Below the pieces are notes generated by a model. It was given only the letters and a program-made list of their open reading frames with translations, did not search any database and was not told the origin of the DNA. Of a DNA stretch of 46,984 nucleotides, positions 1 to 46,984 are shown piece by piece. The translations under genes and the position numbers were made by a program. Within the stretch, counting starts at the first letter, position 1, and each line of letters starts with the position of its first letter. Where the stretch lies: positions 1 through 46,984 of the forward strand of contig NZ_JAQKGV010000019.1 in the NCBI RefSeq assembly GCF_028617075.1, read 5' to 3'. Source of the stretch: Rubrobacter calidifluminis. GTDB taxonomy: Bacteria > Actinomycetota > Rubrobacteria > Rubrobacterales > Rubrobacteraceae.

Positions 1-164
1 AGCTCCAGCAGCCTGCGGCCAGCCTCCCGCCTCTCCCGCCTCCTGCCGGCGTACTCCTCGAGGTAGTCCCGCAGGACCGCGTTCACGGACGTGTCCTCCT
101 CCAGGGCACGCATCCTCGCCTTCTTCAGCGTCTCGTCGTCTACCGTGATGGTCAGGTTCGCCAT
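1..164 (-). CDS. Ribbon-helix-helix antitoxin, C-terminus cut by window edge
   Basis: The gene starts at the ATG at 162-164 and runs leftward off the window, so about 54 residues are visible. The product opens MANLTITVDDETLKKAR, the beta strand and first helix typical of RHH/VapB-like antitoxins. A second helix (SVNAVLRDYLEEYAG) and a basic, charged tail follow. Such proteins bind a palindrome as dimers and neutralise a co-encoded nuclease, usually a PIN toxin, which would lie outside the window. It resembles the VapB-like protein at 40313-40537 in its ordering of T/S-L-N-[AE] and LEEYA motifs, so the two may be paralogues. The ribosome-binding site AAGGAGGTGG lies just upstream and overlaps an inverted repeat. 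The toxin partner cannot be checked here. Confidence 0.75.
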   Translation of the reverse strand, partial: MANLTITVDDETLKKARMRALEEDTSVNAVLRDYLEEYAGRRRERREAGRRLLE

Positions 165-171
165 GCCACCT

Positions 172-200
172 CCTTGCTACACGGAATCAGTGTAGCAAGG
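172..200. promoter_or_regulatory. 11-bp inverted repeat overlapping antitoxin ribosome-binding site
   Basis: CCTTGCTACAC at 172-182 is the exact reverse complement of GTGTAGCAAGG at 190-200, with a 7-base spacer. On the minus strand the proximal arm contains the AAGG that begins the Shine-Dalgarno sequence of the antitoxin gene. It could be the antitoxin's own operator, a translational hairpin hiding the ribosome-binding site, or both. The symmetry is seen directly and the role is inferred from how RHH antitoxins autoregulate. Confidence 0.6.
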
Positions 201-612
201 GTTCCGTGCAAGATTACGGGCGGTCGAGGTCCCCCTTGAGCTCCCCCAACCGGAGCCGGAGGCGCCGATCATCCTCCGGCTCACACACCATGGACCACCC
301 CCGCTGCTGGGCGCCCACGACCCGCTGGCGGACCTTCCCGCCCATAACGGTGGTTCGCCGTGCGCCCTGGCGGGCTCCGGTCTCGGAGCGCTCTTGTACT
401 GGGCGGTCGGTCTCCCGATCAGCCGACGCGGGAGATCTTCGGGCTGCCCGCGGAGACTTCGAAGGCGGCGAGCCACCCTATATCTGACTGCGGGCTCTTC
501 ACGCTCCCCACGGCCTTCATGGTGCAAAGGATCCTGGCCGGTTCGACCCGCAGCAGGTTGTAACCGTGGGTCGAAGAACGGTAGCTTTCCTAGCGCAGTA
601 GCACATGGAGGT
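201..612. other. Intergenic stretch with two hairpins and a possible gene relic
   Basis: No convincing intact gene is present. There is a perfect 10-bp inverted repeat at 253-262/273-282 (GAGCCGGAGG and CCTCCGGCTC). A second is at 542-549/568-575 (TTCGACCC and GGGTCGAA) with a small inner stem, 40-70 bases downstream of the hyuB stop, where it could act as a transcript end without a U-tract. A plus-strand frame at about 402-563 reads like the tail of a real protein (for example REIFGLPAETSKAASHPI), but I cannot name a family, so it may be a decayed gene end. The GGTTCGACC string near 540 is not part of a tRNA cloverleaf that I can fold. Confidence 0.35.
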
Positions 613-2574
613 TCAAGCTGGCTCCCAATGCGGGACGGCGCGCCGCTTCAGCATCGCCCGGAAGCCCGCCGTGGTCTTGGGCAGCAGTTCTCCCGTTCCC
701 CAATCCAGGATGACGCCGTGTCGCCGGATGAGCTTCAGCGTGTCCGTCTCGCCTCTACGGTACTTCTCCGCCAGCTCCTCCGGGTACTCCTCCAGCCAGC
801 GGAGCCTGTTCTTGCGGATGTACGACCGCTCGCGCTCCGTCGCTTCCTCGTCCACCTCCCACTCTGCGAGCTCGGCATCCACTTCCCGCACCACGACGCC
901 GTAGTCGCGTCGGGCACCCTCTGGGGTGACGTATCCGTCTTCGACGTCCTCGCGGACCGCCTGCGGATCGCGCAGCAGCGGGTCTCCGTAACCGCCGCCC
1001 CCGGCAGAAGGCCGGACGAAGGAGTCCCCCTTCTCGACGGGGACGTTCGAGAAGACGGCACCGAGGAAGCGTTTGCCACCACCATCCTTGTTGAGCCAGA
1101 CCCCGTGTGGACACGAAGGGAGGCCGCCTTCGATGCCCCAGGTGATCGAGCGAGCGCGGTCGCAGCAGTAGGACATTACGGTGTCCTCTATCTCGGTGAG
1201 CGTACCGCCTTTCTCGACGCCACAGCCGCCGCGGTAGCGGCCCGGACCTCCGGAGTCCGGGACGATGCGGTGGACGGAGGTGACCACGGGCGTGAGCCGT
1301 TCCTGTCCCTCGAAGGGTTGGACGGCGAGGCCCACGCCGAAGACGGGGGAGGTGGCGTTCGAGCCGTCCCTGCCGTTCCTGCCGCCCCAGCCGCCGACCA
1401 TCCAGTCGTACCACATGAAGAACGGTGAGGAATCGGTGCGCTTGTCCCAGCCCCCGATCAGGAGGTACTCCAGATTGAAGCAGCCCGCCAGGGCCCTCTC
1501 CGGCATCACCTGCGACCACAGCTCGAAGAGAGCGTTCATGATCTTCTCGTACGCCCCGGAGCAGAAGCCCGTCACGGCGGTCGGCCAGGGGGCGTTCACG
1601 ACCGTGTTCTCCGGCAGGTGCACGTCGAGCACCCGGTAGAAGCCGGAGTTCAGCGGCACGTCCGGGAAGAAGGTCTTGGTGCCGGCCACGATCCCCGAGA
1701 AGGCCGAGCCAAAGCCGGCGTTCAGGAAGCTCCCGATAACGGGGTGGCTGCCGGAGAGGTCGTAGTGGATCTGATCTCCGTCTATGGTCATCTTGACCCT
1801 CACCGGGATGAGACCCTCTCCGGCGCTCGGGTCCTGGTCTATGTAGTCCTCCGTCTCCCACGTCCCGTCCGGAAGCTCCGCCACCCTGCTCCGGGTGAGC
1901 CGCTCAACGTAGTCCTGAACCTCGGCGAAGGCCGTGGTCACGGTCTCCTTGCCGTACTTCTCGACCAGGCGCAGTATCTCGCGCTCCGCCACTCTAGTGG
2001 CCTCGGCCTGAGCGAGGAGATCGCCCTCCACGTCGTCCGGAGCGCGGGTGTTGGAGGTTATGAGGTTTACTACATCCTGTCGGTACTCGCCCCTGTCCCA
2101 GATCCTGACGGCCGGGATGCGAAGACCCTCGCCGAAGTGGTTCTTGGCGCTGATGTCGAAGGAGCCGGGGACGGTGCCGCCAACGTCGGCCCAGTGACCG
2201 TTGGACTGGGCGAGGCAGATGAGCTCGTCCCCGACGAAGATGGGACGGATGATGCGGACGTCGTTGAAGTGCGTCCCGCCCGCGTACGGGTCGTTTATGG
2301 CGAAGACGTCGCCGGGGTGTATGTCATCCTTGAAGGCCTCGAGCATCGCCTTGGCCGTAAAGTGCAGGGTGCCCACGTGGACGGCGATATCCTGGCTGCC
2401 CTGCATGATGGTGTTGCCTTCGGCGTCGCAGAGGCAGTTGGAGAAGTCCCGCGCCCAGATCACGAACGAGTGGCACGTCCTCAGGATCTGCTCGGCCATC
2501 TCGTCCACGACCGTGATGAAGGAGTTCTTGAGCACCTCGAAGGTGACGGGGTCGAGCGCCTGCCTCTCGGTCAC
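613..2574 (-). CDS. hyuB: Hydantoinase B/oxoprolinase family protein (HyuB)
   Basis: A 653-residue HyuB-family subunit that pairs with HyuA proteins to open hydantoin-type or 5-oxoproline rings with ATP, or to carboxylate ketones in some branches. Sequence support includes the N-terminal DPVTFEVLKNSF block and the central NDPYAGGTHFNDVR segment. Further family marks are PDSGGPGRYRGGCGVE at about residues 450-470 and the glycine-rich SAGGGGYGDPLLRDP near 550, the last two being family hallmarks. The length is normal for the family. The start is a GTG whose bases overlap the stop of the upstream hyuA by four (GTGA), which implies translational coupling and a stoichiometric complex. It is the last gene of the minus-strand operon that begins with the permease at 9768. 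The substrate is unknown; the permease and DUF917 partners favour a hydantoin-like ring over acetone. Confidence 0.9.
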   Translation of the reverse strand: MTERQALDPVTFEVLKNSFITVVDEMAEQILRTCHSFVIWARDFSNCLCDAEGNTIMQGSQDIAVHVGTLHFTAKAMLEAFKDDIHPGDVFAINDPYAGGTHFNDVRIIRPIFVGDELICLAQSNGHWADVGGTVPGSFDISAKNHFGEGLRIPAVRIWDRGEYRQDVVNLITSNTRAPDDVEGDLLAQAEATRVAEREILRLVEKYGKETVTTAFAEVQDYVERLTRSRVAELPDGTWETEDYIDQDPSAGEGLIPVRVKMTIDGDQIHYDLSGSHPVIGSFLNAGFGSAFSGIVAGTKTFFPDVPLNSGFYRVLDVHLPENTVVNAPWPTAVTGFCSGAYEKIMNALFELWSQVMPERALAGCFNLEYLLIGGWDKRTDSSPFFMWYDWMVGGWGGRNGRDGSNATSPVFGVGLAVQPFEGQERLTPVVTSVHRIVPDSGGPGRYRGGCGVEKGGTLTEIEDTVMSYCCDRARSITWGIEGGLPSCPHGVWLNKDGGGKRFLGAVFSNVPVEKGDSFVRPSAGGGGYGDPLLRDPQAVREDVEDGYVTPEGARRDYGVVVREVDAELAEWEVDEEATERERSYIRKNRLRWLEEYPEELAEKYRRGETDTLKLIRRHGVILDWGTGELLPKTTAGFRAMLKRRAVPHWEPA

Positions 2575-4595
2575 TTCGCACCTCCCACGCGCACGATGAT
2601 GTTGGAGTAGCCGTCAACCTCAGCCGTGTCTCCCGGTGGGATGACGACCGTCGAGTCGAGCTGCCCCACGATGGCGGGGCCTGCTATCCTCGCCCCCGGC
2701 GAGAGCGAGTCCCGGCTGTATATGGCCGTCTCGACACTCTCTCCGTCCCCGAACACAACCTTCCTGTGCCTGTTTGGCTCCGGTTCGTGCTCCCTCGGCT
2801 CCGCATACGGGAGCTCGGGTTTCGGTATCCTCCCGATGGCCGCGACCTTGAGCTGGTAGATCTCCACCGGCGAGTCCTCACGCTTGTAGGTGTGCTGGCG
2901 CTCGTGTTCCTCGTGGAACATCTCGGTGAGCCTTTCGAGAGACTCGACCTTGCCGTCCACGGCTATCTCCAGCGAGCGCCACTGGCCGAGGTAGCGCATG
3001 TCCACCGACCGTAGCAGCCGCATCTCTGTCTCCTCTATGCCTTCGGCCCGCAGCCTCTCTCGGGCCTCGTCCTCGAGGGCGGCGAAGCGGGCCTCTATCT
3101 CCCTGGGATCCGTCTCCCCGGTGGGCACGAGGTGCATCTCCGAGAAGTCGTGTCGGATGTCCACGATCAGGCACCCGAGCGCCGAAGTGATGCCGGGGTT
3201 CGGCGGTACCAGGACGGTTGGGATGGAGAGCTCGCGGGCGAGCTCTGCCCCGTGCAACGGGCCAGCGCCGCCGAAGGCCACGAGCGCGAAGTCCCTCGGG
3301 TCGTGGCCGCGCTGTATGAGGGCGAGCCGGATGGCATCTGCCAGGTTGGCGTTCGCCACGCGGATGATCGCCCGCGCCGCCTCGGTGGTGTCGAGCCCTA
3401 ACGGATCCCCGATCTTCGCCACCGCCGCCTGTGCCTTCTCGCGATCGAGTCTCATCGCTCCTCCGATGAGCTCTTCCCCGAGCCTGCCGAGCAGCAGGTT
3501 GGCGTCGGTGTTGGTCGGCTCCTCCCCGCCGCGTCCGTAGCAGGCCGGACCCGGGTTCGAGCCCGCCGATTGTGGGCCGTTTCTGAGGCTGCCCGCTGCG
3601 TCTATCCAGGCTATCGAGCCACCGCCCGCCCCGATGGTCGAAACTTCCACGCTGGGAAACCGGATCGGGTAGCCGTATTCCACGAACCAGTCGTTGGTGA
3701 TGCGCGTCTCTCCTCCCACCATGACCGAGATGTCGGCGCTGGTGCCGCCCATGTCGAGCCCCACGGCGTTCTCGTACCCGGCCAGTTTCGCCAGATGTCC
3801 ACAGGCGATCGCGCCCGCGGCGAGCCCTGAGGAGGCCAGCCTGCCGGCGAACCTCTCCACCACGTCGGCGGTCATCACGCCGCCGCCGGAGTGCAGGAGC
3901 AGCACGTCTCCCCTGTAGCCGCCATCCCGCATCCGGTCGGCGAGTCGCTTGGCGTAGCTCCCGACGAGCGGTGAGAGGACAGCGTTGGCTATGGTGGTGG
4001 AGAAACGTTCATGCTCGAATATTTCCGGCAGGACCTCGCTGGAGGTGGAGATGGAAACGTCGGAGAGTTCCGCTTCCAGAATACGTCGCACCTGTTGTTC
4101 GTGGGAGGGATTGGCGTAGGAGTTGACCAAACAGACGGCTACCGTCTTGATTCCCCTCTTCTGTATGAGCCTGGCTACCTTTCTGACCTCGCCTTCGTTC
4201 ACGGGTTCAAGCTCTCTGCCCGCAAAATCGACTCTTTCAGAGATCTCGAAGCGGTCTCGACGCCGAATGTAGGGTGGGGAGACGTCTTTGTAAGCATCCC
4301 AGAGATCCTGTTTGGTCCCGCGGCGGATCTCTATGACGTCCCGAAAGCCTTTGGTGGTGATCATCGCCGCTCTCGGAAAGTTCCTCTGTATGAGAGCGTT
4401 GGTCGCTACGGTGGTGCCGTGTGAAAAGAACTCTAGCTCCGCGAGCGAGACACCCACTTCTTTTATTCCCTCAAAAACGGCGTCTATGGTATCTTTCGTG
4501 GAGGAGACTTTGCCGACCCGTATGCTTTTCTTCTCTTCGTCGAAGAGGCAGACATCAGTAAAGGTGCCCCCGATATCCACCGCAAGACGCAACAC
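2571..4595 (-). CDS. hyuA: Hydantoinase A/oxoprolinase family protein, long form (HyuA)
   Basis: The ATP-binding partner of HyuB, 674 residues. The frame is open further upstream, but family alignment places the start at the GTG at 4593-4595, giving MLRLAVDIGGTFTDVCLFDE, with a GAGGGGG ribosome-binding site overlapping the end of the preceding gene. The first 180 residues form the Hydant_A_N domain with the phosphate-1 loop DIGGTFTD. The middle carries GLDMGGTSADISVM and GPACYGRGGEEPTNTDANL, and GAGGGSIAW marks the nucleotide site of the ASKHA-like fold. GGAGPLHGAELA lies near the start of the C-terminal domain. It is coupled to hyuB by a four-base overlap and should form a heteromultimer with it. 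N-methylhydantoinase, 5-oxoprolinase and acetophenone carboxylase share this architecture, so the exact reaction cannot be read from sequence. Confidence 0.9.
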   Translation of the reverse strand: MLRLAVDIGGTFTDVCLFDEEKKSIRVGKVSSTKDTIDAVFEGIKEVGVSLAELEFFSHGTTVATNALIQRNFPRAAMITTKGFRDVIEIRRGTKQDLWDAYKDVSPPYIRRRDRFEISERVDFAGRELEPVNEGEVRKVARLIQKRGIKTVAVCLVNSYANPSHEQQVRRILEAELSDVSISTSSEVLPEIFEHERFSTTIANAVLSPLVGSYAKRLADRMRDGGYRGDVLLLHSGGGVMTADVVERFAGRLASSGLAAGAIACGHLAKLAGYENAVGLDMGGTSADISVMVGGETRITNDWFVEYGYPIRFPSVEVSTIGAGGGSIAWIDAAGSLRNGPQSAGSNPGPACYGRGGEEPTNTDANLLLGRLGEELIGGAMRLDREKAQAAVAKIGDPLGLDTTEAARAIIRVANANLADAIRLALIQRGHDPRDFALVAFGGAGPLHGAELARELSIPTVLVPPNPGITSALGCLIVDIRHDFSEMHLVPTGETDPREIEARFAALEDEARERLRAEGIEETEMRLLRSVDMRYLGQWRSLEIAVDGKVESLERLTEMFHEEHERQHTYKREDSPVEIYQLKVAAIGRIPKPELPYAEPREHEPEPNRHRKVVFGDGESVETAIYSRDSLSPGARIAGPAIVGQLDSTVVIPPGDTAEVDGYSNIIVRVGGAK

Positions 4596-4597
4596 TT

Positions 4598-5770
4598 TTA
4601 CCCCCTCAAGGTGCTCTTGTTGTTGGTCAGATATTTCATTTTCTCTTCCGGAACCCCATGCTTTCTGTAATAGCTGGGAAATCTCAGTTCCAGAGGAACA
4701 AAGTCCACATCGTAGCCGAAAGCCCTGGGCCCCCAAACGTCTAATGCCTCCCTGGTGCGCATCATCTCTGGCGTTGGAATGCCAACAGCTGTTATCCGCT
4801 GTCCGTAACGCAGCCGTTCCGTGGTTACGGCCGTGGCCTTCTCGCTGTCCAGGAGACAAATGAGATCCGGCACGCTCGCTACTATCTCTCCATCTCTGAG
4901 GGCCACAAGATTCTCGTTCTGAAATCGCACGGTAAACTGCGAGCCGCGGCATTCCCCGAGCCCACTCATAACGGCTTGACCAACCGCAAACCCCGCCCGT
5001 GTACGGCGCTCGACGTCCACAACTTTTCCCTCAAACAGAGGGATGCCCTGCCCATAGATGGTATGTCGGGTGGCTGCGCATACGGCCTCAATGGGGTGAA
5101 CACCAGCCTTTCGCGCTCCGACCACCGCCTGTCCGAGGGCGATGCCCATGGAGATCGTCCCACGGACAGCCGTACGTTTGAAATCTGCTCCGCTCATTGG
5201 GTAATCGACCAACATCGCGTGTCCGCCCATGCGTATCGTGACCCCCCGAGCGATCCACTCGAGCTGGTAATTGTCCGGTGTCTCTACGGTAACGAAGGCA
5301 CCGCGCTCGTCGGCGACGACGGCCGGCGTGCCAGAGATGCCGTAGACATGGAAGGTCTCCATCTGCAACTCTGGAAAGGCTCTACCCATTCCGTCACCGT
5401 CGACGACGGGCAAATGAGCTCTGGCCGCGGTTACGAAGGGGATCTGGGAATTTACCCCGCCACACTCGATGGGTGAGGTGGCGTCAGCCCTGCGGCGCAG
5501 CCGGCGCTCCTCTGTCCTGAGCGCTCTTACGGCTTCCATTCCCTCAGGGATCTTCTCGATCATAACGGTGGGTGCCCCCATCATGGCAGTGGGAAGAACG
5601 AGAGCATTGTCGGCCAGCTCGTCGACTTGGAGCAGGGTTACAGGCCCTTCCTCTTCGATCGCCTGCTGGGCCATGATCTTCCCGATGAGGGGGTCTCCCC
5701 CACCGCCGGTGCCCAGGATGGCGGCACCGATAGCCAGGTATTCGAGATCCTGCGGGGTGATCTCCCTCAC
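4598..5770 (-). CDS. DUF917 / S-methyl-thiohydantoin desulfurase-like protein, copy 2
   Basis: A 390-residue member of the DUF917 family, whose two domains are now named after S-methyl-thiohydantoin desulfurase. Visible family features are an N-terminal LAIGAAILGTGGGGDP loop, VLPTAMMGAPTVMIEKIPEG, ECGGVNSQIPFVTAA, PVVDGDGMGRAFPELQM, and a C-terminal VALRDGEIVASVPDLICLLD domain. The start is a GTG overlapping the upstream HyuA-like stop (GTGA). It stops two bases before the long hyuA start. A homologous copy lies at 7345-8421. The repeated pairing with HyuA-like genes suggests action on the same ring compound, either as hydrolase or as assembly partner. The family name hints at sulfur-containing hydantoins, but the substrate here is not known. 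Confidence 0.85.
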   Translation of the reverse strand: MREITPQDLEYLAIGAAILGTGGGGDPLIGKIMAQQAIEEEGPVTLLQVDELADNALVLPTAMMGAPTVMIEKIPEGMEAVRALRTEERRLRRRADATSPIECGGVNSQIPFVTAARAHLPVVDGDGMGRAFPELQMETFHVYGISGTPAVVADERGAFVTVETPDNYQLEWIARGVTIRMGGHAMLVDYPMSGADFKRTAVRGTISMGIALGQAVVGARKAGVHPIEAVCAATRHTIYGQGIPLFEGKVVDVERRTRAGFAVGQAVMSGLGECRGSQFTVRFQNENLVALRDGEIVASVPDLICLLDSEKATAVTTERLRYGQRITAVGIPTPEMMRTREALDVWGPRAFGYDVDFVPLELRFPSYYRKHGVPEEKMKYLTNNKSTLRG

Positions 5771-7338
5771 GCATCCTCCCGATAGCTCTTGAGGCGACCG
5801 GCAGCCTTGATCTTTATTCTCACGGCGTTCCCAGGAAGATAGGCTAGGGGGACCTCTTCCACCTCGACGATCTCAAGGCTTTCTTCGTCTGCTCCGGCGC
5901 GTACGGCTTCCTCGAAGGCAGTCTTCCTGGCCTCGTCCATCACATCGTCTCTTGAACGATTATCCAAAGAGAACACCCGATCTATGGTTCCTGACGCCTG
6001 GGCGATCGCGGCTCCAACCGCGTTGGCGACCTCGAAGTGGGGTGGCTTGTGGAGCTTGGATACTCCGGGGAGCTTTTCGGGCAGGAGTATGCTCCCGCCA
6101 CCGACGGCTACCACCGGCACATCCCGGGAACTGGTCTTCATCCTGTCGATGGCTTCCTCGAACATTTCCTCGGCGCGGCAGTATGCCGCCTCGATGACAT
6201 TCTGTTCGACACGGATTTTCCTGCGGTCTCCGATCTCAGCCATGCCTCTCGAGACCGCCACATCGGTCATGGTCAGAGTGTCCCCCCCGAAACAGAGAGC
6301 TTTCTTGGTGATGGCGTATCCCACGCTCTCCGGCCCAACATGTACCTCGTCATCTGGTCCGTCGCTGACTAACCTAACGATGGAACCTCCGCCGAGCCCG
6401 ATGGATAGGAGGTCCGGCATACGGAAGTTCGTCTGGACGCCCCCTATCTCCACTGCTATCGCCGACTCACGGGGGAAACCTGAGGAGAGCACACCGACAT
6501 CCGTAGATGTACCTCCAACGTCTACGACCACCGCATCATCCAACCCGGAGAGAAAGGCTGCCCCCCGGATGCTGTTCGTCGGGCCGCAAGCCACGGTGAG
6601 GATGGGGTATCGGAGGGCGTAATCGATGGTCATCAGGGTTCCGTCATTCTGGGAGAGAAAGAGCTGGGCTTCGATGCCGAGACGTCTCAGAGCATTTTCG
6701 AAGGCTCTAACTACCCTGAGAGCGACCTGTGTTACGGCGGCATTGAGGATGGTTGCGTTCTCGCGCTCCAAAAGCCCGATGCTCCCGATCTCGGAGGAGA
6801 TGGAGACTGGTATCCCCTCCCCTACCTCCTCGGTTATGATCTCGGCCGTCCTGCGTTCATCGTCGCTTTTGACCGGCGAGAAGACAGAAGAGACGGCGAA
6901 GGCCTCCACCCGTCCCCTCATCTTCCTCACTGCCTCACGCACGGCTGCCTCGTCGAAGACAGAGATCGGTCTCCCATCGTATTCCACACCACCGGGGAGG
7001 ATTGCGGCGGGTCCCTCTATGGAGGTCCTCAGATCCTGTGGCCAAGCCGCGAGTGGACGTATGGCCCTGGTAGCAGGCGCTCCCAACCTCAGGATGCCGA
7101 CCCTCGCTAATCCCCGGCGCTCGATTATCGCGTTGGTCACCTGCGTGGTGCCGAGCATGGCGTGAGTTATCTGCCCAGGGTCTACTCCAGAGTGCTGCAT
7201 CACCTCCGAGACAACCTTCTCTATACTGGATACGATGTCTTCTGAGTTCGGGGTCTTTCCTTTGGCGAGAACCCGGTCTGCACTATCCAGGATGACTGCA
7301 TCGGTATTCGTGCCCCCGACGTCGATACCCAGCCGCAT
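5767..7338 (-). CDS. HyuA-like hydantoinase/oxoprolinase, short form
   Basis: A 523-residue protein beginning MRLGIDVGGTNTDAVILD, the phosphate loop of the hydantoinase A fold. It also has LGTTQVTNAIIERRGLARVG, VSSVFSPVKSDDERR, SSEIGSIGLLERENATILNA and VVDVGGTSTDVGVL. It is about 150 residues shorter than the hyuA at 2571-4595 and lacks the long C-terminal region, which is the usual form of DUF917-linked HyuA-like proteins. It overlaps the next gene by four bases. The start follows a GGAGGAGG site inside the end of the upstream DUF917 gene. The two HyuA-like proteins in one operon probably arose by divergence rather than recent duplication, because their sequences are clearly different. The reaction is probably ATP-dependent hydrolysis of a cyclic amide with DUF917 as partner. 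Confidence 0.85.
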   Translation of the reverse strand: MRLGIDVGGTNTDAVILDSADRVLAKGKTPNSEDIVSSIEKVVSEVMQHSGVDPGQITHAMLGTTQVTNAIIERRGLARVGILRLGAPATRAIRPLAAWPQDLRTSIEGPAAILPGGVEYDGRPISVFDEAAVREAVRKMRGRVEAFAVSSVFSPVKSDDERRTAEIITEEVGEGIPVSISSEIGSIGLLERENATILNAAVTQVALRVVRAFENALRRLGIEAQLFLSQNDGTLMTIDYALRYPILTVACGPTNSIRGAAFLSGLDDAVVVDVGGTSTDVGVLSSGFPRESAIAVEIGGVQTNFRMPDLLSIGLGGGSIVRLVSDGPDDEVHVGPESVGYAITKKALCFGGDTLTMTDVAVSRGMAEIGDRRKIRVEQNVIEAAYCRAEEMFEEAIDRMKTSSRDVPVVAVGGGSILLPEKLPGVSKLHKPPHFEVANAVGAAIAQASGTIDRVFSLDNRSRDDVMDEARKTAFEEAVRAGADEESLEIVEVEEVPLAYLPGNAVRIKIKAAGRLKSYREDA

Positions 7339-7344
7339 CAGGTG

Positions 7345-8421
7345 TCACACCTCCTCCAGCGGTCTGTACTCAAACGGGTAACCGAAGTACTCGGGTCCTA
7401 CGAGTTTGAGGGCTTCCTGCTCGCGCCAGATCGGCATGCAGGGGATGCCAACAACCTCTACCCTCTGCCCATAGGATAGTCCTTCAGTGGTGATCGGAGA
7501 GCCGCTGTCGGCATCGAGTACTACTATGAGGTCCGGCACGGTGGCGACCGGCGATCCATCTCGCAGGGCCAAGAGATGCTCGTTTTGAAACTCGAGTGAG
7601 AGTGAGGAGCCCACATATTCCATTAGACCCTTGATCCTCGCCGTACCACGGGCGAACCCGCCGATAATTCTCCGCAAGACATCCACGACTTTACCCCGGA
7701 ACAGAAGTTTGCCAGAGGTTGTCCCAAGCAGAGCCTCAAGAGTATTGAACCCCCGTTCGCGCGCGCTGCGTATGCTCTCCCCTATCTCCACGGCCCGGCT
7801 CATGGTGCCGGGCACTACCGCACGGACGGCTTCTGTGCTGGTCATGGGGTAGAGAGATATTATTGAAGAACCGCCCATCGCCACAGTGGCGGTACGGCTG
7901 AGTCGTTCGGTCCAAGCATTGTCCACCGTCTCGATTATCTCCAGGTTACCTTTCTCGTCGGCGAGCGCCATCGGGGTGGCTGAAATCCCCCTCACGCTCA
8001 TCGAGCACATCGGGATCTCCGGGAAAGCCCGCCCCATGCCATCGGCATCGAGCAAGGGTAATCCGAGTTCGGCGGCAGCCACGATCGGGATGGTGGAGTT
8101 GACTCCTCCTGCCTCGGCGGACATCAGCGCGCTGGCTTTCCTCCCAAGCCTACTCTCGACGGCTCTCACCACTCTCGTCAACTCGGCTCCGTTCGGTATC
8201 TTCTCAATTAGCACGGTAGGTGCACCCATCATCGCCACAGGCAGCACCAGGCCGTCACCTTCAAGCTCATCGAGCGTCAGGAGCTTTACTGAACCATATT
8301 CCTCGATGGCTTGGCCGGCCATCAGCTTCCCTAGGTAGGGATCCCCTCCGCCTCCCGCTCCTAGTATGGTGGCTCCGGTTGCAAGGTTTTCGAGGTTTTT
8401 TAGGTCTATTTGCGTGCCCAA
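7345..8421 (-). CDS. DUF917 / S-methyl-thiohydantoin desulfurase-like protein, copy 1
   Basis: A 358-residue DUF917 protein, homologous throughout to the product of 4598-5770. It shares ATGATILGAGGGGDPYLGK, VLPVAMMGAPTVLIEKIPNG, EAGGVNSTIPIVAAAELG, DADGMGRAFPEIPM and HLLALRDGSPVATVPDLIVVLD. The start appears to be the TTG at 8419-8421, 12 bases after the permease stop. I see no better start, and translation beginning there recovers the conserved N-terminus. Five bases separate it from the short HyuA-like gene. The order DUF917-HyuA-like-DUF917-HyuA-HyuB suggests either two related substrates or a four- to five-subunit assembly. Sequence divergence between the two copies argues against a recent tandem duplication. 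Confidence 0.85.
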   Translation of the reverse strand: MGTQIDLKNLENLATGATILGAGGGGDPYLGKLMAGQAIEEYGSVKLLTLDELEGDGLVLPVAMMGAPTVLIEKIPNGAELTRVVRAVESRLGRKASALMSAEAGGVNSTIPIVAAAELGLPLLDADGMGRAFPEIPMCSMSVRGISATPMALADEKGNLEIIETVDNAWTERLSRTATVAMGGSSIISLYPMTSTEAVRAVVPGTMSRAVEIGESIRSARERGFNTLEALLGTTSGKLLFRGKVVDVLRRIIGGFARGTARIKGLMEYVGSSLSLEFQNEHLLALRDGSPVATVPDLIVVLDADSGSPITTEGLSYGQRVEVVGIPCMPIWREQEALKLVGPEYFGYPFEYRPLEEV

Positions 8422-8433
8422 TCTCTATCTACC

Positions 8434-9768
8434 TCAGCGGATAGTGGAAGTCTCGCTGAATTCGACGTAGGGACGATTCTGCAGTGCTGCGATCACCCTC
8501 ATCAGCACGTAGTATGAAAGCGCGGCACAGAGCAGCGAGTTAAGCGCAGGGATGCCGAATCTTTCCTCCGAGAAATATCCCACAGCCGAGGCAGCGAACC
8601 AAGCAACGATGGTAATGGGGTTCAGCTTCTCCTGGCGGGCAGGCAAGGACCCGGCGCGGCCGCTCTCGGCGAGCCTGTTCCGGTGCCGCTGCAGCACGAA
8701 GTAGTCGACGACCATGATCCCTGCGATGGGAGGTACGGCGAGCCCCAAGAGGGTGAGAAACCCTTGGAAATGCTCGAGTATGCCCGCTGCAGAGAGCACG
8801 GTGCCGAAGAGCCCAACCGCTATGGTTATAGCAGCCCGGTTAAAACGCTTGGCGAAGACGGAGTCGATGAAGTTTGCCAAGCCCAGCGAAGACGAATATA
8901 GATTCCAGTCGTTGATCTTTAAAGTTCCGGCTATGAGGACCAGCGTGCCGATCACGCCGCTGGTTGAGGTAACGATGGTTATAACATTCTCGCTCTTTAC
9001 CGCGTGCGCTAAGAGTACCCCGATCAGACCTATCGTGTATTCACCAAGAGTGATCCCCAGCACGGTCTGTTTAATTACGTCGGCCGCTGAGCGATTAAAT
9101 CGCGTCATGTCCGGGGTGATCACCGCCCCGACGATGAAGCCACCTGCGACGATCGTGGTAGCTGCGGCTAGGCTGAGCTCTTTGCCCGGAGCAGGCGAGG
9201 TGACAAGCTCTCCCAGGGGGTATTTCTGCAACGCGCTGAAGATAGAGTAGCCGGCGAGTAGAAGAAAGGCTGGTACCGTAATATATGCTACCCAAGCCAT
9301 GGACAGGAACCCGTAGACGACGACCAACGTAACGGCCAGCCCCGTAACGATCGACCAGACCCAGATGGGTAAGCCGCCCACAAGCGAATGCAGGCCCTCC
9401 GCGAACACGGCGTTCTGCACCCCGAACCAGCCGATCAGGCTAACGGCAAAGACAAGTCCTATCAGGCTCGATCCGTAACGGCCGAAGCCGGCCCAACGGG
9501 CGAGCACGGAGGTGCTCAATCCCTCTCGCTGACCGGCGATGCCGGTAAAGATAGCCACTATCTCCAGGATTATGGCGCCCAGAGTCAGCGCCCAAAATGC
9601 GGACCAGAAGCTCATGCCATATCCGAGCGTAGCACCCAGCAGGAATTGCGAGAGTGCCGAGAGCTGACCGAAGCGCTGTACCGCCACGGTGAACCACGAG
9701 TATCGCTCAGAAGCTGGTACCCGAGAGAGTGAATGATCATCATGACCTATCTTTTCAGCATCAGCCAC
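8434..9768 (-). CDS. NCS1-family nucleobase/hydantoin permease
   Basis: A 444-residue integral membrane protein of the purine-cytosine permease (NCS1) family. It has an N-terminal hydrophilic stretch, then about 12 hydrophobic segments. Recognisable landmarks are ERYSWFTVAVQRFGQLSALS, LGYGMSFWSAFWALTLGAI, ARWAGFGRYGSSLIGLVFA, GGFIVGAVITPDMTRFNRS (the conserved TPDMTRF element) and PIAGIMVVDYFVLQR. The start is a GTG with GAGGAGG seven bases upstream. As first gene of the operon ending in hyuAB, it probably imports the cyclic amide that the downstream enzymes open. The hydantoin transporter Mhp1 belongs to the same family, which fits. A cytosine or purine substrate cannot be excluded. Confidence 0.88.
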   Translation of the reverse strand: MADAEKIGHDDHSLSRVPASERYSWFTVAVQRFGQLSALSQFLLGATLGYGMSFWSAFWALTLGAIILEIVAIFTGIAGQREGLSTSVLARWAGFGRYGSSLIGLVFAVSLIGWFGVQNAVFAEGLHSLVGGLPIWVWSIVTGLAVTLVVVYGFLSMAWVAYITVPAFLLLAGYSIFSALQKYPLGELVTSPAPGKELSLAAATTIVAGGFIVGAVITPDMTRFNRSAADVIKQTVLGITLGEYTIGLIGVLLAHAVKSENVITIVTSTSGVIGTLVLIAGTLKINDWNLYSSSLGLANFIDSVFAKRFNRAAITIAVGLFGTVLSAAGILEHFQGFLTLLGLAVPPIAGIMVVDYFVLQRHRNRLAESGRAGSLPARQEKLNPITIVAWFAASAVGYFSEERFGIPALNSLLCAALSYYVLMRVIAALQNRPYVEFSETSTIR

Positions 9769-10223
9769 CGCAACCTCCTCTAAAAGCTGCTCACCATACT
9801 ACATCTCTTTAGCTGGCTTCTACAGATACTCATGCACTCTTTCATTACCATGCTCCCTTTATCTCCGCTTACCCGCCGTCCATCGCACCTCTGGATTTCG
9901 TTGCCGCTTACTTTTGTATTTCGTACCAACACACAAAACCTACAGAAGCGACTCTGGATATTCTTCGGCCTCAAAGACAAAAACCACAAGATAAGAGCTT
10001 AAAGAGCTTGGACTCTTGTACGAGTCTAGGTGTAGAGCGTGAGATCTCTGAACCTTTCCGCGTACCAGATCAGAAGATGTGCTCGATAGAATCCTCATAC
10101 ATCCCATGCGCGCGTTCTCCATGATTTTCACCAGCAACTCTGATCCTCTGACAATCTTTTGTTCATCGTAACCTTGAACGGGTAGCTAGTGCCGCTAGTA
10201 CCTCTTACGATGACAAATTCCTG
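9769..10223. other. Leader region upstream of the permease operon
   Basis: About 450 bases with no convincing gene, lower in GC than the flanking coding regions. It must contain the promoter of the 9768-613 operon. I see GAGGAGG at 9774-9780 as ribosome-binding site. A short inverted repeat, GACTC-N6-GAGTC, lies at 10011-10026 and could be a regulator site. No -10/-35 pair stood out clearly enough to mark. Confidence 0.4.
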
Positions 10224-10487
10224 CTATGCCACTCCTCGTAGCAGTTTAAATATCAATGGGGCTGGCGGTACGGTCAAGGATGCAGATGTGGTATCCGTAA
10301 ACACCGGCAGCATTCTACCGGCATGATCAGTAAGCTTATCACCATCCTTTCTGCGAGGGATCCTCCGAGAGGATCCCTCGTACACGTTCTCCTCCACGGC
10401 ACCCGGGGTCCTGTAAACAAATTTGAGGCTCCCTGTACCGTCCATCTCAGGCATATCCCGCAGGAGTATGGTTTCAGTGCCAATCAT
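10224..10487 (-). CDS. Small uncharacterised ORF overlapping the hyuB remnant stop
   Basis: An 87-codon frame whose ATG (10485-10487) overlaps the stop of the hyuB remnant in an ATGA junction, the same coupling seen between real genes of the neighbouring operon. The product (MIGTETILLRDMPEMDGTG and onward) has no domain that I recognise, no membrane segment and no signal peptide. It may be a genuine last subunit of the decayed operon, or simply a frame left open by chance. An 11-bp inverted repeat sits inside it, which is unusual for coding sequence. Existence as an expressed gene is doubtful, since the upstream gene is broken. Confidence 0.35.
   Translation of the reverse strand: MIGTETILLRDMPEMDGTGSLKFVYRTPGAVEENVYEGSSRRIPRRKDGDKLTDHAGRMLPVFTDTTSASLTVPPAPLIFKLLRGVA
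10354..10380. repeat. Perfect 11-bp inverted repeat (hairpin)
   Basis: CGAGGGATCCT at 10354-10364 and AGGATCCCTCG at 10370-10380 are exact reverse complements around a 5-base loop. It lies about 105 bases downstream of the hyuB remnant stop on the minus strand. It could be a transcript-end structure of the old operon. There is no T-run next to it, so it is not marked as a terminator. Confidence 0.55.
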
Positions 10488-11246
10488 CCCTTACGCTTCC
10501 TGGCTTGCTTTCTACTCCTGTTCCCAGCCAGCTCCTCACGCTTGCGAGCTGTAGCCGCAGGGTCAACTTTGAGATCGGGGCCGATTACCACACCATAATC
10601 GCGCTCAGCGCCTTCACGTGTGACATAACCTGCGAGAACATCTCTAAGAACAGCCTGAGAGTCTCTCGTGAGTGGATCACCGTATCCCCCGCCACCTCCT
10701 GTATGTACGGTAAGTGTATCACCGGCCCTGCAAGGCATCTTGTTCACCTTGAGCATCTGTTGCTCGGAACCATTCGACCTAACCTTCACCACTGGGCCTG
10801 CGGCATCCCTGGCTCCCAAAAGGCCCCATGCCGGCGTCCTTGAACGCTCGAACCAAAGATAAAGGTTGCAATCCGTTCCAAGCTCGTATTCCCGGTAGAG
10901 ACCGCACCCTCCCCGAAACTCACCGGGGCCCCCAGAGTCTGGCCTGAAACCATACCTTTTGATCTGCACAGGGTATTTAGTTTCGAACACCTCGACTGGC
11001 ATGTCCTTGAGCCCGCCGTTTACATTGTTTATCAGGCCGTCTTGGCCATCTCCACCTTCAAATGCGCCCCACCCCCAGGGTTTGCCTCAAGTGTTAGAAA
11101 GGGAGCACTACCCTTTCTCGGGTCGAGACCAGACAGCTGCACGATCATCGAGTCTCCATAGTGAGCGCCTGCCACAGCGCTAGGCATCGCCGGTGCAAGA
11201 GCCTTGACTATGAGATCAATGAGAAGACCTACAGCAAGTTTCACAG
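10484..11246 (-). pseudogene. hyuB remnant: C-terminal part, frameshifted and cut by an IS630 element
   Basis: The frame at 10484-11002 carries the HyuB C-terminus: YPVQIKRYGFRPDSGGPGEF, GGCGLYREYELG, and the glycine-rich HTGGGGGYGDPLTRDSQAV. The upstream part of the same gene is in another frame at 11032-11244 (KLAVGLLIDLIVKALAPAMP to LTLEANPGG). The two join if one G is added to a run of five G on the minus strand near 11074-11078, which restores GGWGAFEGGDGQDGLINN. The first half of the gene is missing, because the IS630 element begins at about 11247. This was a second hyuB, distinct in sequence from the intact one at 613-2574, so the region once held more hydantoinase genes. It is non-functional as it stands. 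Confidence 0.85.
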
Positions 11247-12196
11247 TAGCTGACCCGCATCTTGCTGGTAGCCAGCATGTTCGAAAAACCCACGAGCATC
11301 TTGGGAGTTGACTGCCGAGAGCGCCTTGCCCAACGCTTCTATGAGCGCCTCTTTACCGCGGGCTGCCGCTCGGCGCAGGATCGCCTTGATCTTGGCAAAA
11401 GCCTCCTCAATGGGGTTGTAGTCGGGGGAATAGGCCGGCAGATAGAGCAACTCGCAGCCCTGCTCCTCAATCAGCTCCCTGATCCTCTTTGGTCTGTGGG
11501 CTAAGAGGTTGTCCATCACCACAATCTATCCCGTACTACGCAGGCTCTGCACCAACATCTTCTCCAAGCAGGTCTCGAAAACCCTGGCGGTGGTCGCCCC
11601 TTCCACGGCCAGAGACGGTCCTATACCTTCTATGCTCATGCTGGAGAGAAGCGTCGTGTTTGGCCCGCGAGTGCGAGGGACCGACAGACGCAACCGCTCA
11701 CCTTTCAGGGCATAGCCGTAGAGTGGAGCCAGCGAAGTGTGGACCCCGCATTCATCCACGAAAACCAGCGACTCGGGCTTTACTACCGCAGCCACCATCA
11801 CCCTCCAAGCTGCCCTTTGGAACCCATCACGCTCGGTGGTGACTCCTCCCCCTTTTTCTGGTGTAACCGATGCGAGCTATGGCACGGCACATGGGGTAGA
11901 GCGACTCACCGAGAGTCCCGCGACGGCTTCGATGTACTCGCAGCGGTCCCGGAGGGTGAGGTAGGGGTGTTCTCGGAGGTTATCTTCGAGCAGCTTCTGC
12001 GCCCTCTCGTCCAGCTTCGGAGCAGATCCGGGCCTCTTCTTCGGGGCCAGGGATTCTCCCCGCTCGGCCTTTTTCACGTAGCGTTTGACGGAGGAGAGCG
12101 AGACGGAGAAGGTACGGGCCGCCTTTAAGCTTTGGACATGCCGCCTTCCACGGCGGAGACTACCCTTCGTCTAAGGTCTTCGGAGTAACCGTTCAT
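11241..12196 (-). pseudogene. IS630 transposase, broken by two frameshifts and a nonsense codon
   Basis: Reading leftward from the ATG at 12194-12196, MNGYSEDLRRRVVSAVEGGM is an IS630 helix-turn-helix N-terminus. A one-base loss near 12130 (stop within TCCAAAGCTTAAAG) moves the frame to AARTFSVSLSSVKRYVKK. A second shift near 11882-11895 leads into CRAIARIGYTRKRG. The DDE residues are visible: FVDECGVHT, then VVMDNLLAHRP, then the Glu of PDYNPIEEAFAKIK. A TAG at 11526-11528 interrupts STG-IVVMDNLL where CAG (Gln) is likely. IS630 elements sometimes use one programmed frameshift, but three lesions, including a nonsense codon, mean this copy is dead. Confidence 0.85.
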
Positions 12197-12222
12197 GCAA
12201 CCATACTCTCACCGGTTCACTA
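11247..12222 (-). mobile_element. IS630-family insertion sequence, inactivated
   Basis: The element is bounded by TA dinucleotides, as expected for IS630/Tc1-type insertion (11247-11248 and 12221-12222). Weakly matching ends read inward as TAGCTGACCCGC on one side and TAGTGAACCGGT on the other. Its length, about 976 bases, is normal. It separates a hyuB fragment on the left from a PhoD-like fragment on the right. The two flanks do not belong to one gene, so a deletion or recombination has happened since insertion. Exact ends are estimated. Confidence 0.7.
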
Positions 12223-12457
12223 TTGCTGCAACGTGCTGTAGCACTATCCTGTGCGGTGAGGGATCGCCGAAAGCCACGCTCTGCGGGAATCTATCTGGGT
12301 TGATTCCCCTGCAACGAAACAGTTCCTCGGCGAGTGCCCGATCAACGCCCATGGGCGGGCCCGCCCCCACCTAGACCGCTACCATCCCGGCGAGCGAATG
12401 CCTGAGAAACTGCGCCCGGGAGATCCCCGCTCCCTTCTCCGCACCATTCGATGCCAT
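12223..12457 (-). pseudogene. PhoD-like phosphatase N-terminal stub
   Basis: From the ATG at 12455-12457 the frame reads MASNGAEKGAGISRAQFLRH, then SLAGMVAV and a TAG stop. In the same frame it continues with RALAEELFRCRGINPDRFPQ and SVAFGDPSPHRIVL. The FP-SVA-GDP-P-HRIVL pattern matches the start of the mature domain of PhoD-type alkaline phosphatases, which normally follow a Tat signal. Coding similarity ends at the IS630 boundary, after which only NR-stop is left. It is therefore a stub with both a nonsense mutation and a truncation. The rest of the phosphatase gene is not found on the far side of the element. Family assignment rests on one short motif. Confidence 0.55.
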
Positions 12458-12537
12458 CTCCGCCTTCTCTCGATCCCGTGTACCTGTGGGAGCAGTGTAT
12501 TCACGATCCCTCCAGGGCATGTTTAAAAGAAGCGCAA

Positions 12538-12556
12538 ACCGGCGTAAATTGCCGGT
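12538..12556 (-). terminator. Weak hairpin downstream of the sulfonate-locus minus operon
   Basis: ACCGGC at 12538-12543 and GCCGGT at 12551-12556 form a 6-bp stem with a 7-base loop, 65 bases past the stop of the last gene (12621). On the minus strand the stem is followed by TTGCGCTTCTTTT, T-rich only after a gap. It is a plausible but weak transcript end. Confidence 0.35.
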
Positions 12557-12620
12557 GCAACGCAGCTCCGGCAGTACGGCGCAACCGTGGCTGGACGGGT
12601 TCTCTCTGAGAAGGATGTCT

Positions 12621-13559
12621 TTACGGTGCTTTGCCAGACCCTGCTCTCTTTACGGACGTATTTAGATGACCGGCTTCTGCGGAGATGCTGACATTCAGCA
12701 GCTTCTCGTAGAGCTTTGTGATGGCGCCGGTGTCTTCATCCCCGTAGCCGGCTGACCTGACCAGACTGTTGAGGGATCTGATGGTGTTGCCGAGGACGAG
12801 CGATCCTCCCGCTTCTTCGATCATCTTCATAGCCAGGGAGTTGTCCTTGCACAGTAACTCAACCGTGAACACGGGAGAAAAATCCCTGTCGAGGATCTTC
12901 TCACCTAGCTCGCGGAACAGGGGGCTCATGGTGGCGGCTCTGCTCTCCGATATGATCTCGTAGAGGGTGCGAGGGGAAACCCCGATCAGGGCGGCGGCCG
13001 CGAACATCTCGGCGGTGGCTACGTTGATAGCCCCGAACATCAGGCTGTTGAGCAGTTTTATGGCGTTCCCCGTTCCTGCCTCACCCACGTGGTATATGCG
13101 TGACGCGATGGTCTCGAGGACTGGCCGTGCGGCTTCAAAGGCGCTGCGTTCTCCGCCTACGGGCAGGGTCCACTCCCCGCAGGCATCCGGCCTGCCCAGC
13201 ACGGGCGCATCCAGGTAGGCGACCCCGGTCGCCGCAGCATCGGTTGCGAGACGACGGGTTGTGGCGGGATCTACCGTGGAGGTGTCGACGATCACCAAGT
13301 TCCGGGTGGGTAAAGAGAGGAGACCCGATTCACCGCCGACCGCATCAAAGACCTCCTGCGGGGAAGGCAACGACATCAGGACCACCTCTGCGGCAGCTCC
13401 GACTTCGGCGCTGGAATCCTCCGGGATCGCGCCCATTTCGACGATGCGATCGACGGCGGAGCCGGATACGTCGTAGACGGTCACCGTGTGCCCCGCCTCC
13501 AGGAGCGCGCGGACCATTCCACTCCCCATCTTCCCCAATCCGATAACCCCTACCTGCAT
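12621..13559 (-). CDS. Beta-hydroxyacid dehydrogenase (3-hydroxyisobutyrate dehydrogenase family)
   Basis: A 312-residue NAD(P)-dependent oxidoreductase. The start is taken at the ATG 13557-13559, which has GGAGG nine bases upstream. The ATG at 13566-13568 is too close to that site. The N-terminus MQVGVIGLGKMGSGMVRALL is the Rossmann GxGxMG loop. DAPVLGRPDACGEW occupies the substrate loop where typical family members have Ser-Gly-Gly. The catalytic Lys lies in GNAIKLLNSLMFG, and FTVELLCKDNSLAMKM is the usual cofactor-domain/C-domain helix. It oxidises or reduces a short 2- or 3-hydroxy acid or aldehyde acid. It is the last gene of the minus operon that begins at 21334. It is only distantly related to the YihU-like paralogue at 17580-18515, so the two probably act on different intermediates. 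Confidence 0.82.
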   Translation of the reverse strand: MQVGVIGLGKMGSGMVRALLEAGHTVTVYDVSGSAVDRIVEMGAIPEDSSAEVGAAAEVVLMSLPSPQEVFDAVGGESGLLSLPTRNLVIVDTSTVDPATTRRLATDAAATGVAYLDAPVLGRPDACGEWTLPVGGERSAFEAARPVLETIASRIYHVGEAGTGNAIKLLNSLMFGAINVATAEMFAAAALIGVSPRTLYEIISESRAATMSPLFRELGEKILDRDFSPVFTVELLCKDNSLAMKMIEEAGGSLVLGNTIRSLNSLVRSAGYGDEDTGAITKLYEKLLNVSISAEAGHLNTSVKRAGSGKAP

Positions 13560-13650
13560 CCGGGTCATCCTCCAATCTCTTGCGTTTCTTTTCCTGGACC
13601 GCCGTGGTCGTCGTTCCACAGAGCCCGGCCCTGAGCCGGTTATGCGGGTC

Positions 13651-15069
13651 TCAAGCTCGACTGCTCACGTGGACTTGTGGCTTGGAGAGTTCCGGTATGA
13701 CGAGCATTCTTGGAGCTTTGCCCACATGGCGTGTGGCGTACCTCAGGGCCTCTTCGAAAGTGCGTGTCGGTATGCAACCCACACCTCTGGCGCACTCTGG
13801 TTCCTCGGCGCCGGCTATGTAGATGGCCCGGGCACGTTCCAAGGCGATCCCTCCCATGTAGAGCATTGAGAAGGCGTGGTAGGGATGGTAGCCGTAGGCG
13901 TGCCTGAACCTGCTGATGTACTCCTCGCGCATGCAGAGATCTTCCTCGTATTTCTGCATCTCATCCACGGTCGCGCAACGCTGGAACAGTTCGTAAGTCT
14001 CCCTGTAGGAAGGGAACCACTCGTCGTTGAACCACCCGTCGCAGACCGATGCGCAGATGACCACGGGGTTGGGTATGAGCGCGTCCGCGTTGCGGACGAT
14101 CGAGGAGCCGATGGCCTGCAGCATGAGTATGGGGTTGGAACCCATACCGGGACCGTAGTGAAAGGAACGTGGCATACCCAGGACCAGGACGTCCGCCTTC
14201 TCCTTCTCTAAGGTTACCTCGGTCCTTCTCCCGGCAACCGGCCAACTGGCCTTCTCGACTTCCTCGGCCCTTCCGGCGAAAACCGCTATCTGCCGGGATC
14301 GACCGTCGAGTACGGCGTCCACCATGAAGAAGGGGGCCTTCATGTTCTCCTCAATCTTCCGGCCTATCTCGGTTAGCTGGTGCCGAAAGTGGCTCCTCGT
14401 CGATGCCGGGGTGAAGTCTTCCCGGTGCATGGTCTTAGGGGTGTGGTGGCAGCGGATCGAACGCCAGCTCGTCAGGCCTGTACAGGGCATCTTGTACCCA
14501 CCGGAATACCCGCCGTACGGGTTCCCCAGGGTGTGGCCGAGCGTGACGACGAGATCAGCCTCGAGTATCGCACGGTTGATTTCAACCACATCTCCCCGGT
14601 CCGTCTCCCCGAGTCGGACGATCTCCCGTGGGTCCTCGGGGTCGTGGTTCACCAGTTTCTCGCCCCGGAAGCGGGTGGCGATCCTGGGGCCGAGGTAAGA
14701 CTCGAACTCTTCGTAGGTGTTCTTGCGATGCAATCCGATCGCGCAGATCAGCCTGATGTCCCGTTCGTCTACACTGGCTTCAGCGAGTTCCTCCAGAATC
14801 AGCGGTATCGACACACGTCGGTGGGCGGTGGTGTGGGCACCACCCTTCACCCGATCCGGAAAGGCTATGACGACCTTCGAGCCCGGGCCCACAAGTTCCC
14901 TTATGGGTGGACATCCTAGGGGTTCCGAGAGAGCGTTGCGGGTGGCTTCCACGGGATCTTCCAGAGGTTCCGGCTCCGGGAAATCTTCACCCGGTCTTGC
15001 GATTAGTGCGTTTTCTGGGACATCGACGTCCATCCAGGAGTCCCCATACTCTAGCCTGACGCGCTTCAC
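13651..15069 (-). CDS. LarA-family nickel-pincer enzyme homologue (hydroxyacid racemase/epimerase-like)
   Basis: A 472-residue protein of the LarA (DUF2088) family, whose characterised members racemise or epimerise 2-hydroxy acids with a nickel-pincer nucleotide. The GTG start (15067-15069) overlaps the epimerase stop by four bases. An early region holds AIGLHRKNTYEEFE, where His114 fits catalytic His108 of lactate racemase. Lys193, in GGYSGGYKMPCTG, fits the cofactor-bound Lys184. His209, sixteen residues later in CHHTP, fits the nickel ligand His200. The residue ten before the lysine is Asn183, where lactate racemase has its second catalytic base His174. That is a notable change, read by hand alignment from memory. 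LarB, LarC and LarE, needed for cofactor synthesis, are not in the window. Its gene neighbours suggest a sulfonated or related hydroxy acid substrate, but this is unproven. Confidence 0.8.
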   Translation of the reverse strand: MKRVRLEYGDSWMDVDVPENALIARPGEDFPEPEPLEDPVEATRNALSEPLGCPPIRELVGPGSKVVIAFPDRVKGGAHTTAHRRVSIPLILEELAEASVDERDIRLICAIGLHRKNTYEEFESYLGPRIATRFRGEKLVNHDPEDPREIVRLGETDRGDVVEINRAILEADLVVTLGHTLGNPYGGYSGGYKMPCTGLTSWRSIRCHHTPKTMHREDFTPASTRSHFRHQLTEIGRKIEENMKAPFFMVDAVLDGRSRQIAVFAGRAEEVEKASWPVAGRRTEVTLEKEKADVLVLGMPRSFHYGPGMGSNPILMLQAIGSSIVRNADALIPNPVVICASVCDGWFNDEWFPSYRETYELFQRCATVDEMQKYEEDLCMREEYISRFRHAYGYHPYHAFSMLYMGGIALERARAIYIAGAEEPECARGVGCIPTRTFEEALRYATRHVGKAPRMLVIPELSKPQVHVSSRA

Positions 15070-16046
15070 CCCTCGTCTCCCTTCGACCCGTCCCCGGTTG
15101 TACTGTTCAGGGGTGGCAGCCCGGCCTGTGTGCGGGCGTGATCGATCAGCCTGCGCATGCCATCCTCCATCCTGAAAGCCGGGCGAAACCCGATCTCTTC
15201 CTGCAATGCTGTGTCGTCCAGCTCCCATGCCACGCCGAATTCCCCCGGCTGGTAGGTTATGCGTGCGGAAGGTATAAGCCTCTTTACATATTCGCCCGCC
15301 TCCCTGACGGACCTTCTGTCGAACTGCGTGTTGAACACCGCCCGCACGGTCCTCGGCGAGTCGACGCAGCGTACGAGCAGGTGGGCGACGTCCTCAACGT
15401 ACTGCCAGTCCACAACGTCATCGCCGAAAGGCACGTTGGCCGCTTCCCCCAGGGCGGGTTTGACGAGTTCGTTGACGAAGGCACTCGCTCCCCGGATGCG
15501 TCCAGGACCGTAAACCACCGTGAACCTCAACCCCAGCGCATCTATCCCCCAACGCCGGATGTAATCCGCTGTCAGGTGCTCGTCGAATGACTTGGTCGCT
15601 CCGTACAGGTTGGCCGGATGGTGGGGAGCGTCGTCGGGCAGCGGTCGCTCGGGGTGAAATTGCCGGCTGCCGAAGACCACCGCCGAACTGGCCCACACGA
15701 CCTTCTTCAGACCGAACAGGCGTGCTGCCTCCAAGACGTTCGTTTGTCCTTGGATGTTTACCCGGATCGCGAGCGGTGGGTTCTCGCTGCAGGCGGGGTG
15801 CAGCAGGGAGGCTAGGTGGATCACCCTTTCCACCCCATGCTTCTGGATGACGTGCGCCAGGTCCCGCAGAGAAGACACGTCTCCCCTCTCGAAAGAGATC
15901 CTGGAGATCTCCTCCGGCGTGAGCACGGTATGGATGACGTTGGACGGCAGGGGGTCCAGCGTGATGACCCTCCGGTCCGACCCGAGCAGCACCCGTGCTA
16001 CATACGCACCGATGAATCCGGCTCCGCCGGTGATCAGAACCGACAA
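15066..16046 (-). CDS. NAD-dependent epimerase/dehydratase (extended SDR)
   Basis: A 326-residue extended short-chain dehydrogenase. MSVLITGGAGFIGAYVARVL carries the TGGxGFIG nucleotide loop. ERGDVSSL, VIHLASLLHP and VWASSAVVFG follow, and the catalytic pair is in LYGATKSFDE (Tyr-x-x-x-Lys). The pattern is that of NDP-sugar epimerases, but relatives also act on small polyols and acids (for example threonine or threuronate dehydrogenase-type enzymes). It overlaps the LarA-family gene by four bases, so the two are translated together. The shared coupling suggests successive steps on one substrate, perhaps oxidation or inversion at neighbouring carbons. I cannot name the substrate. Confidence 0.82.
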   Translation of the reverse strand: MSVLITGGAGFIGAYVARVLLGSDRRVITLDPLPSNVIHTVLTPEEISRISFERGDVSSLRDLAHVIQKHGVERVIHLASLLHPACSENPPLAIRVNIQGQTNVLEAARLFGLKKVVWASSAVVFGSRQFHPERPLPDDAPHHPANLYGATKSFDEHLTADYIRRWGIDALGLRFTVVYGPGRIRGASAFVNELVKPALGEAANVPFGDDVVDWQYVEDVAHLLVRCVDSPRTVRAVFNTQFDRRSVREAGEYVKRLIPSARITYQPGEFGVAWELDDTALQEEIGFRPAFRMEDGMRRLIDHARTQAGLPPLNSTTGDGSKGDEG

Positions 16047-16086
16047 GCTGTATGCCTCCTTCCGCCGGTCGCGGATCCCACCCCGC

Positions 16087-17499
16087 CTACTCGCCCGGGG
16101 TCACGGCCTCGGGCCTGCCCGGTGTGGACGTCAACCCTCCCTCCACCTCGCTCTCCTTGCCGACGGGCTCCCAGCGTATCACCAGCAGGAAGATCAGCAT
16201 GATGAGGGGGATGGCCGCCAGGTAGAGGATGGTGTGGCTCAGCCCCGCGGCTGCGAGTACGAGTGGGAACACGTAGAAGCCTAGCATACTACCTACCCTC
16301 GACATCGCCTCTGCCCATCCCGTTCCCACTCCCCGGAACTCCGTGGGATACGACATGGCGGCCATCGTCTTGCCCTGTGACCCCTGCCCGAAAGAGTGGG
16401 CGAGGATGAAGATGCCCAGAAGCAGACCCTCCAGGTACACGGAGATGGATCCACGCGTGGTCCCCGCGACGACCAAGCTTGCCGCTGCCACCGAGCAACC
16501 GATGACGGCAAGTCTCCAGACACCCAGCCTGCGGGTGAGAAACGCCTGCGTTCCACCGCCGAGGATACCGAAGAGGTTTATCACGGTCGTTCCCAGGATG
16601 GCGTAGAGCAGGCCCTTGCCCAAGATCAGAGCGGATATGGTCGGGAGGTAGAACCCCACCGCGTAATACTCCATGCTCTGTAGACCGGAGATGATCGAAG
16701 CCAGCGCTGTCCTAGCCCTGTATCCTGGCTGGAATATTGCCCCGAACCTTATGCGGCTCGGGCGCATGGACTCTTCCTCGGAGGGTTCCACCTCCACTCT
16801 GACATCGTAGTTCTTCTGGAGGATCCTGCCGGCCTCGCTCAGACCGAGATGATGTGCGGCCCACATCGGGCTCTCGTCCGCGTAGCGGAATCTCAACGCG
16901 AGGACCACCAGCGCCGGCACGGCACCGAATCCCACGGCCCAGCGCCACAGCTCGCCGCCCGCGCCGGCGAGGAACATCACAAGCGCGACCAGCCCCGTGC
17001 AGACCGTCGCGCAGTACCACATCATCTGCCAGAAGTTTACGTACTTGCCCTTGTCGCGGGAGTTGGTGAACTCAGCGACGAAGCTCAGAGACGCGGGCAT
17101 ATCGAGGCCGACCCCCACTCCGAGGCAGAACCTGAAGAAGAGCAGCCACCCCAGGTTCGGCGAGAGCGCTGCGCCCAGGGCCGCCACGACGAACAGGAAC
17201 AGGTCTATGGTGAACAGCTTGTAGCGACCTACCCTCTCGACCAGATATCCTCCGAACAGCGCGCCGATCAGCGCCCCGAACGCCATGATCGCCGTGACGG
17301 TACCCAGCTGGAAGGCGCTCAGAGAGAGCTCCTTCTGGAGTGAATCGACGCCGAACCCCAGGCTCGTGAAGTCGTAAGCGTCGATAAAAATGCCTCCCAG
17401 GGCCACGAACGCCAGTATCCGCGCCCTGCGGCTTCCGCTCGGGTGCGAGTTGACGTAGTTGATTATGTCCCGTTTGGAGCGTACGGTCAGGGTTTCCAT
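16087..17499 (-). CDS. MFS transporter, sugar-porter-like acid/sugar permease
   Basis: A 470-residue major facilitator protein with 12 predicted hydrophobic segments. The cytoplasmic N-terminus is followed by ILAFVALGGIFIDAYDFTSL, the D-x-Y-D signature seen in aromatic-acid and sugar-acid carriers. GALFGGYLVERVGRYKLFTI is the A-motif between helices 2 and 3, and FRFCLGVGVGLDMPASLSFV is helix 4/5. A central soluble loop (RYADESPMWAAHHLG to FGAIFQPGYRART) joins the two halves. It lies in the middle of the 21334-12621 operon, 40 bases before the epimerase gene. It probably brings in a second acid or polyol for the downstream epimerase, LarA-family and dehydrogenase enzymes. Direction and substrate are inference. 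Confidence 0.82.
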   Translation of the reverse strand: METLTVRSKRDIINYVNSHPSGSRRARILAFVALGGIFIDAYDFTSLGFGVDSLQKELSLSAFQLGTVTAIMAFGALIGALFGGYLVERVGRYKLFTIDLFLFVVAALGAALSPNLGWLLFFRFCLGVGVGLDMPASLSFVAEFTNSRDKGKYVNFWQMMWYCATVCTGLVALVMFLAGAGGELWRWAVGFGAVPALVVLALRFRYADESPMWAAHHLGLSEAGRILQKNYDVRVEVEPSEEESMRPSRIRFGAIFQPGYRARTALASIISGLQSMEYYAVGFYLPTISALILGKGLLYAILGTTVINLFGILGGGTQAFLTRRLGVWRLAVIGCSVAAASLVVAGTTRGSISVYLEGLLLGIFILAHSFGQGSQGKTMAAMSYPTEFRGVGTGWAEAMSRVGSMLGFYVFPLVLAAAGLSHTILYLAAIPLIMLIFLLVIRWEPVGKESEVEGGLTSTPGRPEAVTPGE

Positions 17500-17579
17500 T
17501 TCGTTTCCTCACCAGAGCCGATTTTGCTAGCCACTCGAAAGGCTCGAAGAATCATCAGGGTTTTCCCTATGCAAGCCTG

Positions 17580-18515
17580 TTACCCTCCTTCCTCGGTTAC
17601 ACCATCCACGCGCAACTCCACGTTCGTGCTCTGCTCCAGGAGCTTTACCAGGGCTCCCCAGTCCTCCCCGCCGAGTCCTGAGGCTTGGCCCTCCACGTAG
17701 CGCTGAAACGCCTGCCCGATGACCGGGAGCGGGACCCGACGTCGGGCGGCGGCCTCTAGGCCAATCTTCATGTCCTTGGCCTCCAGGTCTATGGAGAACC
17801 CAGGCTCGAAATCGCGCGCCACCACCCTGCGGGCGAACGTGTTGCGCAGATGGTAGCAGTCCGCCCCGGCGCTAGAGAGTGCCTTTATCAGCAGCTCGAG
17901 AGGTGCGCCGGCCCTGACTCCGAGGACCAGCCCCTCGGCGACGGCCTCGAGGATTGTGCCTGAGACCAAGTTGTTGACCATCTTTATGGTGGAGGCGACC
18001 CCGAGATCTCCGCAGAAAGTGATCTCGGAAGCCACGCACCTGAGAAGAGGCTCGACCTGCACGTATGTCTCTTCGTTCCCCGCGACCATCAGGGAGAGGG
18101 TGCCCTCCGCAGCCTCCCTTGAACTTTTGCCCATCGGGGCGTCCAGCAGACAAACCCCGTGCGCCTCCAGGTGGTCTCCGAGAGAGACCACAGCATCGGG
18201 TCCGATGGTACCCAGGTTCACCACGACGTCGCCCTGCTTGAGTGAGCCGACGAGGCCATCGTCGCCGAAGACCGCCTCGTGCGTGATCTCCGCGTCGGGC
18301 AGGATCAAGAGGAAGATCTTGCAGTCCTTCGGGAAACCGCTCGGGGATCCCACCGGACGACCTCCTGCTTTGGAGAGTAACTGCAGCCGCTCCCGCCGGA
18401 CGTCGTGACCGTACACTTGGTTGCCTTTCTTCGCGAGCCTTCCGGCTATAGGGAGTCCCATCGTGCCGAGCCCCACCACAGCCACGCAGCCCGCGTACTG
18501 CCCTCCGGTCAGCAT
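17580..18515 (-). CDS. YihU-like beta-hydroxyacid dehydrogenase, candidate sulfolactaldehyde reductase/DHPS dehydrogenase
   Basis: A 311-residue protein with the NAD(P) loop VAVVGLGTMGLPIAGRL (residues 11-27) and the catalytic Lys178 in STIKMVNNLVSG. The decisive segment is DAPMGKSS at residues 125-132. Most 3-hydroxyisobutyrate dehydrogenases have Ser-Gly-Gly here. E. coli YihU, the sulfolactaldehyde reductase, has Gly-Arg-Thr-Ser, whose Arg holds the sulfonate. Gly-Lys-Ser-Ser is a conservative match with Lys for Arg. Other YihU-like features are FSIDLEAKDMKIGLEAAA and the GGEDWGALVKLLEQ tail. It sits nine bases after the aldehyde dehydrogenase and divergent from suyAB. In this setting it would oxidise 2,3-dihydroxypropanesulfonate to sulfolactaldehyde or do the reverse. 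A non-sulfonated substrate remains possible. Confidence 0.75.
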   Translation of the reverse strand: MLTGGQYAGCVAVVGLGTMGLPIAGRLAKKGNQVYGHDVRRERLQLLSKAGGRPVGSPSGFPKDCKIFLLILPDAEITHEAVFGDDGLVGSLKQGDVVVNLGTIGPDAVVSLGDHLEAHGVCLLDAPMGKSSREAAEGTLSLMVAGNEETYVQVEPLLRCVASEITFCGDLGVASTIKMVNNLVSGTILEAVAEGLVLGVRAGAPLELLIKALSSAGADCYHLRNTFARRVVARDFEPGFSIDLEAKDMKIGLEAAARRRVPLPVIGQAFQRYVEGQASGLGGEDWGALVKLLEQSTNVELRVDGVTEEGG

Positions 18516-18524
18516 ATGTCTCTC

Positions 18525-20045
18525 CTAATCCGGATGTGGATTTCCTATGAACCGAAGATCGCGCGTAGCAATATACTGGTATTCAAGGAATTCCTCCAAT
18601 CCCTCGTGCCCTCCTTCGCGTCCGATCCCGCTGTCCTTCACCCCGCCCATCGGGACGTTGGCCGCGCTCGCGAGCCCCTCGTTGACGCCCGCTATACCGA
18701 CCTCGAGGCTCGAGGCTACACGCAGAGCTTTCGTCTCATCGTGAGAGAATACGTAGGCTGCTAGTCCGAGAGGGTTCTGTTTCAGATGACCGATGAGCTC
18801 CGACAGATCAGAGAACCCCACCACCAGCGCCAGAGGCCCGAAGATCTCGGTCCGTAGCAGGTGCTGATCTGTGTCGCGGTAATCGCGAGAGACGAGCAGC
18901 TCCGCCGGGAAAAAGCACTCTGGATAGATGCCATCCTGCCGAGATGGCATCCGCGCTGCCGCCACCCGCGCGAATCCTCTCTCGAGAGCACGGTCGCGGA
19001 TCTCTTCCACCGCCCGGCGCCGCTCTACGTTTATGAGAGGGCCAAGCGTGGTCTCTTCCCGCAGGGGGTCTCCCAGCCGCAAGTCGTTTATCCGCTCGCC
19101 AAGGCCGGAGATAAACTCCTCGTAGCATCTGTCGTGTACGTAGAAGACGTTGGCCGCGACGCAGGATTGCCCACAGTTGCGGAACTTGCTCACCATGGCC
19201 TGCTCGACGGCGAGCCCGAGATCTGCATCCTCAAGCACGATGAACGGCGCACAGCCCCCAAGCTCAAGTGCCAGACGCTTGGTAGTCGCCGCAGACCTCT
19301 CGTAGAGCTTCTTCCCTACGCTGGTGGAACCTGTGAAGCTCAGAACCCTGACCCGCGGATCCTCTAGCATAGGGCGCGTGATCTCCTCCGCCGGCCCAGT
19401 CAGCAGGTTAGCCACTCCTTCCGGAAAACCTGCTTCTTCCAAACACCCGAAGAGTTTCACGACGGAGTTAGGCGCCTCCTCGCTGGGGCGAGCAACAACG
19501 GTGCAGCCGGCCGCTAGGGCCGGGGCGATCTTGCGCGCCTGGATTGAGACGGGAAAGTTCCACGGGGTGAGGCACGCGGCCACCCCGGCCGGCTTTCGCA
19601 GTATCATCTGGGGGCCTCCATCTCGGCCTTCCACGCAGGTGAACCGCTGAAGCCGCCGGGCCTCCCCGGAAAACCATCGGAAGTAGTCGGCAGCGAAGTG
19701 CACCTCGCCCACCGCTTCTCCGAGCAACTTTCCACTCTCGAGTGCGAGTACCTCTCCTATCACCTCCGCCCGCTCGACGAGCAGCCGACTCACGCGCTCA
19801 AGAATCCGTGCACGCTCGAACGCCGGTGTCTTCCGCCAGCGGTCCAGCGCGCCGGCCGCCGCTTCCACGGCCTCTTTTGCATCCTCCTCGTCTGCCAGTG
19901 CCTGACGGGATATTACCTCTCCGGTAGCGGGATTCATCACCTCGAATGATGACGACCTCGTCCGCCATACACCCCCGATGAACATCGGGGCCGCTTCTAT
20001 GCCTCCCAGTACCGAGGTACGGCGTTCGCCTCTCTCTGAGCTCAT
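18525..20045 (-). CDS. Aldehyde dehydrogenase, candidate sulfolactaldehyde dehydrogenase
   Basis: A 506-residue ALDH-superfamily enzyme. The ATG at 20043-20045 overlaps the stop of the upstream transporter (ATGA). The order of motifs is complete: TPWNFPVSIQARKIAPALAA (160-179), the nucleotide loop FTGSTSVGKKLYE, general base Glu261 in LALELGG, nucleophile Cys295 in NCGQSCVAAN, and EIFGPLALVVGF. Arg171 occupies the place of the substrate-anchoring Arg of succinate-semialdehyde dehydrogenase, so an anionic aldehyde is likely. Residue 186, in VVARPSEE, is Arg where nearly all ALDHs have the cofactor-binding Lys. Known sulfolactaldehyde dehydrogenases are of this GabD-like type. Next to suyAB and a YihU-like gene, oxidation of sulfolactaldehyde to sulfolactate is the best guess, with succinate semialdehyde as the fallback. 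Confidence 0.82.
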   Translation of the reverse strand: MSSERGERRTSVLGGIEAAPMFIGGVWRTRSSSFEVMNPATGEVISRQALADEEDAKEAVEAAAGALDRWRKTPAFERARILERVSRLLVERAEVIGEVLALESGKLLGEAVGEVHFAADYFRWFSGEARRLQRFTCVEGRDGGPQMILRKPAGVAACLTPWNFPVSIQARKIAPALAAGCTVVARPSEEAPNSVVKLFGCLEEAGFPEGVANLLTGPAEEITRPMLEDPRVRVLSFTGSTSVGKKLYERSAATTKRLALELGGCAPFIVLEDADLGLAVEQAMVSKFRNCGQSCVAANVFYVHDRCYEEFISGLGERINDLRLGDPLREETTLGPLINVERRRAVEEIRDRALERGFARVAAARMPSRQDGIYPECFFPAELLVSRDYRDTDQHLLRTEIFGPLALVVGFSDLSELIGHLKQNPLGLAAYVFSHDETKALRVASSLEVGIAGVNEGLASAANVPMGGVKDSGIGREGGHEGLEEFLEYQYIATRDLRFIGNPHPD

Positions 20046-21334
20046 TGGTTGACCACCTCCGCTGCACGCTCGTCCTGCACCAATCTCATCTGGCGTATCG
20101 GGGTGAGGAAGAACACCACGCAGAGGATCGCACCCAGCATCGTGACCCCACAAAGCGACAGCGCCGCTGCGAACCCGAAGTACTCCGCTACCACGCCCGT
20201 GAGGGCGGGTGCGACGATCGAGGCCAGCGCTCCCGCGGTGTTCATTATCCCACCGAGCGATCCTGCCGCTCCGCCCGGCGCCAAATCCTGGGGCACCGAC
20301 CACAGGATGGCCGTGGATGCCGACTCTGCGGCCATCGCGAGGACGAGCAGCCAGGCTGCCGTCGTCGCCGAATGCGCGAACGCGGCTCCTACGACCGATA
20401 TCGCTACCAGCTGCGAAACCACGAGGATGCTCTTCTTGACCCGATTCAGGTTGTAACCCCTGCCGATGAGCCTGTCGCTGAGCATGCCTACCAGCGGCTG
20501 CGCCAACACGCCGGCTATCCAGGGCATCGTCGCGTAGAACGCTACGCTGCCCAGGTTCATGTGGCGTGCTTCGATCAGGTACCCTGGCAACCAGGTGAGA
20601 TATAGATAGTAGACGTAGTCCTGGAAGAACTTGATGAACACGATCGCCCAGGTGTTCCGGCGCTGCAGGAGCAGACGTAGCCTCACACCACCCCCCGATT
20701 TCGCCAGGACGTCTTCCCTGGTAGCAGGACGCCGTTCACGAAAGCTGAACATCCAGAGCGCTACCCACGCTAGGCTGGCCAGACCGGTCACGACGAAGGC
20801 TATATGCCAGTCCGGATCGGCCCGCGAGCCGAACCAGACCATCAGTCCTAGCATTATCCCAGGAGTCAGCGCGTACCCCAGCCGTAAACCGGAGAGGTAG
20901 ACGCCTGTCGCCGTACCACGCCGCTCTGGTCTGAAATTCTCCGTGACGACCTTAGTCGCCGCAGGGAAGTTCGCCGCTTCCCCGGCACCCACGATCAGCC
21001 TGCTGAAGAGCAGCGTGACCGGAGTCCTCGCGAAACCGGTGAGCATCGAACCTAGCGACCAGATGGCTGCTGCGGCCCCATACACTCGCTTCGCTCCCAG
21101 CCGATCGCAGAGATACCCGGCCGGAAGATTGAATAGCAGATAGGTCCAGCCAAAGGCGGAGAGTATGACGCCCATCGCAGCCTTGCTCATATGCAGATCT
21201 CCAGCGATGAAGGTGTTGGCTGTAGAGATGCTGCCCCGGTCGATCGCATTGATCAGCGTGCCTGAGAAAAGCAGAAAAATGATCCAGATCTGCCATTTCG
21301 AATGTCCGGCAAAGACCTTCCGGAAACTTCTCAA
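20042..21334 (-). CDS. MFS transporter, anion:cation symporter type, candidate sulfolactate/DHPS importer
   Basis: A 430-residue, 12-helix major facilitator of the ACS (glucarate/phthalate) group. Landmarks are LINAIDRGSISTANTFIAGD in helix 1, MGVILSAFGWTYLLFNLPAG in helix 2, GYLCDRLGAKRVYG as A-motif, and SRLIVGAGEAANFPAATKVV in helix 4 with the conserved GAGEA-xFP. The carriers of this group move small organic anions. It is the first gene of the minus operon and divergent from suyA, with 182 bases between the starts. That position suits uptake of the sulfonate that both operons consume. The aldehyde dehydrogenase start overlaps its stop. Confidence 0.85.
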   Translation of the reverse strand: MRSFRKVFAGHSKWQIWIIFLLFSGTLINAIDRGSISTANTFIAGDLHMSKAAMGVILSAFGWTYLLFNLPAGYLCDRLGAKRVYGAAAAIWSLGSMLTGFARTPVTLLFSRLIVGAGEAANFPAATKVVTENFRPERRGTATGVYLSGLRLGYALTPGIMLGLMVWFGSRADPDWHIAFVVTGLASLAWVALWMFSFRERRPATREDVLAKSGGGVRLRLLLQRRNTWAIVFIKFFQDYVYYLYLTWLPGYLIEARHMNLGSVAFYATMPWIAGVLAQPLVGMLSDRLIGRGYNLNRVKKSILVVSQLVAISVVGAAFAHSATTAAWLLVLAMAAESASTAILWSVPQDLAPGGAAGSLGGIMNTAGALASIVAPALTGVVAEYFGFAAALSLCGVTMLGAILCVVFFLTPIRQMRLVQDERAAEVVNQ

Positions 21335-21516
21335 CCGTTCGCCTCCTCAATACCAGCCTGCTCCCACGAAGGAATAATCTACTATATAAGTAGACTTTGT
21401 GCGTTTGTGTGTGGACCTGGAGGTGTCTCTCCCAATCATGTTACCCTCAACACCGCGTATTGGTATTACGTTATACTATAGCTGTGAAAGCGAGAAAACA
21501 AGAAGGAGATTCGAGA
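21335..21516. promoter_or_regulatory. Divergent control region between transporter and suyA
   Basis: This 182-base region separates two divergent operons and must hold both promoters. It is richer in A+T than its surroundings. TCTACT-N5-AGTAGA at 21378-21394 is a 6-bp inverted repeat with a TATA-like centre. TATACT at 21472-21477 is a likely -10 element for suyA, although its -35 partner is weak (TCAACA at 21447-21452 is 19 bases away). The FCD regulator encoded in the operon is the natural candidate to bind here. Its operator cannot be assigned by eye. Confidence 0.45.
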
Positions 21517-21795
21517 GTGCACAAGTTCCTGATCCACAAACGCGGGGATCACGTCGGGGTTACCATCTCGGATGTAGAAGCTGGAGAGAGGGTGATCGGG
21601 ATATTTATGGACGACGATTCAAAGATCGAAGTGGTGGCCAGGGATGACGTACCGCTCGGGCACAAGATTGCGATCTCGGATCTCGAGCCGGGAGGTACGG
21701 TGATCGAGTACGGTGTACGTATAGGCAAGGCCCCTGAGGGACTTTCAGTGGGCGATTACGTTCACACTCACAACCTTAAGAGCGCGAGGTGGTAA
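21517..21795 (+). CDS. suyA: Sulfolactate sulfo-lyase small subunit (SuyA, SAF domain)
   Basis: A 92-residue SAF-domain protein. The start is the GTG at 21517, with GAAGGAG eight bases upstream. The frame is open further back but without a good site. The product runs from [20 protein letters not shown] through [14 protein letters not shown] to [14 protein letters not shown]. The length and the end HxHNxKxxRW match SuyA, the 8-10 kDa partner of SuyB. Together they split (2R)-3-sulfolactate into pyruvate and sulfite in the cytoplasm. Split altronate dehydratases share the fold, so the assignment leans on SuyB and the two sulfolactate dehydrogenase genes that follow. It overlaps suyB by seven bases. 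Confidence 0.85.
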
Positions 21796-22952
21796 CCGTG
21801 GAAGAGCTGTTCGGCTTTCGCAGGGAAAACGGACGGGTCGGGGTGCGCAACCACGTCGTCATCCTGCCGGTCGACGATATCTCGAACGCCGCGTGTGAGG
21901 CCGTGGCAAGCCACGTGCAGGGTACCATGGCGCTGCCGCATTCGTACGGACGCCTGCAGTACGGCGAGGATCTGGAGCTTCATTTCAGGACCATGATCGG
22001 GACCGGCTCCAACCCGAACGTGGCCGCCGCGGTCGTCATAGGTATCGAAGAGAACTGGACTGCCAGGGTGGCAGAGGGCATCAGGGAGACCGGAAAACCC
22101 GTGGCCCAGTTCTCCATTGAGGGACACGGAGACTTCGAGACTGTACGCAGGGCCTCTTGGAAAGCCAGGGAGTTCGTGCAGTGGGCCTCTGAGCTCCGGC
22201 GCGAGCCGGTTGGGCTCGAAGATCTCACGGTAAGCATCAAGTGCGGAGAGTCAGACACCACGACCGGACTCGCCTCGTGCCCCACCGTGGGTGTAGTGGT
22301 AGACCGGCTCGTGGATGCAGGCGCGACAGTCATATTCGGTGAGACCTCGGAGCTCACGGGAGGTGAGCACCTGATCGCCGAGCGGATGGCCACCCCAGAG
22401 CTCAAGGAGAGGTTCATGGAGACGTACGAGAGCTACGTCTCTTTCATCGAATCTCAGGGTGTGGACCTGCTGGGATCACAACCAACCCAGGGCAACATAG
22501 CCGGAGGGCTCTCGACGATCGAGGAGAAGGCTCTGGGCAACATCGAGAAGACGGGAACAAAAGAGATTATAGGTGTTCTGAAACCTGCCGAGGCACCGCA
22601 GGATGGCCCAGGGCTCTACTTCATGGACAGCTCCTCGGCTGCCGCTGAATTCGTCACGCTCATGGCCGCTGGGGGAGCAGTTGTCCATCTTTTCCCCACC
22701 GGGCAGGGTAATATAGTGGGCAACCCCATAGAGCCGGTCATAAAGATCTCCGCCAACCCCAAGACCGTAAAGAGTATGGCTGAGCACATAGACGTGGACG
22801 TGAGCGGGCTTCTGAGCCGCGAGCTCACGCTTCCTGAGGCCGGAGACCTCCTTATGGAGGATCTGGTCCGGACGGTGAACGGCAGGCTGACGTCGGCGGA
22901 GGTGTTGGGGCACAGAGAGTTCGTGATGACCAAACTATATCCTAGCGCGTAA
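21789..22952 (+). CDS. suyB: Sulfolactate sulfo-lyase large subunit (SuyB)
   Basis: A 387-residue protein of the UxaA/SuyB family, the catalytic subunit that eliminates sulfite from (2R)-sulfolactate. It matches the SuyB pattern I know in many places: [150 protein letters not shown] and the end [14 protein letters not shown]. Cysteines in KCGESD and ASCPT fit the family's metal site. The size equals the 42-kDa SuyB of the characterised enzyme. Either the GTG at 21789 or the one at 21798 is the start; the latter has GAGGTGG just upstream. Confidence 0.87.
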
Positions 22953-22968
22953 AGGAGAGACGAGCATC

Positions 22969-23694
22969 ATGTTCAAACCCGTCTCGGACAGTCGGGCGTA
23001 CAGCGAAAAGATCGTCTCACAGATCACCGATGCCATTGTCAAAGGAGACCTTAAACCCGGTGACAGGATGCCGACCGAGCGGGACCTCGCGGAGCAGTTC
23101 GGCGTCAGCCGCACCGTAGTCAGAGATGCGGTGAAGACGCTCGCTGGGCGCGGCATCCTGCGGGTTAAGCAGGGAGCAGGGATCTTCGTCGCCACACCGG
23201 AGGAGGCCATGCCGGGAGCCCTGAGCGCCCTATCCAGGATGATCCTCGTGGGAGGCCCTGCCCTCAGGGATCACTTCGAGGTCCGTAAAATCCTGGAGAC
23301 ACAGGCCGCTGAGTGGGCTGCAGAGAGAGCGAAGGACCACCATTTGGAGCGCCTGCAGCAGATCCTCAACGACGCCTTCAGGTACGAAAACGATCCGGAA
23401 GTGTTGAGCGAGCGTGACGCCAGGTTCCACACCGGGCTCGCCGAAGCCTCCGGGAACCTCGTGCTCGTTCGTGTTATGCTGGTTCTGCTCGACCTCCTAT
23501 CCGCCAGCCGACGCGAGACACTGAGTATACCCGGGAGGGCCCGCCAGTCTCTGGAGGACCACGTACGCATCTTGGAGCAGGTAAAGGCCCGGAATCCCGC
23601 CGGGGCCCGTCAGGCCATGCTCGACCACCTCGAGTCGGTCGAGACCTCACTGGCCAGGATTCATCCCGAGCTCGGGATCGGGGTTCCGGCGTGA
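22969..23694 (+). CDS. GntR/FadR-type regulator with FCD domain
   Basis: A 241-residue transcription factor with ATG start and AAGGAG ten bases upstream. Residues 10-75 form a winged helix-turn-helix: KPGDRMPTERDLAEQFGVSR then TVVRDAVKTLAGRGILRVKQ and GAGIFV. The C-terminal two-thirds is an all-helical FCD ligand domain with the usual metal residues: Asp and His in RDARFHTGLAEASGN, His in EDHVRILEQ and His in MLDHLES. Members are usually repressors released by the acid their operon degrades. Its place between suyB and slcC suggests autoregulation and control of the divergent transporter operon by sulfolactate or sulfopyruvate. The effector is inferred. Confidence 0.88.
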   Translation: MFKPVSDSRAYSEKIVSQITDAIVKGDLKPGDRMPTERDLAEQFGVSRTVVRDAVKTLAGRGILRVKQGAGIFVATPEEAMPGALSALSRMILVGGPALRDHFEVRKILETQAAEWAAERAKDHHLERLQQILNDAFRYENDPEVLSERDARFHTGLAEASGNLVLVRVMLVLLDLLSASRRETLSIPGRARQSLEDHVRILEQVKARNPAGARQAMLDHLESVETSLARIHPELGIGVPA

Positions 23695-23755
23695 CGGATG
23701 CAAAGACGAGACGGGCTCGGAGAACCGCCGGCGCCGGAGAGAAAACGTACTCGCC

Positions 23756-24706
23756 GTGAGCAAGATCGTCGTAACCGAGCTCATGTGGCCCCGGGGGCTG
23801 GAGGAGCTACGCTCCTGCGGCAGCGTGGTCTATGACCCCGAGATGTGGACGAAACCAGAAGAGCTTGTTGCGGAGGTGACCTCTGCCGATGCCCTGATCG
23901 TCCGCAACGCGACCAGAGTCGATGCTTCTCTGCTCGAAGCCGGTCGAAAGCTCAGGGTGGTGGGCCGACTGGGTGTCGGTCTGGACAACATAGACCTTGC
24001 AGCGGCGAGAAGGCGGAGGTTGCCCGTGGTCTACGCGAGAAACGCCAACGCCACCTCCGTGGCCGAGTACGTAATGGCTGCTTTGCTGGAGGGTTCGCGG
24101 AAACTCTACGAAGCTAGTGCGAGCGTACGAAGAGGAGACTGGAACCGCAAGCAATTCACGGGGGCGGAACTCTACGGCAAGACCCTGGGGTTGATCGGAC
24201 TGGGCGAGACCGCCCGGCGGGTCGCCAAGCGAGCGAGGGCGTTCGAGATGGGGGTCCTGGGTTACGACCCCTACGTTGCTCCCTACGACTACCCGGTGAT
24301 GGAGGGAGGAATCGAAATGGTGGAACTCGCGGACCTTCTCCGGCGCGCAGACTTCGTGAGCCTGCACGTACCCCTGACCAGTGAGACCCGACACATGATT
24401 TCCAGGGATTCTTTTAAGATGATGAGGCACGATGCCTGGATCATAAACGCCTCTCGTGGCGGAGTCTTGGACGAGATGGCGCTGGCGGCAGCTCTGAACG
24501 AGGGACTCATCGCCGGAGCCGTGCTTGACGTGCTGGAAGAAGAGCCACCCCCCCCCGACAACCCCCTCCTGAAGCAGGACCGAGTAATACTCACGCCACA
24601 TGTTGCGGGCCTCACCGAGGAATCTCAGGAACGTATCTCTCTCCTGATTGCACGCGAAGTTATCAGGGTGCTGAAGGGGGGACATTCCCTGTGCCTGGCA
24701 ACTTGA
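23756..24706 (+). CDS. slcC: (S)-sulfolactate dehydrogenase-like D-2-hydroxyacid dehydrogenase (SlcC)
   Basis: A 316-residue NAD-dependent D-isomer 2-hydroxyacid dehydrogenase of the phosphoglycerate dehydrogenase type, lacking the C-terminal regulatory domains of SerA. Visible motifs are VVGRLGVGLDNIDLAAARRR, NATSVAEYVMAALL, the Rossmann loop LGLIGLGETARRVAKRA, INASRGGVLDEMALAAAL with the substrate Arg, the Glu in DVLEEEPPPPDNPL and the His in LTPHVAGLT. SlcC of Chromohalobacter, which oxidises (S)-sulfolactate to sulfopyruvate, belongs to this family. Together with comC it forms the two-dehydrogenase racemase that supplies the (R)-isomer to SuyAB. The GTG start has only a weak ribosome-binding site. 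A generic hydroxyacid dehydrogenase role is possible, but the gene context is strong. Confidence 0.82.
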   Translation: MSKIVVTELMWPRGLEELRSCGSVVYDPEMWTKPEELVAEVTSADALIVRNATRVDASLLEAGRKLRVVGRLGVGLDNIDLAAARRRRLPVVYARNANATSVAEYVMAALLEGSRKLYEASASVRRGDWNRKQFTGAELYGKTLGLIGLGETARRVAKRARAFEMGVLGYDPYVAPYDYPVMEGGIEMVELADLLRRADFVSLHVPLTSETRHMISRDSFKMMRHDAWIINASRGGVLDEMALAAALNEGLIAGAVLDVLEEEPPPPDNPLLKQDRVILTPHVAGLTEESQERISLLIAREVIRVLKGGHSLCLAT

Positions 24707-25755
24707 AAGACCGAAGAGGGGCCGGCCGCCACCCGGCCGAGGCGTTGACTTGCTTTTGCAGAGACGTTCTGACGAGCCTCGGCGTGCCCGACGAAGATGC
24801 CGCTGTGGTAGCCGACTCGCTCGTGCGCGCCAATCTGGAAGGCAAGGATAGTCACGGCATAAGCCGGCTTCCGATCTACGCCAAACGCATACGGGAATGT
24901 AGAATCTCCGCCCGGCCGGACATCTGCATAGATCGAGACGGGGCGGTGCTGAAAGTAGATGGCGGTAACGGGCTGGGGCAGGTGGTTTCGTACAAGGCAC
25001 TCCAGGCTGCTTTTCCGGTAGCAAGAGAAACCGGGATAGCAGCGGTGGCGGTGAGAAACAGCAACCACTTCGGGGCCGCATCCTACTACTGCCAGATGGC
25101 GTGCCGGGAGGGCATGGCTCTCATCGCTACCACCAATTCACCCCCGGGCATAGCTCCCTGGGGCGGCAAGAGAGCCTACCTGGGGACCAATCCCGTAGCC
25201 TTTGGCTTTCCTACCCGGCGGGAACCGCCGGTCATCGTGGACATGTCCTCTAGCATCGTAGCCCGCGGCAAGATCATCTTGGCCGCAGCGGAGGGTCGTG
25301 AGATACCCCAGGATTGGGCGATTGACGAAGAGGGGTTGCCCACCACCGATGCGGAAGCCGCACTCAGAGGGGCTGTACTTCCACTCGGCGGTCCCAAAGG
25401 CTACGCCTTGGCCGTCGCTGTTGAGATGCTCTCGGGTGTGCTCTCCGGAGCTGCTTTCGGTCCTCACGTCAACAACCTGTACAAGGATGGCGATCCGCCG
25501 GCCAACGTCGGGCACAGCTTCATCCTGATCGATGTGGAGCATCTTATGCCTCTGGAGGAGTACTACGCTAGGCTTGAGCGGTTCATTAGAGAGATGAAGT
25601 CGCATCCGAAAGCCAGAGGGACAGAAGAGATCCTATACCCTGGTGAGCGCAGCTATCGCACCTATATGAACAGACTCCGGGAAGGCGTTACGCTGAACCC
25701 GAGCCTGAAGAGTATGCTGAATGATATCGGTCGTGCCTGTGGGGTGAACCTCTGA
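24691..25755 (+). CDS. comC: (R)-sulfolactate dehydrogenase-like Ldh_2-family oxidoreductase (ComC)
   Basis: A 354-residue member of the malate/L-sulfolactate dehydrogenase (Ldh_2) family, whose fold is unrelated to ordinary lactate dehydrogenase. Signatures are DSHGISRLPIYAKRI near residue 55, VAVRNSNHFGAASYYCQMAC near 115 with the active-site His, GTNPVAFGFPTR, MSSSIVARGKI and PLGGPKGYALAVAVEMLSG. The GTG start overlaps the end of slcC by 16 bases and has a GGGGG-rich site. ComC reduces sulfopyruvate to (R)-sulfolactate, completing inversion of the (S)-isomer. The gene order suyA-suyB-regulator-slcC-comC makes this the likeliest role. Malate, ureidoglycolate and other 2-hydroxy acids are used by relatives. 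Confidence 0.82.
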   Translation: MPGNLKDRRGAGRHPAEALTCFCRDVLTSLGVPDEDAAVVADSLVRANLEGKDSHGISRLPIYAKRIRECRISARPDICIDRDGAVLKVDGGNGLGQVVSYKALQAAFPVARETGIAAVAVRNSNHFGAASYYCQMACREGMALIATTNSPPGIAPWGGKRAYLGTNPVAFGFPTRREPPVIVDMSSSIVARGKIILAAAEGREIPQDWAIDEEGLPTTDAEAALRGAVLPLGGPKGYALAVAVEMLSGVLSGAAFGPHVNNLYKDGDPPANVGHSFILIDVEHLMPLEEYYARLERFIREMKSHPKARGTEEILYPGERSYRTYMNRLREGVTLNPSLKSMLNDIGRACGVNL

Positions 25756-25950
25756 TCATTTGGCAGCAGTTAGCGGAGAGCCGGAGCGAAACAGGTAGTC
25801 TTGGTGCTGCGCGCCTAGAGCCAATCAGTGAACCCATCGGGTAGCGGAAGCTGGAGCCTTTGTGGTTTTCATCCCGCTTTTATAGCCAAGACCGAGCAGG
25901 AAGAAAGAGTCGATGTTGATGGGATGGCTAATGACAACAGCTATACAGAA

Positions 25951-27303
25951 CTATTCTTCTGCAGAGGCCATCATTGTGTGGCGAACCCTATCCTCCTCCG
26001 CTTCTGCGATATCGTTCCTGAACGTCTCCGTGGCCAGATAGGTACACGCGAAGGATAGCAGAGATATAGCGGCCAGAAACGCGGCGACGAGCCAGGGTTT
26101 TCCTCCTCCAGCCGCAAGCAGGGAGGTGGCGATCAGCGGCGTCACCCCTCCGACTATTGACGAAAGCTGGTAGGCAATGGAAACCCCGCTGTAGCGCACC
26201 TGTGTGCCGAACAATTCGGTGAAGAAGACCGACTGTACGGCAAATACTAGGGTAGGGCCAAAAATGTAACCTGCGATGATGGCCAGCCATATCAAGGCTA
26301 GCACCCTGGTGTCCAACAACAGGAAGAAAGGGAAAGCGAAGAGCACGAGGAATCCAGTGCCCGCCATGTAGACGGGGCGGCGTCCGACGCGGTCGGAGAT
26401 CGCCCCAAAGAGCGGGCAGACGAGCACGCCGATAGCAGAGGCGATCAGGATGCCGCTCAATCCCGTACTCTTCGAGAGCCCCAGTTGGGTGGTCAGATAG
26501 GCGATCCCGAAGGCGTTTATGATGTTAGAGGAGACAGTTTCGGCGAGACGCGCCCCGAGGGTCAGGAATATATTCTTCGGGTAAGATCTCAACAACTCGA
26601 AGAGCGGGATTCTGGCTTCGTTTCCCTCTTTCTTCATCCGGGTAAACGCCGGGGTTTCCGCGATGCGCACGCGTATGTACAGTCCCACACCCAGCAGCAG
26701 GACGCTGATCAGAAACGGCACGCGCCAGCCCCAGGACAGTAACTGGCTCTGCGGGAGCAGGGAGACGAGGGCGAAGACTCCGGTCGCGAGCAAAATCCCC
26801 GCCGAGGCCGCCGATTGGGGCACCCCGGCCCAAAAACCTCGCTGGTTCCTCGGAGAGTGCTCGATGGTCATCAGGGCCGCTCCGCCGTACTCGCCCCCTA
26901 GACCAATGCCCTGCAACAGGCGCAGGACGACGAGGAGGATGGGCGCCCAGATTCCGATGGATTGGTAGGTGGGGAGAAGGCCGATCAGAAACGTGCCGCC
27001 GCCCATAATGAGTATGCTGAGGATCAGCATGGCTTTGCGCCCCAGCCTGTCGCCATAGTGGCCGAAGATCGCCCCGCCCACAGGCCGCATCACAAAGCCG
27101 ACCCCGAAGGTCGCGAAAGCGGCTATGGTCCCCACGGTTGGATCGAAGTTAGGGAAAAACAGCTCGTTAAAAACAAGGGCCGACGCCGTTCCGTACAGGA
27201 AAAAATCGTACCATTCCATAAGGGCTCCGGCGAAACTCGCCGTTGCCACCTTTCTCATGGAAACCCTCTCCCCTCTCTGCTTACCACCCAACCTATCCAT
27301 CAC
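25951..27303 (-). CDS. MFS transporter, metabolite:H+ symporter (ProP/ShiA-like)
   Basis: A 450-residue, 12-helix carrier of the MHS group. It has FAGALMEWYDFFLYGTASAL in helix 1, FGVGFVMRPVGGAIFGHYGD and RLGRKAML as the A-motif, LQGIGLGGEYGGAALMTIEH in helix 4/5, and RGFWAGVPQSAASAGILLAT. These match citrate, alpha-ketoglutarate, shikimate and proline/betaine porters. A GTG (27303) and an ATG (27300) both follow GGAGG. It is the last gene of the minus operon, facing comC tail to tail across 195 bases. It may export or import an organic acid tied to the operon's alcohol dehydrogenase. The substrate is unknown. Confidence 0.85.
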   Translation of the reverse strand: MMDRLGGKQRGERVSMRKVATASFAGALMEWYDFFLYGTASALVFNELFFPNFDPTVGTIAAFATFGVGFVMRPVGGAIFGHYGDRLGRKAMLILSILIMGGGTFLIGLLPTYQSIGIWAPILLVVLRLLQGIGLGGEYGGAALMTIEHSPRNQRGFWAGVPQSAASAGILLATGVFALVSLLPQSQLLSWGWRVPFLISVLLLGVGLYIRVRIAETPAFTRMKKEGNEARIPLFELLRSYPKNIFLTLGARLAETVSSNIINAFGIAYLTTQLGLSKSTGLSGILIASAIGVLVCPLFGAISDRVGRRPVYMAGTGFLVLFAFPFFLLLDTRVLALIWLAIIAGYIFGPTLVFAVQSVFFTELFGTQVRYSGVSIAYQLSSIVGGVTPLIATSLLAAGGGKPWLVAAFLAAISLLSFACTYLATETFRNDIAEAEEDRVRHTMMASAEE

Positions 27304-27364
27304 ATTTCACCTCCTTAGGCAACCGACAAAGAGTGCATATGCCGAAGAGCGCACCAGCCCCCGA

Positions 27365-28396
27365 TCACCGCTCGACACTGACCTGCACCTTGACACTGTA
27401 GGCGGGATTCAGGGCCTCCTCGTATGCTTCCCGGACGTGTTCGAGAGGAAAAACTTTGCTTGAAATCAAACGTCCGTAGATCTGCCCGTTGGACCCTGAG
27501 AGGATTGAGACCGCTCTTTCTATGTCCGCCATCGTGTACATCTGGCTGCCGACGACTCTGGTTTCGTACCGGCTCATGAGGTACAGTCCCATGTCCTGAG
27601 ACCTCTCGAAGGTGCCGACGAGAACGACCGCTGCAGGAGCCGGTACAAGGTCCATGAGGGAGCTGACAACCTCCAGCCTCCCGGTGCATTCGAAAACCAC
27701 CGCCTGATGTCTTGATCCGAGCGCCCACTCAAGCTCAGATACCGCAGAGACAACCTCGAAGCCCAAGTCCTCGGCGAACTCGGTTCTGCGCGGGTTGATC
27801 TCCACGAAATGCACGTCTGCGCCGTAGGCTTCCCGCGCGTGCATTCCTACGAGCAAACCGATCGGTCCCGCGCCGGTGACCACCACCGGCTGGTCGCGTG
27901 CGATCCCCACCAGCGATGCCGCGTGAACGGCCACCGCGAGTGGTTCGCACAGGGCGCCCTTTCTGAGATCGAACCCTTCCGGCAGGGGAATCACGTTCTC
28001 AACTGGCACACTGACGATGTCTGCGAGCCCACCGGGTCTTTGAAATCCGATCACTTGGCGGTTCAGACAAATGTTGGGCCGATTCAACCTGCAGTGGGCG
28101 CAGACCTTGCAGGGGACCAAGGGCGTAAACGTAACCGGCTCTCCTACCTCCAGTCCGGTATCCTCCGGGGCCCAGTAGACTCTCCCCGCACACTCGTGGC
28201 CCAGTACAACAGGGGCCCTCACCCTCGGATGTCTTCCCAGGAAGACGTGCAGGTCCGAACCACACACACCGACGATGGAGACCGCCACCAGAACCTCGTC
28301 CGGCATCCGCGAGGGTTCGACCGTCTCTGTGATCGTGAAATTCCTCGTCCCGGTCAAGACTACCCGTCTCATCTTCCTGCGTAGGTTCTCAGTCAT
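27365..28396 (-). CDS. Zinc-dependent alcohol dehydrogenase (threonine/sorbitol dehydrogenase-like)
   Basis: A 343-residue medium-chain dehydrogenase. The start is the ATG at 28394-28396, one base after the kinase stop and within its AAGGATGAG site, because the longer frame has no family similarity upstream. Catalytic zinc ligands are in VGVCGSDLHVF and LGHECAG with the later Glu in LCEPLAVAVHA. The structural zinc uses CKVCAHCRLNRPNIC, and the cofactor loop is VVVTGAGPIGLLVGMHAREA. It oxidises a secondary alcohol of a sugar, polyol or hydroxy acid. Within the isomerase-aldolase-kinase operon it may process the aldehyde or polyol released by the aldolase. Confidence 0.87.
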   Translation of the reverse strand: MTENLRRKMRRVVLTGTRNFTITETVEPSRMPDEVLVAVSIVGVCGSDLHVFLGRHPRVRAPVVLGHECAGRVYWAPEDTGLEVGEPVTFTPLVPCKVCAHCRLNRPNICLNRQVIGFQRPGGLADIVSVPVENVIPLPEGFDLRKGALCEPLAVAVHAASLVGIARDQPVVVTGAGPIGLLVGMHAREAYGADVHFVEINPRRTEFAEDLGFEVVSAVSELEWALGSRHQAVVFECTGRLEVVSSLMDLVPAPAAVVLVGTFERSQDMGLYLMSRYETRVVGSQMYTMADIERAVSILSGSNGQIYGRLISSKVFPLEHVREAYEEALNPAYSVKVQVSVER

Positions 28397-28397
28397 C

Positions 28398-29888
28398 TCA
28401 TCCTTCCTTGAGAGTCGGAGGCAAGGGTAAACGTAAGATTTCGAGGTATGCCTCATAAGCTTGTGACATCTGCTCCGCGCGCGAAGGGTCGGGCTCGTAG
28501 CTTCGGCTACCACGCAGGCTCCTATCTGCGATTTCACACAGGGACTTGCAGACACCTGCGCCGACGGCGGCGCAGATCGCGGCTCCCCAGGCCCCGGTCT
28601 CGGCGACAGGGCTGACGGTCACGGTGTTCCACAAAGCGTCTGCGAATATCTGGCTCAAAGTCTGGCTACGGGTTCCTCCTCCAGACAGCAGGACATTATC
28701 GAATCGTGATCCAAGCCTAGAAGCTTGGTGTTTGTGGTCGAATGCCACCCCTTCCATCAGGGCTTTGACCATGTGTCCCCGGGTGTGCCAACTTCTCAAG
28801 CCTAGGAAGGCGGCGGCCTTCCAGCTGTTGCCGGAAGAACCATTGATAAAGGGCAGGAAGACAATCTCCGGCCCCTCCCCTAGCAACCGGCTGGCCTCGT
28901 AGTCTGCGAGTTTGAACCGGGAGGTATCCGGATCTTTCCCGGAGCTGACCGGATAGAATTCCTCAACGAACCATCCCAAGTTGGCTGCTGAAGAAGGTGA
29001 ATTGGACATAAGCGCCCAATAACCGGGTGTGGCAAAGCGGCGGCAAACTAGCCCTTCTTTGGCGACTGGCTCGGTGGTGAGGGTTCCGTTTATTCCCCAG
29101 GTGCCACTCACCATGCAGAGTCGGCCGGGATGCGTGCATCCTGTACCCAGCATGCTCGCCAAGGCATCAACCAGACCGCCCACCACCGGGGTGCCCGGAT
29201 CGAGGCCTGTGGCTTCCGCCGCTTCACGGGTGACTCTGCCCGCGATCTCGATACTTCCCTTGATTGGAGGAAGCTTTCTGCCGGCCTGTTCCAAACCCAG
29301 CATCTCGAGAAGGTCAACCCGATATTCCCCCGTCGCTATGTCCCCGCAGAAGCTGTTCGCTTCCGTTGGATCGGTCCATATCTCACCCGTGAGCCGCAGG
29401 CGAATCCAATCCTTGCAGTTCAGGATCCAACGGGTCCTCCCGACGCTCTCTGGTTCATGGTGCTGAAGCCAGGCGAAGAGGGGAGCGGGTGAACCCGGGC
29501 GTGGCGACCTGCCGGTCGTGCGGAGTAGAGCTTCTTGTAATCCTTGCGCACGCCAGCCCTCCAGAATCGATGAAGACCGCGAGTCCAGCGAGAGTATGGC
29601 CGCCCTGACCGGGGCATGTTTGTGGTCTACCAAGTAAAGCCCGTCTCCGTGACCGCTCACCCCGACCGCGCTTATGTCTTTGCCTCTGATACCGGATTTC
29701 GAAATGGCTCCCCGGACGGCTCGCACGCAGGTTTCCCACAGGGCTTCCATGTCCCGCTCCACCAGCCCGGGGCTGAGTGTGACCTGAGGACTCTGTGCCG
29801 CCGAGGCTCCTAGAGGATTACCCGTCTCGTCGAATAGAACCGCTCTGGTGTTGGTCAGCCCGCTGTCAATGCCGAGTAGAACAGCCAC
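28398..29888 (-). CDS. FGGY-family carbohydrate kinase
   Basis: A 496-residue sugar kinase. The GTG at 29886-29888 is chosen because it gives MAVLLGIDSGLTNTRAVLFD, the first phosphate loop. The upstream extension of the frame is unrelated sequence overlapping the aldolase gene. The catalytic base is the Asp in GGLVDALASMLGTG. NCKDWIRLRLTGEIWTDPTE and SGGGTRSQTLSQIFADALW are the FGGY signatures of the N- and C-domains. The GLTNTRAV loop is typical of the L-xylulokinase/LsrK-like branch rather than glycerol kinase. It should phosphorylate the ketose made by the isomerase at 30796-32154 so that the aldolase next door can cleave it. Confidence 0.87.
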   Translation of the reverse strand: MAVLLGIDSGLTNTRAVLFDETGNPLGASAAQSPQVTLSPGLVERDMEALWETCVRAVRGAISKSGIRGKDISAVGVSGHGDGLYLVDHKHAPVRAAILSLDSRSSSILEGWRAQGLQEALLRTTGRSPRPGSPAPLFAWLQHHEPESVGRTRWILNCKDWIRLRLTGEIWTDPTEANSFCGDIATGEYRVDLLEMLGLEQAGRKLPPIKGSIEIAGRVTREAAEATGLDPGTPVVGGLVDALASMLGTGCTHPGRLCMVSGTWGINGTLTTEPVAKEGLVCRRFATPGYWALMSNSPSSAANLGWFVEEFYPVSSGKDPDTSRFKLADYEASRLLGEGPEIVFLPFINGSSGNSWKAAAFLGLRSWHTRGHMVKALMEGVAFDHKHQASRLGSRFDNVLLSGGGTRSQTLSQIFADALWNTVTVSPVAETGAWGAAICAAVGAGVCKSLCEIADRSLRGSRSYEPDPSRAEQMSQAYEAYLEILRLPLPPTLKEG

Positions 29889-29896
29889 GCTTATCC

Positions 29897-30808
29897 TCAG
29901 CCGTTCCCCGGTATATGTGCCGACGCTCCGGTGGCCGTATACTCCCGATGTATGATATTGCGTAGCTTCACGGAGATTGATTGGGCGTCCTCTGCCTGCC
30001 AGAGGTTCCTCCCGTAGACCACGCCGCGGGCACCCGATTCCATACAGTCGAGGGTGGTTCCAAGCAGGGCTTCTTCCGAACCCACTTTTGGGCCTCCGAG
30101 GACAAGCACGGGGACGGGATGACATCCCTCAACGATCCGACGCATACTTTTCCGAGTTCCCGGGTATTCGGTCTTGATCAAGTCTGCACCGAGCTCTGCA
30201 GCCATCCTGCATCCCCAGAGTAGTTCTTCCGGATCACGTCTACCTCGTTGAGAGCGCGATCCCCACGTTACCACCTCCACCATCACTCCCATCCCCACAC
30301 TGTGGGCTCTCACCACGCTCTCCGAGATGGCTCTGGCATTGTGCGAGATAAGCTCTCCTCCAGCGCCCACCGCCAGAAACATCGCTATGGCATCGACGCC
30401 ACGAGCAGCGGCGGCTTCAGGATGGCAAAGAACCCGGTAGTGCTCTCCGAGTCCTTTTACCCGCTCTTCGACGATCAGAAAATCCGTTCTGACGATGATC
30501 GAAGGAGCTCCGTGGAAGGAGAATAGATGCGCGGTGCGTTCAAGTGCACCTAGAGATAGCAACACGCCCTGCGGCTCACAGGAGATCAATCTCTTTGCGG
30601 TATCGAGAACGCGCTCGTTTCCAGGTCGAACCCCAGTGACCAGCCCGTGATCCATCGCCGCCACGAACGCATTCCCGCTCTTCCGGTCAAAGAGCCTACC
30701 AGCTCGTACCAAGCTTCCTGTCATGAATGGATCCTTCCCCGAGATCTTCACGTAGGATGTCTGCTCTGGCTCCGGTGAGGCAGTGTCCCCTTCTCCTAAT
30801 ATATCCAC
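29897..30808 (-). CDS. Class I aldolase, DeoC/LacD/LsrF-like family
   Basis: A 303-residue TIM-barrel aldolase. It shows AFVAAMDHGLVTGVRPGNER near residue 50, IVRTDFLIVEERVKG, ARGVDAIAMFLAVGAGGE, VEVVTWGSRSQRGRRDPEEL, the Schiff-base lysine region ADLIKTEYPG, VLVLGGPKVGSEEALL and GARGVVYGRNLWQ. These are the hallmarks of the class I fructose-bisphosphate/LsrF/LacD group. The GTG start lies 13 bases inside the isomerase gene. The enzyme probably cleaves a phosphorylated ketose into dihydroxyacetone phosphate and an aldehyde. E. coli YihT, which yields sulfolactaldehyde, is a functional analogue in the same broad superfamily, but this protein looks closer to LsrF. Confidence 0.82.
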   Translation of the reverse strand: MDILGEGDTASPEPEQTSYVKISGKDPFMTGSLVRAGRLFDRKSGNAFVAAMDHGLVTGVRPGNERVLDTAKRLISCEPQGVLLSLGALERTAHLFSFHGAPSIIVRTDFLIVEERVKGLGEHYRVLCHPEAAAARGVDAIAMFLAVGAGGELISHNARAISESVVRAHSVGMGVMVEVVTWGSRSQRGRRDPEELLWGCRMAAELGADLIKTEYPGTRKSMRRIVEGCHPVPVLVLGGPKVGSEEALLGTTLDCMESGARGVVYGRNLWQAEDAQSISVKLRNIIHREYTATGASAHIPGNG

Positions 30809-32154
30809 TTTGCACCTACCTGTCGCGCGAAACGCGTGAAGAGGTTCTGATGGTGACCGGGAAAAACCGTGACATGGTGGGGCATACCTTCGTGACAGAG
30901 CTTATGGAAGAATCCCTGCACGCTGGTGTCCTCAAGCTCAACACGGCCGTTGGTGCCCAGCAAGTCCCGATCAGGAGGCACAGTCACTCCATTACGGGCG
31001 AACATCCTGTAACCTCCATCCATGCTCCAAATCCTGCACAACGTGACTGGACGCCCCGGCTCCAGTGTGGCGTTGACCACCACCGGTTTGGGTATGTTGA
31101 AGTGTCTGGCGAGGCGAGGACCTCGGGAGTCCCCCACCGGGTAGCACATCTCCAGCGGGGCGTTCCCCATGTGCCAAGTTGTTACCGTGCTATCGTCGTG
31201 CTCCAACCAATCTGAGATATATCCCGTACCGATACCCAGCCAACTACCCACCAGAGAGAGCAGGGCTCCTTCGACATCTCCCTCCATCGCGGTGGGCAAA
31301 CCATTCATGTTGAGCCTGACGAGCGCTAGGTATACCCACTGGCCGATAATCTCCGGAAGCTCCGGCCACTCCCGGAGCGCGAGCGCGTCGAGGCCCTCTT
31401 CGGTGGATATCTGGGTCAGCGCCAGATAGATGCGGGAGTTGACCGGAAGCTCCGAGGTGGTCACGTCCTCATCGAACGGCAGCCCGAGCGAGAGAACCTC
31501 TCGGACATCCTCTTCGATTCTCCTCTCGGATATCGATTCTGCAACCTGTAGCAGCTCGTGGATTGAGAAGTGGCGCACCTGTACGCCCATGCTGTAACCC
31601 AACGCGAACTGATCTCCACGCATGGCGAGGTACCCCGGGGCCTGGCCACCGATCGTGCCTATCTTGGCGGTTCTCAGCCGGGCCGTGGTTCTCGTGCAGC
31701 GGATCGCTTCGTCGAGTTCCCCGAGTAACTCTTCTTCTTGAGGACTTCCGTAGAGTATCTCGAAGGGATGCCCAAAACGCCGTAGGATAGAGGCGAAGAG
31801 GTGGGTGCCAACGAGTGAGTTGGAGATCTCCCTGGGACCGCCATGCCGTTCGGGCGTTGCCCAGAGGACAATCGGGAGTGGCCATCTCTGGGCGAGCTCC
31901 GGAGCCAGCCGTCCGTCGCTGATTGTGGTCTGTACGGCGACGAGCACCTCGCACCCGACATCGCGGCACTCGTCCAGAGCTCGAAGCAGGGAATGCGTAT
32001 CAACCGCCTTGCCCAGAGCCGTGTAGTCATAGGGGGAGTTCTCGAAGAACGCGAGCACCCGTCTCTCCATCTCCTTGCCCCAGCCCTGATCGAAGCCCGG
32101 GCGTTTCCTTCCTAAGAAGAGTACTCCAACTCTGGTATCTCTGGTCTCCTTCAA
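30796..32154 (-). CDS. L-fucose/L-arabinose isomerase-like protein
   Basis: A 452-residue protein of the FucI-related (COG2407) group. The N-terminal half has the alternating flavodoxin-like segments RVGVLFLGRKRPGFDQGW, CEVLVAVQTTISDGRLAPEL and TAKIGTIGGQAPG. The C-terminal half holds the metal site: Glu in PTAMEGDVEGALLSL, Asp in GTGYISDWLEHDD, and His in TTWHMGNAPLEMC, with a further His-rich stretch (GMPHHVTVFPGHHQN) near the end. It should interconvert an aldose and a ketose. It is followed by the aldolase and FGGY kinase, a complete isomerase-kinase-aldolase set. The sugar is unknown. This family is broad and includes proteins of unassigned substrate, so fucose specificity should not be assumed. 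Confidence 0.8.
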   Translation of the reverse strand: MKETRDTRVGVLFLGRKRPGFDQGWGKEMERRVLAFFENSPYDYTALGKAVDTHSLLRALDECRDVGCEVLVAVQTTISDGRLAPELAQRWPLPIVLWATPERHGGPREISNSLVGTHLFASILRRFGHPFEILYGSPQEEELLGELDEAIRCTRTTARLRTAKIGTIGGQAPGYLAMRGDQFALGYSMGVQVRHFSIHELLQVAESISERRIEEDVREVLSLGLPFDEDVTTSELPVNSRIYLALTQISTEEGLDALALREWPELPEIIGQWVYLALVRLNMNGLPTAMEGDVEGALLSLVGSWLGIGTGYISDWLEHDDSTVTTWHMGNAPLEMCYPVGDSRGPRLARHFNIPKPVVVNATLEPGRPVTLCRIWSMDGGYRMFARNGVTVPPDRDLLGTNGRVELEDTSVQGFFHKLCHEGMPHHVTVFPGHHQNLFTRFARQVGAKWIY

Positions 32155-32173
32155 AGTCCCTCCCCTGGAACGG

Positions 32174-33547
32174 TTATCCGCGCTGGGTGGTTGTTTGGAC
32201 CGCCGCGTGCTTTTCTCCCAGAGCCAATTCTGTCTCTATCTCTTCGAGGCTTCTCCCCTTGGTTTCGGGAACGAAGCGGAATGCGAAGAGGAAAGCTGCT
32301 AGCGCGATCACAGCAAAGATAAAGAACACTACCGCGGGACCTGCTGAGGCGGCTAGCACCGGGAAGAACTGCCCTACGAGGAAGTTCCCCGCCCAGTTTC
32401 CGAATGTTGCGATCCCCATCGCCGTCGCTCTCATCCGGAGCGGGAAGATCTCTCCGAGCATGACCCACATGATCCCACCCCAGCTGAGGGAATAGACGGC
32501 CTTGAAGATTACGAAAGCGGCTATGGCGAGCCAGCCTGCACCGCCACGCTGGCCACCCACCAAGAAGTCCAGGCCAAGAATTGCCGTACACAGAAACTGC
32601 CCCAGAGCCCCGAGTATGAGCGGTTTTCTGCGGCCTATCCTGTCGACGACTAGGAGCAGCATGATCACCGTGATGAACACGGTCCAGGCTCCCAGGCCTG
32701 CGTTGATAGTCAGCGCACTGGCGTTGTTGAAGCCCAGGTCTTTGAAGATCGTAGGGGCATAGTAGATTATCGTGTTTATGCCCATTATCTGCTGGAACAC
32801 CGCCAGTCCCAGTCCTATGAACAGTATGCGACGCAGGCGCGGCGAACTGAGAACTACTCGCCAGTTCAGTTGTCTACGCTCTTCCTCGTTTACGCGTTTT
32901 ATTTCCTCTAACTCTGCGTCGAGCTCGTTTGGGGTGCGACTCTCACTCAGCACCCTGCGTGCATCCTGTTCACGCCCTCTCTTGACGAGCCAGCGTGGGC
33001 TTTCTGGCAGAAACAGGCTCCCGGCTAGGAGTGCCGCGGCCGGAACCGCAGCCAAACCGAACATCCACCGCCAAGCGCCAAACTGGCCGAGCGCCAGGCT
33101 GACCAAGTATGCTATGAATATGCCGGTGGATATCATGAGCTGGTTGAGACCAGAAAGCCTGCCTCGCATTCCGGCCGGAGCAAGCTCCGATAGGTAGACG
33201 GGCACCAGGACCGAGACGTTGCCGACTGTTAGCCCCATGAGAAAGCGGAAGAAGATGACCACGCCTGCATTCGGTGCGGCTCCGGCACCAACGGCTCCGA
33301 TCCCGAATACCGCGGCTGCTAGGATCAACAGTCCCCGACGGCCCAGTCGGTCGGAGGCCGGGCCGCATAAGACGGCGCCCACCGCTGCTCCCATCAGCAG
33401 GGAGCTGGTCACCAGTCCCTCCTGCGCCGGTGTCAAGTGAAGGTCGGGCACCAGAAACAGTAGAGCCCCGGCGACGGTGCCAAGGTCGTACCCAAAGAGC
33501 AAGCCTCCCAGCGCACCGAACAGGTAAGTTAGCTTGCTGAGCTTCAT
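32174..33547 (-). CDS. Sugar porter family MFS transporter (XylE/AraE-like)
   Basis: A 457-residue proton-sugar symporter with all the family marks: LFGALGGLLFGYDLGTVAGA (helix 1), ASDRLGRRGLLI (A-motif), PVYLSELAPAGMRGRLSGLN (helix 4/5), LPESPRWLVKRGREQDA (PESPR motif), FQQIMGINTIIYYAPTIF (QQ-x-GxN-x-YY sugar site) and FVPETKGRSLEEIE (PETKG). It lies between the glycosidase and the isomerase, 19 bases before the latter. It most likely takes up the monosaccharide freed outside the cell by the GH2 enzyme. Confidence 0.92.
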   Translation of the reverse strand: MKLSKLTYLFGALGGLLFGYDLGTVAGALLFLVPDLHLTPAQEGLVTSSLLMGAAVGAVLCGPASDRLGRRGLLILAAAVFGIGAVGAGAAPNAGVVIFFRFLMGLTVGNVSVLVPVYLSELAPAGMRGRLSGLNQLMISTGIFIAYLVSLALGQFGAWRWMFGLAAVPAAALLAGSLFLPESPRWLVKRGREQDARRVLSESRTPNELDAELEEIKRVNEEERRQLNWRVVLSSPRLRRILFIGLGLAVFQQIMGINTIIYYAPTIFKDLGFNNASALTINAGLGAWTVFITVIMLLLVVDRIGRRKPLILGALGQFLCTAILGLDFLVGGQRGGAGWLAIAAFVIFKAVYSLSWGGIMWVMLGEIFPLRMRATAMGIATFGNWAGNFLVGQFFPVLAASAGPAVVFFIFAVIALAAFLFAFRFVPETKGRSLEEIETELALGEKHAAVQTTTQRG

Positions 33548-33618
33548 CGTTCGCTCTCCCTTCTATACCAACAACCCACGAATCTGTGCACCTCACTCCC
33601 CGGATGGGCTGCGCCACA

Positions 33619-36102
33619 TCATGCTCTCCTTCCGCTTACCGACCGCACCATGGCTGTCGCATTTCCCAGATCGCTGTGTTCGGCCCGGATATGGATCGCG
33701 CCCGGCTTGCCCTGTTGGCTTCTGATCCATACGGCGCCTACCCCGCCGTTGTCACCGAGGGGAAATGGGCTCTGGCCCACAAGATCGCCGGGACCCTTGA
33801 GGCTCAGGAATACCTCACCACCGGCGAAAGGACGCGGGGCTCCATAAGCATCCACGACGCGAAACGCCGCGCGAGTTGCATCGGAGCCGTCGGCCCTTAT
33901 TTCAGCGTCGTCGACTGTCAGAAGGAATCTGTCTCTCGAGGCATCCGACGAGAACCGACGAGAGATTACCCTCCTCCCTTGCAGGTAACCGTCTATTCTG
34001 AGATCGGGCTTGGACGCACCATCTACCCTGAGATCGACCCGAAATGGCGGGTAGCGGAGGTGAGGGAATGAGTCACTGTCCGGCTCTACGGAAGCATAGT
34101 GCTCTTCCCCCACGAATAATTCTAACCTGTCACAGTTAGACCATATGAGTGCGTTCTCCCCTGGACCTTGGGCAGGAGAGTTCGGACCAAAGTCCCAGTA
34201 GAAACCTGGTTCGATCACGGGTCTCACACGCGGGTCTACCTGAGATATATAGAATGCTGCTCCAAGTTTCGGAACCCGGAAGAGATCGACGACCCCGTTC
34301 CACTTTACTTCTTCGTAGACGTAGCCGGTGCCGGACTCATAGTCAAACCCGGACCACGCAAGAAGCCCGCAATAACGCTCATCGGAGGCGGCGATGTCGT
34401 GAACAATGGCGTGGGCCGTGGCCTGAGCAGACTGCACCTCCGCGGGGTCCGTTCGCCGGTAGTAATGGTATGGACCGCTCAGAGAACCGACTGCCTCGCT
34501 CACCATGTACGGGTAGTCGGCCCTTGGCGGGTTCAACGTGGGCCAGTTGCCGTTCTTGTGGTAGTCGTTGTAGGAGAATACATCCTGCTGAAAGTCTTTT
34601 GTGGCGTACAGGCTGCCTATCATCGCTCCGGTTGTCTGACGGGAATCGTCGAGAGCCTTTGCTACAGCTTGTGCCTTGCTGTAGAAGGAAGAATCGTTGG
34701 GTGTCTCATTAAGGCGTACACCCCAGATTATCACTGAGGGACGGTTGCGGTCCCTGATTATCATCTGCTTTATATCACGCAGAGCTCTACCCAGCCATTT
34801 CTGATCTCCGAGATATCCCCACCCGGGGGCCTCCTCCCAGACCATCAGGCCTAACTCGTCACAGGCGTCCAAGAAGTGGGGTGACTGCGGGTAATGCGAG
34901 CAGCGGACCATGTTGCAGTTGAGTTCTTTCTTGAGGATCTCAGCGTCTTTGCGCTGCACCCGTGCAGGCATCGCCCCGCCTGCATAAGGATAGAACTGAT
35001 GCCGGTTGAGCCCGAAAAGCTTAAGACGCCTGCCGTTCAAGAAAAAGCCTTCCTTCGTAAAACGGGCTTCTCTGAATCCGATGCGGGTGTGGTAGCTGTG
35101 CAGGTATTTCCCCCTGTATCGGAGAGTCACACGCAACTCATAGAGTTTTGGATCCTCAATGTCCCAGAGGTTTACGTCTTCAAGACCGGTTATGGTCAGC
35201 ATTACCCTGTTTCGCCCTCGCCTGCGGATTGAAGCTGTTCGGGAGATCGATGACCTCATCCCGTGTCCGTAGAGTTCCACCTGCACCTGTACGGGATCTC
35301 TTGGAACTACAGAAGCATCGATGGTGCACTCGACCTCAACCCGGCGTCGATTTGAGTCCAATACGTCCACCGGCTTGGCAAAAACATCCGCGATAAAAAT
35401 CGGCGGGACAGCTTCGAGGTAAGCTTCGCGATAGATGCCTCCCGGCTGCCAGAAGTCTACGGATGAAGAGGGATATGGCGTCTCAGGAAGGTAAGCTCTG
35501 CGATAGATTTTGCTTGATTGCATCTGCATTTGCTGCAGATGGCTTATCTCAGGAGCAACCGATTCGCTGGAGGTGGATGGCCCAGGTCTATCCGGGGGTA
35601 CATCAAGTCCCCAGCGAGCATCGTCGATAACCGCTACCACGTTGTGCCCTGAGCTCACTAGTTGGGTAATCTCCGCTTTAAATGGTAGATACCCTCCAAG
35701 GTGTCTCCCGATCAACTGGCCATTTATGTAGACGCTTGCCCCAGTCATCACCCCCTCAAACCGAAGAAAAAAGCGAATATTGCCTAGCTTATCCGGCAAG
35801 TTAAAGTGACGGCGATATATCCACCTCTTCTCCCAACTTTTCGGATCCCAATTTCGCCACGAGAGATGGGCCACACAATGTGGAAGAGTTACTCGCTCAA
35901 ACTCCTTATCATTGAAGTCTAGATCGGTACTCCCTGGCACATATTCACCACCGAACAACCAGTCGGTATTCAAATTGAGGCTCTTCGCAGATAGTCCATG
36001 GGAAACAACCTCGCTTTTCCAGCCGCCATCAGCCGGAAGAGTAGCTAACGCCAATCCCATAACACTGCTCCTCAAGAAAACTCGCCTGGTGTATCGCTTC
36101 AT
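33619..36102 (-). CDS. Glycoside hydrolase family 2 protein, Tat-exported
   Basis: An 827-residue GH2 enzyme (beta-galactosidase/beta-glucuronidase/beta-mannosidase type). The N-terminus is MKRYTRRVFLRSS, whose TRRVFLR is a full twin-arginine motif (Arg6-Arg7) before a hydrophobic stretch, so export in folded form is expected. Residues 40-220 form the jelly-roll sugar-binding domain (RRHFNLPDKLGNIRFFLRF, GASVYINGQLIGRHLGGYL). An Ig-like domain follows, then the TIM barrel from about 345. Glu466, in VRLNETPND, is the acid/base, and Glu536, in MVSEAVG, is the likely nucleophile. The last 200 residues are beta-rich. As first gene of the operon it frees the sugar that the downstream porter and isomerase-kinase-aldolase use. 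The glycosidic specificity is not readable. Confidence 0.87.
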   Translation of the reverse strand: MKRYTRRVFLRSSVMGLALATLPADGGWKSEVVSHGLSAKSLNLNTDWLFGGEYVPGSTDLDFNDKEFERVTLPHCVAHLSWRNWDPKSWEKRWIYRRHFNLPDKLGNIRFFLRFEGVMTGASVYINGQLIGRHLGGYLPFKAEITQLVSSGHNVVAVIDDARWGLDVPPDRPGPSTSSESVAPEISHLQQMQMQSSKIYRRAYLPETPYPSSSVDFWQPGGIYREAYLEAVPPIFIADVFAKPVDVLDSNRRRVEVECTIDASVVPRDPVQVQVELYGHGMRSSISRTASIRRRGRNRVMLTITGLEDVNLWDIEDPKLYELRVTLRYRGKYLHSYHTRIGFREARFTKEGFFLNGRRLKLFGLNRHQFYPYAGGAMPARVQRKDAEILKKELNCNMVRCSHYPQSPHFLDACDELGLMVWEEAPGWGYLGDQKWLGRALRDIKQMIIRDRNRPSVIIWGVRLNETPNDSSFYSKAQAVAKALDDSRQTTGAMIGSLYATKDFQQDVFSYNDYHKNGNWPTLNPPRADYPYMVSEAVGSLSGPYHYYRRTDPAEVQSAQATAHAIVHDIAASDERYCGLLAWSGFDYESGTGYVYEEVKWNGVVDLFRVPKLGAAFYISQVDPRVRPVIEPGFYWDFGPNSPAQGPGENALIWSNCDRLELFVGEEHYASVEPDSDSFPHLRYPPFRVDLRVDGASKPDLRIDGYLQGRRVISRRFSSDASRDRFLLTVDDAEIRADGSDATRAAFRVVDAYGAPRPFAGGEVFLSLKGPGDLVGQSPFPLGDNGGVGAVWIRSQQGKPGAIHIRAEHSDLGNATAMVRSVSGRRA

Positions 36103-36148
36103 GGGCCCCCTTCTCCCCTCATGTTCTGAATGACGTATTTAGTATTAG

Positions 36149-36176
36149 GTTATACCAAAACGATCACCACGTCAAA
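36149..36176 (-). promoter_or_regulatory. Probable promoter of the GH2 sugar operon
   Basis: On the minus strand TTGACG (36175-36170) precedes TATAAC (36154-36149) with a 15-base gap, or TTTGAC with 16. This lies in the A+T-rich block 36120-36300. Transcription would begin near 36142, giving a leader of about 40 bases with an AGAAGGGGG ribosome-binding site before the ATG at 36102. Spacing is short for a vegetative promoter, so the call is tentative. Confidence 0.5.
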
Positions 36177-36369
36177 TTAGTCGTCATATACTTTTTCTCG
36201 TCATGCTGGATTCTCGACAGCGTTTTCTTGGCAGCAAAATACCTTTGCATAGTTATAGCTTATCAAGTTTGTTAATTTTGTGAATCAACAATATATATTA
36301 TACCTTCAAATAGCGAGCCTTTCGAAGGCGGAGGTCATTCTGTGTAAGTCACAAAATGGGGCTCTCGAG

Positions 36370-36588
36370 ACAGAGGAGAACACCGACGGCCTGCTGGCTT
36401 TCAAGAGAAAGCGAGGACCCTCGTAAAGTTGACGGTTTCCGAGATCCGCAGGCTCTTGTACCGATTGGTCTTGTTACAGCGAGCTGTGCGCTGGGAAGAA
36501 GTGCTCCGCTGGTCGGAATGGCTACGACGCCATCAGGCCGTAGCCAGACGCTGCCATTACAAGCGAAGGGGCGCGTCTCCGGCATGAA
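36370..36588 (+). pseudogene. Transposase C-terminal relic
   Basis: A plus-strand frame ends at the stop at 36586-36588. It reads VKLTVSEIRRLLYRLVLLQR, then WEEVLRWSEWLRRHQAVARR and CHYKRRGASPA. An ending of the type WxRxRRHQAxAxxxHYxRR is common at the C-terminus of actinobacterial DDE transposases of the IS4/IS701 kind. Nothing upstream in any frame extends it for long, so only about 70 codons survive. Family naming is approximate. It lies 18 bases from the left end of the IS5 element. Confidence 0.5.
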
Positions 36589-36605
36589 CTACAACTGTAG
36601 TACAA

Positions 36606-37455
36606 GTGAGCCTAACAAAACCGCTCAACTTAGCGCCAACAGATCAGCGCACACCCGAGATCGAGAAACGCCTGGTGGATGTCTGCTCGGCGCTCGTAGC
36701 TTACCTTGAGACGCCGGAAGCGGTTCACCCACGAAAGCGTTCGTTCCACCGCCCATCTGTATCTGCCCGGCTTCTCGCTGGACTCGATGCCCCGGCGGGC
36801 TATCCGCGGGGTTATACCTCTCTTCCTCAAGGCCTCACGGCAGCGAGGAAAGTCGTATCCTTTGTCGGCGTGCAGTTTCTTGGGACGCTTGCGCGGCCTG
36901 CCACGACGAGGCTTGCGGATCGGGGAGATCGCGTCCACGGCCTCCTCCAGGACCTTCGAATCATGGACATTGGCCGCCGAGTGAATCACCGCCAGAGGTA
37001 TGCCCCCTCGATCTACTACAAGATGGCGCTTTGAGCCCTTCTTTCCCTTATCTGTTGGATTCGCTCCGGTCTTTTGCCCCCCGGGGGCGGCCACACTCGC
37101 CGGGTCCAAAGAAGCTCTCTCCCAGTCGATCTGATCCGCTTCCCCTAAACGATCCAAGAGCCTCCGATGCAGCTGTTCCCATACGCCCGCTTCTTGCCAT
37201 TCCTTGAGGCGTCGCTAAAGCAGGTCATGCCCGAGCCGCAGCCCATCTCCTGGGGGAGCATCTCCCGGGGTATGCCGCTCTTCAAAACGAACAGGATGCC
37301 GGTGAGGGTTGCCCGGTCGTCGATGCGGGGCCTGCCGCCCTGGGGTTGGGGGGCTCTTCGGGCAAAAGCGGCTCGATCACTTCCCATAGTTCATCGGTAA
37401 CGAGTTTCTTAGCCATGATGTCACCTTACCCAACACCGGGTTTTGTTAGACGCAC
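36606..37455 (-). mobile_element. IS5-family insertion sequence with 17-18-bp terminal repeats, inactive
   Basis: The left end GTGAGCCTAACAAAACCG (from 36606) and the inverted right end GTGCGTCTAACAAAACCC (ending at 37455) agree at 14 of 17 positions, including the unbroken core CTAACAAAACC. The enclosed length, 850 bases, and the transposase content fit IS5. Its right end falls exactly inside an IS630-type transposase remnant, after the HGSWL codons. No matching target-site duplication is seen, so a rearrangement took place after insertion. Confidence 0.8.
36630..37416 (-). pseudogene. IS5-family transposase, frameshifted
   Basis: From the ATG at 37414-37416 the product begins MAKKLVTDELWEVIEPLLPE. 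The frame shifts in a C6 run near 37350 into PQGGRPRIDDRATLTGILFV. It shifts again near 37215, where a TAG stands where TGG (Trp) is expected, before RRLKEWQEAGVWEQLHRRLL. The remaining 175 residues are intact and include VDRGGIPLAVIHSAANVHDS, LHADKGYDFPRCR and the end RYRWAVERTLSWVNRFRRL. The DDE triad therefore spans the frames. A programmed -1 shift alone would not explain two shifts plus an amber codon. Confidence 0.85.
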
Positions 37456-38175
37456 TTAGCCACGAGCCATGCACCGGTGTGTATGCGAGCTCGATCTTCC
37501 TTGCCAGATGTCGCGCCCGCTCGGCGGGAAAACTCTCGTAGAAGGCCGCGGCGGTGTACGTGGAGAGGTTGTCGAGAACCACCCGGATCCTTTCGGCTCG
37601 CGGGTAAACCTCCTCGGCCAATCGTCGCATCTCCTCGGCGAACTCCCTCTTCCTGCGACGCTTTGTGACCCGGGTCTGCTGCCAGCCCGTGAGTGGCTCG
37701 AAAGCCATAAGCACGTGGCAGGTGCCGCCTCTCCGGTAGTGGGAGTCGAACCGCGCCACCTCTCCGGGTTTCGGCCGCAGGGGCTCGATCACGTCGCCTA
37801 TGAGTTGGCAGGGCCTCTCGTCGAAGCGGATTACCGGACGTGAGGGGTCATAGGGCTCCTCGTAGAGATCCAGAACCTCCTCCATCCTCCACACAAAGGC
37901 GGCACTCTTTCTTGGAGGAATCACCCACTGGCGCTTGAGGTGGGGCTTGAGCGAGTTTTTTGAAAGCGTTTGCGTTCGCGAGCTATCGTGCCAGTGGAGA
38001 CCTCGAATGCCTCTGCGATCCTCTCGTCGGTTCAGCGATTCGGCCCGTCGGCGTCGGCCCTGAGCAAAATGCGACCGTAGAGCAGCTTGCGTGCATGCGC
38101 CCTGCCACTGTTGATCAGCCCCTCGACCCTCTCGCGTTCATCGGCGGCGAGGCGGACGACGTGCTTCTTGTACAT
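37456..38175 (-). pseudogene. IS630-type transposase remnant, internally deleted and truncated by IS5
   Basis: From the ATG at 38173-38175, MYKKHVVRLAADERERVEGL and RAHARKLLYGRILLRADADG form the N-terminal helix-turn-helix. A TGA then interrupts PNR-TDERIAEAFEV. After STGTIARERKRF about 75 family residues are missing, and the sequence resumes at SLKPHLKRQWVIPPRKSAAF. The catalytic domain has Asp in VIRFDERPCQL and Asp in RIRVVLDNLSTY. It ends at AYTPVHGSWL where the IS5 element begins, so the last catalytic Glu is lost. It is a different IS630 lineage from the element at 11247-12222. The upstream edge abuts the first iteron of the plasmid origin. Confidence 0.8.
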
Positions 38176-38227
38176 AGCGAGATCACCCCCGTTGGATTGG
38201 TGACAATGAGGGTACAAGAGCTTCCCT

Positions 38228-38318
38228 TACCGTGCAACCGATCTGTGACAAAGAACTAGCGTGCAACTAAGGAAGTCCGTCCACCTAATTTCCCCGACAT
38301 ACCGTGCAACTGAGGAAG
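38228..38318 (+). repeat. Three distal iteron copies
   Basis: TACCGTGCAACCG at 38228-38240 is a partial copy. TAGCGTGCAACTAAGGAAG at 38257-38275 is near-complete, and ATACCGTGCAACTGAGGAAG at 38299-38318 is a full consensus copy. They lie on the far side of the A+T-rich block from the main array, about 250-430 bases away from it. Such a second cluster could support looping or act as an initiator-titrating site. Confidence 0.75.
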
Positions 38319-38431
38319 CCATTCCTTCTTCCCCACCCCCTCCATCCATGCTTCCCTCTTCGAATCCCCCCCGTTCCTCCCCTCCCATAATTCTATCTCT
38401 GAAGTTAAGATTTATACTTTTCGGAGATTTT

Positions 38432-38454
38432 GCCCGGCTATTTCCGGGCTTTTT
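38432..38454 (+). terminator. Intrinsic terminator within the origin
   Basis: GCCCGG (38432-38437) and CCGGGC (38444-38449) form a 6-bp GC stem with a 6-base loop, followed at once by TTTTT (38450-38454). It would stop rightward transcription before it reaches the iterons, insulating the initiator gene from the insertion sequences on the left. Confidence 0.7.
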
Positions 38455-38564
38455 CTAGCGGTTTTGGCCTTACCGGGTTTTTCTTCTACACCTTGCGTTT
38501 TCTTTCTGAGATATCACGCCCCCATTGAATACCTCAAGCGTTACTGCAGGTGCCGGGTTCGGCA

Positions 38565-38584
38565 ATACCGTGCAACTGAGGAAG
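38565..38584 (+). repeat. Single full iteron copy
   Basis: ATACCGTGCAACTGAGGAAG, an exact consensus copy that stands alone between the A+T-rich block and the inverted-repeat structure, 93 bases before the tandem array. Confidence 0.85.
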
Positions 38585-38632
38585 AATCCTGTCTCTTTCC
38601 CGGAGATACGGCGCCTTCTGGATATCTTCCTT

Positions 38633-38670
38633 AGATGCACGGTATCTAGAGGACTAGATACCGTGCATCT
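38633..38670. repeat. 17-bp-arm inverted repeat made of two opposed iteron halves
   Basis: AGATGCACGGTATCTAG (38633-38649) and CTAGATACCGTGCATCT (38654-38670) are exact reverse complements with a 4-base loop, AGGA. The left arm is part of an inverted iteron (38626-38645, minus sense) and the right arm part of the first tandem iteron (38658-38677). In iteron plasmids inverted partial iterons are bound by initiator dimers for autorepression or handcuffing, while monomers bind the direct repeats. The exact symmetry suggests a cruciform or dimer site. Confidence 0.85.
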
Positions 38671-38765
38671 GGGGAAGGATTACCGTGCAACCGGGGAAGA
38701 GATACCGTGCAACTGAGGAAGGATTACCGTGCAACCGGGGAAGAGATACCGTGCAACTGAGGAAA
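38658..38765 (+). repeat. Tandem iteron array: five copies spaced 22 bp
   Basis: Copies begin at 38658, 38680, 38702, 38724 and 38746, an exact 22-bp period (two helical turns), so all bound initiators would lie on one face of the helix. Two variants alternate: ATACCGTGCAACTGAGGAAG and TTACCGTGCAACCGGGGAAG. The first copy is ATACCGTGCATCTGGGGAAG. This makes a 44-bp higher-order repeat, with 38680-38723 repeated as 38724-38765, pointing to growth by duplication of a two-iteron unit. Confidence 0.9.
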
Positions 38766-38900
38766 TCTTGTTTACGTTTTGCCTGCAAATCACTCGTTTT
38801 TTAGAATCACGCTCCGCCCTCTGTTTACATTGGGTTTGTTATGTGTTTTTGTTGTTAACAACAGGAGCTTTGCCAGAGCTTTTTGGGAGGAAGGGCCGAG

Positions 38901-40064
38901 GTGACCGGCAAGCTTAGGCGTAAAGCAGAGCAGACGAAAAATCAGGTGCCAGCGGAGGGTAACTTCGAGGAGCATCCTTACTTCAGGGTAGGAGATCGGA
39001 ATGCTGGCACAGGAGTTTTAAAGTACGAGCATGAGCTCAGGACCAGGGATGGGAATGTTCTTCAGCAGTCCTGGACGGTGAGAGCTGCGCACGGGAGGGG
39101 ACTTCCTGGTAGGTTCGACCAAGACGTCTACGTCGCACTTTTACAGATGATCGATGAGAAGGGGCTACCCGAGGATGGCTGGCTTAGCTTCTCGCTCTAC
39201 GAGCTGGTCGAGTTGATGGGCCGGGGGCATTCCGGGAGGGACTACCAGCAGGTAAGGGAATCTCTTAAGCGACTCGCGAGTACGACCATAGAGAGCGAGA
39301 ACGCCTTCTACCACAGAGGGCGCAAGACCTACATCACGGATACTTTCAGCCTTCTGAACGAAATCAAGCTCTCCGAGTATGAGGACTATTCTGGTGAGAG
39401 GACTGACCGCAACAGAGTTCATCTGAGCAACTACTTCGTAGAGTCCTACCGGGCGAACTACCTGAAGAACCTGGACGCACGCTTCTACTGGTCTCTCTCC
39501 AGCCCAATCGCGAAACGGTTGTACCGGTTGATCGACAAGAAGCGCGGTGGGAGGAGGTTCTGGGAGGTCGAGCTCTTCTCTTTGCGCGATAGGATCCCGC
39601 TCTCCAACTACCGCTACGCCTCCAAGGTCAAGGAGAAGCTCTCCCCCGCCCACGCCGAGCTCACCGAAAAAGGTTTTCTGGAGGATGTCAGCTACCGCCG
39701 CGGACCTGGCGGTGAGTTTGTCGGCTACAGGATAACCGATTCCTTCCACGCCCGTCGCTCCTCCTCCCACTCTGAAGTTCCATCTACCCAGGATGAGTTC
39801 TTCTGCGTCCAGCGTCTGAAGGCCGAAGGTATGGAGACTGAAGCTGCCGAGCGCCTCGTCGCCGAGCACGGTCCCACCCGCGTCATGTACTACGTCGAGG
39901 CCCTCTCCAGCCAGAGAAACGTCCGCAACCCCGCCGGATGGCTCCGTAAGGCCATAGACGAAGGCTACGAACTCGACATGCCCTCGGCCTCTGGTTCCTT
40001 CCCTACTAGATCCGAACAGGCCCGTCGCCGTCGTGAGGGCTATGAGTGGATCTTTGGTAGCTAA
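38901..40064 (+). CDS. repA: Plasmid replication initiator (RepA/RPA type)
   Basis: A 387-residue initiator. The likely start is the GTG at 38901, with GGAGG ten bases upstream. The TTG at 38883 lies ahead of this site. After a charged N-terminus, two winged-helix-like regions follow: QQSWTVRAAHGRGLPGRFDQ DVYVALLQMIDE with SLYELVELMGRGHSGRDYQQ VRESLKRLASTTIESENAFY, then FYWSLSSPIAKRLYRLIDKK and LFSLRDRIPLSNYRYASKVK with EKLSPAHAELTEKGFLEDVS YRRG. This is the pattern of the replication initiator protein A family found on plasmids of deep-branching Gram-positive and Deinococcus-Thermus hosts. It should bind the adjacent iterons and open the origin. The C-terminal RSEQARRRREGYEW tail is basic. 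No partition genes are in the window. Confidence 0.87.
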   Translation: MTGKLRRKAEQTKNQVPAEGNFEEHPYFRVGDRNAGTGVLKYEHELRTRDGNVLQQSWTVRAAHGRGLPGRFDQDVYVALLQMIDEKGLPEDGWLSFSLYELVELMGRGHSGRDYQQVRESLKRLASTTIESENAFYHRGRKTYITDTFSLLNEIKLSEYEDYSGERTDRNRVHLSNYFVESYRANYLKNLDARFYWSLSSPIAKRLYRLIDKKRGGRRFWEVELFSLRDRIPLSNYRYASKVKEKLSPAHAELTEKGFLEDVSYRRGPGGEFVGYRITDSFHARRSSSHSEVPSTQDEFFCVQRLKAEGMETEAAERLVAEHGPTRVMYYVEALSSQRNVRNPAGWLRKAIDEGYELDMPSASGSFPTRSEQARRRREGYEWIFGS

Positions 40065-40248
40065 TTTTTATAATACTAAGGAGGTTGGGGGTGGTTTTTA
40101 GTCTTATATTTCCTCTCCTCTCCTTTTTCCTGTTCTTGCTTTGTTGCGTTTTTGAATTGAGGGTGTGGTTGGTATTATAAATATAATTTACCTTTGCTGT
40201 TAATTCCCCGCTCAAGAGTGGGTAAACCGAACATACACAGCCTGATAA
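40065..40248. other. A+T-rich gap between repA and vapB
   Basis: About 180 bases of clearly lower GC than the surroundings, with runs such as TTTTTATAATACTAAGG and TATTATAAATATAATTTACC. It follows the initiator stop directly and may hold its transcript end and the vapBC promoter. I could not fold a good stem-loop there. Confidence 0.4.
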
Positions 40249-40276
40249 CACGTATATAGTGTACACTATATACGTG
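40249..40276. promoter_or_regulatory. Perfect 28-bp palindrome, vapBC operator
   Basis: CACGTATATAGTGT and ACACTATATACGTG form an uninterrupted 28-bp palindrome centred between 40262 and 40263, 37 bases upstream of the vapB start. It contains TATATA/TATAGT strings that could be the -10 element, so antitoxin binding would cover the promoter. Autoregulation by the VapBC complex is expected for this family. The site itself is seen directly. Confidence 0.75.
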
Positions 40277-40312
40277 CAACCACAGGATCTGCGGACAGGA
40301 GTACCCCTAATA

Positions 40313-40537
40313 ATGAAGAACATCACGCTGAGCGCGGACGAACGGTTGATCGAAGCCGCCCGAGAAAGGGCTCGCGCCGAAAACACGACCCTGAACGAGC
40401 AGTTTCGCCGGTGGCTGGAGGAATACGCCCGGCGCGAGCAGCAGGCCGAGAGGGCGATGGAGGTCATCCGGGAGCTGCAGGGACAGGTGCGCACTGGGGG
40501 GCGTACCTTCACGCGGGATGAGATGAATGAGCGGTGA
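40313..40537 (+). CDS. vapB: VapB-like ribbon-helix-helix antitoxin
   Basis: A 74-residue antitoxin. The ATG at 40313 is the real start; the open frame reaches back into the palindrome but has no site there. ACAGGAG lies 11 bases upstream. The N-terminal half (MKNITLSADERLIEAARERA, TTLNEQFRRWLEEYARR) is the DNA-binding RHH fold. The tail (MEVIRELQGQVRTGGRTFTR) would wrap the toxin. It overlaps the vapC start by 11 bases, as usual for such pairs. Together they may stabilise the plasmid by killing or arresting cells that lose it. Confidence 0.85.
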   Translation: MKNITLSADERLIEAARERARAENTTLNEQFRRWLEEYARREQQAERAMEVIRELQGQVRTGGRTFTRDEMNER

Positions 40538-40952
40538 TTTCGTCGACTCGAACATCTTCGTCTATCTGTTCGACGAGACGGACAGGTTCAAGCGTAACGT
40601 GGCAGAGCGGATAGTGGAGCGGGGACTGCAGGAGCACAACGCCAGCATTAGCTACCAAGTCGTCCAGGAGGTTCTCAACGTGCTCACCAGCAAGCTGGCT
40701 GAGCCGATAAGCACCGAGGGGGCGAGGAGGTTCATGTTGGAGGTGCTGGCTCCATTGTGGAGGATCTCGCCGAGACCGGCGCTGTACCATCGAGCCCTCG
40801 ACATCCAGGCTCGTTACCGCTACGGGTTCTACGACTCGCTCATCGTTGCTGCGGCACTTGAGGCGGGCTGCGATCGGCTCTACAGCGAAGATCTGCAGGA
40901 TGGACAGCGTATAGAAGGGCTCGTCATCGAAAACCCGTTCCGCAGGTCATGA
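40527..40952 (+). CDS. vapC: VapC-like PIN-domain ribonuclease toxin
   Basis: A 141-residue PIN-domain protein starting at the ATG at 40527 inside the vapB end. All four acidic active-site residues are present: Asp7 (FVDSNIFVYLF), Glu48 (QVVQEVLNVL), Asp103 (YGFYDSLIVAAAL) and Asp122 (LYSEDLQDG). PIN toxins cut tRNA or rRNA in a Mg-dependent way and stop translation until antitoxin binds. It is directly downstream of repA, a typical addiction position. Confidence 0.9.
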   Translation: MSGDFVDSNIFVYLFDETDRFKRNVAERIVERGLQEHNASISYQVVQEVLNVLTSKLAEPISTEGARRFMLEVLAPLWRISPRPALYHRALDIQARYRYGFYDSLIVAAALEAGCDRLYSEDLQDGQRIEGLVIENPFRRS

Positions 40953-41480
40953 AGTCCAGTACAGACCTCTGCTAGAAGACCCGGTTAATCGAGGCCCCTG
41001 GGGGATCTTTGTGGAAACCACTGGTGACCCAGGCCAGAAGCGCAATGCCGATGCAAAAGATCACACTGCCTGCGAGGACAGTTATGAGGATGGTGTGGGT
41101 CTTGCGTCTTTTCGGTGAGGGTGGTAACCGCGTCGAAGCAGCAGATGAACGAGCAGGCAGTGAGCACCTCGCCAGCGGCGACCGTACCACCCATCGTGTC
41201 GTAATCGCTGTAAAGAGAAGAGAGCAGGCTTCCCCGCTCTCCCCCACCGCAAGACACGGAGAGGGTGTCAGCGCCGACGGGCAAGAATCGCGGTGCCCCA
41301 CAGGGAGCACGCAGTCCCCCCACCGCCCCCCGGCGGCTGGAGAGACTTCCGGGGGAACAGAACGGCTCATACGTGTAAGGGGGCTGCGAACGGCTACCGT
41401 TTCCGCCAGCTTCTTTCCTACAATCGGCAAATAGGGATGGAGCAGTTGCAAGGCATCGGGCATGGTCTGATGTTGCACGC
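40953..41480 (-). other. Decayed coding region with membrane-peptide fragments
   Basis: No intact gene is visible. On the minus strand one frame (ending at 40972) finishes with KRRKTHTILITVLAGSVIFC IGIALLAWVTSGFHK, a convincing single membrane helix. Another frame over 41020-41200 reads MGGTVAAGEVLTACSFICCF DAVTTL, a short cysteine-rich segment. The two are one base apart in frame and could belong to a single small membrane protein broken by a shift near 41100-41130. No family is recognised. The left edge follows vapC by 19 bases, in convergent orientation. Confidence 0.35.
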
Positions 41481-42736
41481 TCAAGCTCGCCGGGCTTCGA
41501 CGTGAGAATCTTGCTCAGCATGACTTTCGCCATGCCACGAACGCCGATAATCCTGATCAGGTTGTTCAGCGCGAAGTATTTGCTGATGGGAACCGCTCCG
41601 GTGAGCATGCCCAGAAAACGATCGATCTCCGCACGTCTGCCTACCAGGGCCCCGAACAGGAGTTGCTCTTCGAGCTTCGGCGGGCCGAAGGAAGCCAACC
41701 CCGCGGTGAACTCATGCATAGGCAGAGCTTCCCGGTTGCGTTTCTGCTCGTAGCCGGCCAGCGCCCCATCGAGCGACTGTTGTTATCGAACCCGGCGCAG
41801 ATCGCGCCGGAAGGCAGCTCAGCGTCGCGGAATACATCGCCTATACCCTGTCCGGTGATGGGATCCATCACGAGGCCCGCGTCACCCACGAGCGCCCATC
41901 CGGAGCCGTACGGCTTGCGGAAGAAATTGGGCAGATCAATAGTACCGCGGAACCGGTCAGCACGTCGGCCGGCGCGAACCCGCTGGCCCAAGTCGCCCGC
42001 CAGATCCAGTGTCTTGAGAAAGTTGCCCTCGATGTCGGAGCGAAAGATGCGAAACTCCCCAACCGGCCAAGCAACGTAAGTCATCACCAGCCCGTCGTTG
42101 GTCGGCCAGGCACCGACCATCCTCCGGTCACGCCCGTACATCTCGCCGCCGACCAGCGGCACTCCCTCCCAGTAGGTGTAAAAGGCCATCGTCAGCACCG
42201 GCTTCCGGCAATAGGTGGTCGCACGTACCAACTTGGCGACGAGCGAATGCTTGCCATCGGCGCCGATGACCAGCTGTGCTGTCTCAGTTACCGCCGCGCT
42301 ACCCTTCTCCCGGCCACGGATGCCCGTAACACGCCCGCCACACGCCAGGATGTCTTCCACCATGAACCTCTCACGTACCTCAAGCCCCGGCCTCGCGCGC
42401 CGCGTCGACCAGGATCCCGTCGAGGACCGTCCGGCGTGGGCTGTACAGCGCATCTACGCCCTGGTACGCGGGGAAGCGGCACTCGAGCACGACCAGACCG
42501 GGGTCAAACCTGACGTGACGGGCCGCAGGGGCCCCGGAAGCGATGACCCGGTCGAGGAGACCCCAGCGTTTCAGCCTGGCGACACCCGGCAACTGAACCT
42601 GGTGGGTAGAAAGCGTGTCGCTGGGGAAGGTGGTCCTGTCGACCACCAGTACCTTGAGCCCCCTGCGCGCCAGCAGCATCGCCGTGGAGGCTCCGGCCAC
42701 GCGTGCACCGACTACGATTACATGCCTGTCGGTCAG
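41481..42736 (-). pseudogene. FAD-dependent oxidoreductase (geranylgeranyl-reductase/monooxygenase-like), broken
   Basis: The first frame gives TDRHVIVVGARVAGASTAML, the FAD-binding GxGxxG-type loop (here GARVAG), and DTLSTHQVQLPGVARLKRWG. A one-base insertion near 42388 ends it at REAGA-stop. The reading then continues in the next frame with EVRERFMVEDILACGGRVTG, VIGADGKHSLVAKLVRATTY and WALVGDAGLVMDPITGQGIG, the second FAD motif GDA-x-DP. A lost base near 41780 shifts it again to LDGALAGYEQKRNREALPMH and FGALVGRRAEIDRFLGML. All expected family elements are there, so the gene was complete until recently. Its normal start codon is lost, because the N-terminus is joined in frame to the sigma-factor tail upstream. 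Confidence 0.8.
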
Positions 42737-43601
42737 ACCACCACGTAGCAGATGAACCTCCACCATGGCCGGCGGGCAGTGGAAGGGGTCATCAGGCGGG
42801 TTCTCGAAGGCACCTTCGATAACGAACAGATCTCTGCTCGCGAGTACGTTCGTGAGGCGTAGCCGCACCCCATCCGCGAGGTCCTCCTCCATCCTACGCC
42901 TCAGATCCGTGACCAGACCCTCTCGTCCGTGCAGCACCGTGGCACCTGCCAAGATGGCTGTGACGTCCTTGGAGAGCAAGGCTGTTACCCCATTCAAAAG
43001 ACCCCGGTTATACGCTTCGAAGGCCTCGGCTACGTAGCTCCTTCGGGACTCCGAGAGCCTGCGCGCCTCGTCGTGTTCTGGTTTGGCCGCACCCAAAAGA
43101 GACTCAGCCAGCCTAGCCTTGACCTAACTCAGGCGGCTCTTGACCGTGCCGACCGGTACACCGAGGATGGCTGAATCTCCTCATACGAGGGGTAGCGCCC
43201 GAAGTAGCGCAGGACAGCGGTGACCATCAGAACCTCGGGGAGCTCGGAAATAGCCGTCCACACCCACTCGCGAAGCGCCAGCTGATCCATGTCATCCTCA
43301 GCCGATAGCCCGTGCAGGTCTGCGTCGAACCGATCGAGACAACCCCCCCGACCCGCAGCTGCGCCAAACAGATGTTCCGCGTGATGCCGCGCAGCCACCC
43401 TCCGACAGCTTCCGGATCTCGAAGACGGTCGATGTTGCCCAAGGCAACGAGAAAGGTCTCCTGAACGATATCTTCGGCCTCCGGTCCGTAGCCCAGCATG
43501 TACAGCGCCAGGCCGTAAAGGGATGCCCAGTGGCGCTCCAGCAGGATACCAAGGCTCGTGGCGTCACCCCCCTTGCGCTTCCCCGACGAGTTCCACATCA
43601 C
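42737..43601 (-). pseudogene. ECF sigma factor with SnoaL-like C-terminal domain, broken
   Basis: From the start at 43601, LLERHWASLYGLALYMLGYG, EAEDIVQETFLVALGNIDRL and VGGWLRGITRNICLAQLR form sigma region 2. A shift in a run of seven G (near 43345) leads to LHGLSAEDDMDQLALREWVW and ISELPEVLMVTAVLRYFGRY (region 4). A further shift near 43171 and a TAG codon at about 43124 interrupt ILGVPVGTVKSRLS-VKARLA. The last part (EAFEAYNRGLLNGVTALLSK to VEVHLLRGG) is a SnoaL-like domain, as in large ECF factors of actinobacteria. It runs straight into the FAD enzyme frame with no stop between. Confidence 0.8.
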
Positions 43602-44002
43602 TCAGCACAACAGCTCTCCTCGTTCGCCCCAAACCATCATCTCACAGGGTGTGTTGTATCAGGCCGGTCGGATGTTCGAAATGTTAGCCATGTTTCGAAT
43701 ATAGGCGTTGGTCACATCAGGAAAATATGTCGGGTATCTGGAGATCCCCGGCCCAAGCCATGGACTGGTGGGCACGGCCCCTAGAAGCATTGCCTTCACC
43801 CCCCATGGCATCTTTTCCGACGCAGGATGAGAACTGGTCATCTCCGCGTGGTGGTAGCTCTCGCCGCACACTACCCTTTAGCTCTGACGCACCCTGTAGG
43901 ATCTGAGGAACACAAAATCCAAACCCATCGGATTGAGAGCGCCCCTCGAGTCGCCGGGGCCGACACGCCGTCCTGCAGCTCTGCCTTCTTCAGAGCAGAC
44001 CG
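43602..44002. other. Intergenic region with a TTCGAAA inverted repeat
   Basis: About 400 bases upstream of the sigma pseudogene and downstream of the GH35 gene. TTCGAAA (43675-43681) and TTTCGAA (43693-43699) are inverted with an 11-base spacer, 75-100 bases upstream of the sigma start. They could be a regulator site for that gene. An open frame of 70 codons at 43659-43871 (minus) shows no similarity I can name. No terminator with a T-run was found after the GH35 stop. Confidence 0.4.
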
Positions 44003-46984
44003 TCAGAGCGCCTGATGTCTCAGGATCACCCTTCGCCACTCCCGATACGACGGGGCCTTCACCGGGCCTACTGGGACCCCGCCTCGCACGGTCCCGAGGT
44101 TAGTTATCGAAATGCGTTCGAGCCCGTTTCCAGGTCCGCCATCGCTGGTGACGGCGATCGCCAGGGTGTTCGCACCGCGTGGATCAAGGATACCGTTCGG
44201 CACGACAAAGGTATGCTGGGGACCGACGTCAGCTATGTACTGTCCCATGTTCCAGCCGTTGACGAAGATGAGCGCGCGGTATTTAGCACCCGAGCGGGGC
44301 ACCGACGGGTCGCCTATCGTGATCCCGAGCGAGGTGTCGTTCTCTTCGGGGACAGATAGCCTGAAGGTCGTACGGTACCAGGAGGTACCGGGAGCGGCGT
44401 CCGGGGCGGGCACGGATGTCTCCTCCCAGTCGCTATCGGGGAAGCCCGGCAGATGCCAGCCCTCCCTCTCTCCGTAGAGTCCGCCGTTGTTAAAGGGGCC
44501 CCTTGCGGGATCAGGTATGTCCTCGCCACCGAGGTTGCCCTGTATGCGCCAGGAGATCGTAGTCCCGAGATCGGCGCCCGCAGCGTCGCTCAGGGAGACC
44601 GAGATGAGGCCGCGTCCCTCCTTGTGCGCGTCATTGACGCCGCCGTCCTCGTTGTGCCCGTTGTTTCTGACCATTACCGAGAGCACGTGTGGCCCGTCGC
44701 TGCGGATCTCAGACGGGACCTCAAAGATCGCGGTGCCGGTGGTGGGCGGCGAGCTCTGCCCAGCCTGCAACACGTGCTGCCCGAGGTAGTGACCGTCCAG
44801 CCAGGCCTGCAGCATCCCGGCCCCTCCCCCACCGTAGTGGAGCGTCACCCCCGCGGGTGAGCCCGAGAACCGCCCCCGATACCAGACGTCCCCATGGTGG
44901 AATCCATAGTCGTCGGCGGTAAGGACGGGCTCCCCGGCAGGAGGCGGTGTGGTACTCCCGGTCGAGGTCTTCTCCGCCCTCTGCCACCCGGAGTCGTCGA
45001 AGCCGGGTTCTGCCTCGGGTGATTCCCGCCTGTAGTGCCACACAGCCCGAGAGAGGCCGGGAAGCTCGAACGGTTCGGGGCCGGGCAGCCGCTTCCGGGC
45101 GCGCAGGCTGCCGGCGGCGCCGGGCGAGGCCTCCAGGTGCACGACGTTCCAGCTCACCTTCCGTACGCGTGCGGGAGCCCACACCTCGAGCTCTTCCTCC
45201 CCGGCAGTGTCCCCGCGCAGCGCGAGGAGTTCCCCTCTTACCGACGCGCCGCGCACCAGATATGGCCCACGGACGAGGACCGGCCCGGCGGAAGTCTCGT
45301 GGCGCCAGAAAGTACCGGCTGTCGTCAGGTCGGCGAGGAGCAGGGTGAGCGGGGGACGCCCTCCGCCCTTGATGCGCAGCTCGGTCAGCCCGTCGTGCAC
45401 GTAGTCGAGCCTGAGATCCCCGCGGGTGCCGTCCCAGACGACGTCCACCCGACCCCTTCGCACCATCACCCGCGGGCGTGAGCTGTAGCGCAGTACCGTC
45501 TCCCCATCCTCCCCGTCGCGCCCGTAAAGCAGCGCGAGGTCCCCGGTATCGAGGGCGAAGTGGGTCATGATCTCTGAGGTGGAGTAGACCAGATGCTGAC
45601 GCTCCAGCGGGTAGGAGGCGGCGAGTATCTTGGCGTCCTGCCCGGCTATCCTGAGCGTCCCGGAGCGGGGCACGGTGTACGATCCATCAACGGTGCCGAT
45701 CTCGAAGGTGAAGGTATCGTCGCCCGTCAGGCTCGACGGATCGTGCATCGCGATGTAGAAGTGGGTGCCGGTCTTCCGATTCACGTTGTGGTAGACCTTC
45801 ACGGTCGGTGAGGAGGCCGTCACGGCCTCCCCCCTCTCCACCCGGGTTATCTCCGAAGCGGCGCACCGAAGGAACAGCCCGATCTCTTTCATCGCCGTCG
45901 CCTTGGGCCGTATCTGGCGCGCCTCGTCGAAGGCGGCTCCGTAGTCGTAGGAGGTGTAGACGACGGGGGCGGGAAGCCACCCCCATGAGGTGCCGCCGAA
46001 GGTCATGTACACGTTGTGTACGGTGAGCCGGTTGGCTATGTTCGTCTTGTAGAAGACGCGCTCGTAGCCGGGCCCCTCCCTTCCAGCCATGCACCGGTAG
46101 GTACCCACGCTCCCCCAGTAATCGAACCATCCACCCCCGAACTCCGCGACGAATCCGGGGGTTCCTGGTGAGGCCGATGCCCCTCCCGTCGCCCCGCCTG
46201 GGCCCCAGATCCCCCAGTCGGGTGCGGCGTTGGGGCTCCCGGGCGTCCCGTCGCTGTGACACGTGCCACCGGGATAGCCGTCGAAAGCGTAGAGGTCTAC
46301 AGGCCCGGAGATGGTCCCCGGCACGTCCGAGTCCGGGGGAACCCAGATGCCGTTGCGGCCCTTGTCGTTGTGGAAGATCGGGACGGTGATCCCATCGGCG
46401 CGCGCCCTGTCGTGGAGGTGTCGCATGTACGCACGCTGGGAGTCACCTGTCGCCGCGAGCTCATTCTCTATCTGGTAGAGGATCACGCTGCCCCCGCCGT
46501 CCGTGATCTGATGCCGCGCTATTATCCGGTTGATCTCTACGAACCACTCGTCTACGGCCCCGAGGTAGTCCGCAGCGTCGCTGCGTGCCCTCCCGGCTTG
46601 CGTCACGAGCCAGCCGGGGAAACCACCAGCGTCGAGCTCCCCATTTATATACGGCCCCGGGCGCGCGATGACGTACAGCCCGATCTCTTCTGTAAGCCGC
46701 AGAAAGCGGTCCATGTCTCGCACGCCAGTGAAGTCGTAGACGCCCCGCTTCGGCGAGTGATAGCCCCAGTCGAAGTAAGCCGAGACCGCGTTGTAACCCT
46801 CAGCCTTCATCTTCTCGAGGATGTCCCGCCAGAGATCCGGGCTCGGTAGCCGGAAAGGATGAAACTCCCCGGACCAGACGTACACCCGCCGGCCTCCTAT
46901 AAAAAGCGAGTACTCGTCCCACGAGATCCCCCGCCCCCCGCCAGGCCTCGCTCTGACGGCAGACCCGGTCGCCCCGGCCAGCAC
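44003..46984 (-). CDS. Glycoside hydrolase family 35 beta-galactosidase, N-terminus cut by window edge
   Basis: At least 993 residues are visible, and the true start lies beyond 46984. The (beta/alpha)8 domain begins ISWDEYSLFIGGRRVYVWSG, followed by EFHPFRLPSPDLWRDILEKM. Acid/base Glu175 is in LYQIENELAATG and nucleophile Glu281 in GFVAEFGGGWFDYWG (numbered from the first visible residue). Several beta-sandwich domains follow, including two jelly-roll, galactose-binding-like modules near residues 660-800 and 830-960 (VWYRGRFSGSPAGVTLHYGG; WYRTTFRLSVPEENDTSL; FVNGWNMGQYIADVGPQHTF). Size and layout equal the large secreted LacA-type enzymes of fungi and actinobacteria. The hydrophobic residues before RARPGGG may end a signal peptide. 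It probably trims galactosides outside the cell. It is not in an operon with the GH2 gene. Confidence 0.9.
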   Translation of the reverse strand: MLAGATGSAVRARPGGGRGISWDEYSLFIGGRRVYVWSGEFHPFRLPSPDLWRDILEKMKAEGYNAVSAYFDWGYHSPKRGVYDFTGVRDMDRFLRLTEEIGLYVIARPGPYINGELDAGGFPGWLVTQAGRARSDAADYLGAVDEWFVEINRIIARHQITDGGGSVILYQIENELAATGDSQRAYMRHLHDRARADGITVPIFHNDKGRNGIWVPPDSDVPGTISGPVDLYAFDGYPGGTCHSDGTPGSPNAAPDWGIWGPGGATGGASASPGTPGFVAEFGGGWFDYWGSVGTYRCMAGREGPGYERVFYKTNIANRLTVHNVYMTFGGTSWGWLPAPVVYTSYDYGAAFDEARQIRPKATAMKEIGLFLRCAASEITRVERGEAVTASSPTVKVYHNVNRKTGTHFYIAMHDPSSLTGDDTFTFEIGTVDGSYTVPRSGTLRIAGQDAKILAASYPLERQHLVYSTSEIMTHFALDTGDLALLYGRDGEDGETVLRYSSRPRVMVRRGRVDVVWDGTRGDLRLDYVHDGLTELRIKGGGRPPLTLLLADLTTAGTFWRHETSAGPVLVRGPYLVRGASVRGELLALRGDTAGEEELEVWAPARVRKVSWNVVHLEASPGAAGSLRARKRLPGPEPFELPGLSRAVWHYRRESPEAEPGFDDSGWQRAEKTSTGSTTPPPAGEPVLTADDYGFHHGDVWYRGRFSGSPAGVTLHYGGGGAGMLQAWLDGHYLGQHVLQAGQSSPPTTGTAIFEVPSEIRSDGPHVLSVMVRNNGHNEDGGVNDAHKEGRGLISVSLSDAAGADLGTTISWRIQGNLGGEDIPDPARGPFNNGGLYGEREGWHLPGFPDSDWEETSVPAPDAAPGTSWYRTTFRLSVPEENDTSLGITIGDPSVPRSGAKYRALIFVNGWNMGQYIADVGPQHTFVVPNGILDPRGANTLAIAVTSDGGPGNGLERISITNLGTVRGGVPVGPVKAPSYREWRRVILRHQAL

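Follow-up and report, generated by a model that had tools for sequence, protein, structure and literature searches.

A gene cluster of Rubrobacter calidifluminis carries a divergent suyAB operon, and the adjacent reductase and ALDH genes rather probably encode the first enzymes of a pathway for sulfolactate degradation, in which DHPS (2,3-dihydroxypropanesulfonate) would be converted via sulfolactaldehyde (SLA) and sulfolactate to pyruvate and sulfite. The window is the whole stretch of DNA analyzed (46,984 nucleotides), and positions are given with the plus (+) or minus (−) strand. DHPS and sulfolactate are major carriers of organic sulfur. To our knowledge, the DHPS degraders that reach SuyAB do so through HpsN or, in one anaerobe, through DhpA/SlaB. 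The cluster probably represents an already known route, newly arranged and present in a new host. Gene content, gene order, family relations, and pocket residues were read directly, and all substrates and all step directions are those that we infer.

The divergent suyAB operon that the earlier note placed beside the reductase and ALDH genes is real. SuyA, the small subunit of (R)-sulfolactate sulfo-lyase, is encoded at 21,517–21,795 (+) with a GTG start, and its homologs lie directly upstream of SuyB in the compared loci. The gene of the catalytic subunit SuyB (21,789–22,952, +) overlaps that of SuyA by 7 bases. SuyB was assigned by its identity to annotated suyAB loci: it is 62 to 68% identical to the proteins of suyAB operons, including the hps-suyAB operon of Cupriavidus (62 to 67% in alignment A1), with the next class at 41% or below, and identities reach 84 to 86% in Bacillaceae and Rubrobacteraceae. 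Four conserved cysteines mark the sugar-acid dehydratases (PMC6336799). SuyB lacks these four cysteines of UxaA/GarD and has only three, of which Cys152 is common to all SuyBs compared; the identity level and the missing cysteines rule out a sugar-acid dehydratase. From its sequence, SuyB is a genuine, predicted (R)-sulfolactate sulfo-lyase.

Downstream of suyB lie a FadR-type GntR regulator (22,969–23,694, +), a kind of gene also found beside suyAB in loci L023, L118 to L120, and L122, and two dehydrogenase genes. The first (23,756–24,706, +) encodes an SlcC-like 2-hydroxyacid dehydrogenase, a candidate (S)-sulfolactate dehydrogenase by its place in suyAB operons. The second (24,691–25,755, +) encodes a ComC-like Ldh2-family protein, a candidate (R)-sulfolactate dehydrogenase; its best NCBIfam model is the l-sulfolactate dehydrogenase NF040650, which is the top-scoring model at 289.8 bits, yet the cut-off of 500 is not reached. 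An SlcC/ComC step fits the stereochemistry of the sulfolactate pathway (PMC10507020, PMC11382572, PMC12421959). This racemizing pair, the HpsU-like importer, and the sulfoglycolysis-like cassette described below had not been mentioned in the earlier note.

The ALDH gene (18,525–20,045, −) has an ATG start and encodes 506 amino acids. The protein carries W162-N-F164, R171, E261, R289, and C295, as in RlGabD (PMC10599462). An ALDH fold with Cys295, Glu261, Asn163, and Arg171/Arg289 is thus complete, and SSADHs carry these residues too. Arg171 is present within the motif SIQARK. It had been taken as a pointer to SLA dehydrogenase, but it is also found in every SSADH compared and so is not diagnostic. 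The best curated model is SSADH, at 440 bits and below the cut-off. A first ALDH tree was set aside and rebuilt with the ten closest background ALDHs because nearly every row had been drawn from suyAB loci. In the rebuilt tree, which is the one relied on, the protein of the window forms a clade with those of L118, L089, L023, and L178, apart from SSADH (SH-aLRT 100). The other members all lie in suyAB or sulfoglycolysis clusters; only L178 comes from a genome with no SuyB match, and its cluster is sulfo-EMP-like (isomerase, YihT-like aldolase, kinase, TauE-like protein). These relations indicate that the ALDH is probably a sulfolactaldehyde dehydrogenase.

Only 9 bases separate the ALDH gene from the reductase gene (17,580–18,515, −), which suggests a shared role. 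The latter encodes a beta-hydroxyacid dehydrogenase of the HIBADH family (311 amino acids), a candidate DHPS dehydrogenase or SLA reductase with Asn181, Ser185, and the catalytic Lys178. The GKSS sequence that had been noted at residues 129 to 132 is present in the translated protein and pairs with G122-R123-T124-S125 of Escherichia coli YihU (phmmer against the PDB; best match 6sm7, E 1.9e-46). The column of YihU-123 holds Gly in 74 of 79 family members, Lys in three, and Arg in two; the S-G-G reported for other members is true of most of them, and the Lys of the reductase, judged from this alignment, is more than chance. Lys in place of Arg had also been proposed as a recognition signature, but the position is not informative: the likely SLA reductases L078 and L203 carry Gly, and a Novosphingobium enzyme (L200) has Arg with no sulfonate gene seen nearby. 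In the YihU structure, the sulfonate is reportedly touched by the backbone amide of Arg123. We take the sulfonate pocket of YihU to consist of a G-x-[ST]-S loop, Asn174, and Ser178, and with the pocket defined in this way, the reductase has all its elements (G129-K-S-S132, Asn181, and Ser185). The combination occurs in five of the 79 members, all of them in sulfonate loci or YihU itself. The informative feature in these sequences is this common loop plus the Asn/Ser pair, not the Lys/Arg position.

The reductase shares with YihU the family, the catalytic Lys, the loop, and the pocket Asn and Ser, but by sequence it is not a YihU equivalog. The two proteins are about 30% identical with Lys for Arg123, the score against the SLA-reductase equivalog NF012005 is 195.5 bits (cut-off, 348 bits), and the protein stays below every equivalog cut-off in the curated-model search. 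In the tree, it falls into a five-row group with YihU (SH-aLRT 90) on long branches and with weak placement, and the AU test disfavored the exact trio that contains YihU and omits its sister L078 (p 0.041). The predicted structure (pLDDT 92) matches classical beta-HADs with Z scores up to 38 and YihU with a Z score of 29.7 (rmsd 4.0 over 225 residues), from an input alignment of mostly classical beta-HADs; the model appears globally nearer to these enzymes, with a domain arrangement that looks unlike that of YihU. The sole ortholog found (67% identity, GKSS kept) belongs to another Rubrobacteraceae genome, which encodes SuyB, and has genes for an HpsU-like MFS and a TauE/SafE-like exporter in its neighborhood. 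A search of genome contigs with the reductase as the only query gave no match. A HIBADH-family gene of any kind occurs in the covered flanks of only 4 of 84 SuyB loci. In genome G274, the reductase stands beside LarA, epimerase, and second HIBADH genes, not ALDH/SuyAB. The corresponding genes of the window (12,621–16,046, −), a LarA-like racemase, an NAD-dependent epimerase, and a second HIBADH-family gene, are conserved together with the reductase and the MFS gene at 16,087–17,499 in G274, and their link to sulfonates is uncertain.

Three MFS genes accompany these enzymes. One (20,042–21,334, −) is of the D-galactonate/anion-cation symporter type, a candidate importer, and shares 4 bases with the start of the ALDH gene. 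Another (25,951–27,303, −) is HpsU-like, with 48% identity to HpsU of Cupriavidus pinatubonensis. The third (16,087–17,499, −) shows 45% identity to the MFS inside the Rhodococcus koreensis suyAB operon, and in a relative (L118), a 64% homolog stands directly next to the ALDH gene and suyAB. In the relative G330, a 67% identical ALDH and a 64% identical MFS are divergent to suyAB-slcC-comC.

Here, we propose a pathway based on these relations. After import by MFS proteins, one of them HpsU-like, DHPS would be oxidized by the reductase with NAD(P)+ to SLA, or the reverse reaction would occur. The ALDH would oxidize SLA to (S)-sulfolactate via Cys295. The SlcC/ComC-like pair may then convert (S)- to (R)-sulfolactate via sulfopyruvate, and SuyAB would cleave the latter to pyruvate and sulfite. 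A neighboring isomerase–kinase–aldolase cassette may provide a second feed of SLA. HpsN was not found in the 96% complete assembly, whose sole HisD-family match is only 34% identical, and the HpsN route was rejected on this search. The DHPS/SLA entry branch into SuyAB, as the earlier note had it, remains the best reading given the genuine SuyB, the sulfonate-linked ALDH clade, the YihU-like pocket, the Rhodococcus operon, and the lack of HpsN; besides the SlcC/ComC pair, the cassette as an alternative source of SLA had been overlooked. Against this reading stand the low equivalog score of the reductase, its modest identity to YihU, its weak tree placement and its structural model, the L118 and G274 arrangements, and the scarcity of HIBADH-family genes at SuyB loci.

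Next to a minus-strand gene for a weakly HpsP-like zinc alcohol dehydrogenase (27,365–28,399; start inferred), the cassette consists of minus-strand genes for an FGGY-family sugar kinase (28,398–30,125; true start probably near 29.9 kb), a DhnA/LsrF-type class I aldolase (29,897–30,808), an isomerase of the SftI (sulfoquinovose isomerase)/FucI/AraA superfamily (30,796–32,154), a sugar porter MFS (32,174–33,547), and a GH2 glycosidase (33,619–36,102). Relatives of the isomerase adjoin suyAB in L119 (53% identity; suyAB-PFKA-isomerase), L062 (PFKA-isomerase-ALDH-suyAB-comC-slcC), L120 (SftI 494.6 bits, with PFKA), L056, L061, and L082, so that a sulfosugar may be a source of SLA in addition to DHPS. 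We tentatively consider that one contig encodes full sulfosugar mineralization in a single organism. Its sulfoglycolysis would be non-orthologous, with an SftI-related isomerase, a kinase of the FGGY type, and a class I aldolase of the DhnA type leading to SLA and with ALDH, SlcC/ComC, and SuyAB acting next; the YihU-like Lys-variant beta-hydroxyacid dehydrogenase would add a second entry from DHPS.

It seems unlikely that the sulfosugar is the source of SLA for ALDH, SlcC/ComC, and SuyAB, with the reductase as a side branch (overflow of SLA to DHPS) or acting on another substrate. In its favor, besides the isomerase relatives, the ALDH-clade member of G103 lies in a sulfo-EMP-like cluster, the L118 arrangement has no reductase between ALDH and MFS, and sulfofucose is known to be degraded by a tandem pathway that leads from the sulfosugar to SuyAB (PMC12421959). 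Against this, the isomerase scores just 128.6 bits over nearly the full length of the SftI model NF048012 (cut-off, 700), the FGGY kinase and DhnA-type aldolase differ from the known sulfo-EMP or EMP2 enzymes, and the 9-base spacing ties the reductase to the ALDH. That the two enzymes act on non-sulfonated substrates (3-hydroxyisobutyrate/methylmalonate semialdehyde, gamma-hydroxybutyrate/succinate semialdehyde, or a sugar-acid aldehyde) and adjoin suyAB by chance is quite improbable: the SSADH model, the sub-cut-off reductase, and the MFS, epimerase, and LarA genes in G012, a genome without a SuyB match, would agree with it, but the ALDH clade recurs with suyAB or sulfoglycolysis in several Actinomycetota lineages and Chloroflexota, and the reductase shares its pocket residues with YihU.

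Entry from DHPS into SuyAB by a route other than HpsOPN had been presented as new, but it was demonstrated in 2018 as DhpA-SlaB-SuyAB in Desulfovibrio sp. DF1 (PMC6278857). That organism likewise has a HIBADH-family DHPS dehydrogenase (DhpA, likened here by description), an SSADH-like SLA dehydrogenase, SuyAB, and no HpsN; it differs as an anaerobe with suyAB on another contig and a published scheme without an SlcC/ComC step. The R. koreensis plasmid operon (L023) covers all seven of these functions (suyA, suyB, ALDH, MFS, HIBADH, slcC, and comC) that the window has, with ALDH and MFS 45% identical and Lys at the YihU-Arg123 column. In contrast to the window, it is one operon (suyAB-ALDH-MFS-HIBADH-slcC-comC) with no sugar cassette seen, and its HIBADH, only 28% identical, carries GKTP and lacks the Asn/Ser pair. 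The SlcC-ComC-SuyAB pathway of Chromohalobacter salexigens, Taurinivorans muris, and Paracoccus wurundjeri shows the same gene set and the order suyA-suyB-slcC-comC, and differs in the entry into sulfolactate. The HpsNOP-SuyAB route of C. pinatubonensis shares SuyAB and the HpsU-like importer, whereas the assembly has no HpsN and the window cluster no HpsO.

The cluster would unite the dehydrogenase pair, the sulfolactate-racemizing pair, and SuyAB on a plasmid-like contig of Rubrobacteraceae, an actinobacterial family seldom named in the sulfonate field, and it points to a candidate sulfosugar cassette. The motif series SIQARK...GQSC...PMG is a sequence signature for the candidate SLA dehydrogenase type, which bears on the SLA dehydrogenase step of the P. 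wurundjeri sulfofucose pathway, whose enzyme is unknown (PMC12421959). The organism very probably possesses a compact gene set for converting small sulfonated acids, and perhaps sulfur-containing sugars too, to pyruvate and sulfite.

The genes of interest in the window form two divergent groups. On the minus strand, the order is MFS (16087), reductase (17580–18515), aldehyde dehydrogenase (ALDH; 18525–20045), and a second MFS (20042), and on the plus strand suyA, suyB, gntR, slcC-like, and comC-like. The divergent suyAB operon of the earlier note is confirmed. Nine bases separate the reductase and ALDH genes, the ALDH and 20042 MFS genes overlap by 4 bases, and SuyA, with a GTG start at 21517, overlaps SuyB by 7 bases. 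Because the window, which is a complete contig of 46,984 bases, carries a replication initiator of the RPA/Rep3 family (38883–40064, plus strand), it may be plasmid-borne. Two further sets lie on the minus strand. At 613–9768 and 10484–11002, hydantoinase A/B subunits, two S-Me-THD family genes, a cytosine/purine-type permease, and a fragment of another hydantoinase B are found. At 12621–16046, there are a LarA-like nickel racemase (Lar_N; best model LarAH14/15/16, with a score under the cut-off), an NAD-dependent epimerase, and a second gene of the 3-hydroxyisobutyrate dehydrogenase (HIBADH) family. The latter set is kept together with the 16087 MFS in the Rubrobacteraceae genome G274 and only partly in genome G012, which has no SuyB match yet a homolog of the window GntR (87%).

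Judged by sequence, the window SuyAB is genuine. The four cysteines present in UxaA/GarD dehydratases and absent from SuyB (Watanabe et al., PMC6336799) are also absent from the window SuyB. Among plasmid records, 13 matches show 60–80% identity and all others ≤41%; the former group takes in Paracoccus and Cupriavidus pinatubonensis, whose suyAB is located within an hpsN-hpsO-MFS cluster. Identity reaches 84% in GTDB genomes (a Bacillaceae MAG) and 86% within Rubrobacteraceae (Actinomycetota), to which the window belongs (87% over one partial copy). The slcC-like and comC-like genes follow suyAB as in many suyAB loci, and the best curated model for the comC-like protein is L-sulfolactate dehydrogenase, at a score under its cut-off. 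This pair matters because the sulfolactaldehyde (SLA) dehydrogenase GabD yields (S)-sulfolactate, whereas SuyAB uses the (R)-form (PMC11382572; PMC12421959; PMC10507020).

The 506-amino acid ALDH has Arg171, as the earlier note had read, together with WNF (162–164), Glu261, Arg289, and Cys295. The same residues, with identical numbering, have been put forward for the SLA dehydrogenase RlGabD (PMC10599462). The succinate semialdehyde dehydrogenases (SSADHs) of E. coli and human also carry equivalents of all of them, so the set proves nothing alone, and Arg171, taken earlier as a pointer to SLA, is not diagnostic. The tree placement is more telling than the residues. With the nearest background ALDHs from Actinomycetota added to the tree, the window enzyme forms a clade (SH-aLRT 100%) with the ALDHs of four loci: L118 (Rubrobacteraceae; MFS-ALDH divergent to suyAB-slcC-comC-gntR), L089 (Thermogemmatispora; suyAB-ALDH-slcC-comC), L023 (Rhodococcus koreensis), and L178. 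The source genome of L178 (G103) gave no SuyB match; this ALDH neighbors a PfkB-type kinase fragment, a YihT-like aldolase, an SftI-like isomerase, transporter genes, and a TauE-like protein (L194, 3–11655), surroundings that would be expected of an SLA dehydrogenase terminating a sulfo-EMP pathway. The clade signature is SIQARK, GQSC[IV], and PMG, instead of AAMxTRK, GQTC, and PFG in SSADH.

The 311-amino acid reductase (PF03446, PF14833) has GKSS at residues 129–132, as the earlier note had read, opposite G122-R123-T124-S125 of the E. coli SLA reductase YihU, the best PDB match (6sm7; E 1.9e-46). With ~30% identity to YihU and a score of 195.5 bits where the SLA-reductase equivalog model requires 348, it is ruled out as a YihU equivalog. 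YihU reportedly binds the sulfonate through Asn174 and Ser178 and through the backbone amide of residue Arg123; since the backbone makes the contact, Lys would be tolerated at this position. The family survey covered 66 and later 79 members, weighted to Actinomycetota and plasmid-borne homologs. At the YihU-123 column, 74 members have Gly, 3 have Lys (the window reductase, its G274 ortholog with 67% identity and GKSS kept, and the R. koreensis suyAB-operon enzyme), and 2 have Arg. The proposed Lys/Arg recognition signature is not diagnostic alone, as Arg also occurs in a Novosphingobium enzyme, and Gly is found both in the NT-25 plasmid protein annotated as SLA reductase and in the YihU-like enzyme from Paracoccus L078. 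G-x-[ST]-S with Asn174 and Ser178 is the better marker: only 5 of the 79 have it, namely YihU and the window, G274, L078, and NT-25 enzymes, the last four all in sulfonate-type surroundings. In the tree, the R. koreensis enzyme groups with the window and YihU pairs, but support is weak (SH-aLRT 90) and the branches are long. The AlphaFold2 model (pLDDT 92), built from an alignment of mostly classical members, is nearer in overall arrangement to these than to YihU.

Genomic context speaks both for and against a shared pathway. R. koreensis has the same seven functions as the window in a single operon, suyA-suyB-ALDH-MFS-HIBADH-slcC-comC, whose MFS and ALDH are 45% identical to the 16087 MFS and the window ALDH. 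This operon is located on a plasmid. In G274, the reductase ortholog occurs with a 16087-type MFS, and genes for an HpsU-like MFS and for a TauE/SafE-like protein lie close by; suyAB is on a different contig. Against the link, a HIBADH-family gene was present in the covered flanks of only 4 of 84 SuyB loci, L118 has no reductase between MFS and ALDH, and the G274 ortholog also adjoins a LarA-like gene, an epimerase, and a second HIBADH. HpsN was not found in the host genome, which has one HisD-family gene (34%). The conjugative plasmid of NT-25, a rhizobial arsenite oxidiser, has the same enzyme pair, with genes for a sulfate exporter, TauE, a TRAP transporter, the annotated SLA 3-reductase, and gabD next to one another (L203, 1–8526).

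A route from 2,3-dihydroxypropanesulfonate (DHPS) distinct from HpsOPN, which the earlier note had proposed, was already demonstrated in Desulfovibrio sp. DF1, where recombinant HIBADH-family dehydrogenase, SSADH-like dehydrogenase, and SuyAB convert DHPS via SLA and sulfolactate to pyruvate and sulfite (PMC6278857). The SlcC-ComC-SuyAB pathway is also previously established. The window differs in its host, in having the racemising pair within the cluster, in the Lys loop, and in a sugar cassette.

This cassette (25951–36102, minus strand), overlooked earlier, is convergent with suyAB-slcC-comC and encodes an HpsU-like MFS (48% identical to Cupriavidus HpsU), a zinc ADH, an FGGY kinase, a DhnA/LsrF-type class I aldolase, an isomerase, a sugar porter, and a GH2 glycosidase. 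The FGGY kinase and DhnA-type aldolase match neither the YihV/YihT nor the SqiK/SqiA set (PMC9594981), so this possible new sulfoglycolysis cassette is a lead rather than a claim. The best model for the isomerase is the sulfoquinovose isomerase SftI (128.6 bits; cut-off 700). Its one close homolog in Rubrobacteraceae (53%) has suyAB and a gene for a PFKA-type kinase as neighbors (L119). The next relative, in an acidobacterial MAG (L062, 5657–13197), lies in a row PFKA-isomerase-ALDH-suyAB-comC-slcC, which looks like a tandem sulfosugar-to-sulfite pathway. In locus L120, an SftI-like isomerase (494.6 bits) and PFKA adjoin suyAB-gntR-slcC-comC. An Actinomycetes MAG (L082, 1111–13958) has an isomerase, ABC transporter, GntR, PfkB-type kinase, YihT-like aldolase, suyAB, slcC, comC, and exporter, that is, sulfo-EMP plus SuyAB within one cluster. 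Because isomerase relatives stand beside suyAB in L119, L062, and L120, SLA may be made on the spot from a sulfosugar in the window organism.

Follow-up and report, generated by a model that had tools for sequence, protein, structure and literature searches.

Which substrate feeds a putative sulfolactate degradation operon on a plasmid-like contig of Rubrobacter calidifluminis, and do neighbouring genes encode the enzymes that would supply it? The window analysed here is a stretch of 46,984 nucleotides (contig NZ_JAQKGV010000019.1). Sulfoquinovose production runs to approximately 10 billion tons annually. The pathways that degrade it by C-C cleavage end in short-chain sulfonates, which leave the cell by export and go to other species, although some of the bacteria concerned have genes to take the breakdown further, as reviewed in PMC12890257. 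Finding the two halves together in a single bacterium is termed unusual in the accessible text of another report (PMC12421959). Our main reading, to which we assign a probability of roughly 0.6, is that the window encodes an "extended" pathway, in which a six-carbon sulfosugar would be converted to sulfolactaldehyde, sulfolactate and finally pyruvate and sulfite. The operon at 21517-25755 would then be the lower part of a larger gene set whose members are probably co-regulated (Table 1).

Table 1. Features of the window, with position, strand and the basis of each assignment.
Feature	Position	Strand	Basis
MFS transporter	16087..17499	-	homologues near suyAB: G032 (64%), R. koreensis (44%)
YihU/DhpA-like 3-sulfolactaldehyde reductase or DHPS dehydrogenase candidate	17580..18515	-	PDB match, motif alignment
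aldehyde dehydrogenase, candidate sulfolactaldehyde dehydrogenase (SlaB role)	18525..20006	-	families and homologues by suyAB
MFS transporter (D-galactonate transporter subfamily), divergent from suyA	20042..21334	-	NCBIfam
candidate operator GTATTACGTTATAC, palindrome	21463..21476		upstream of suyA, divergent promoter region
suyA, small SAF-type subunit, (R)-sulfolactate sulfolyase candidate	21517..21795	+	92 aa; ORF and homology
suyB, large subunit, (R)-sulfolactate sulfolyase candidate	21789..22952	+	387 aa; tree, signature residues, CGESD motif
FCD/GntR-family regulator, candidate cluster controller	22969..23694	+	241 aa; Pfam and homologues near suyAB
slcC, SerA-like (S)-sulfolactate dehydrogenase candidate	23756..24706	+	316 aa; families and homologues beside suyAB
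comC, Ldh_2-family (R)-sulfolactate dehydrogenase candidate	24691..25755	+	354 aa; families, PDB list, homologues beside suyAB
MFS symporter	25951..27303	-	47.8% identical to MFS in Cupriavidus pinatubonensis hps-suyAB cluster
zinc alcohol dehydrogenase (ADH), HpsP-like by position	27365..28372	-	31% to dehydrogenase just before C. pinatubonensis suyA
FGGY-family carbohydrate kinase, candidate sulfoketose-1-kinase (predicted)	28398..29900	-	FGGY (PF00370)
DeoC/LacD-family class I aldolase, candidate sulfoketose-1-phosphate aldolase (predicted)	29897..30808	-	PF01791
arabinose/fucose-isomerase-fold aldose-ketose isomerase	30796..32154	-	top NCBIfam match SftI/SqvD sulfoquinovose isomerase
sugar porter family transporter	32174..33547	-	family profile
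GH2 family glycosidase, RR-containing N terminus	33619..36102	-	family profile
candidate operator copy 2 (1 base different)	36142..36155		upstream of GH2 operon
plasmid replication initiator (RPA/Rep3 type)	38883..40064	+	RPA/Rep3 domains

The sequence-only reading had proposed a complete sulfolactate operon, and the five genes it named (suyA, suyB, FCD regulator, slcC and comC) are undisrupted, share one orientation and have open frames exactly where it had placed them; they are spaced by -7, 16, 61 and -16 bases, and suyA begins at a GTG inside a longer open frame. SuyB matches the Pfam domains GD_AH_second and GD_AH_C (286.6 bits), the regulator GntR and FCD, SlcC 2-Hacid_dh and 2-Hacid_dh_C, and ComC Ldh_2 (413.8 bits). 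The top NCBIfam name for ComC is L-sulfolactate dehydrogenase (289.8 bits, cut-off 500), and the L-sulfolactate dehydrogenase structure 2x06 ranks second in its PDB list. SuyA gives no Pfam match at E 0.001 and a weak match to the galactarate-dehydratase N-terminal family (6.7e-7), and is 35% identical over its full length to the C. pinatubonensis protein adjoining suyB. The proposed identity of the set is supported as well: the accessible parts of PMC12421959 and PMC9594981 describe slcC-comC-suyAB as a racemase-plus-sulfolyase set, and SlcC and ComC are, by family and neighbourhood, candidates for a sulfolactate racemase pair of opposite stereospecificity. Of 13 acidobacterial loci, 11 have such a pair beside suyAB, and in the remaining two the contig stops at suyB; homologues of the FCD regulator (60-66%) lie near suyAB in the genomes G020, G010, G032 and G029. 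SuyB orthologues (81-87% identity) occur in eight genomes besides its own, so that 9 of the 36 genomes searched from the host family have one, and this recurrence argues against a chance assembly of genes.

The same domains would also suit a split altronate- or galactarate-type dehydratase acting on a sugar acid instead of sulfolactate, and galactarate dehydratase is the only NCBIfam match (138 bits, cut-off 731) and the only PDB match at E 0.01. We nevertheless regard this identity as very improbable and rejected it on the SuyB tree and signature residues. The window SuyB lies inside a 35-row SuyB clade (support 100/100), apart from altronate and galactarate dehydratases, which bears out the earlier naming of the gene. 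These 35 rows include the window itself and count G010 twice, and the group label was our own, given to every row at least about 60% identical to the window, so that the tree delineates one clade and is not independent proof of substrate. As a signature, 22 positions are kept in at least 97% of the 35 rows (20 without exception) and are missing from all 19 other UxaA-family rows; they include CGESD in place of CGGSD, and one wrong-strand-translated row in the tree (Own_C3_UxaAlike, branch length 10) was excluded from this count. The neighbours of the relatives also speak against a dehydratase. A sulfite-oxidase family gene (PF00174 and PF03404) lies immediately 3' of suyAB in G031; in G021 a homologue follows suyAB, and in G029 another does so behind the FCD gene (71-73%). 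In addition, hpsN/hpsO or sulfate-exporter genes are found near suyAB on Cupriavidus and Paracoccus plasmids. Hydroxyacid and Ldh dehydrogenase neighbours alone prove nothing, since a more distant Variovorax pair outside the SuyB clade (39.7%, CGGSD) has them too. SuyAB thus belongs to its family by tree and residues, and the sulfolactate part of the proposed pathway is, on these comparisons, well supported.

Facing the suy operon from the other side, a convergent operon that runs from 36102 to 25951 encodes the GH2 glycosidase, the sugar porter, the isomerase, the aldolase, the FGGY kinase and the HpsP/HpsU-like proteins, a set outside the span of the earlier reading. Upstream of sulfolactate, a sulfosugar released by the GH2 enzyme or imported by the porter would be converted by the isomerase to a sulfoketose, which the FGGY kinase would phosphorylate at C1 and the class I aldolase would cleave into DHAP and (S)-sulfolactaldehyde, the substrate from which the aldehyde dehydrogenase would form (S)-sulfolactate. 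Sugar-derived sulfolactate is the (S) form according to the accessible text of PMC12421959, so that slcC and comC would be needed: SlcC would convert (S)-sulfolactate to sulfopyruvate, ComC would convert sulfopyruvate to (R)-sulfolactate, and SuyAB would split the latter into pyruvate and sulfite. The YihU-like dehydrogenase and the HpsU/HpsP-like proteins would also feed in DHPS. All catalytic activities, the kinase and aldolase assignments included, are predictions, and sulfoquinovose is a first guess at the sugar.

The isomerase scores 128.6 bits over its full length against SftI (NCBIfam cut-off 700) and 37.6 bits against L-arabinose isomerase; it may work like SftI/SqvD as a distant relative, and we claim no membership of that group. 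Its predicted fold (pLDDT 91.2) reaches TM 0.84 to L-arabinose isomerase and 0.77 to FucI. The closest relative found (53%) is encoded in G020, in the run SuyA-SuyB-FCD-PFK-isomerase. Within an acidobacterial isomerase clade of 19 loci, an aldehyde dehydrogenase and SuyAB follow the isomerase in 13, and the other six loci end at most 1,443 bases past the isomerase, below the minimum of 1,770; the order isomerase-aldehyde dehydrogenase-SuyAB thus occurs in 13 of 13 loci long enough to judge. No suyAB was found in the stretches examined, some on short contigs, of the nine top-scoring loci outside the host family (L057-L065, 44-51%), nor in the three sister-group members that are not acidobacterial (L092, L097 and L091, the last of which ends at the isomerase), and Pfam scans around L057 and L092 gave no clear pathway. 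In the isomerase tree, the window and G020 each appear twice, the "no" label of the second copies reflecting nothing more than the position of their loci outside suyB, and L090 and L094 come from one MAG. As judged from gene order, the isomerase branch is recurrently linked to suyAB. Homologues of the GH2 protein also lie near the isomerase in Acidobacteria and Verrucomicrobia.

A second connection between the two halves is the palindrome upstream of suyA, of which a second copy, the only other one in the window, lies 40-53 bases ahead of the GH2 gene (0.01 expected), at the same distance as before suyA. The operator was picked by eye, and the genome-wide pattern, loosened to fit both copies, has no exact match in 3.09 Mb other than these two; a similar site precedes suyA in only one of eight relatives. 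The suyA and GH2 operons are probably co-regulated, and the FCD regulator may bind at the candidate operator. The earlier view of free sulfolactate as the carbon source is incomplete, in that the operons nearby provide plausible front ends for DHPS and for a sulfosugar, one of them with the suyA promoter motif.

The sulfonate system could be confined to the genes for sulfolactate and DHPS (those at about 16.1-25.8 kb together with the MFS and ADH genes at 25.9-28.4 kb), with the GH2-porter-isomerase-aldolase-FGGY genes degrading an ordinary sugar, e.g., a galactoside or pentose, and co-located as on a catabolic plasmid. According to the accessible part of PMC11968277, FucI-family isomerases often occur with FGGY kinases in the gene neighbourhoods of ordinary aldoses and ketoses. 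The aldolase-FGGY pair may serve an ordinary ketose, since it recurs away from suyB in eight other host-family genomes; beta-galactosidase is the top NCBIfam match of the GH2 protein, the isomerase fold is nearest to L-arabinose isomerase, and GH35 beta-galactosidase-type and hydantoinase genes share the contig. We nonetheless hold this division unlikely, given the ties of G020 and the acidobacterial clade to suyAB, the palindrome repeated before the GH2 operon and the higher SftI score. GH31 genes by the G020 and G010 clusters were considered as proof of sulfoquinovose and are weakened as such by R301, which is Q in both; Q288, W304, Y508, D405 and D472 are conserved (E. coli numbering), all six being residues to which we assume functional roles. 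Of 39 family genomes, 11 have a GH31 homologue of at least 60% identity (one a fragment), and seven of these 11 gave no SuyB orthologue in the search above; no GH31 domain was found among 40 window proteins scanned with Pfam.

It is likewise doubtful, though compatible with the sulfosugar pathway, that DHPS or free sulfolactate alone is the upstream substrate, with the HpsU-like MFS, the YihU/DhpA-like and HpsP-like dehydrogenases and the aldehyde dehydrogenase acting in the order DHPS, sulfolactaldehyde, sulfolactate. The MFS and ADH match proteins of the Cupriavidus hps-suy cluster, and the HpsU-like name is our assumption from the position of the Cupriavidus counterpart. YihU tops the PDB matches of the 17580-18515 protein, whose GKSS aligns with the GRTS of YihU; we take R123 of YihU to be the sulfonate ligand, a role for which the open-access literature gave no support. 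Homologues of the aldehyde dehydrogenase are divergent from suyAB in G032 (67%), adjoin suyAB on a Rhodococcus koreensis plasmid (44%) and sit between isomerase and SuyA in the 13 acidobacterial loci (33-39%). That Rhodococcus plasmid combines suyAB with aldehyde dehydrogenase, MFS, YihU-like, slcC and comC homologues and shows no isomerase match in the 17 kb read. Such a route leaves the isomerase linkage and the second operator copy unexplained.

The proposed sulfosugar pathway has partial counterparts. As far as the accessible text of PMC12421959 and PMC9594981 shows, Chromohalobacter salexigens and Paracoccus use the same families, with two dehydrogenases as a racemase before SuyAB, whereas the window is actinobacterial, has its FCD regulator inside the operon and lacks an exporter gene there. 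The C. pinatubonensis hps-suyAB cluster resembles the window in an MFS at the HpsU position and an ADH at the HpsP position near suyAB, but the window has no HpsN match, a role that the YihU-like enzyme and aldehyde dehydrogenase would fill. In the available parts of PMC9594981, Thermotogae and Chloroflexi join a sulfosugar isomerase to SuyAB in an extended sulfo-TAL pathway, with full use of sulfoquinovose carbon suggested; a transaldolase acts there, in contrast to kinase and aldolase in the window. The same text gives sulfo-EMP and sulfo-EMP2 (YihS/YihV/YihT; SqvD/SqiK/SqiA) the same logic of isomerase, C1 kinase and aldolase leading to DHAP and sulfolactaldehyde, and the window shares an SftI/SqvD-related isomerase and PF01791 as in YihT. 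Its kinase, however, is FGGY (PF00370), with neither PfkB (PF00294) nor PfkA (PF00365) type in the cluster, while the G020 and G010 relatives have a PfkA-type gene; its aldolase is only distantly related to YihT and not detectably close to the E. coli protein (29% identity across 73 aa, E 0.007), and the window set is coupled to SuyAB. Paracoccus wurundjeri links sulfosugar cleavage to SlcC/ComC/SuyAB in one organism (accessible text of PMC12421959), through an Entner-Doudoroff type upper half (tandem sulfofucose-ED), whereas that of the window looks EMP-like.

More tentatively, the window may represent complete single-plasmid sulfosugar mineralisation by a third, non-orthologous EMP-type set, comprising an isomerase branch distinct from SftI/SqvD, an FGGY C1 sulfoketose kinase, a class I aldolase of the DhnA type and a sulfoglycosidase of family GH2 that falls outside GH31/GH188, coupled to SlcC/ComC/SuyAB under one FCD regulator, with the isomerase branch, a PfkA-type kinase and SuyAB recurring in Acidobacteria. 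Already on the main reading, the cell would use the whole sulfosugar instead of passing half to a partner, and both the plasmid and the recurrent acidobacterial isomerase-aldehyde dehydrogenase-SuyAB order would show a bypass of this division of labour; on the more tentative one, because of the acidobacterial recurrence, complete use by a single soil bacterium may be common. The FGGY kinase, aldolase and GH2 protein would be testable new enzymes. Searches of the open-access literature gave nothing related on sulfoquinovose in Rubrobacter, nothing on sulfoquinovose with suy in Acidobacteria, no description of an FGGY sulfofructose kinase in the accessible portions of the sources, and only unrelated plasmid work for sulfolactate on Rhodococcus plasmids.

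The plasmid location and actinobacterial host had both been proposed, and both agree with the data: the contig bears an RPA/Rep3-type initiator, and the host family is actinobacterial. Matches to the initiator in G005, G017, G021 and G023 (two to four contigs each) all lie off the largest contig (8/8), and no overlap of 15-300 bases joins the contig ends. The combination was called unusual, a view contradicted by the R. koreensis R85 and R. jostii RHA1 plasmids, which carry SuyB at 66-67% identity. These plasmids share suyA, suyB, slcC and comC as well as aldehyde dehydrogenase, MFS and YihU-like homologues with the window, and are without a match to its isomerase, aldolase or GH2 type in the stretches read, which were 17 kb and 31 kb long.

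The contig as a whole most likely encodes a previously undescribed version of extended sulfoglycolysis, within which the sulfolactate operon is a newly seen example of an already known operon type. The literature compared comprised PMC12421959, PMC9594981, PMC12890257, PMC8873060, PMC13372026 and PMC11968277; these sources already describe SuyAB-bearing extended sulfo-TAL clusters from Thermotogae and Chloroflexi. For Proteobacteria and Actinobacteria they record hybrid sulfo-EMP1/2 sets, and for Paracoccus a tandem sulfofucose pathway. The FGGY-kinase version, the acidobacterial clusters described below and a Rubrobacter-type plasmid were not met in the accessible parts of the open-access literature searched.

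The five co-oriented frames proposed by the sequence-only reading were recovered with the same positions, strand and domains, and the gaps along suyA-suyB-FCD-slcC-comC (-7, 16, 61 and -16 bases) correspond to the arrangement of an operon. SuyB did not cluster with altronate or galactarate dehydratases, the grouping which that reading had regarded as fatal to its assignment. In a tree of 55 rows (35 in the clade and 20 outside, one of the latter mistranslated), the rows that reach roughly 60% identity to the window protein or exceed it form a single clade with support of 100/100. Furthermore, alignment of these 35 with the other 19 reveals 22 positions which are at least 97% conserved in the former and missing from the latter; 20 are invariant across the 35 rows, and the window protein, itself among them, carries all 22. 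E154 in CGESD stands out most clearly, with G in its place in 19 of 19 outside rows. Caution is called for in that a Variovorax pair outside the clade (39.7%, CGGSD) is also flanked by hydroxyacid and Ldh dehydrogenase genes.

Among 314 plasmid records matching the window SuyB by tblastn, 13 show 60-80% identity and 301 less than 60%, the next listed record after the top 13 dropping to 40.7%. The neighbourhoods of suyAB were read for nine of these 13. According to annotation, they include a putative sulfate exporter gene (Paracoccus versutus, P. aestuarii, P. seriniphilus, Rhodobacteraceae SC52, Methylobacterium oryzae), hpsN/hpsO (Cupriavidus pinatubonensis), and NAD(P)-dependent/hydroxyacid and Ldh dehydrogenases (Methylobacterium, P. 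aestuarii, P. seriniphilus, Rhodococcus koreensis); in the unannotated RHA1 plasmid record, slcC and comC homologues were located by tblastn. The R. koreensis and RHA1 plasmids are precedents for suyAB on an actinobacterial plasmid, which had been thought unusual. The host family is actinobacterial, the G010 cluster being 100% identical to that of the actinobacterial contig SIRX01000016. The window, one entire contig among the 54 that make up the 3.09 Mb genome, carries an initiator of the RPA/Rep3 type, which has relatives in 19 of the 39 family genomes (own counted); in G005, G017, G021 and G023 (two to four contigs each), all eight initiator matches lie off the largest contig. Its GC content is 0.600 vs 0.647-0.663 in four stretches of the genome's three first contigs. 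Comparison of the ends of this plasmid-like contig gave no overlap that would point to a closed circle.

Across 60 genomes searched, SuyB at 81-100% identity occurs in nine of 36 host-family genomes, own included. For the two genomes of the same genus the sole match is a paralogue at 29%; slcC and comC accompany suyAB in the window and in the relatives G032 and G010. In G031, another relative, suyAB is directly followed by a gene with sulfite-oxidase domains (PF00174 and PF03404), homologues of which (71-73%) come after suyB in G021 as well as in G029, where the FCD gene intervenes, a placement which a sulfite-releasing enzyme would require. PF00174 and TauE-family genes of the own genome are located on contigs other than the window, the best PF00174 locus being 35% identical to the G031 protein.

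Coordinates of features in the window and in two loci from the genome scans
Feature	Sequence	Position	Strand	Remark
Hydantoinase/oxoprolinase A and B, two S-Me-THD-like genes, cytosine/purine-type permease	window	613-9768		further catabolic cluster
172 aa frame	window	10484-11002		matches C-terminal part of Hydantoinase_B only
Epimerase, Lar_N, 3-hydroxyisobutyrate-dehydrogenase-like genes	window	12621-16046		same strand as operon divergent from suyA, extending it
Lar_N frame	window	13651-15228		
YihU-like dehydrogenase	window	17580-18515	-	divergent from suyA
Aldehyde dehydrogenase	window	18525-20006	-	divergent from suyA
MFS	window	20042-21334	-	divergent from suyA
Near-palindrome GTATTACGTTATAC	window	21463-21476		41-54 bases ahead of suyA
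Sulfolactate operon	window	21517-25755	+	
Near-palindrome GTATTAGGTTATAC	window	36142-36155		40-53 bases ahead of GH2
DDE_Tnp_1 frame	window	36630-37157		between GH2 operon and replication gene
DDE_3 frame	window	37421-37924		between GH2 operon and replication gene
GH35 beta-galactosidase-type frame	window	44003-46984		runs into contig's right end
SuyA-SuyB-LarA-isomerase run	L066	7053-11329		Candidatus Sumerlaeota
Sulfite-oxidase-family gene after suyAB	L042	17347-18456		host-family relatives; homologues in L037, L039 (L039: behind FCD gene)

The isomerase of the GH2 operon has SftI sulfoquinovose isomerase as its top NCBIfam family, matched over the full length at 128.6 bits, far below the cut-off of 700. 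Its AlphaFold2 model (22 rows; pLDDT 91.2) resembles L-arabinose isomerase (TM 0.84) and L-fucose isomerase (0.77). In the relative G020, a 53% homologue lies in the run SuyA-SuyB-FCD-PFK-isomerase, and in G010 a protein considerably closer to SftI (494.6 bits, still below the cut-off) and a PfkA-type kinase adjoin SuyA-SuyB-FCD-SlcC-ComC. At E 1e-25, isomerase matches occur in 13 of 296 genomes of the phylum, own included, and those apart from own and G020 all have at most 30% identity. GH31 genes also lie near the suyAB-isomerase clusters of G020 and G010 (loci L032 and L035); the G010 gene reaches 832 bits against PRK10426, a model of the E. coli type, the G020 gene is 64% identical to the G010 one, and both have Q at R301 of E. 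coli YihQ.

The genome scan with the isomerase returned 80 loci. In the tree, the window and G020 isomerases pair with support of 97/86, and their sister group, at a node of 90/88 (under the starred level), comprises 22 rows, namely 19 acidobacterial loci together with L091, L092 and L097. SuyB starts 1,770-2,673 bases beyond the isomerase in 13 of these acidobacterial loci and the other six stop 0-1,443 bases beyond it, so that SuyB is present in 13 of 13 testable loci, in each of which an aldehyde dehydrogenase separates isomerase and SuyA. Immediately upstream of the isomerase, 18 of the 19 carry a homologue of the G010 PFK, the remaining locus (L090) beginning at the isomerase. An aldolase of the L080 type is nearby in eight, the L080 protein itself belonging to PF01791. 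The phycisphaeral locus L097 has consecutive class II aldolase, PFK and isomerase genes, which are sulfo-EMP2 families according to PMC9594981; no suyAB match was found in L097 or L092, and L091 stops at the isomerase. Outside the host family, the nine top-scoring isomerase loci (L057-L065) lack suyAB in the stretches examined, and the tenth, L066, has it. There, the LarA-family protein is full (Lar_N 192 bits, LarA_C 47.5 bits), SlcC and ComC gave no match in 16.9 kb, and the nickel-pincer enzyme might act as a sulfolactate racemase; a Lar_N frame is also present in the window.

The GH2 operon (GH2-sugar porter-isomerase-aldolase-FGGY kinase-zinc ADH-MFS) runs convergently to comC, and the gaps within it range from -13 to 71 bases. 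Homologues of both the FGGY kinase and the aldolase (44-55%) lie close together in eight genomes (G023, G010, G022, G014, G062, G012, G005, G003), on contigs with no match in the SuyB search, which covered all of these except G062. FGGY kinases acting on 6-deoxyketoses phosphorylate C1, and such phosphorylation would, by analogy, fit a 6-deoxy-6-sulfoketose substrate. GH2 homologues (44-47% identity over at least 90% of the length) occur less than 10 kb from the isomerase in L060, L061, L070, L074 and L096, and a fragment in L095, which makes six of the 42 loci L057-L098. The MFS protein of this operon shares 47.8% identity across 414 residues with that of the Cupriavidus hps-suy cluster, and the zinc ADH 31% with the dehydrogenase preceding suyA there. 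In the operon divergent from suyA, gaps of 35 and 9 bases separate the MFS, aldehyde dehydrogenase and YihU-like genes; the best PDB match of the YihU-like protein is E. coli 3-sulfolactaldehyde reductase, and its GKSS aligns to GRTS of YihU and SGGE of GarR.

From the observed families, gene order, linkage and shared promoter motif, we infer every step of a pathway in which the isomerase would convert a sulfosugar to a sulfoketose, the FGGY kinase would yield sulfoketose 1-phosphate, and the aldolase would release DHAP and (S)-sulfolactaldehyde. The aldehyde dehydrogenase would then form (S)-sulfolactate, SlcC sulfopyruvate and ComC (R)-sulfolactate, from which SuyAB would produce pyruvate and sulfite. 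Sulfosugar cleavage gives the (S) product, followed by the order S-SLA, S-SL, sulfopyruvate, R-SL, as described in PMC12421959, and this product would explain the presence of slcC and comC in the operon.

The motif GTATTACGTTATAC was spotted by eye in the upstream sequence, and GTATTAGGTTATAC is its sole further copy in the window at up to one mismatch, where shuffles average 0.01 matches; the likeness continues in the flanks (TTGGTAT...ATACTA). A pattern loosened to fit both copies has no other exact place in the genome and, with one mismatch, three more, the same number as for the reversed control. A blind count of 14-base near-palindromes in the window yields seven pairs agreeing within one base; the pair as such is not rare, and its position before both operons carries the weight. 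The other seven relatives have no similar site before suyA at up to two mismatches (one offered only 62 bases), and G032 has one with two mismatches at -53. Elsewhere in the window, the 172 aa frame looks like a gene remnant, and the short transposase frames are probably insertion-sequence remnants.
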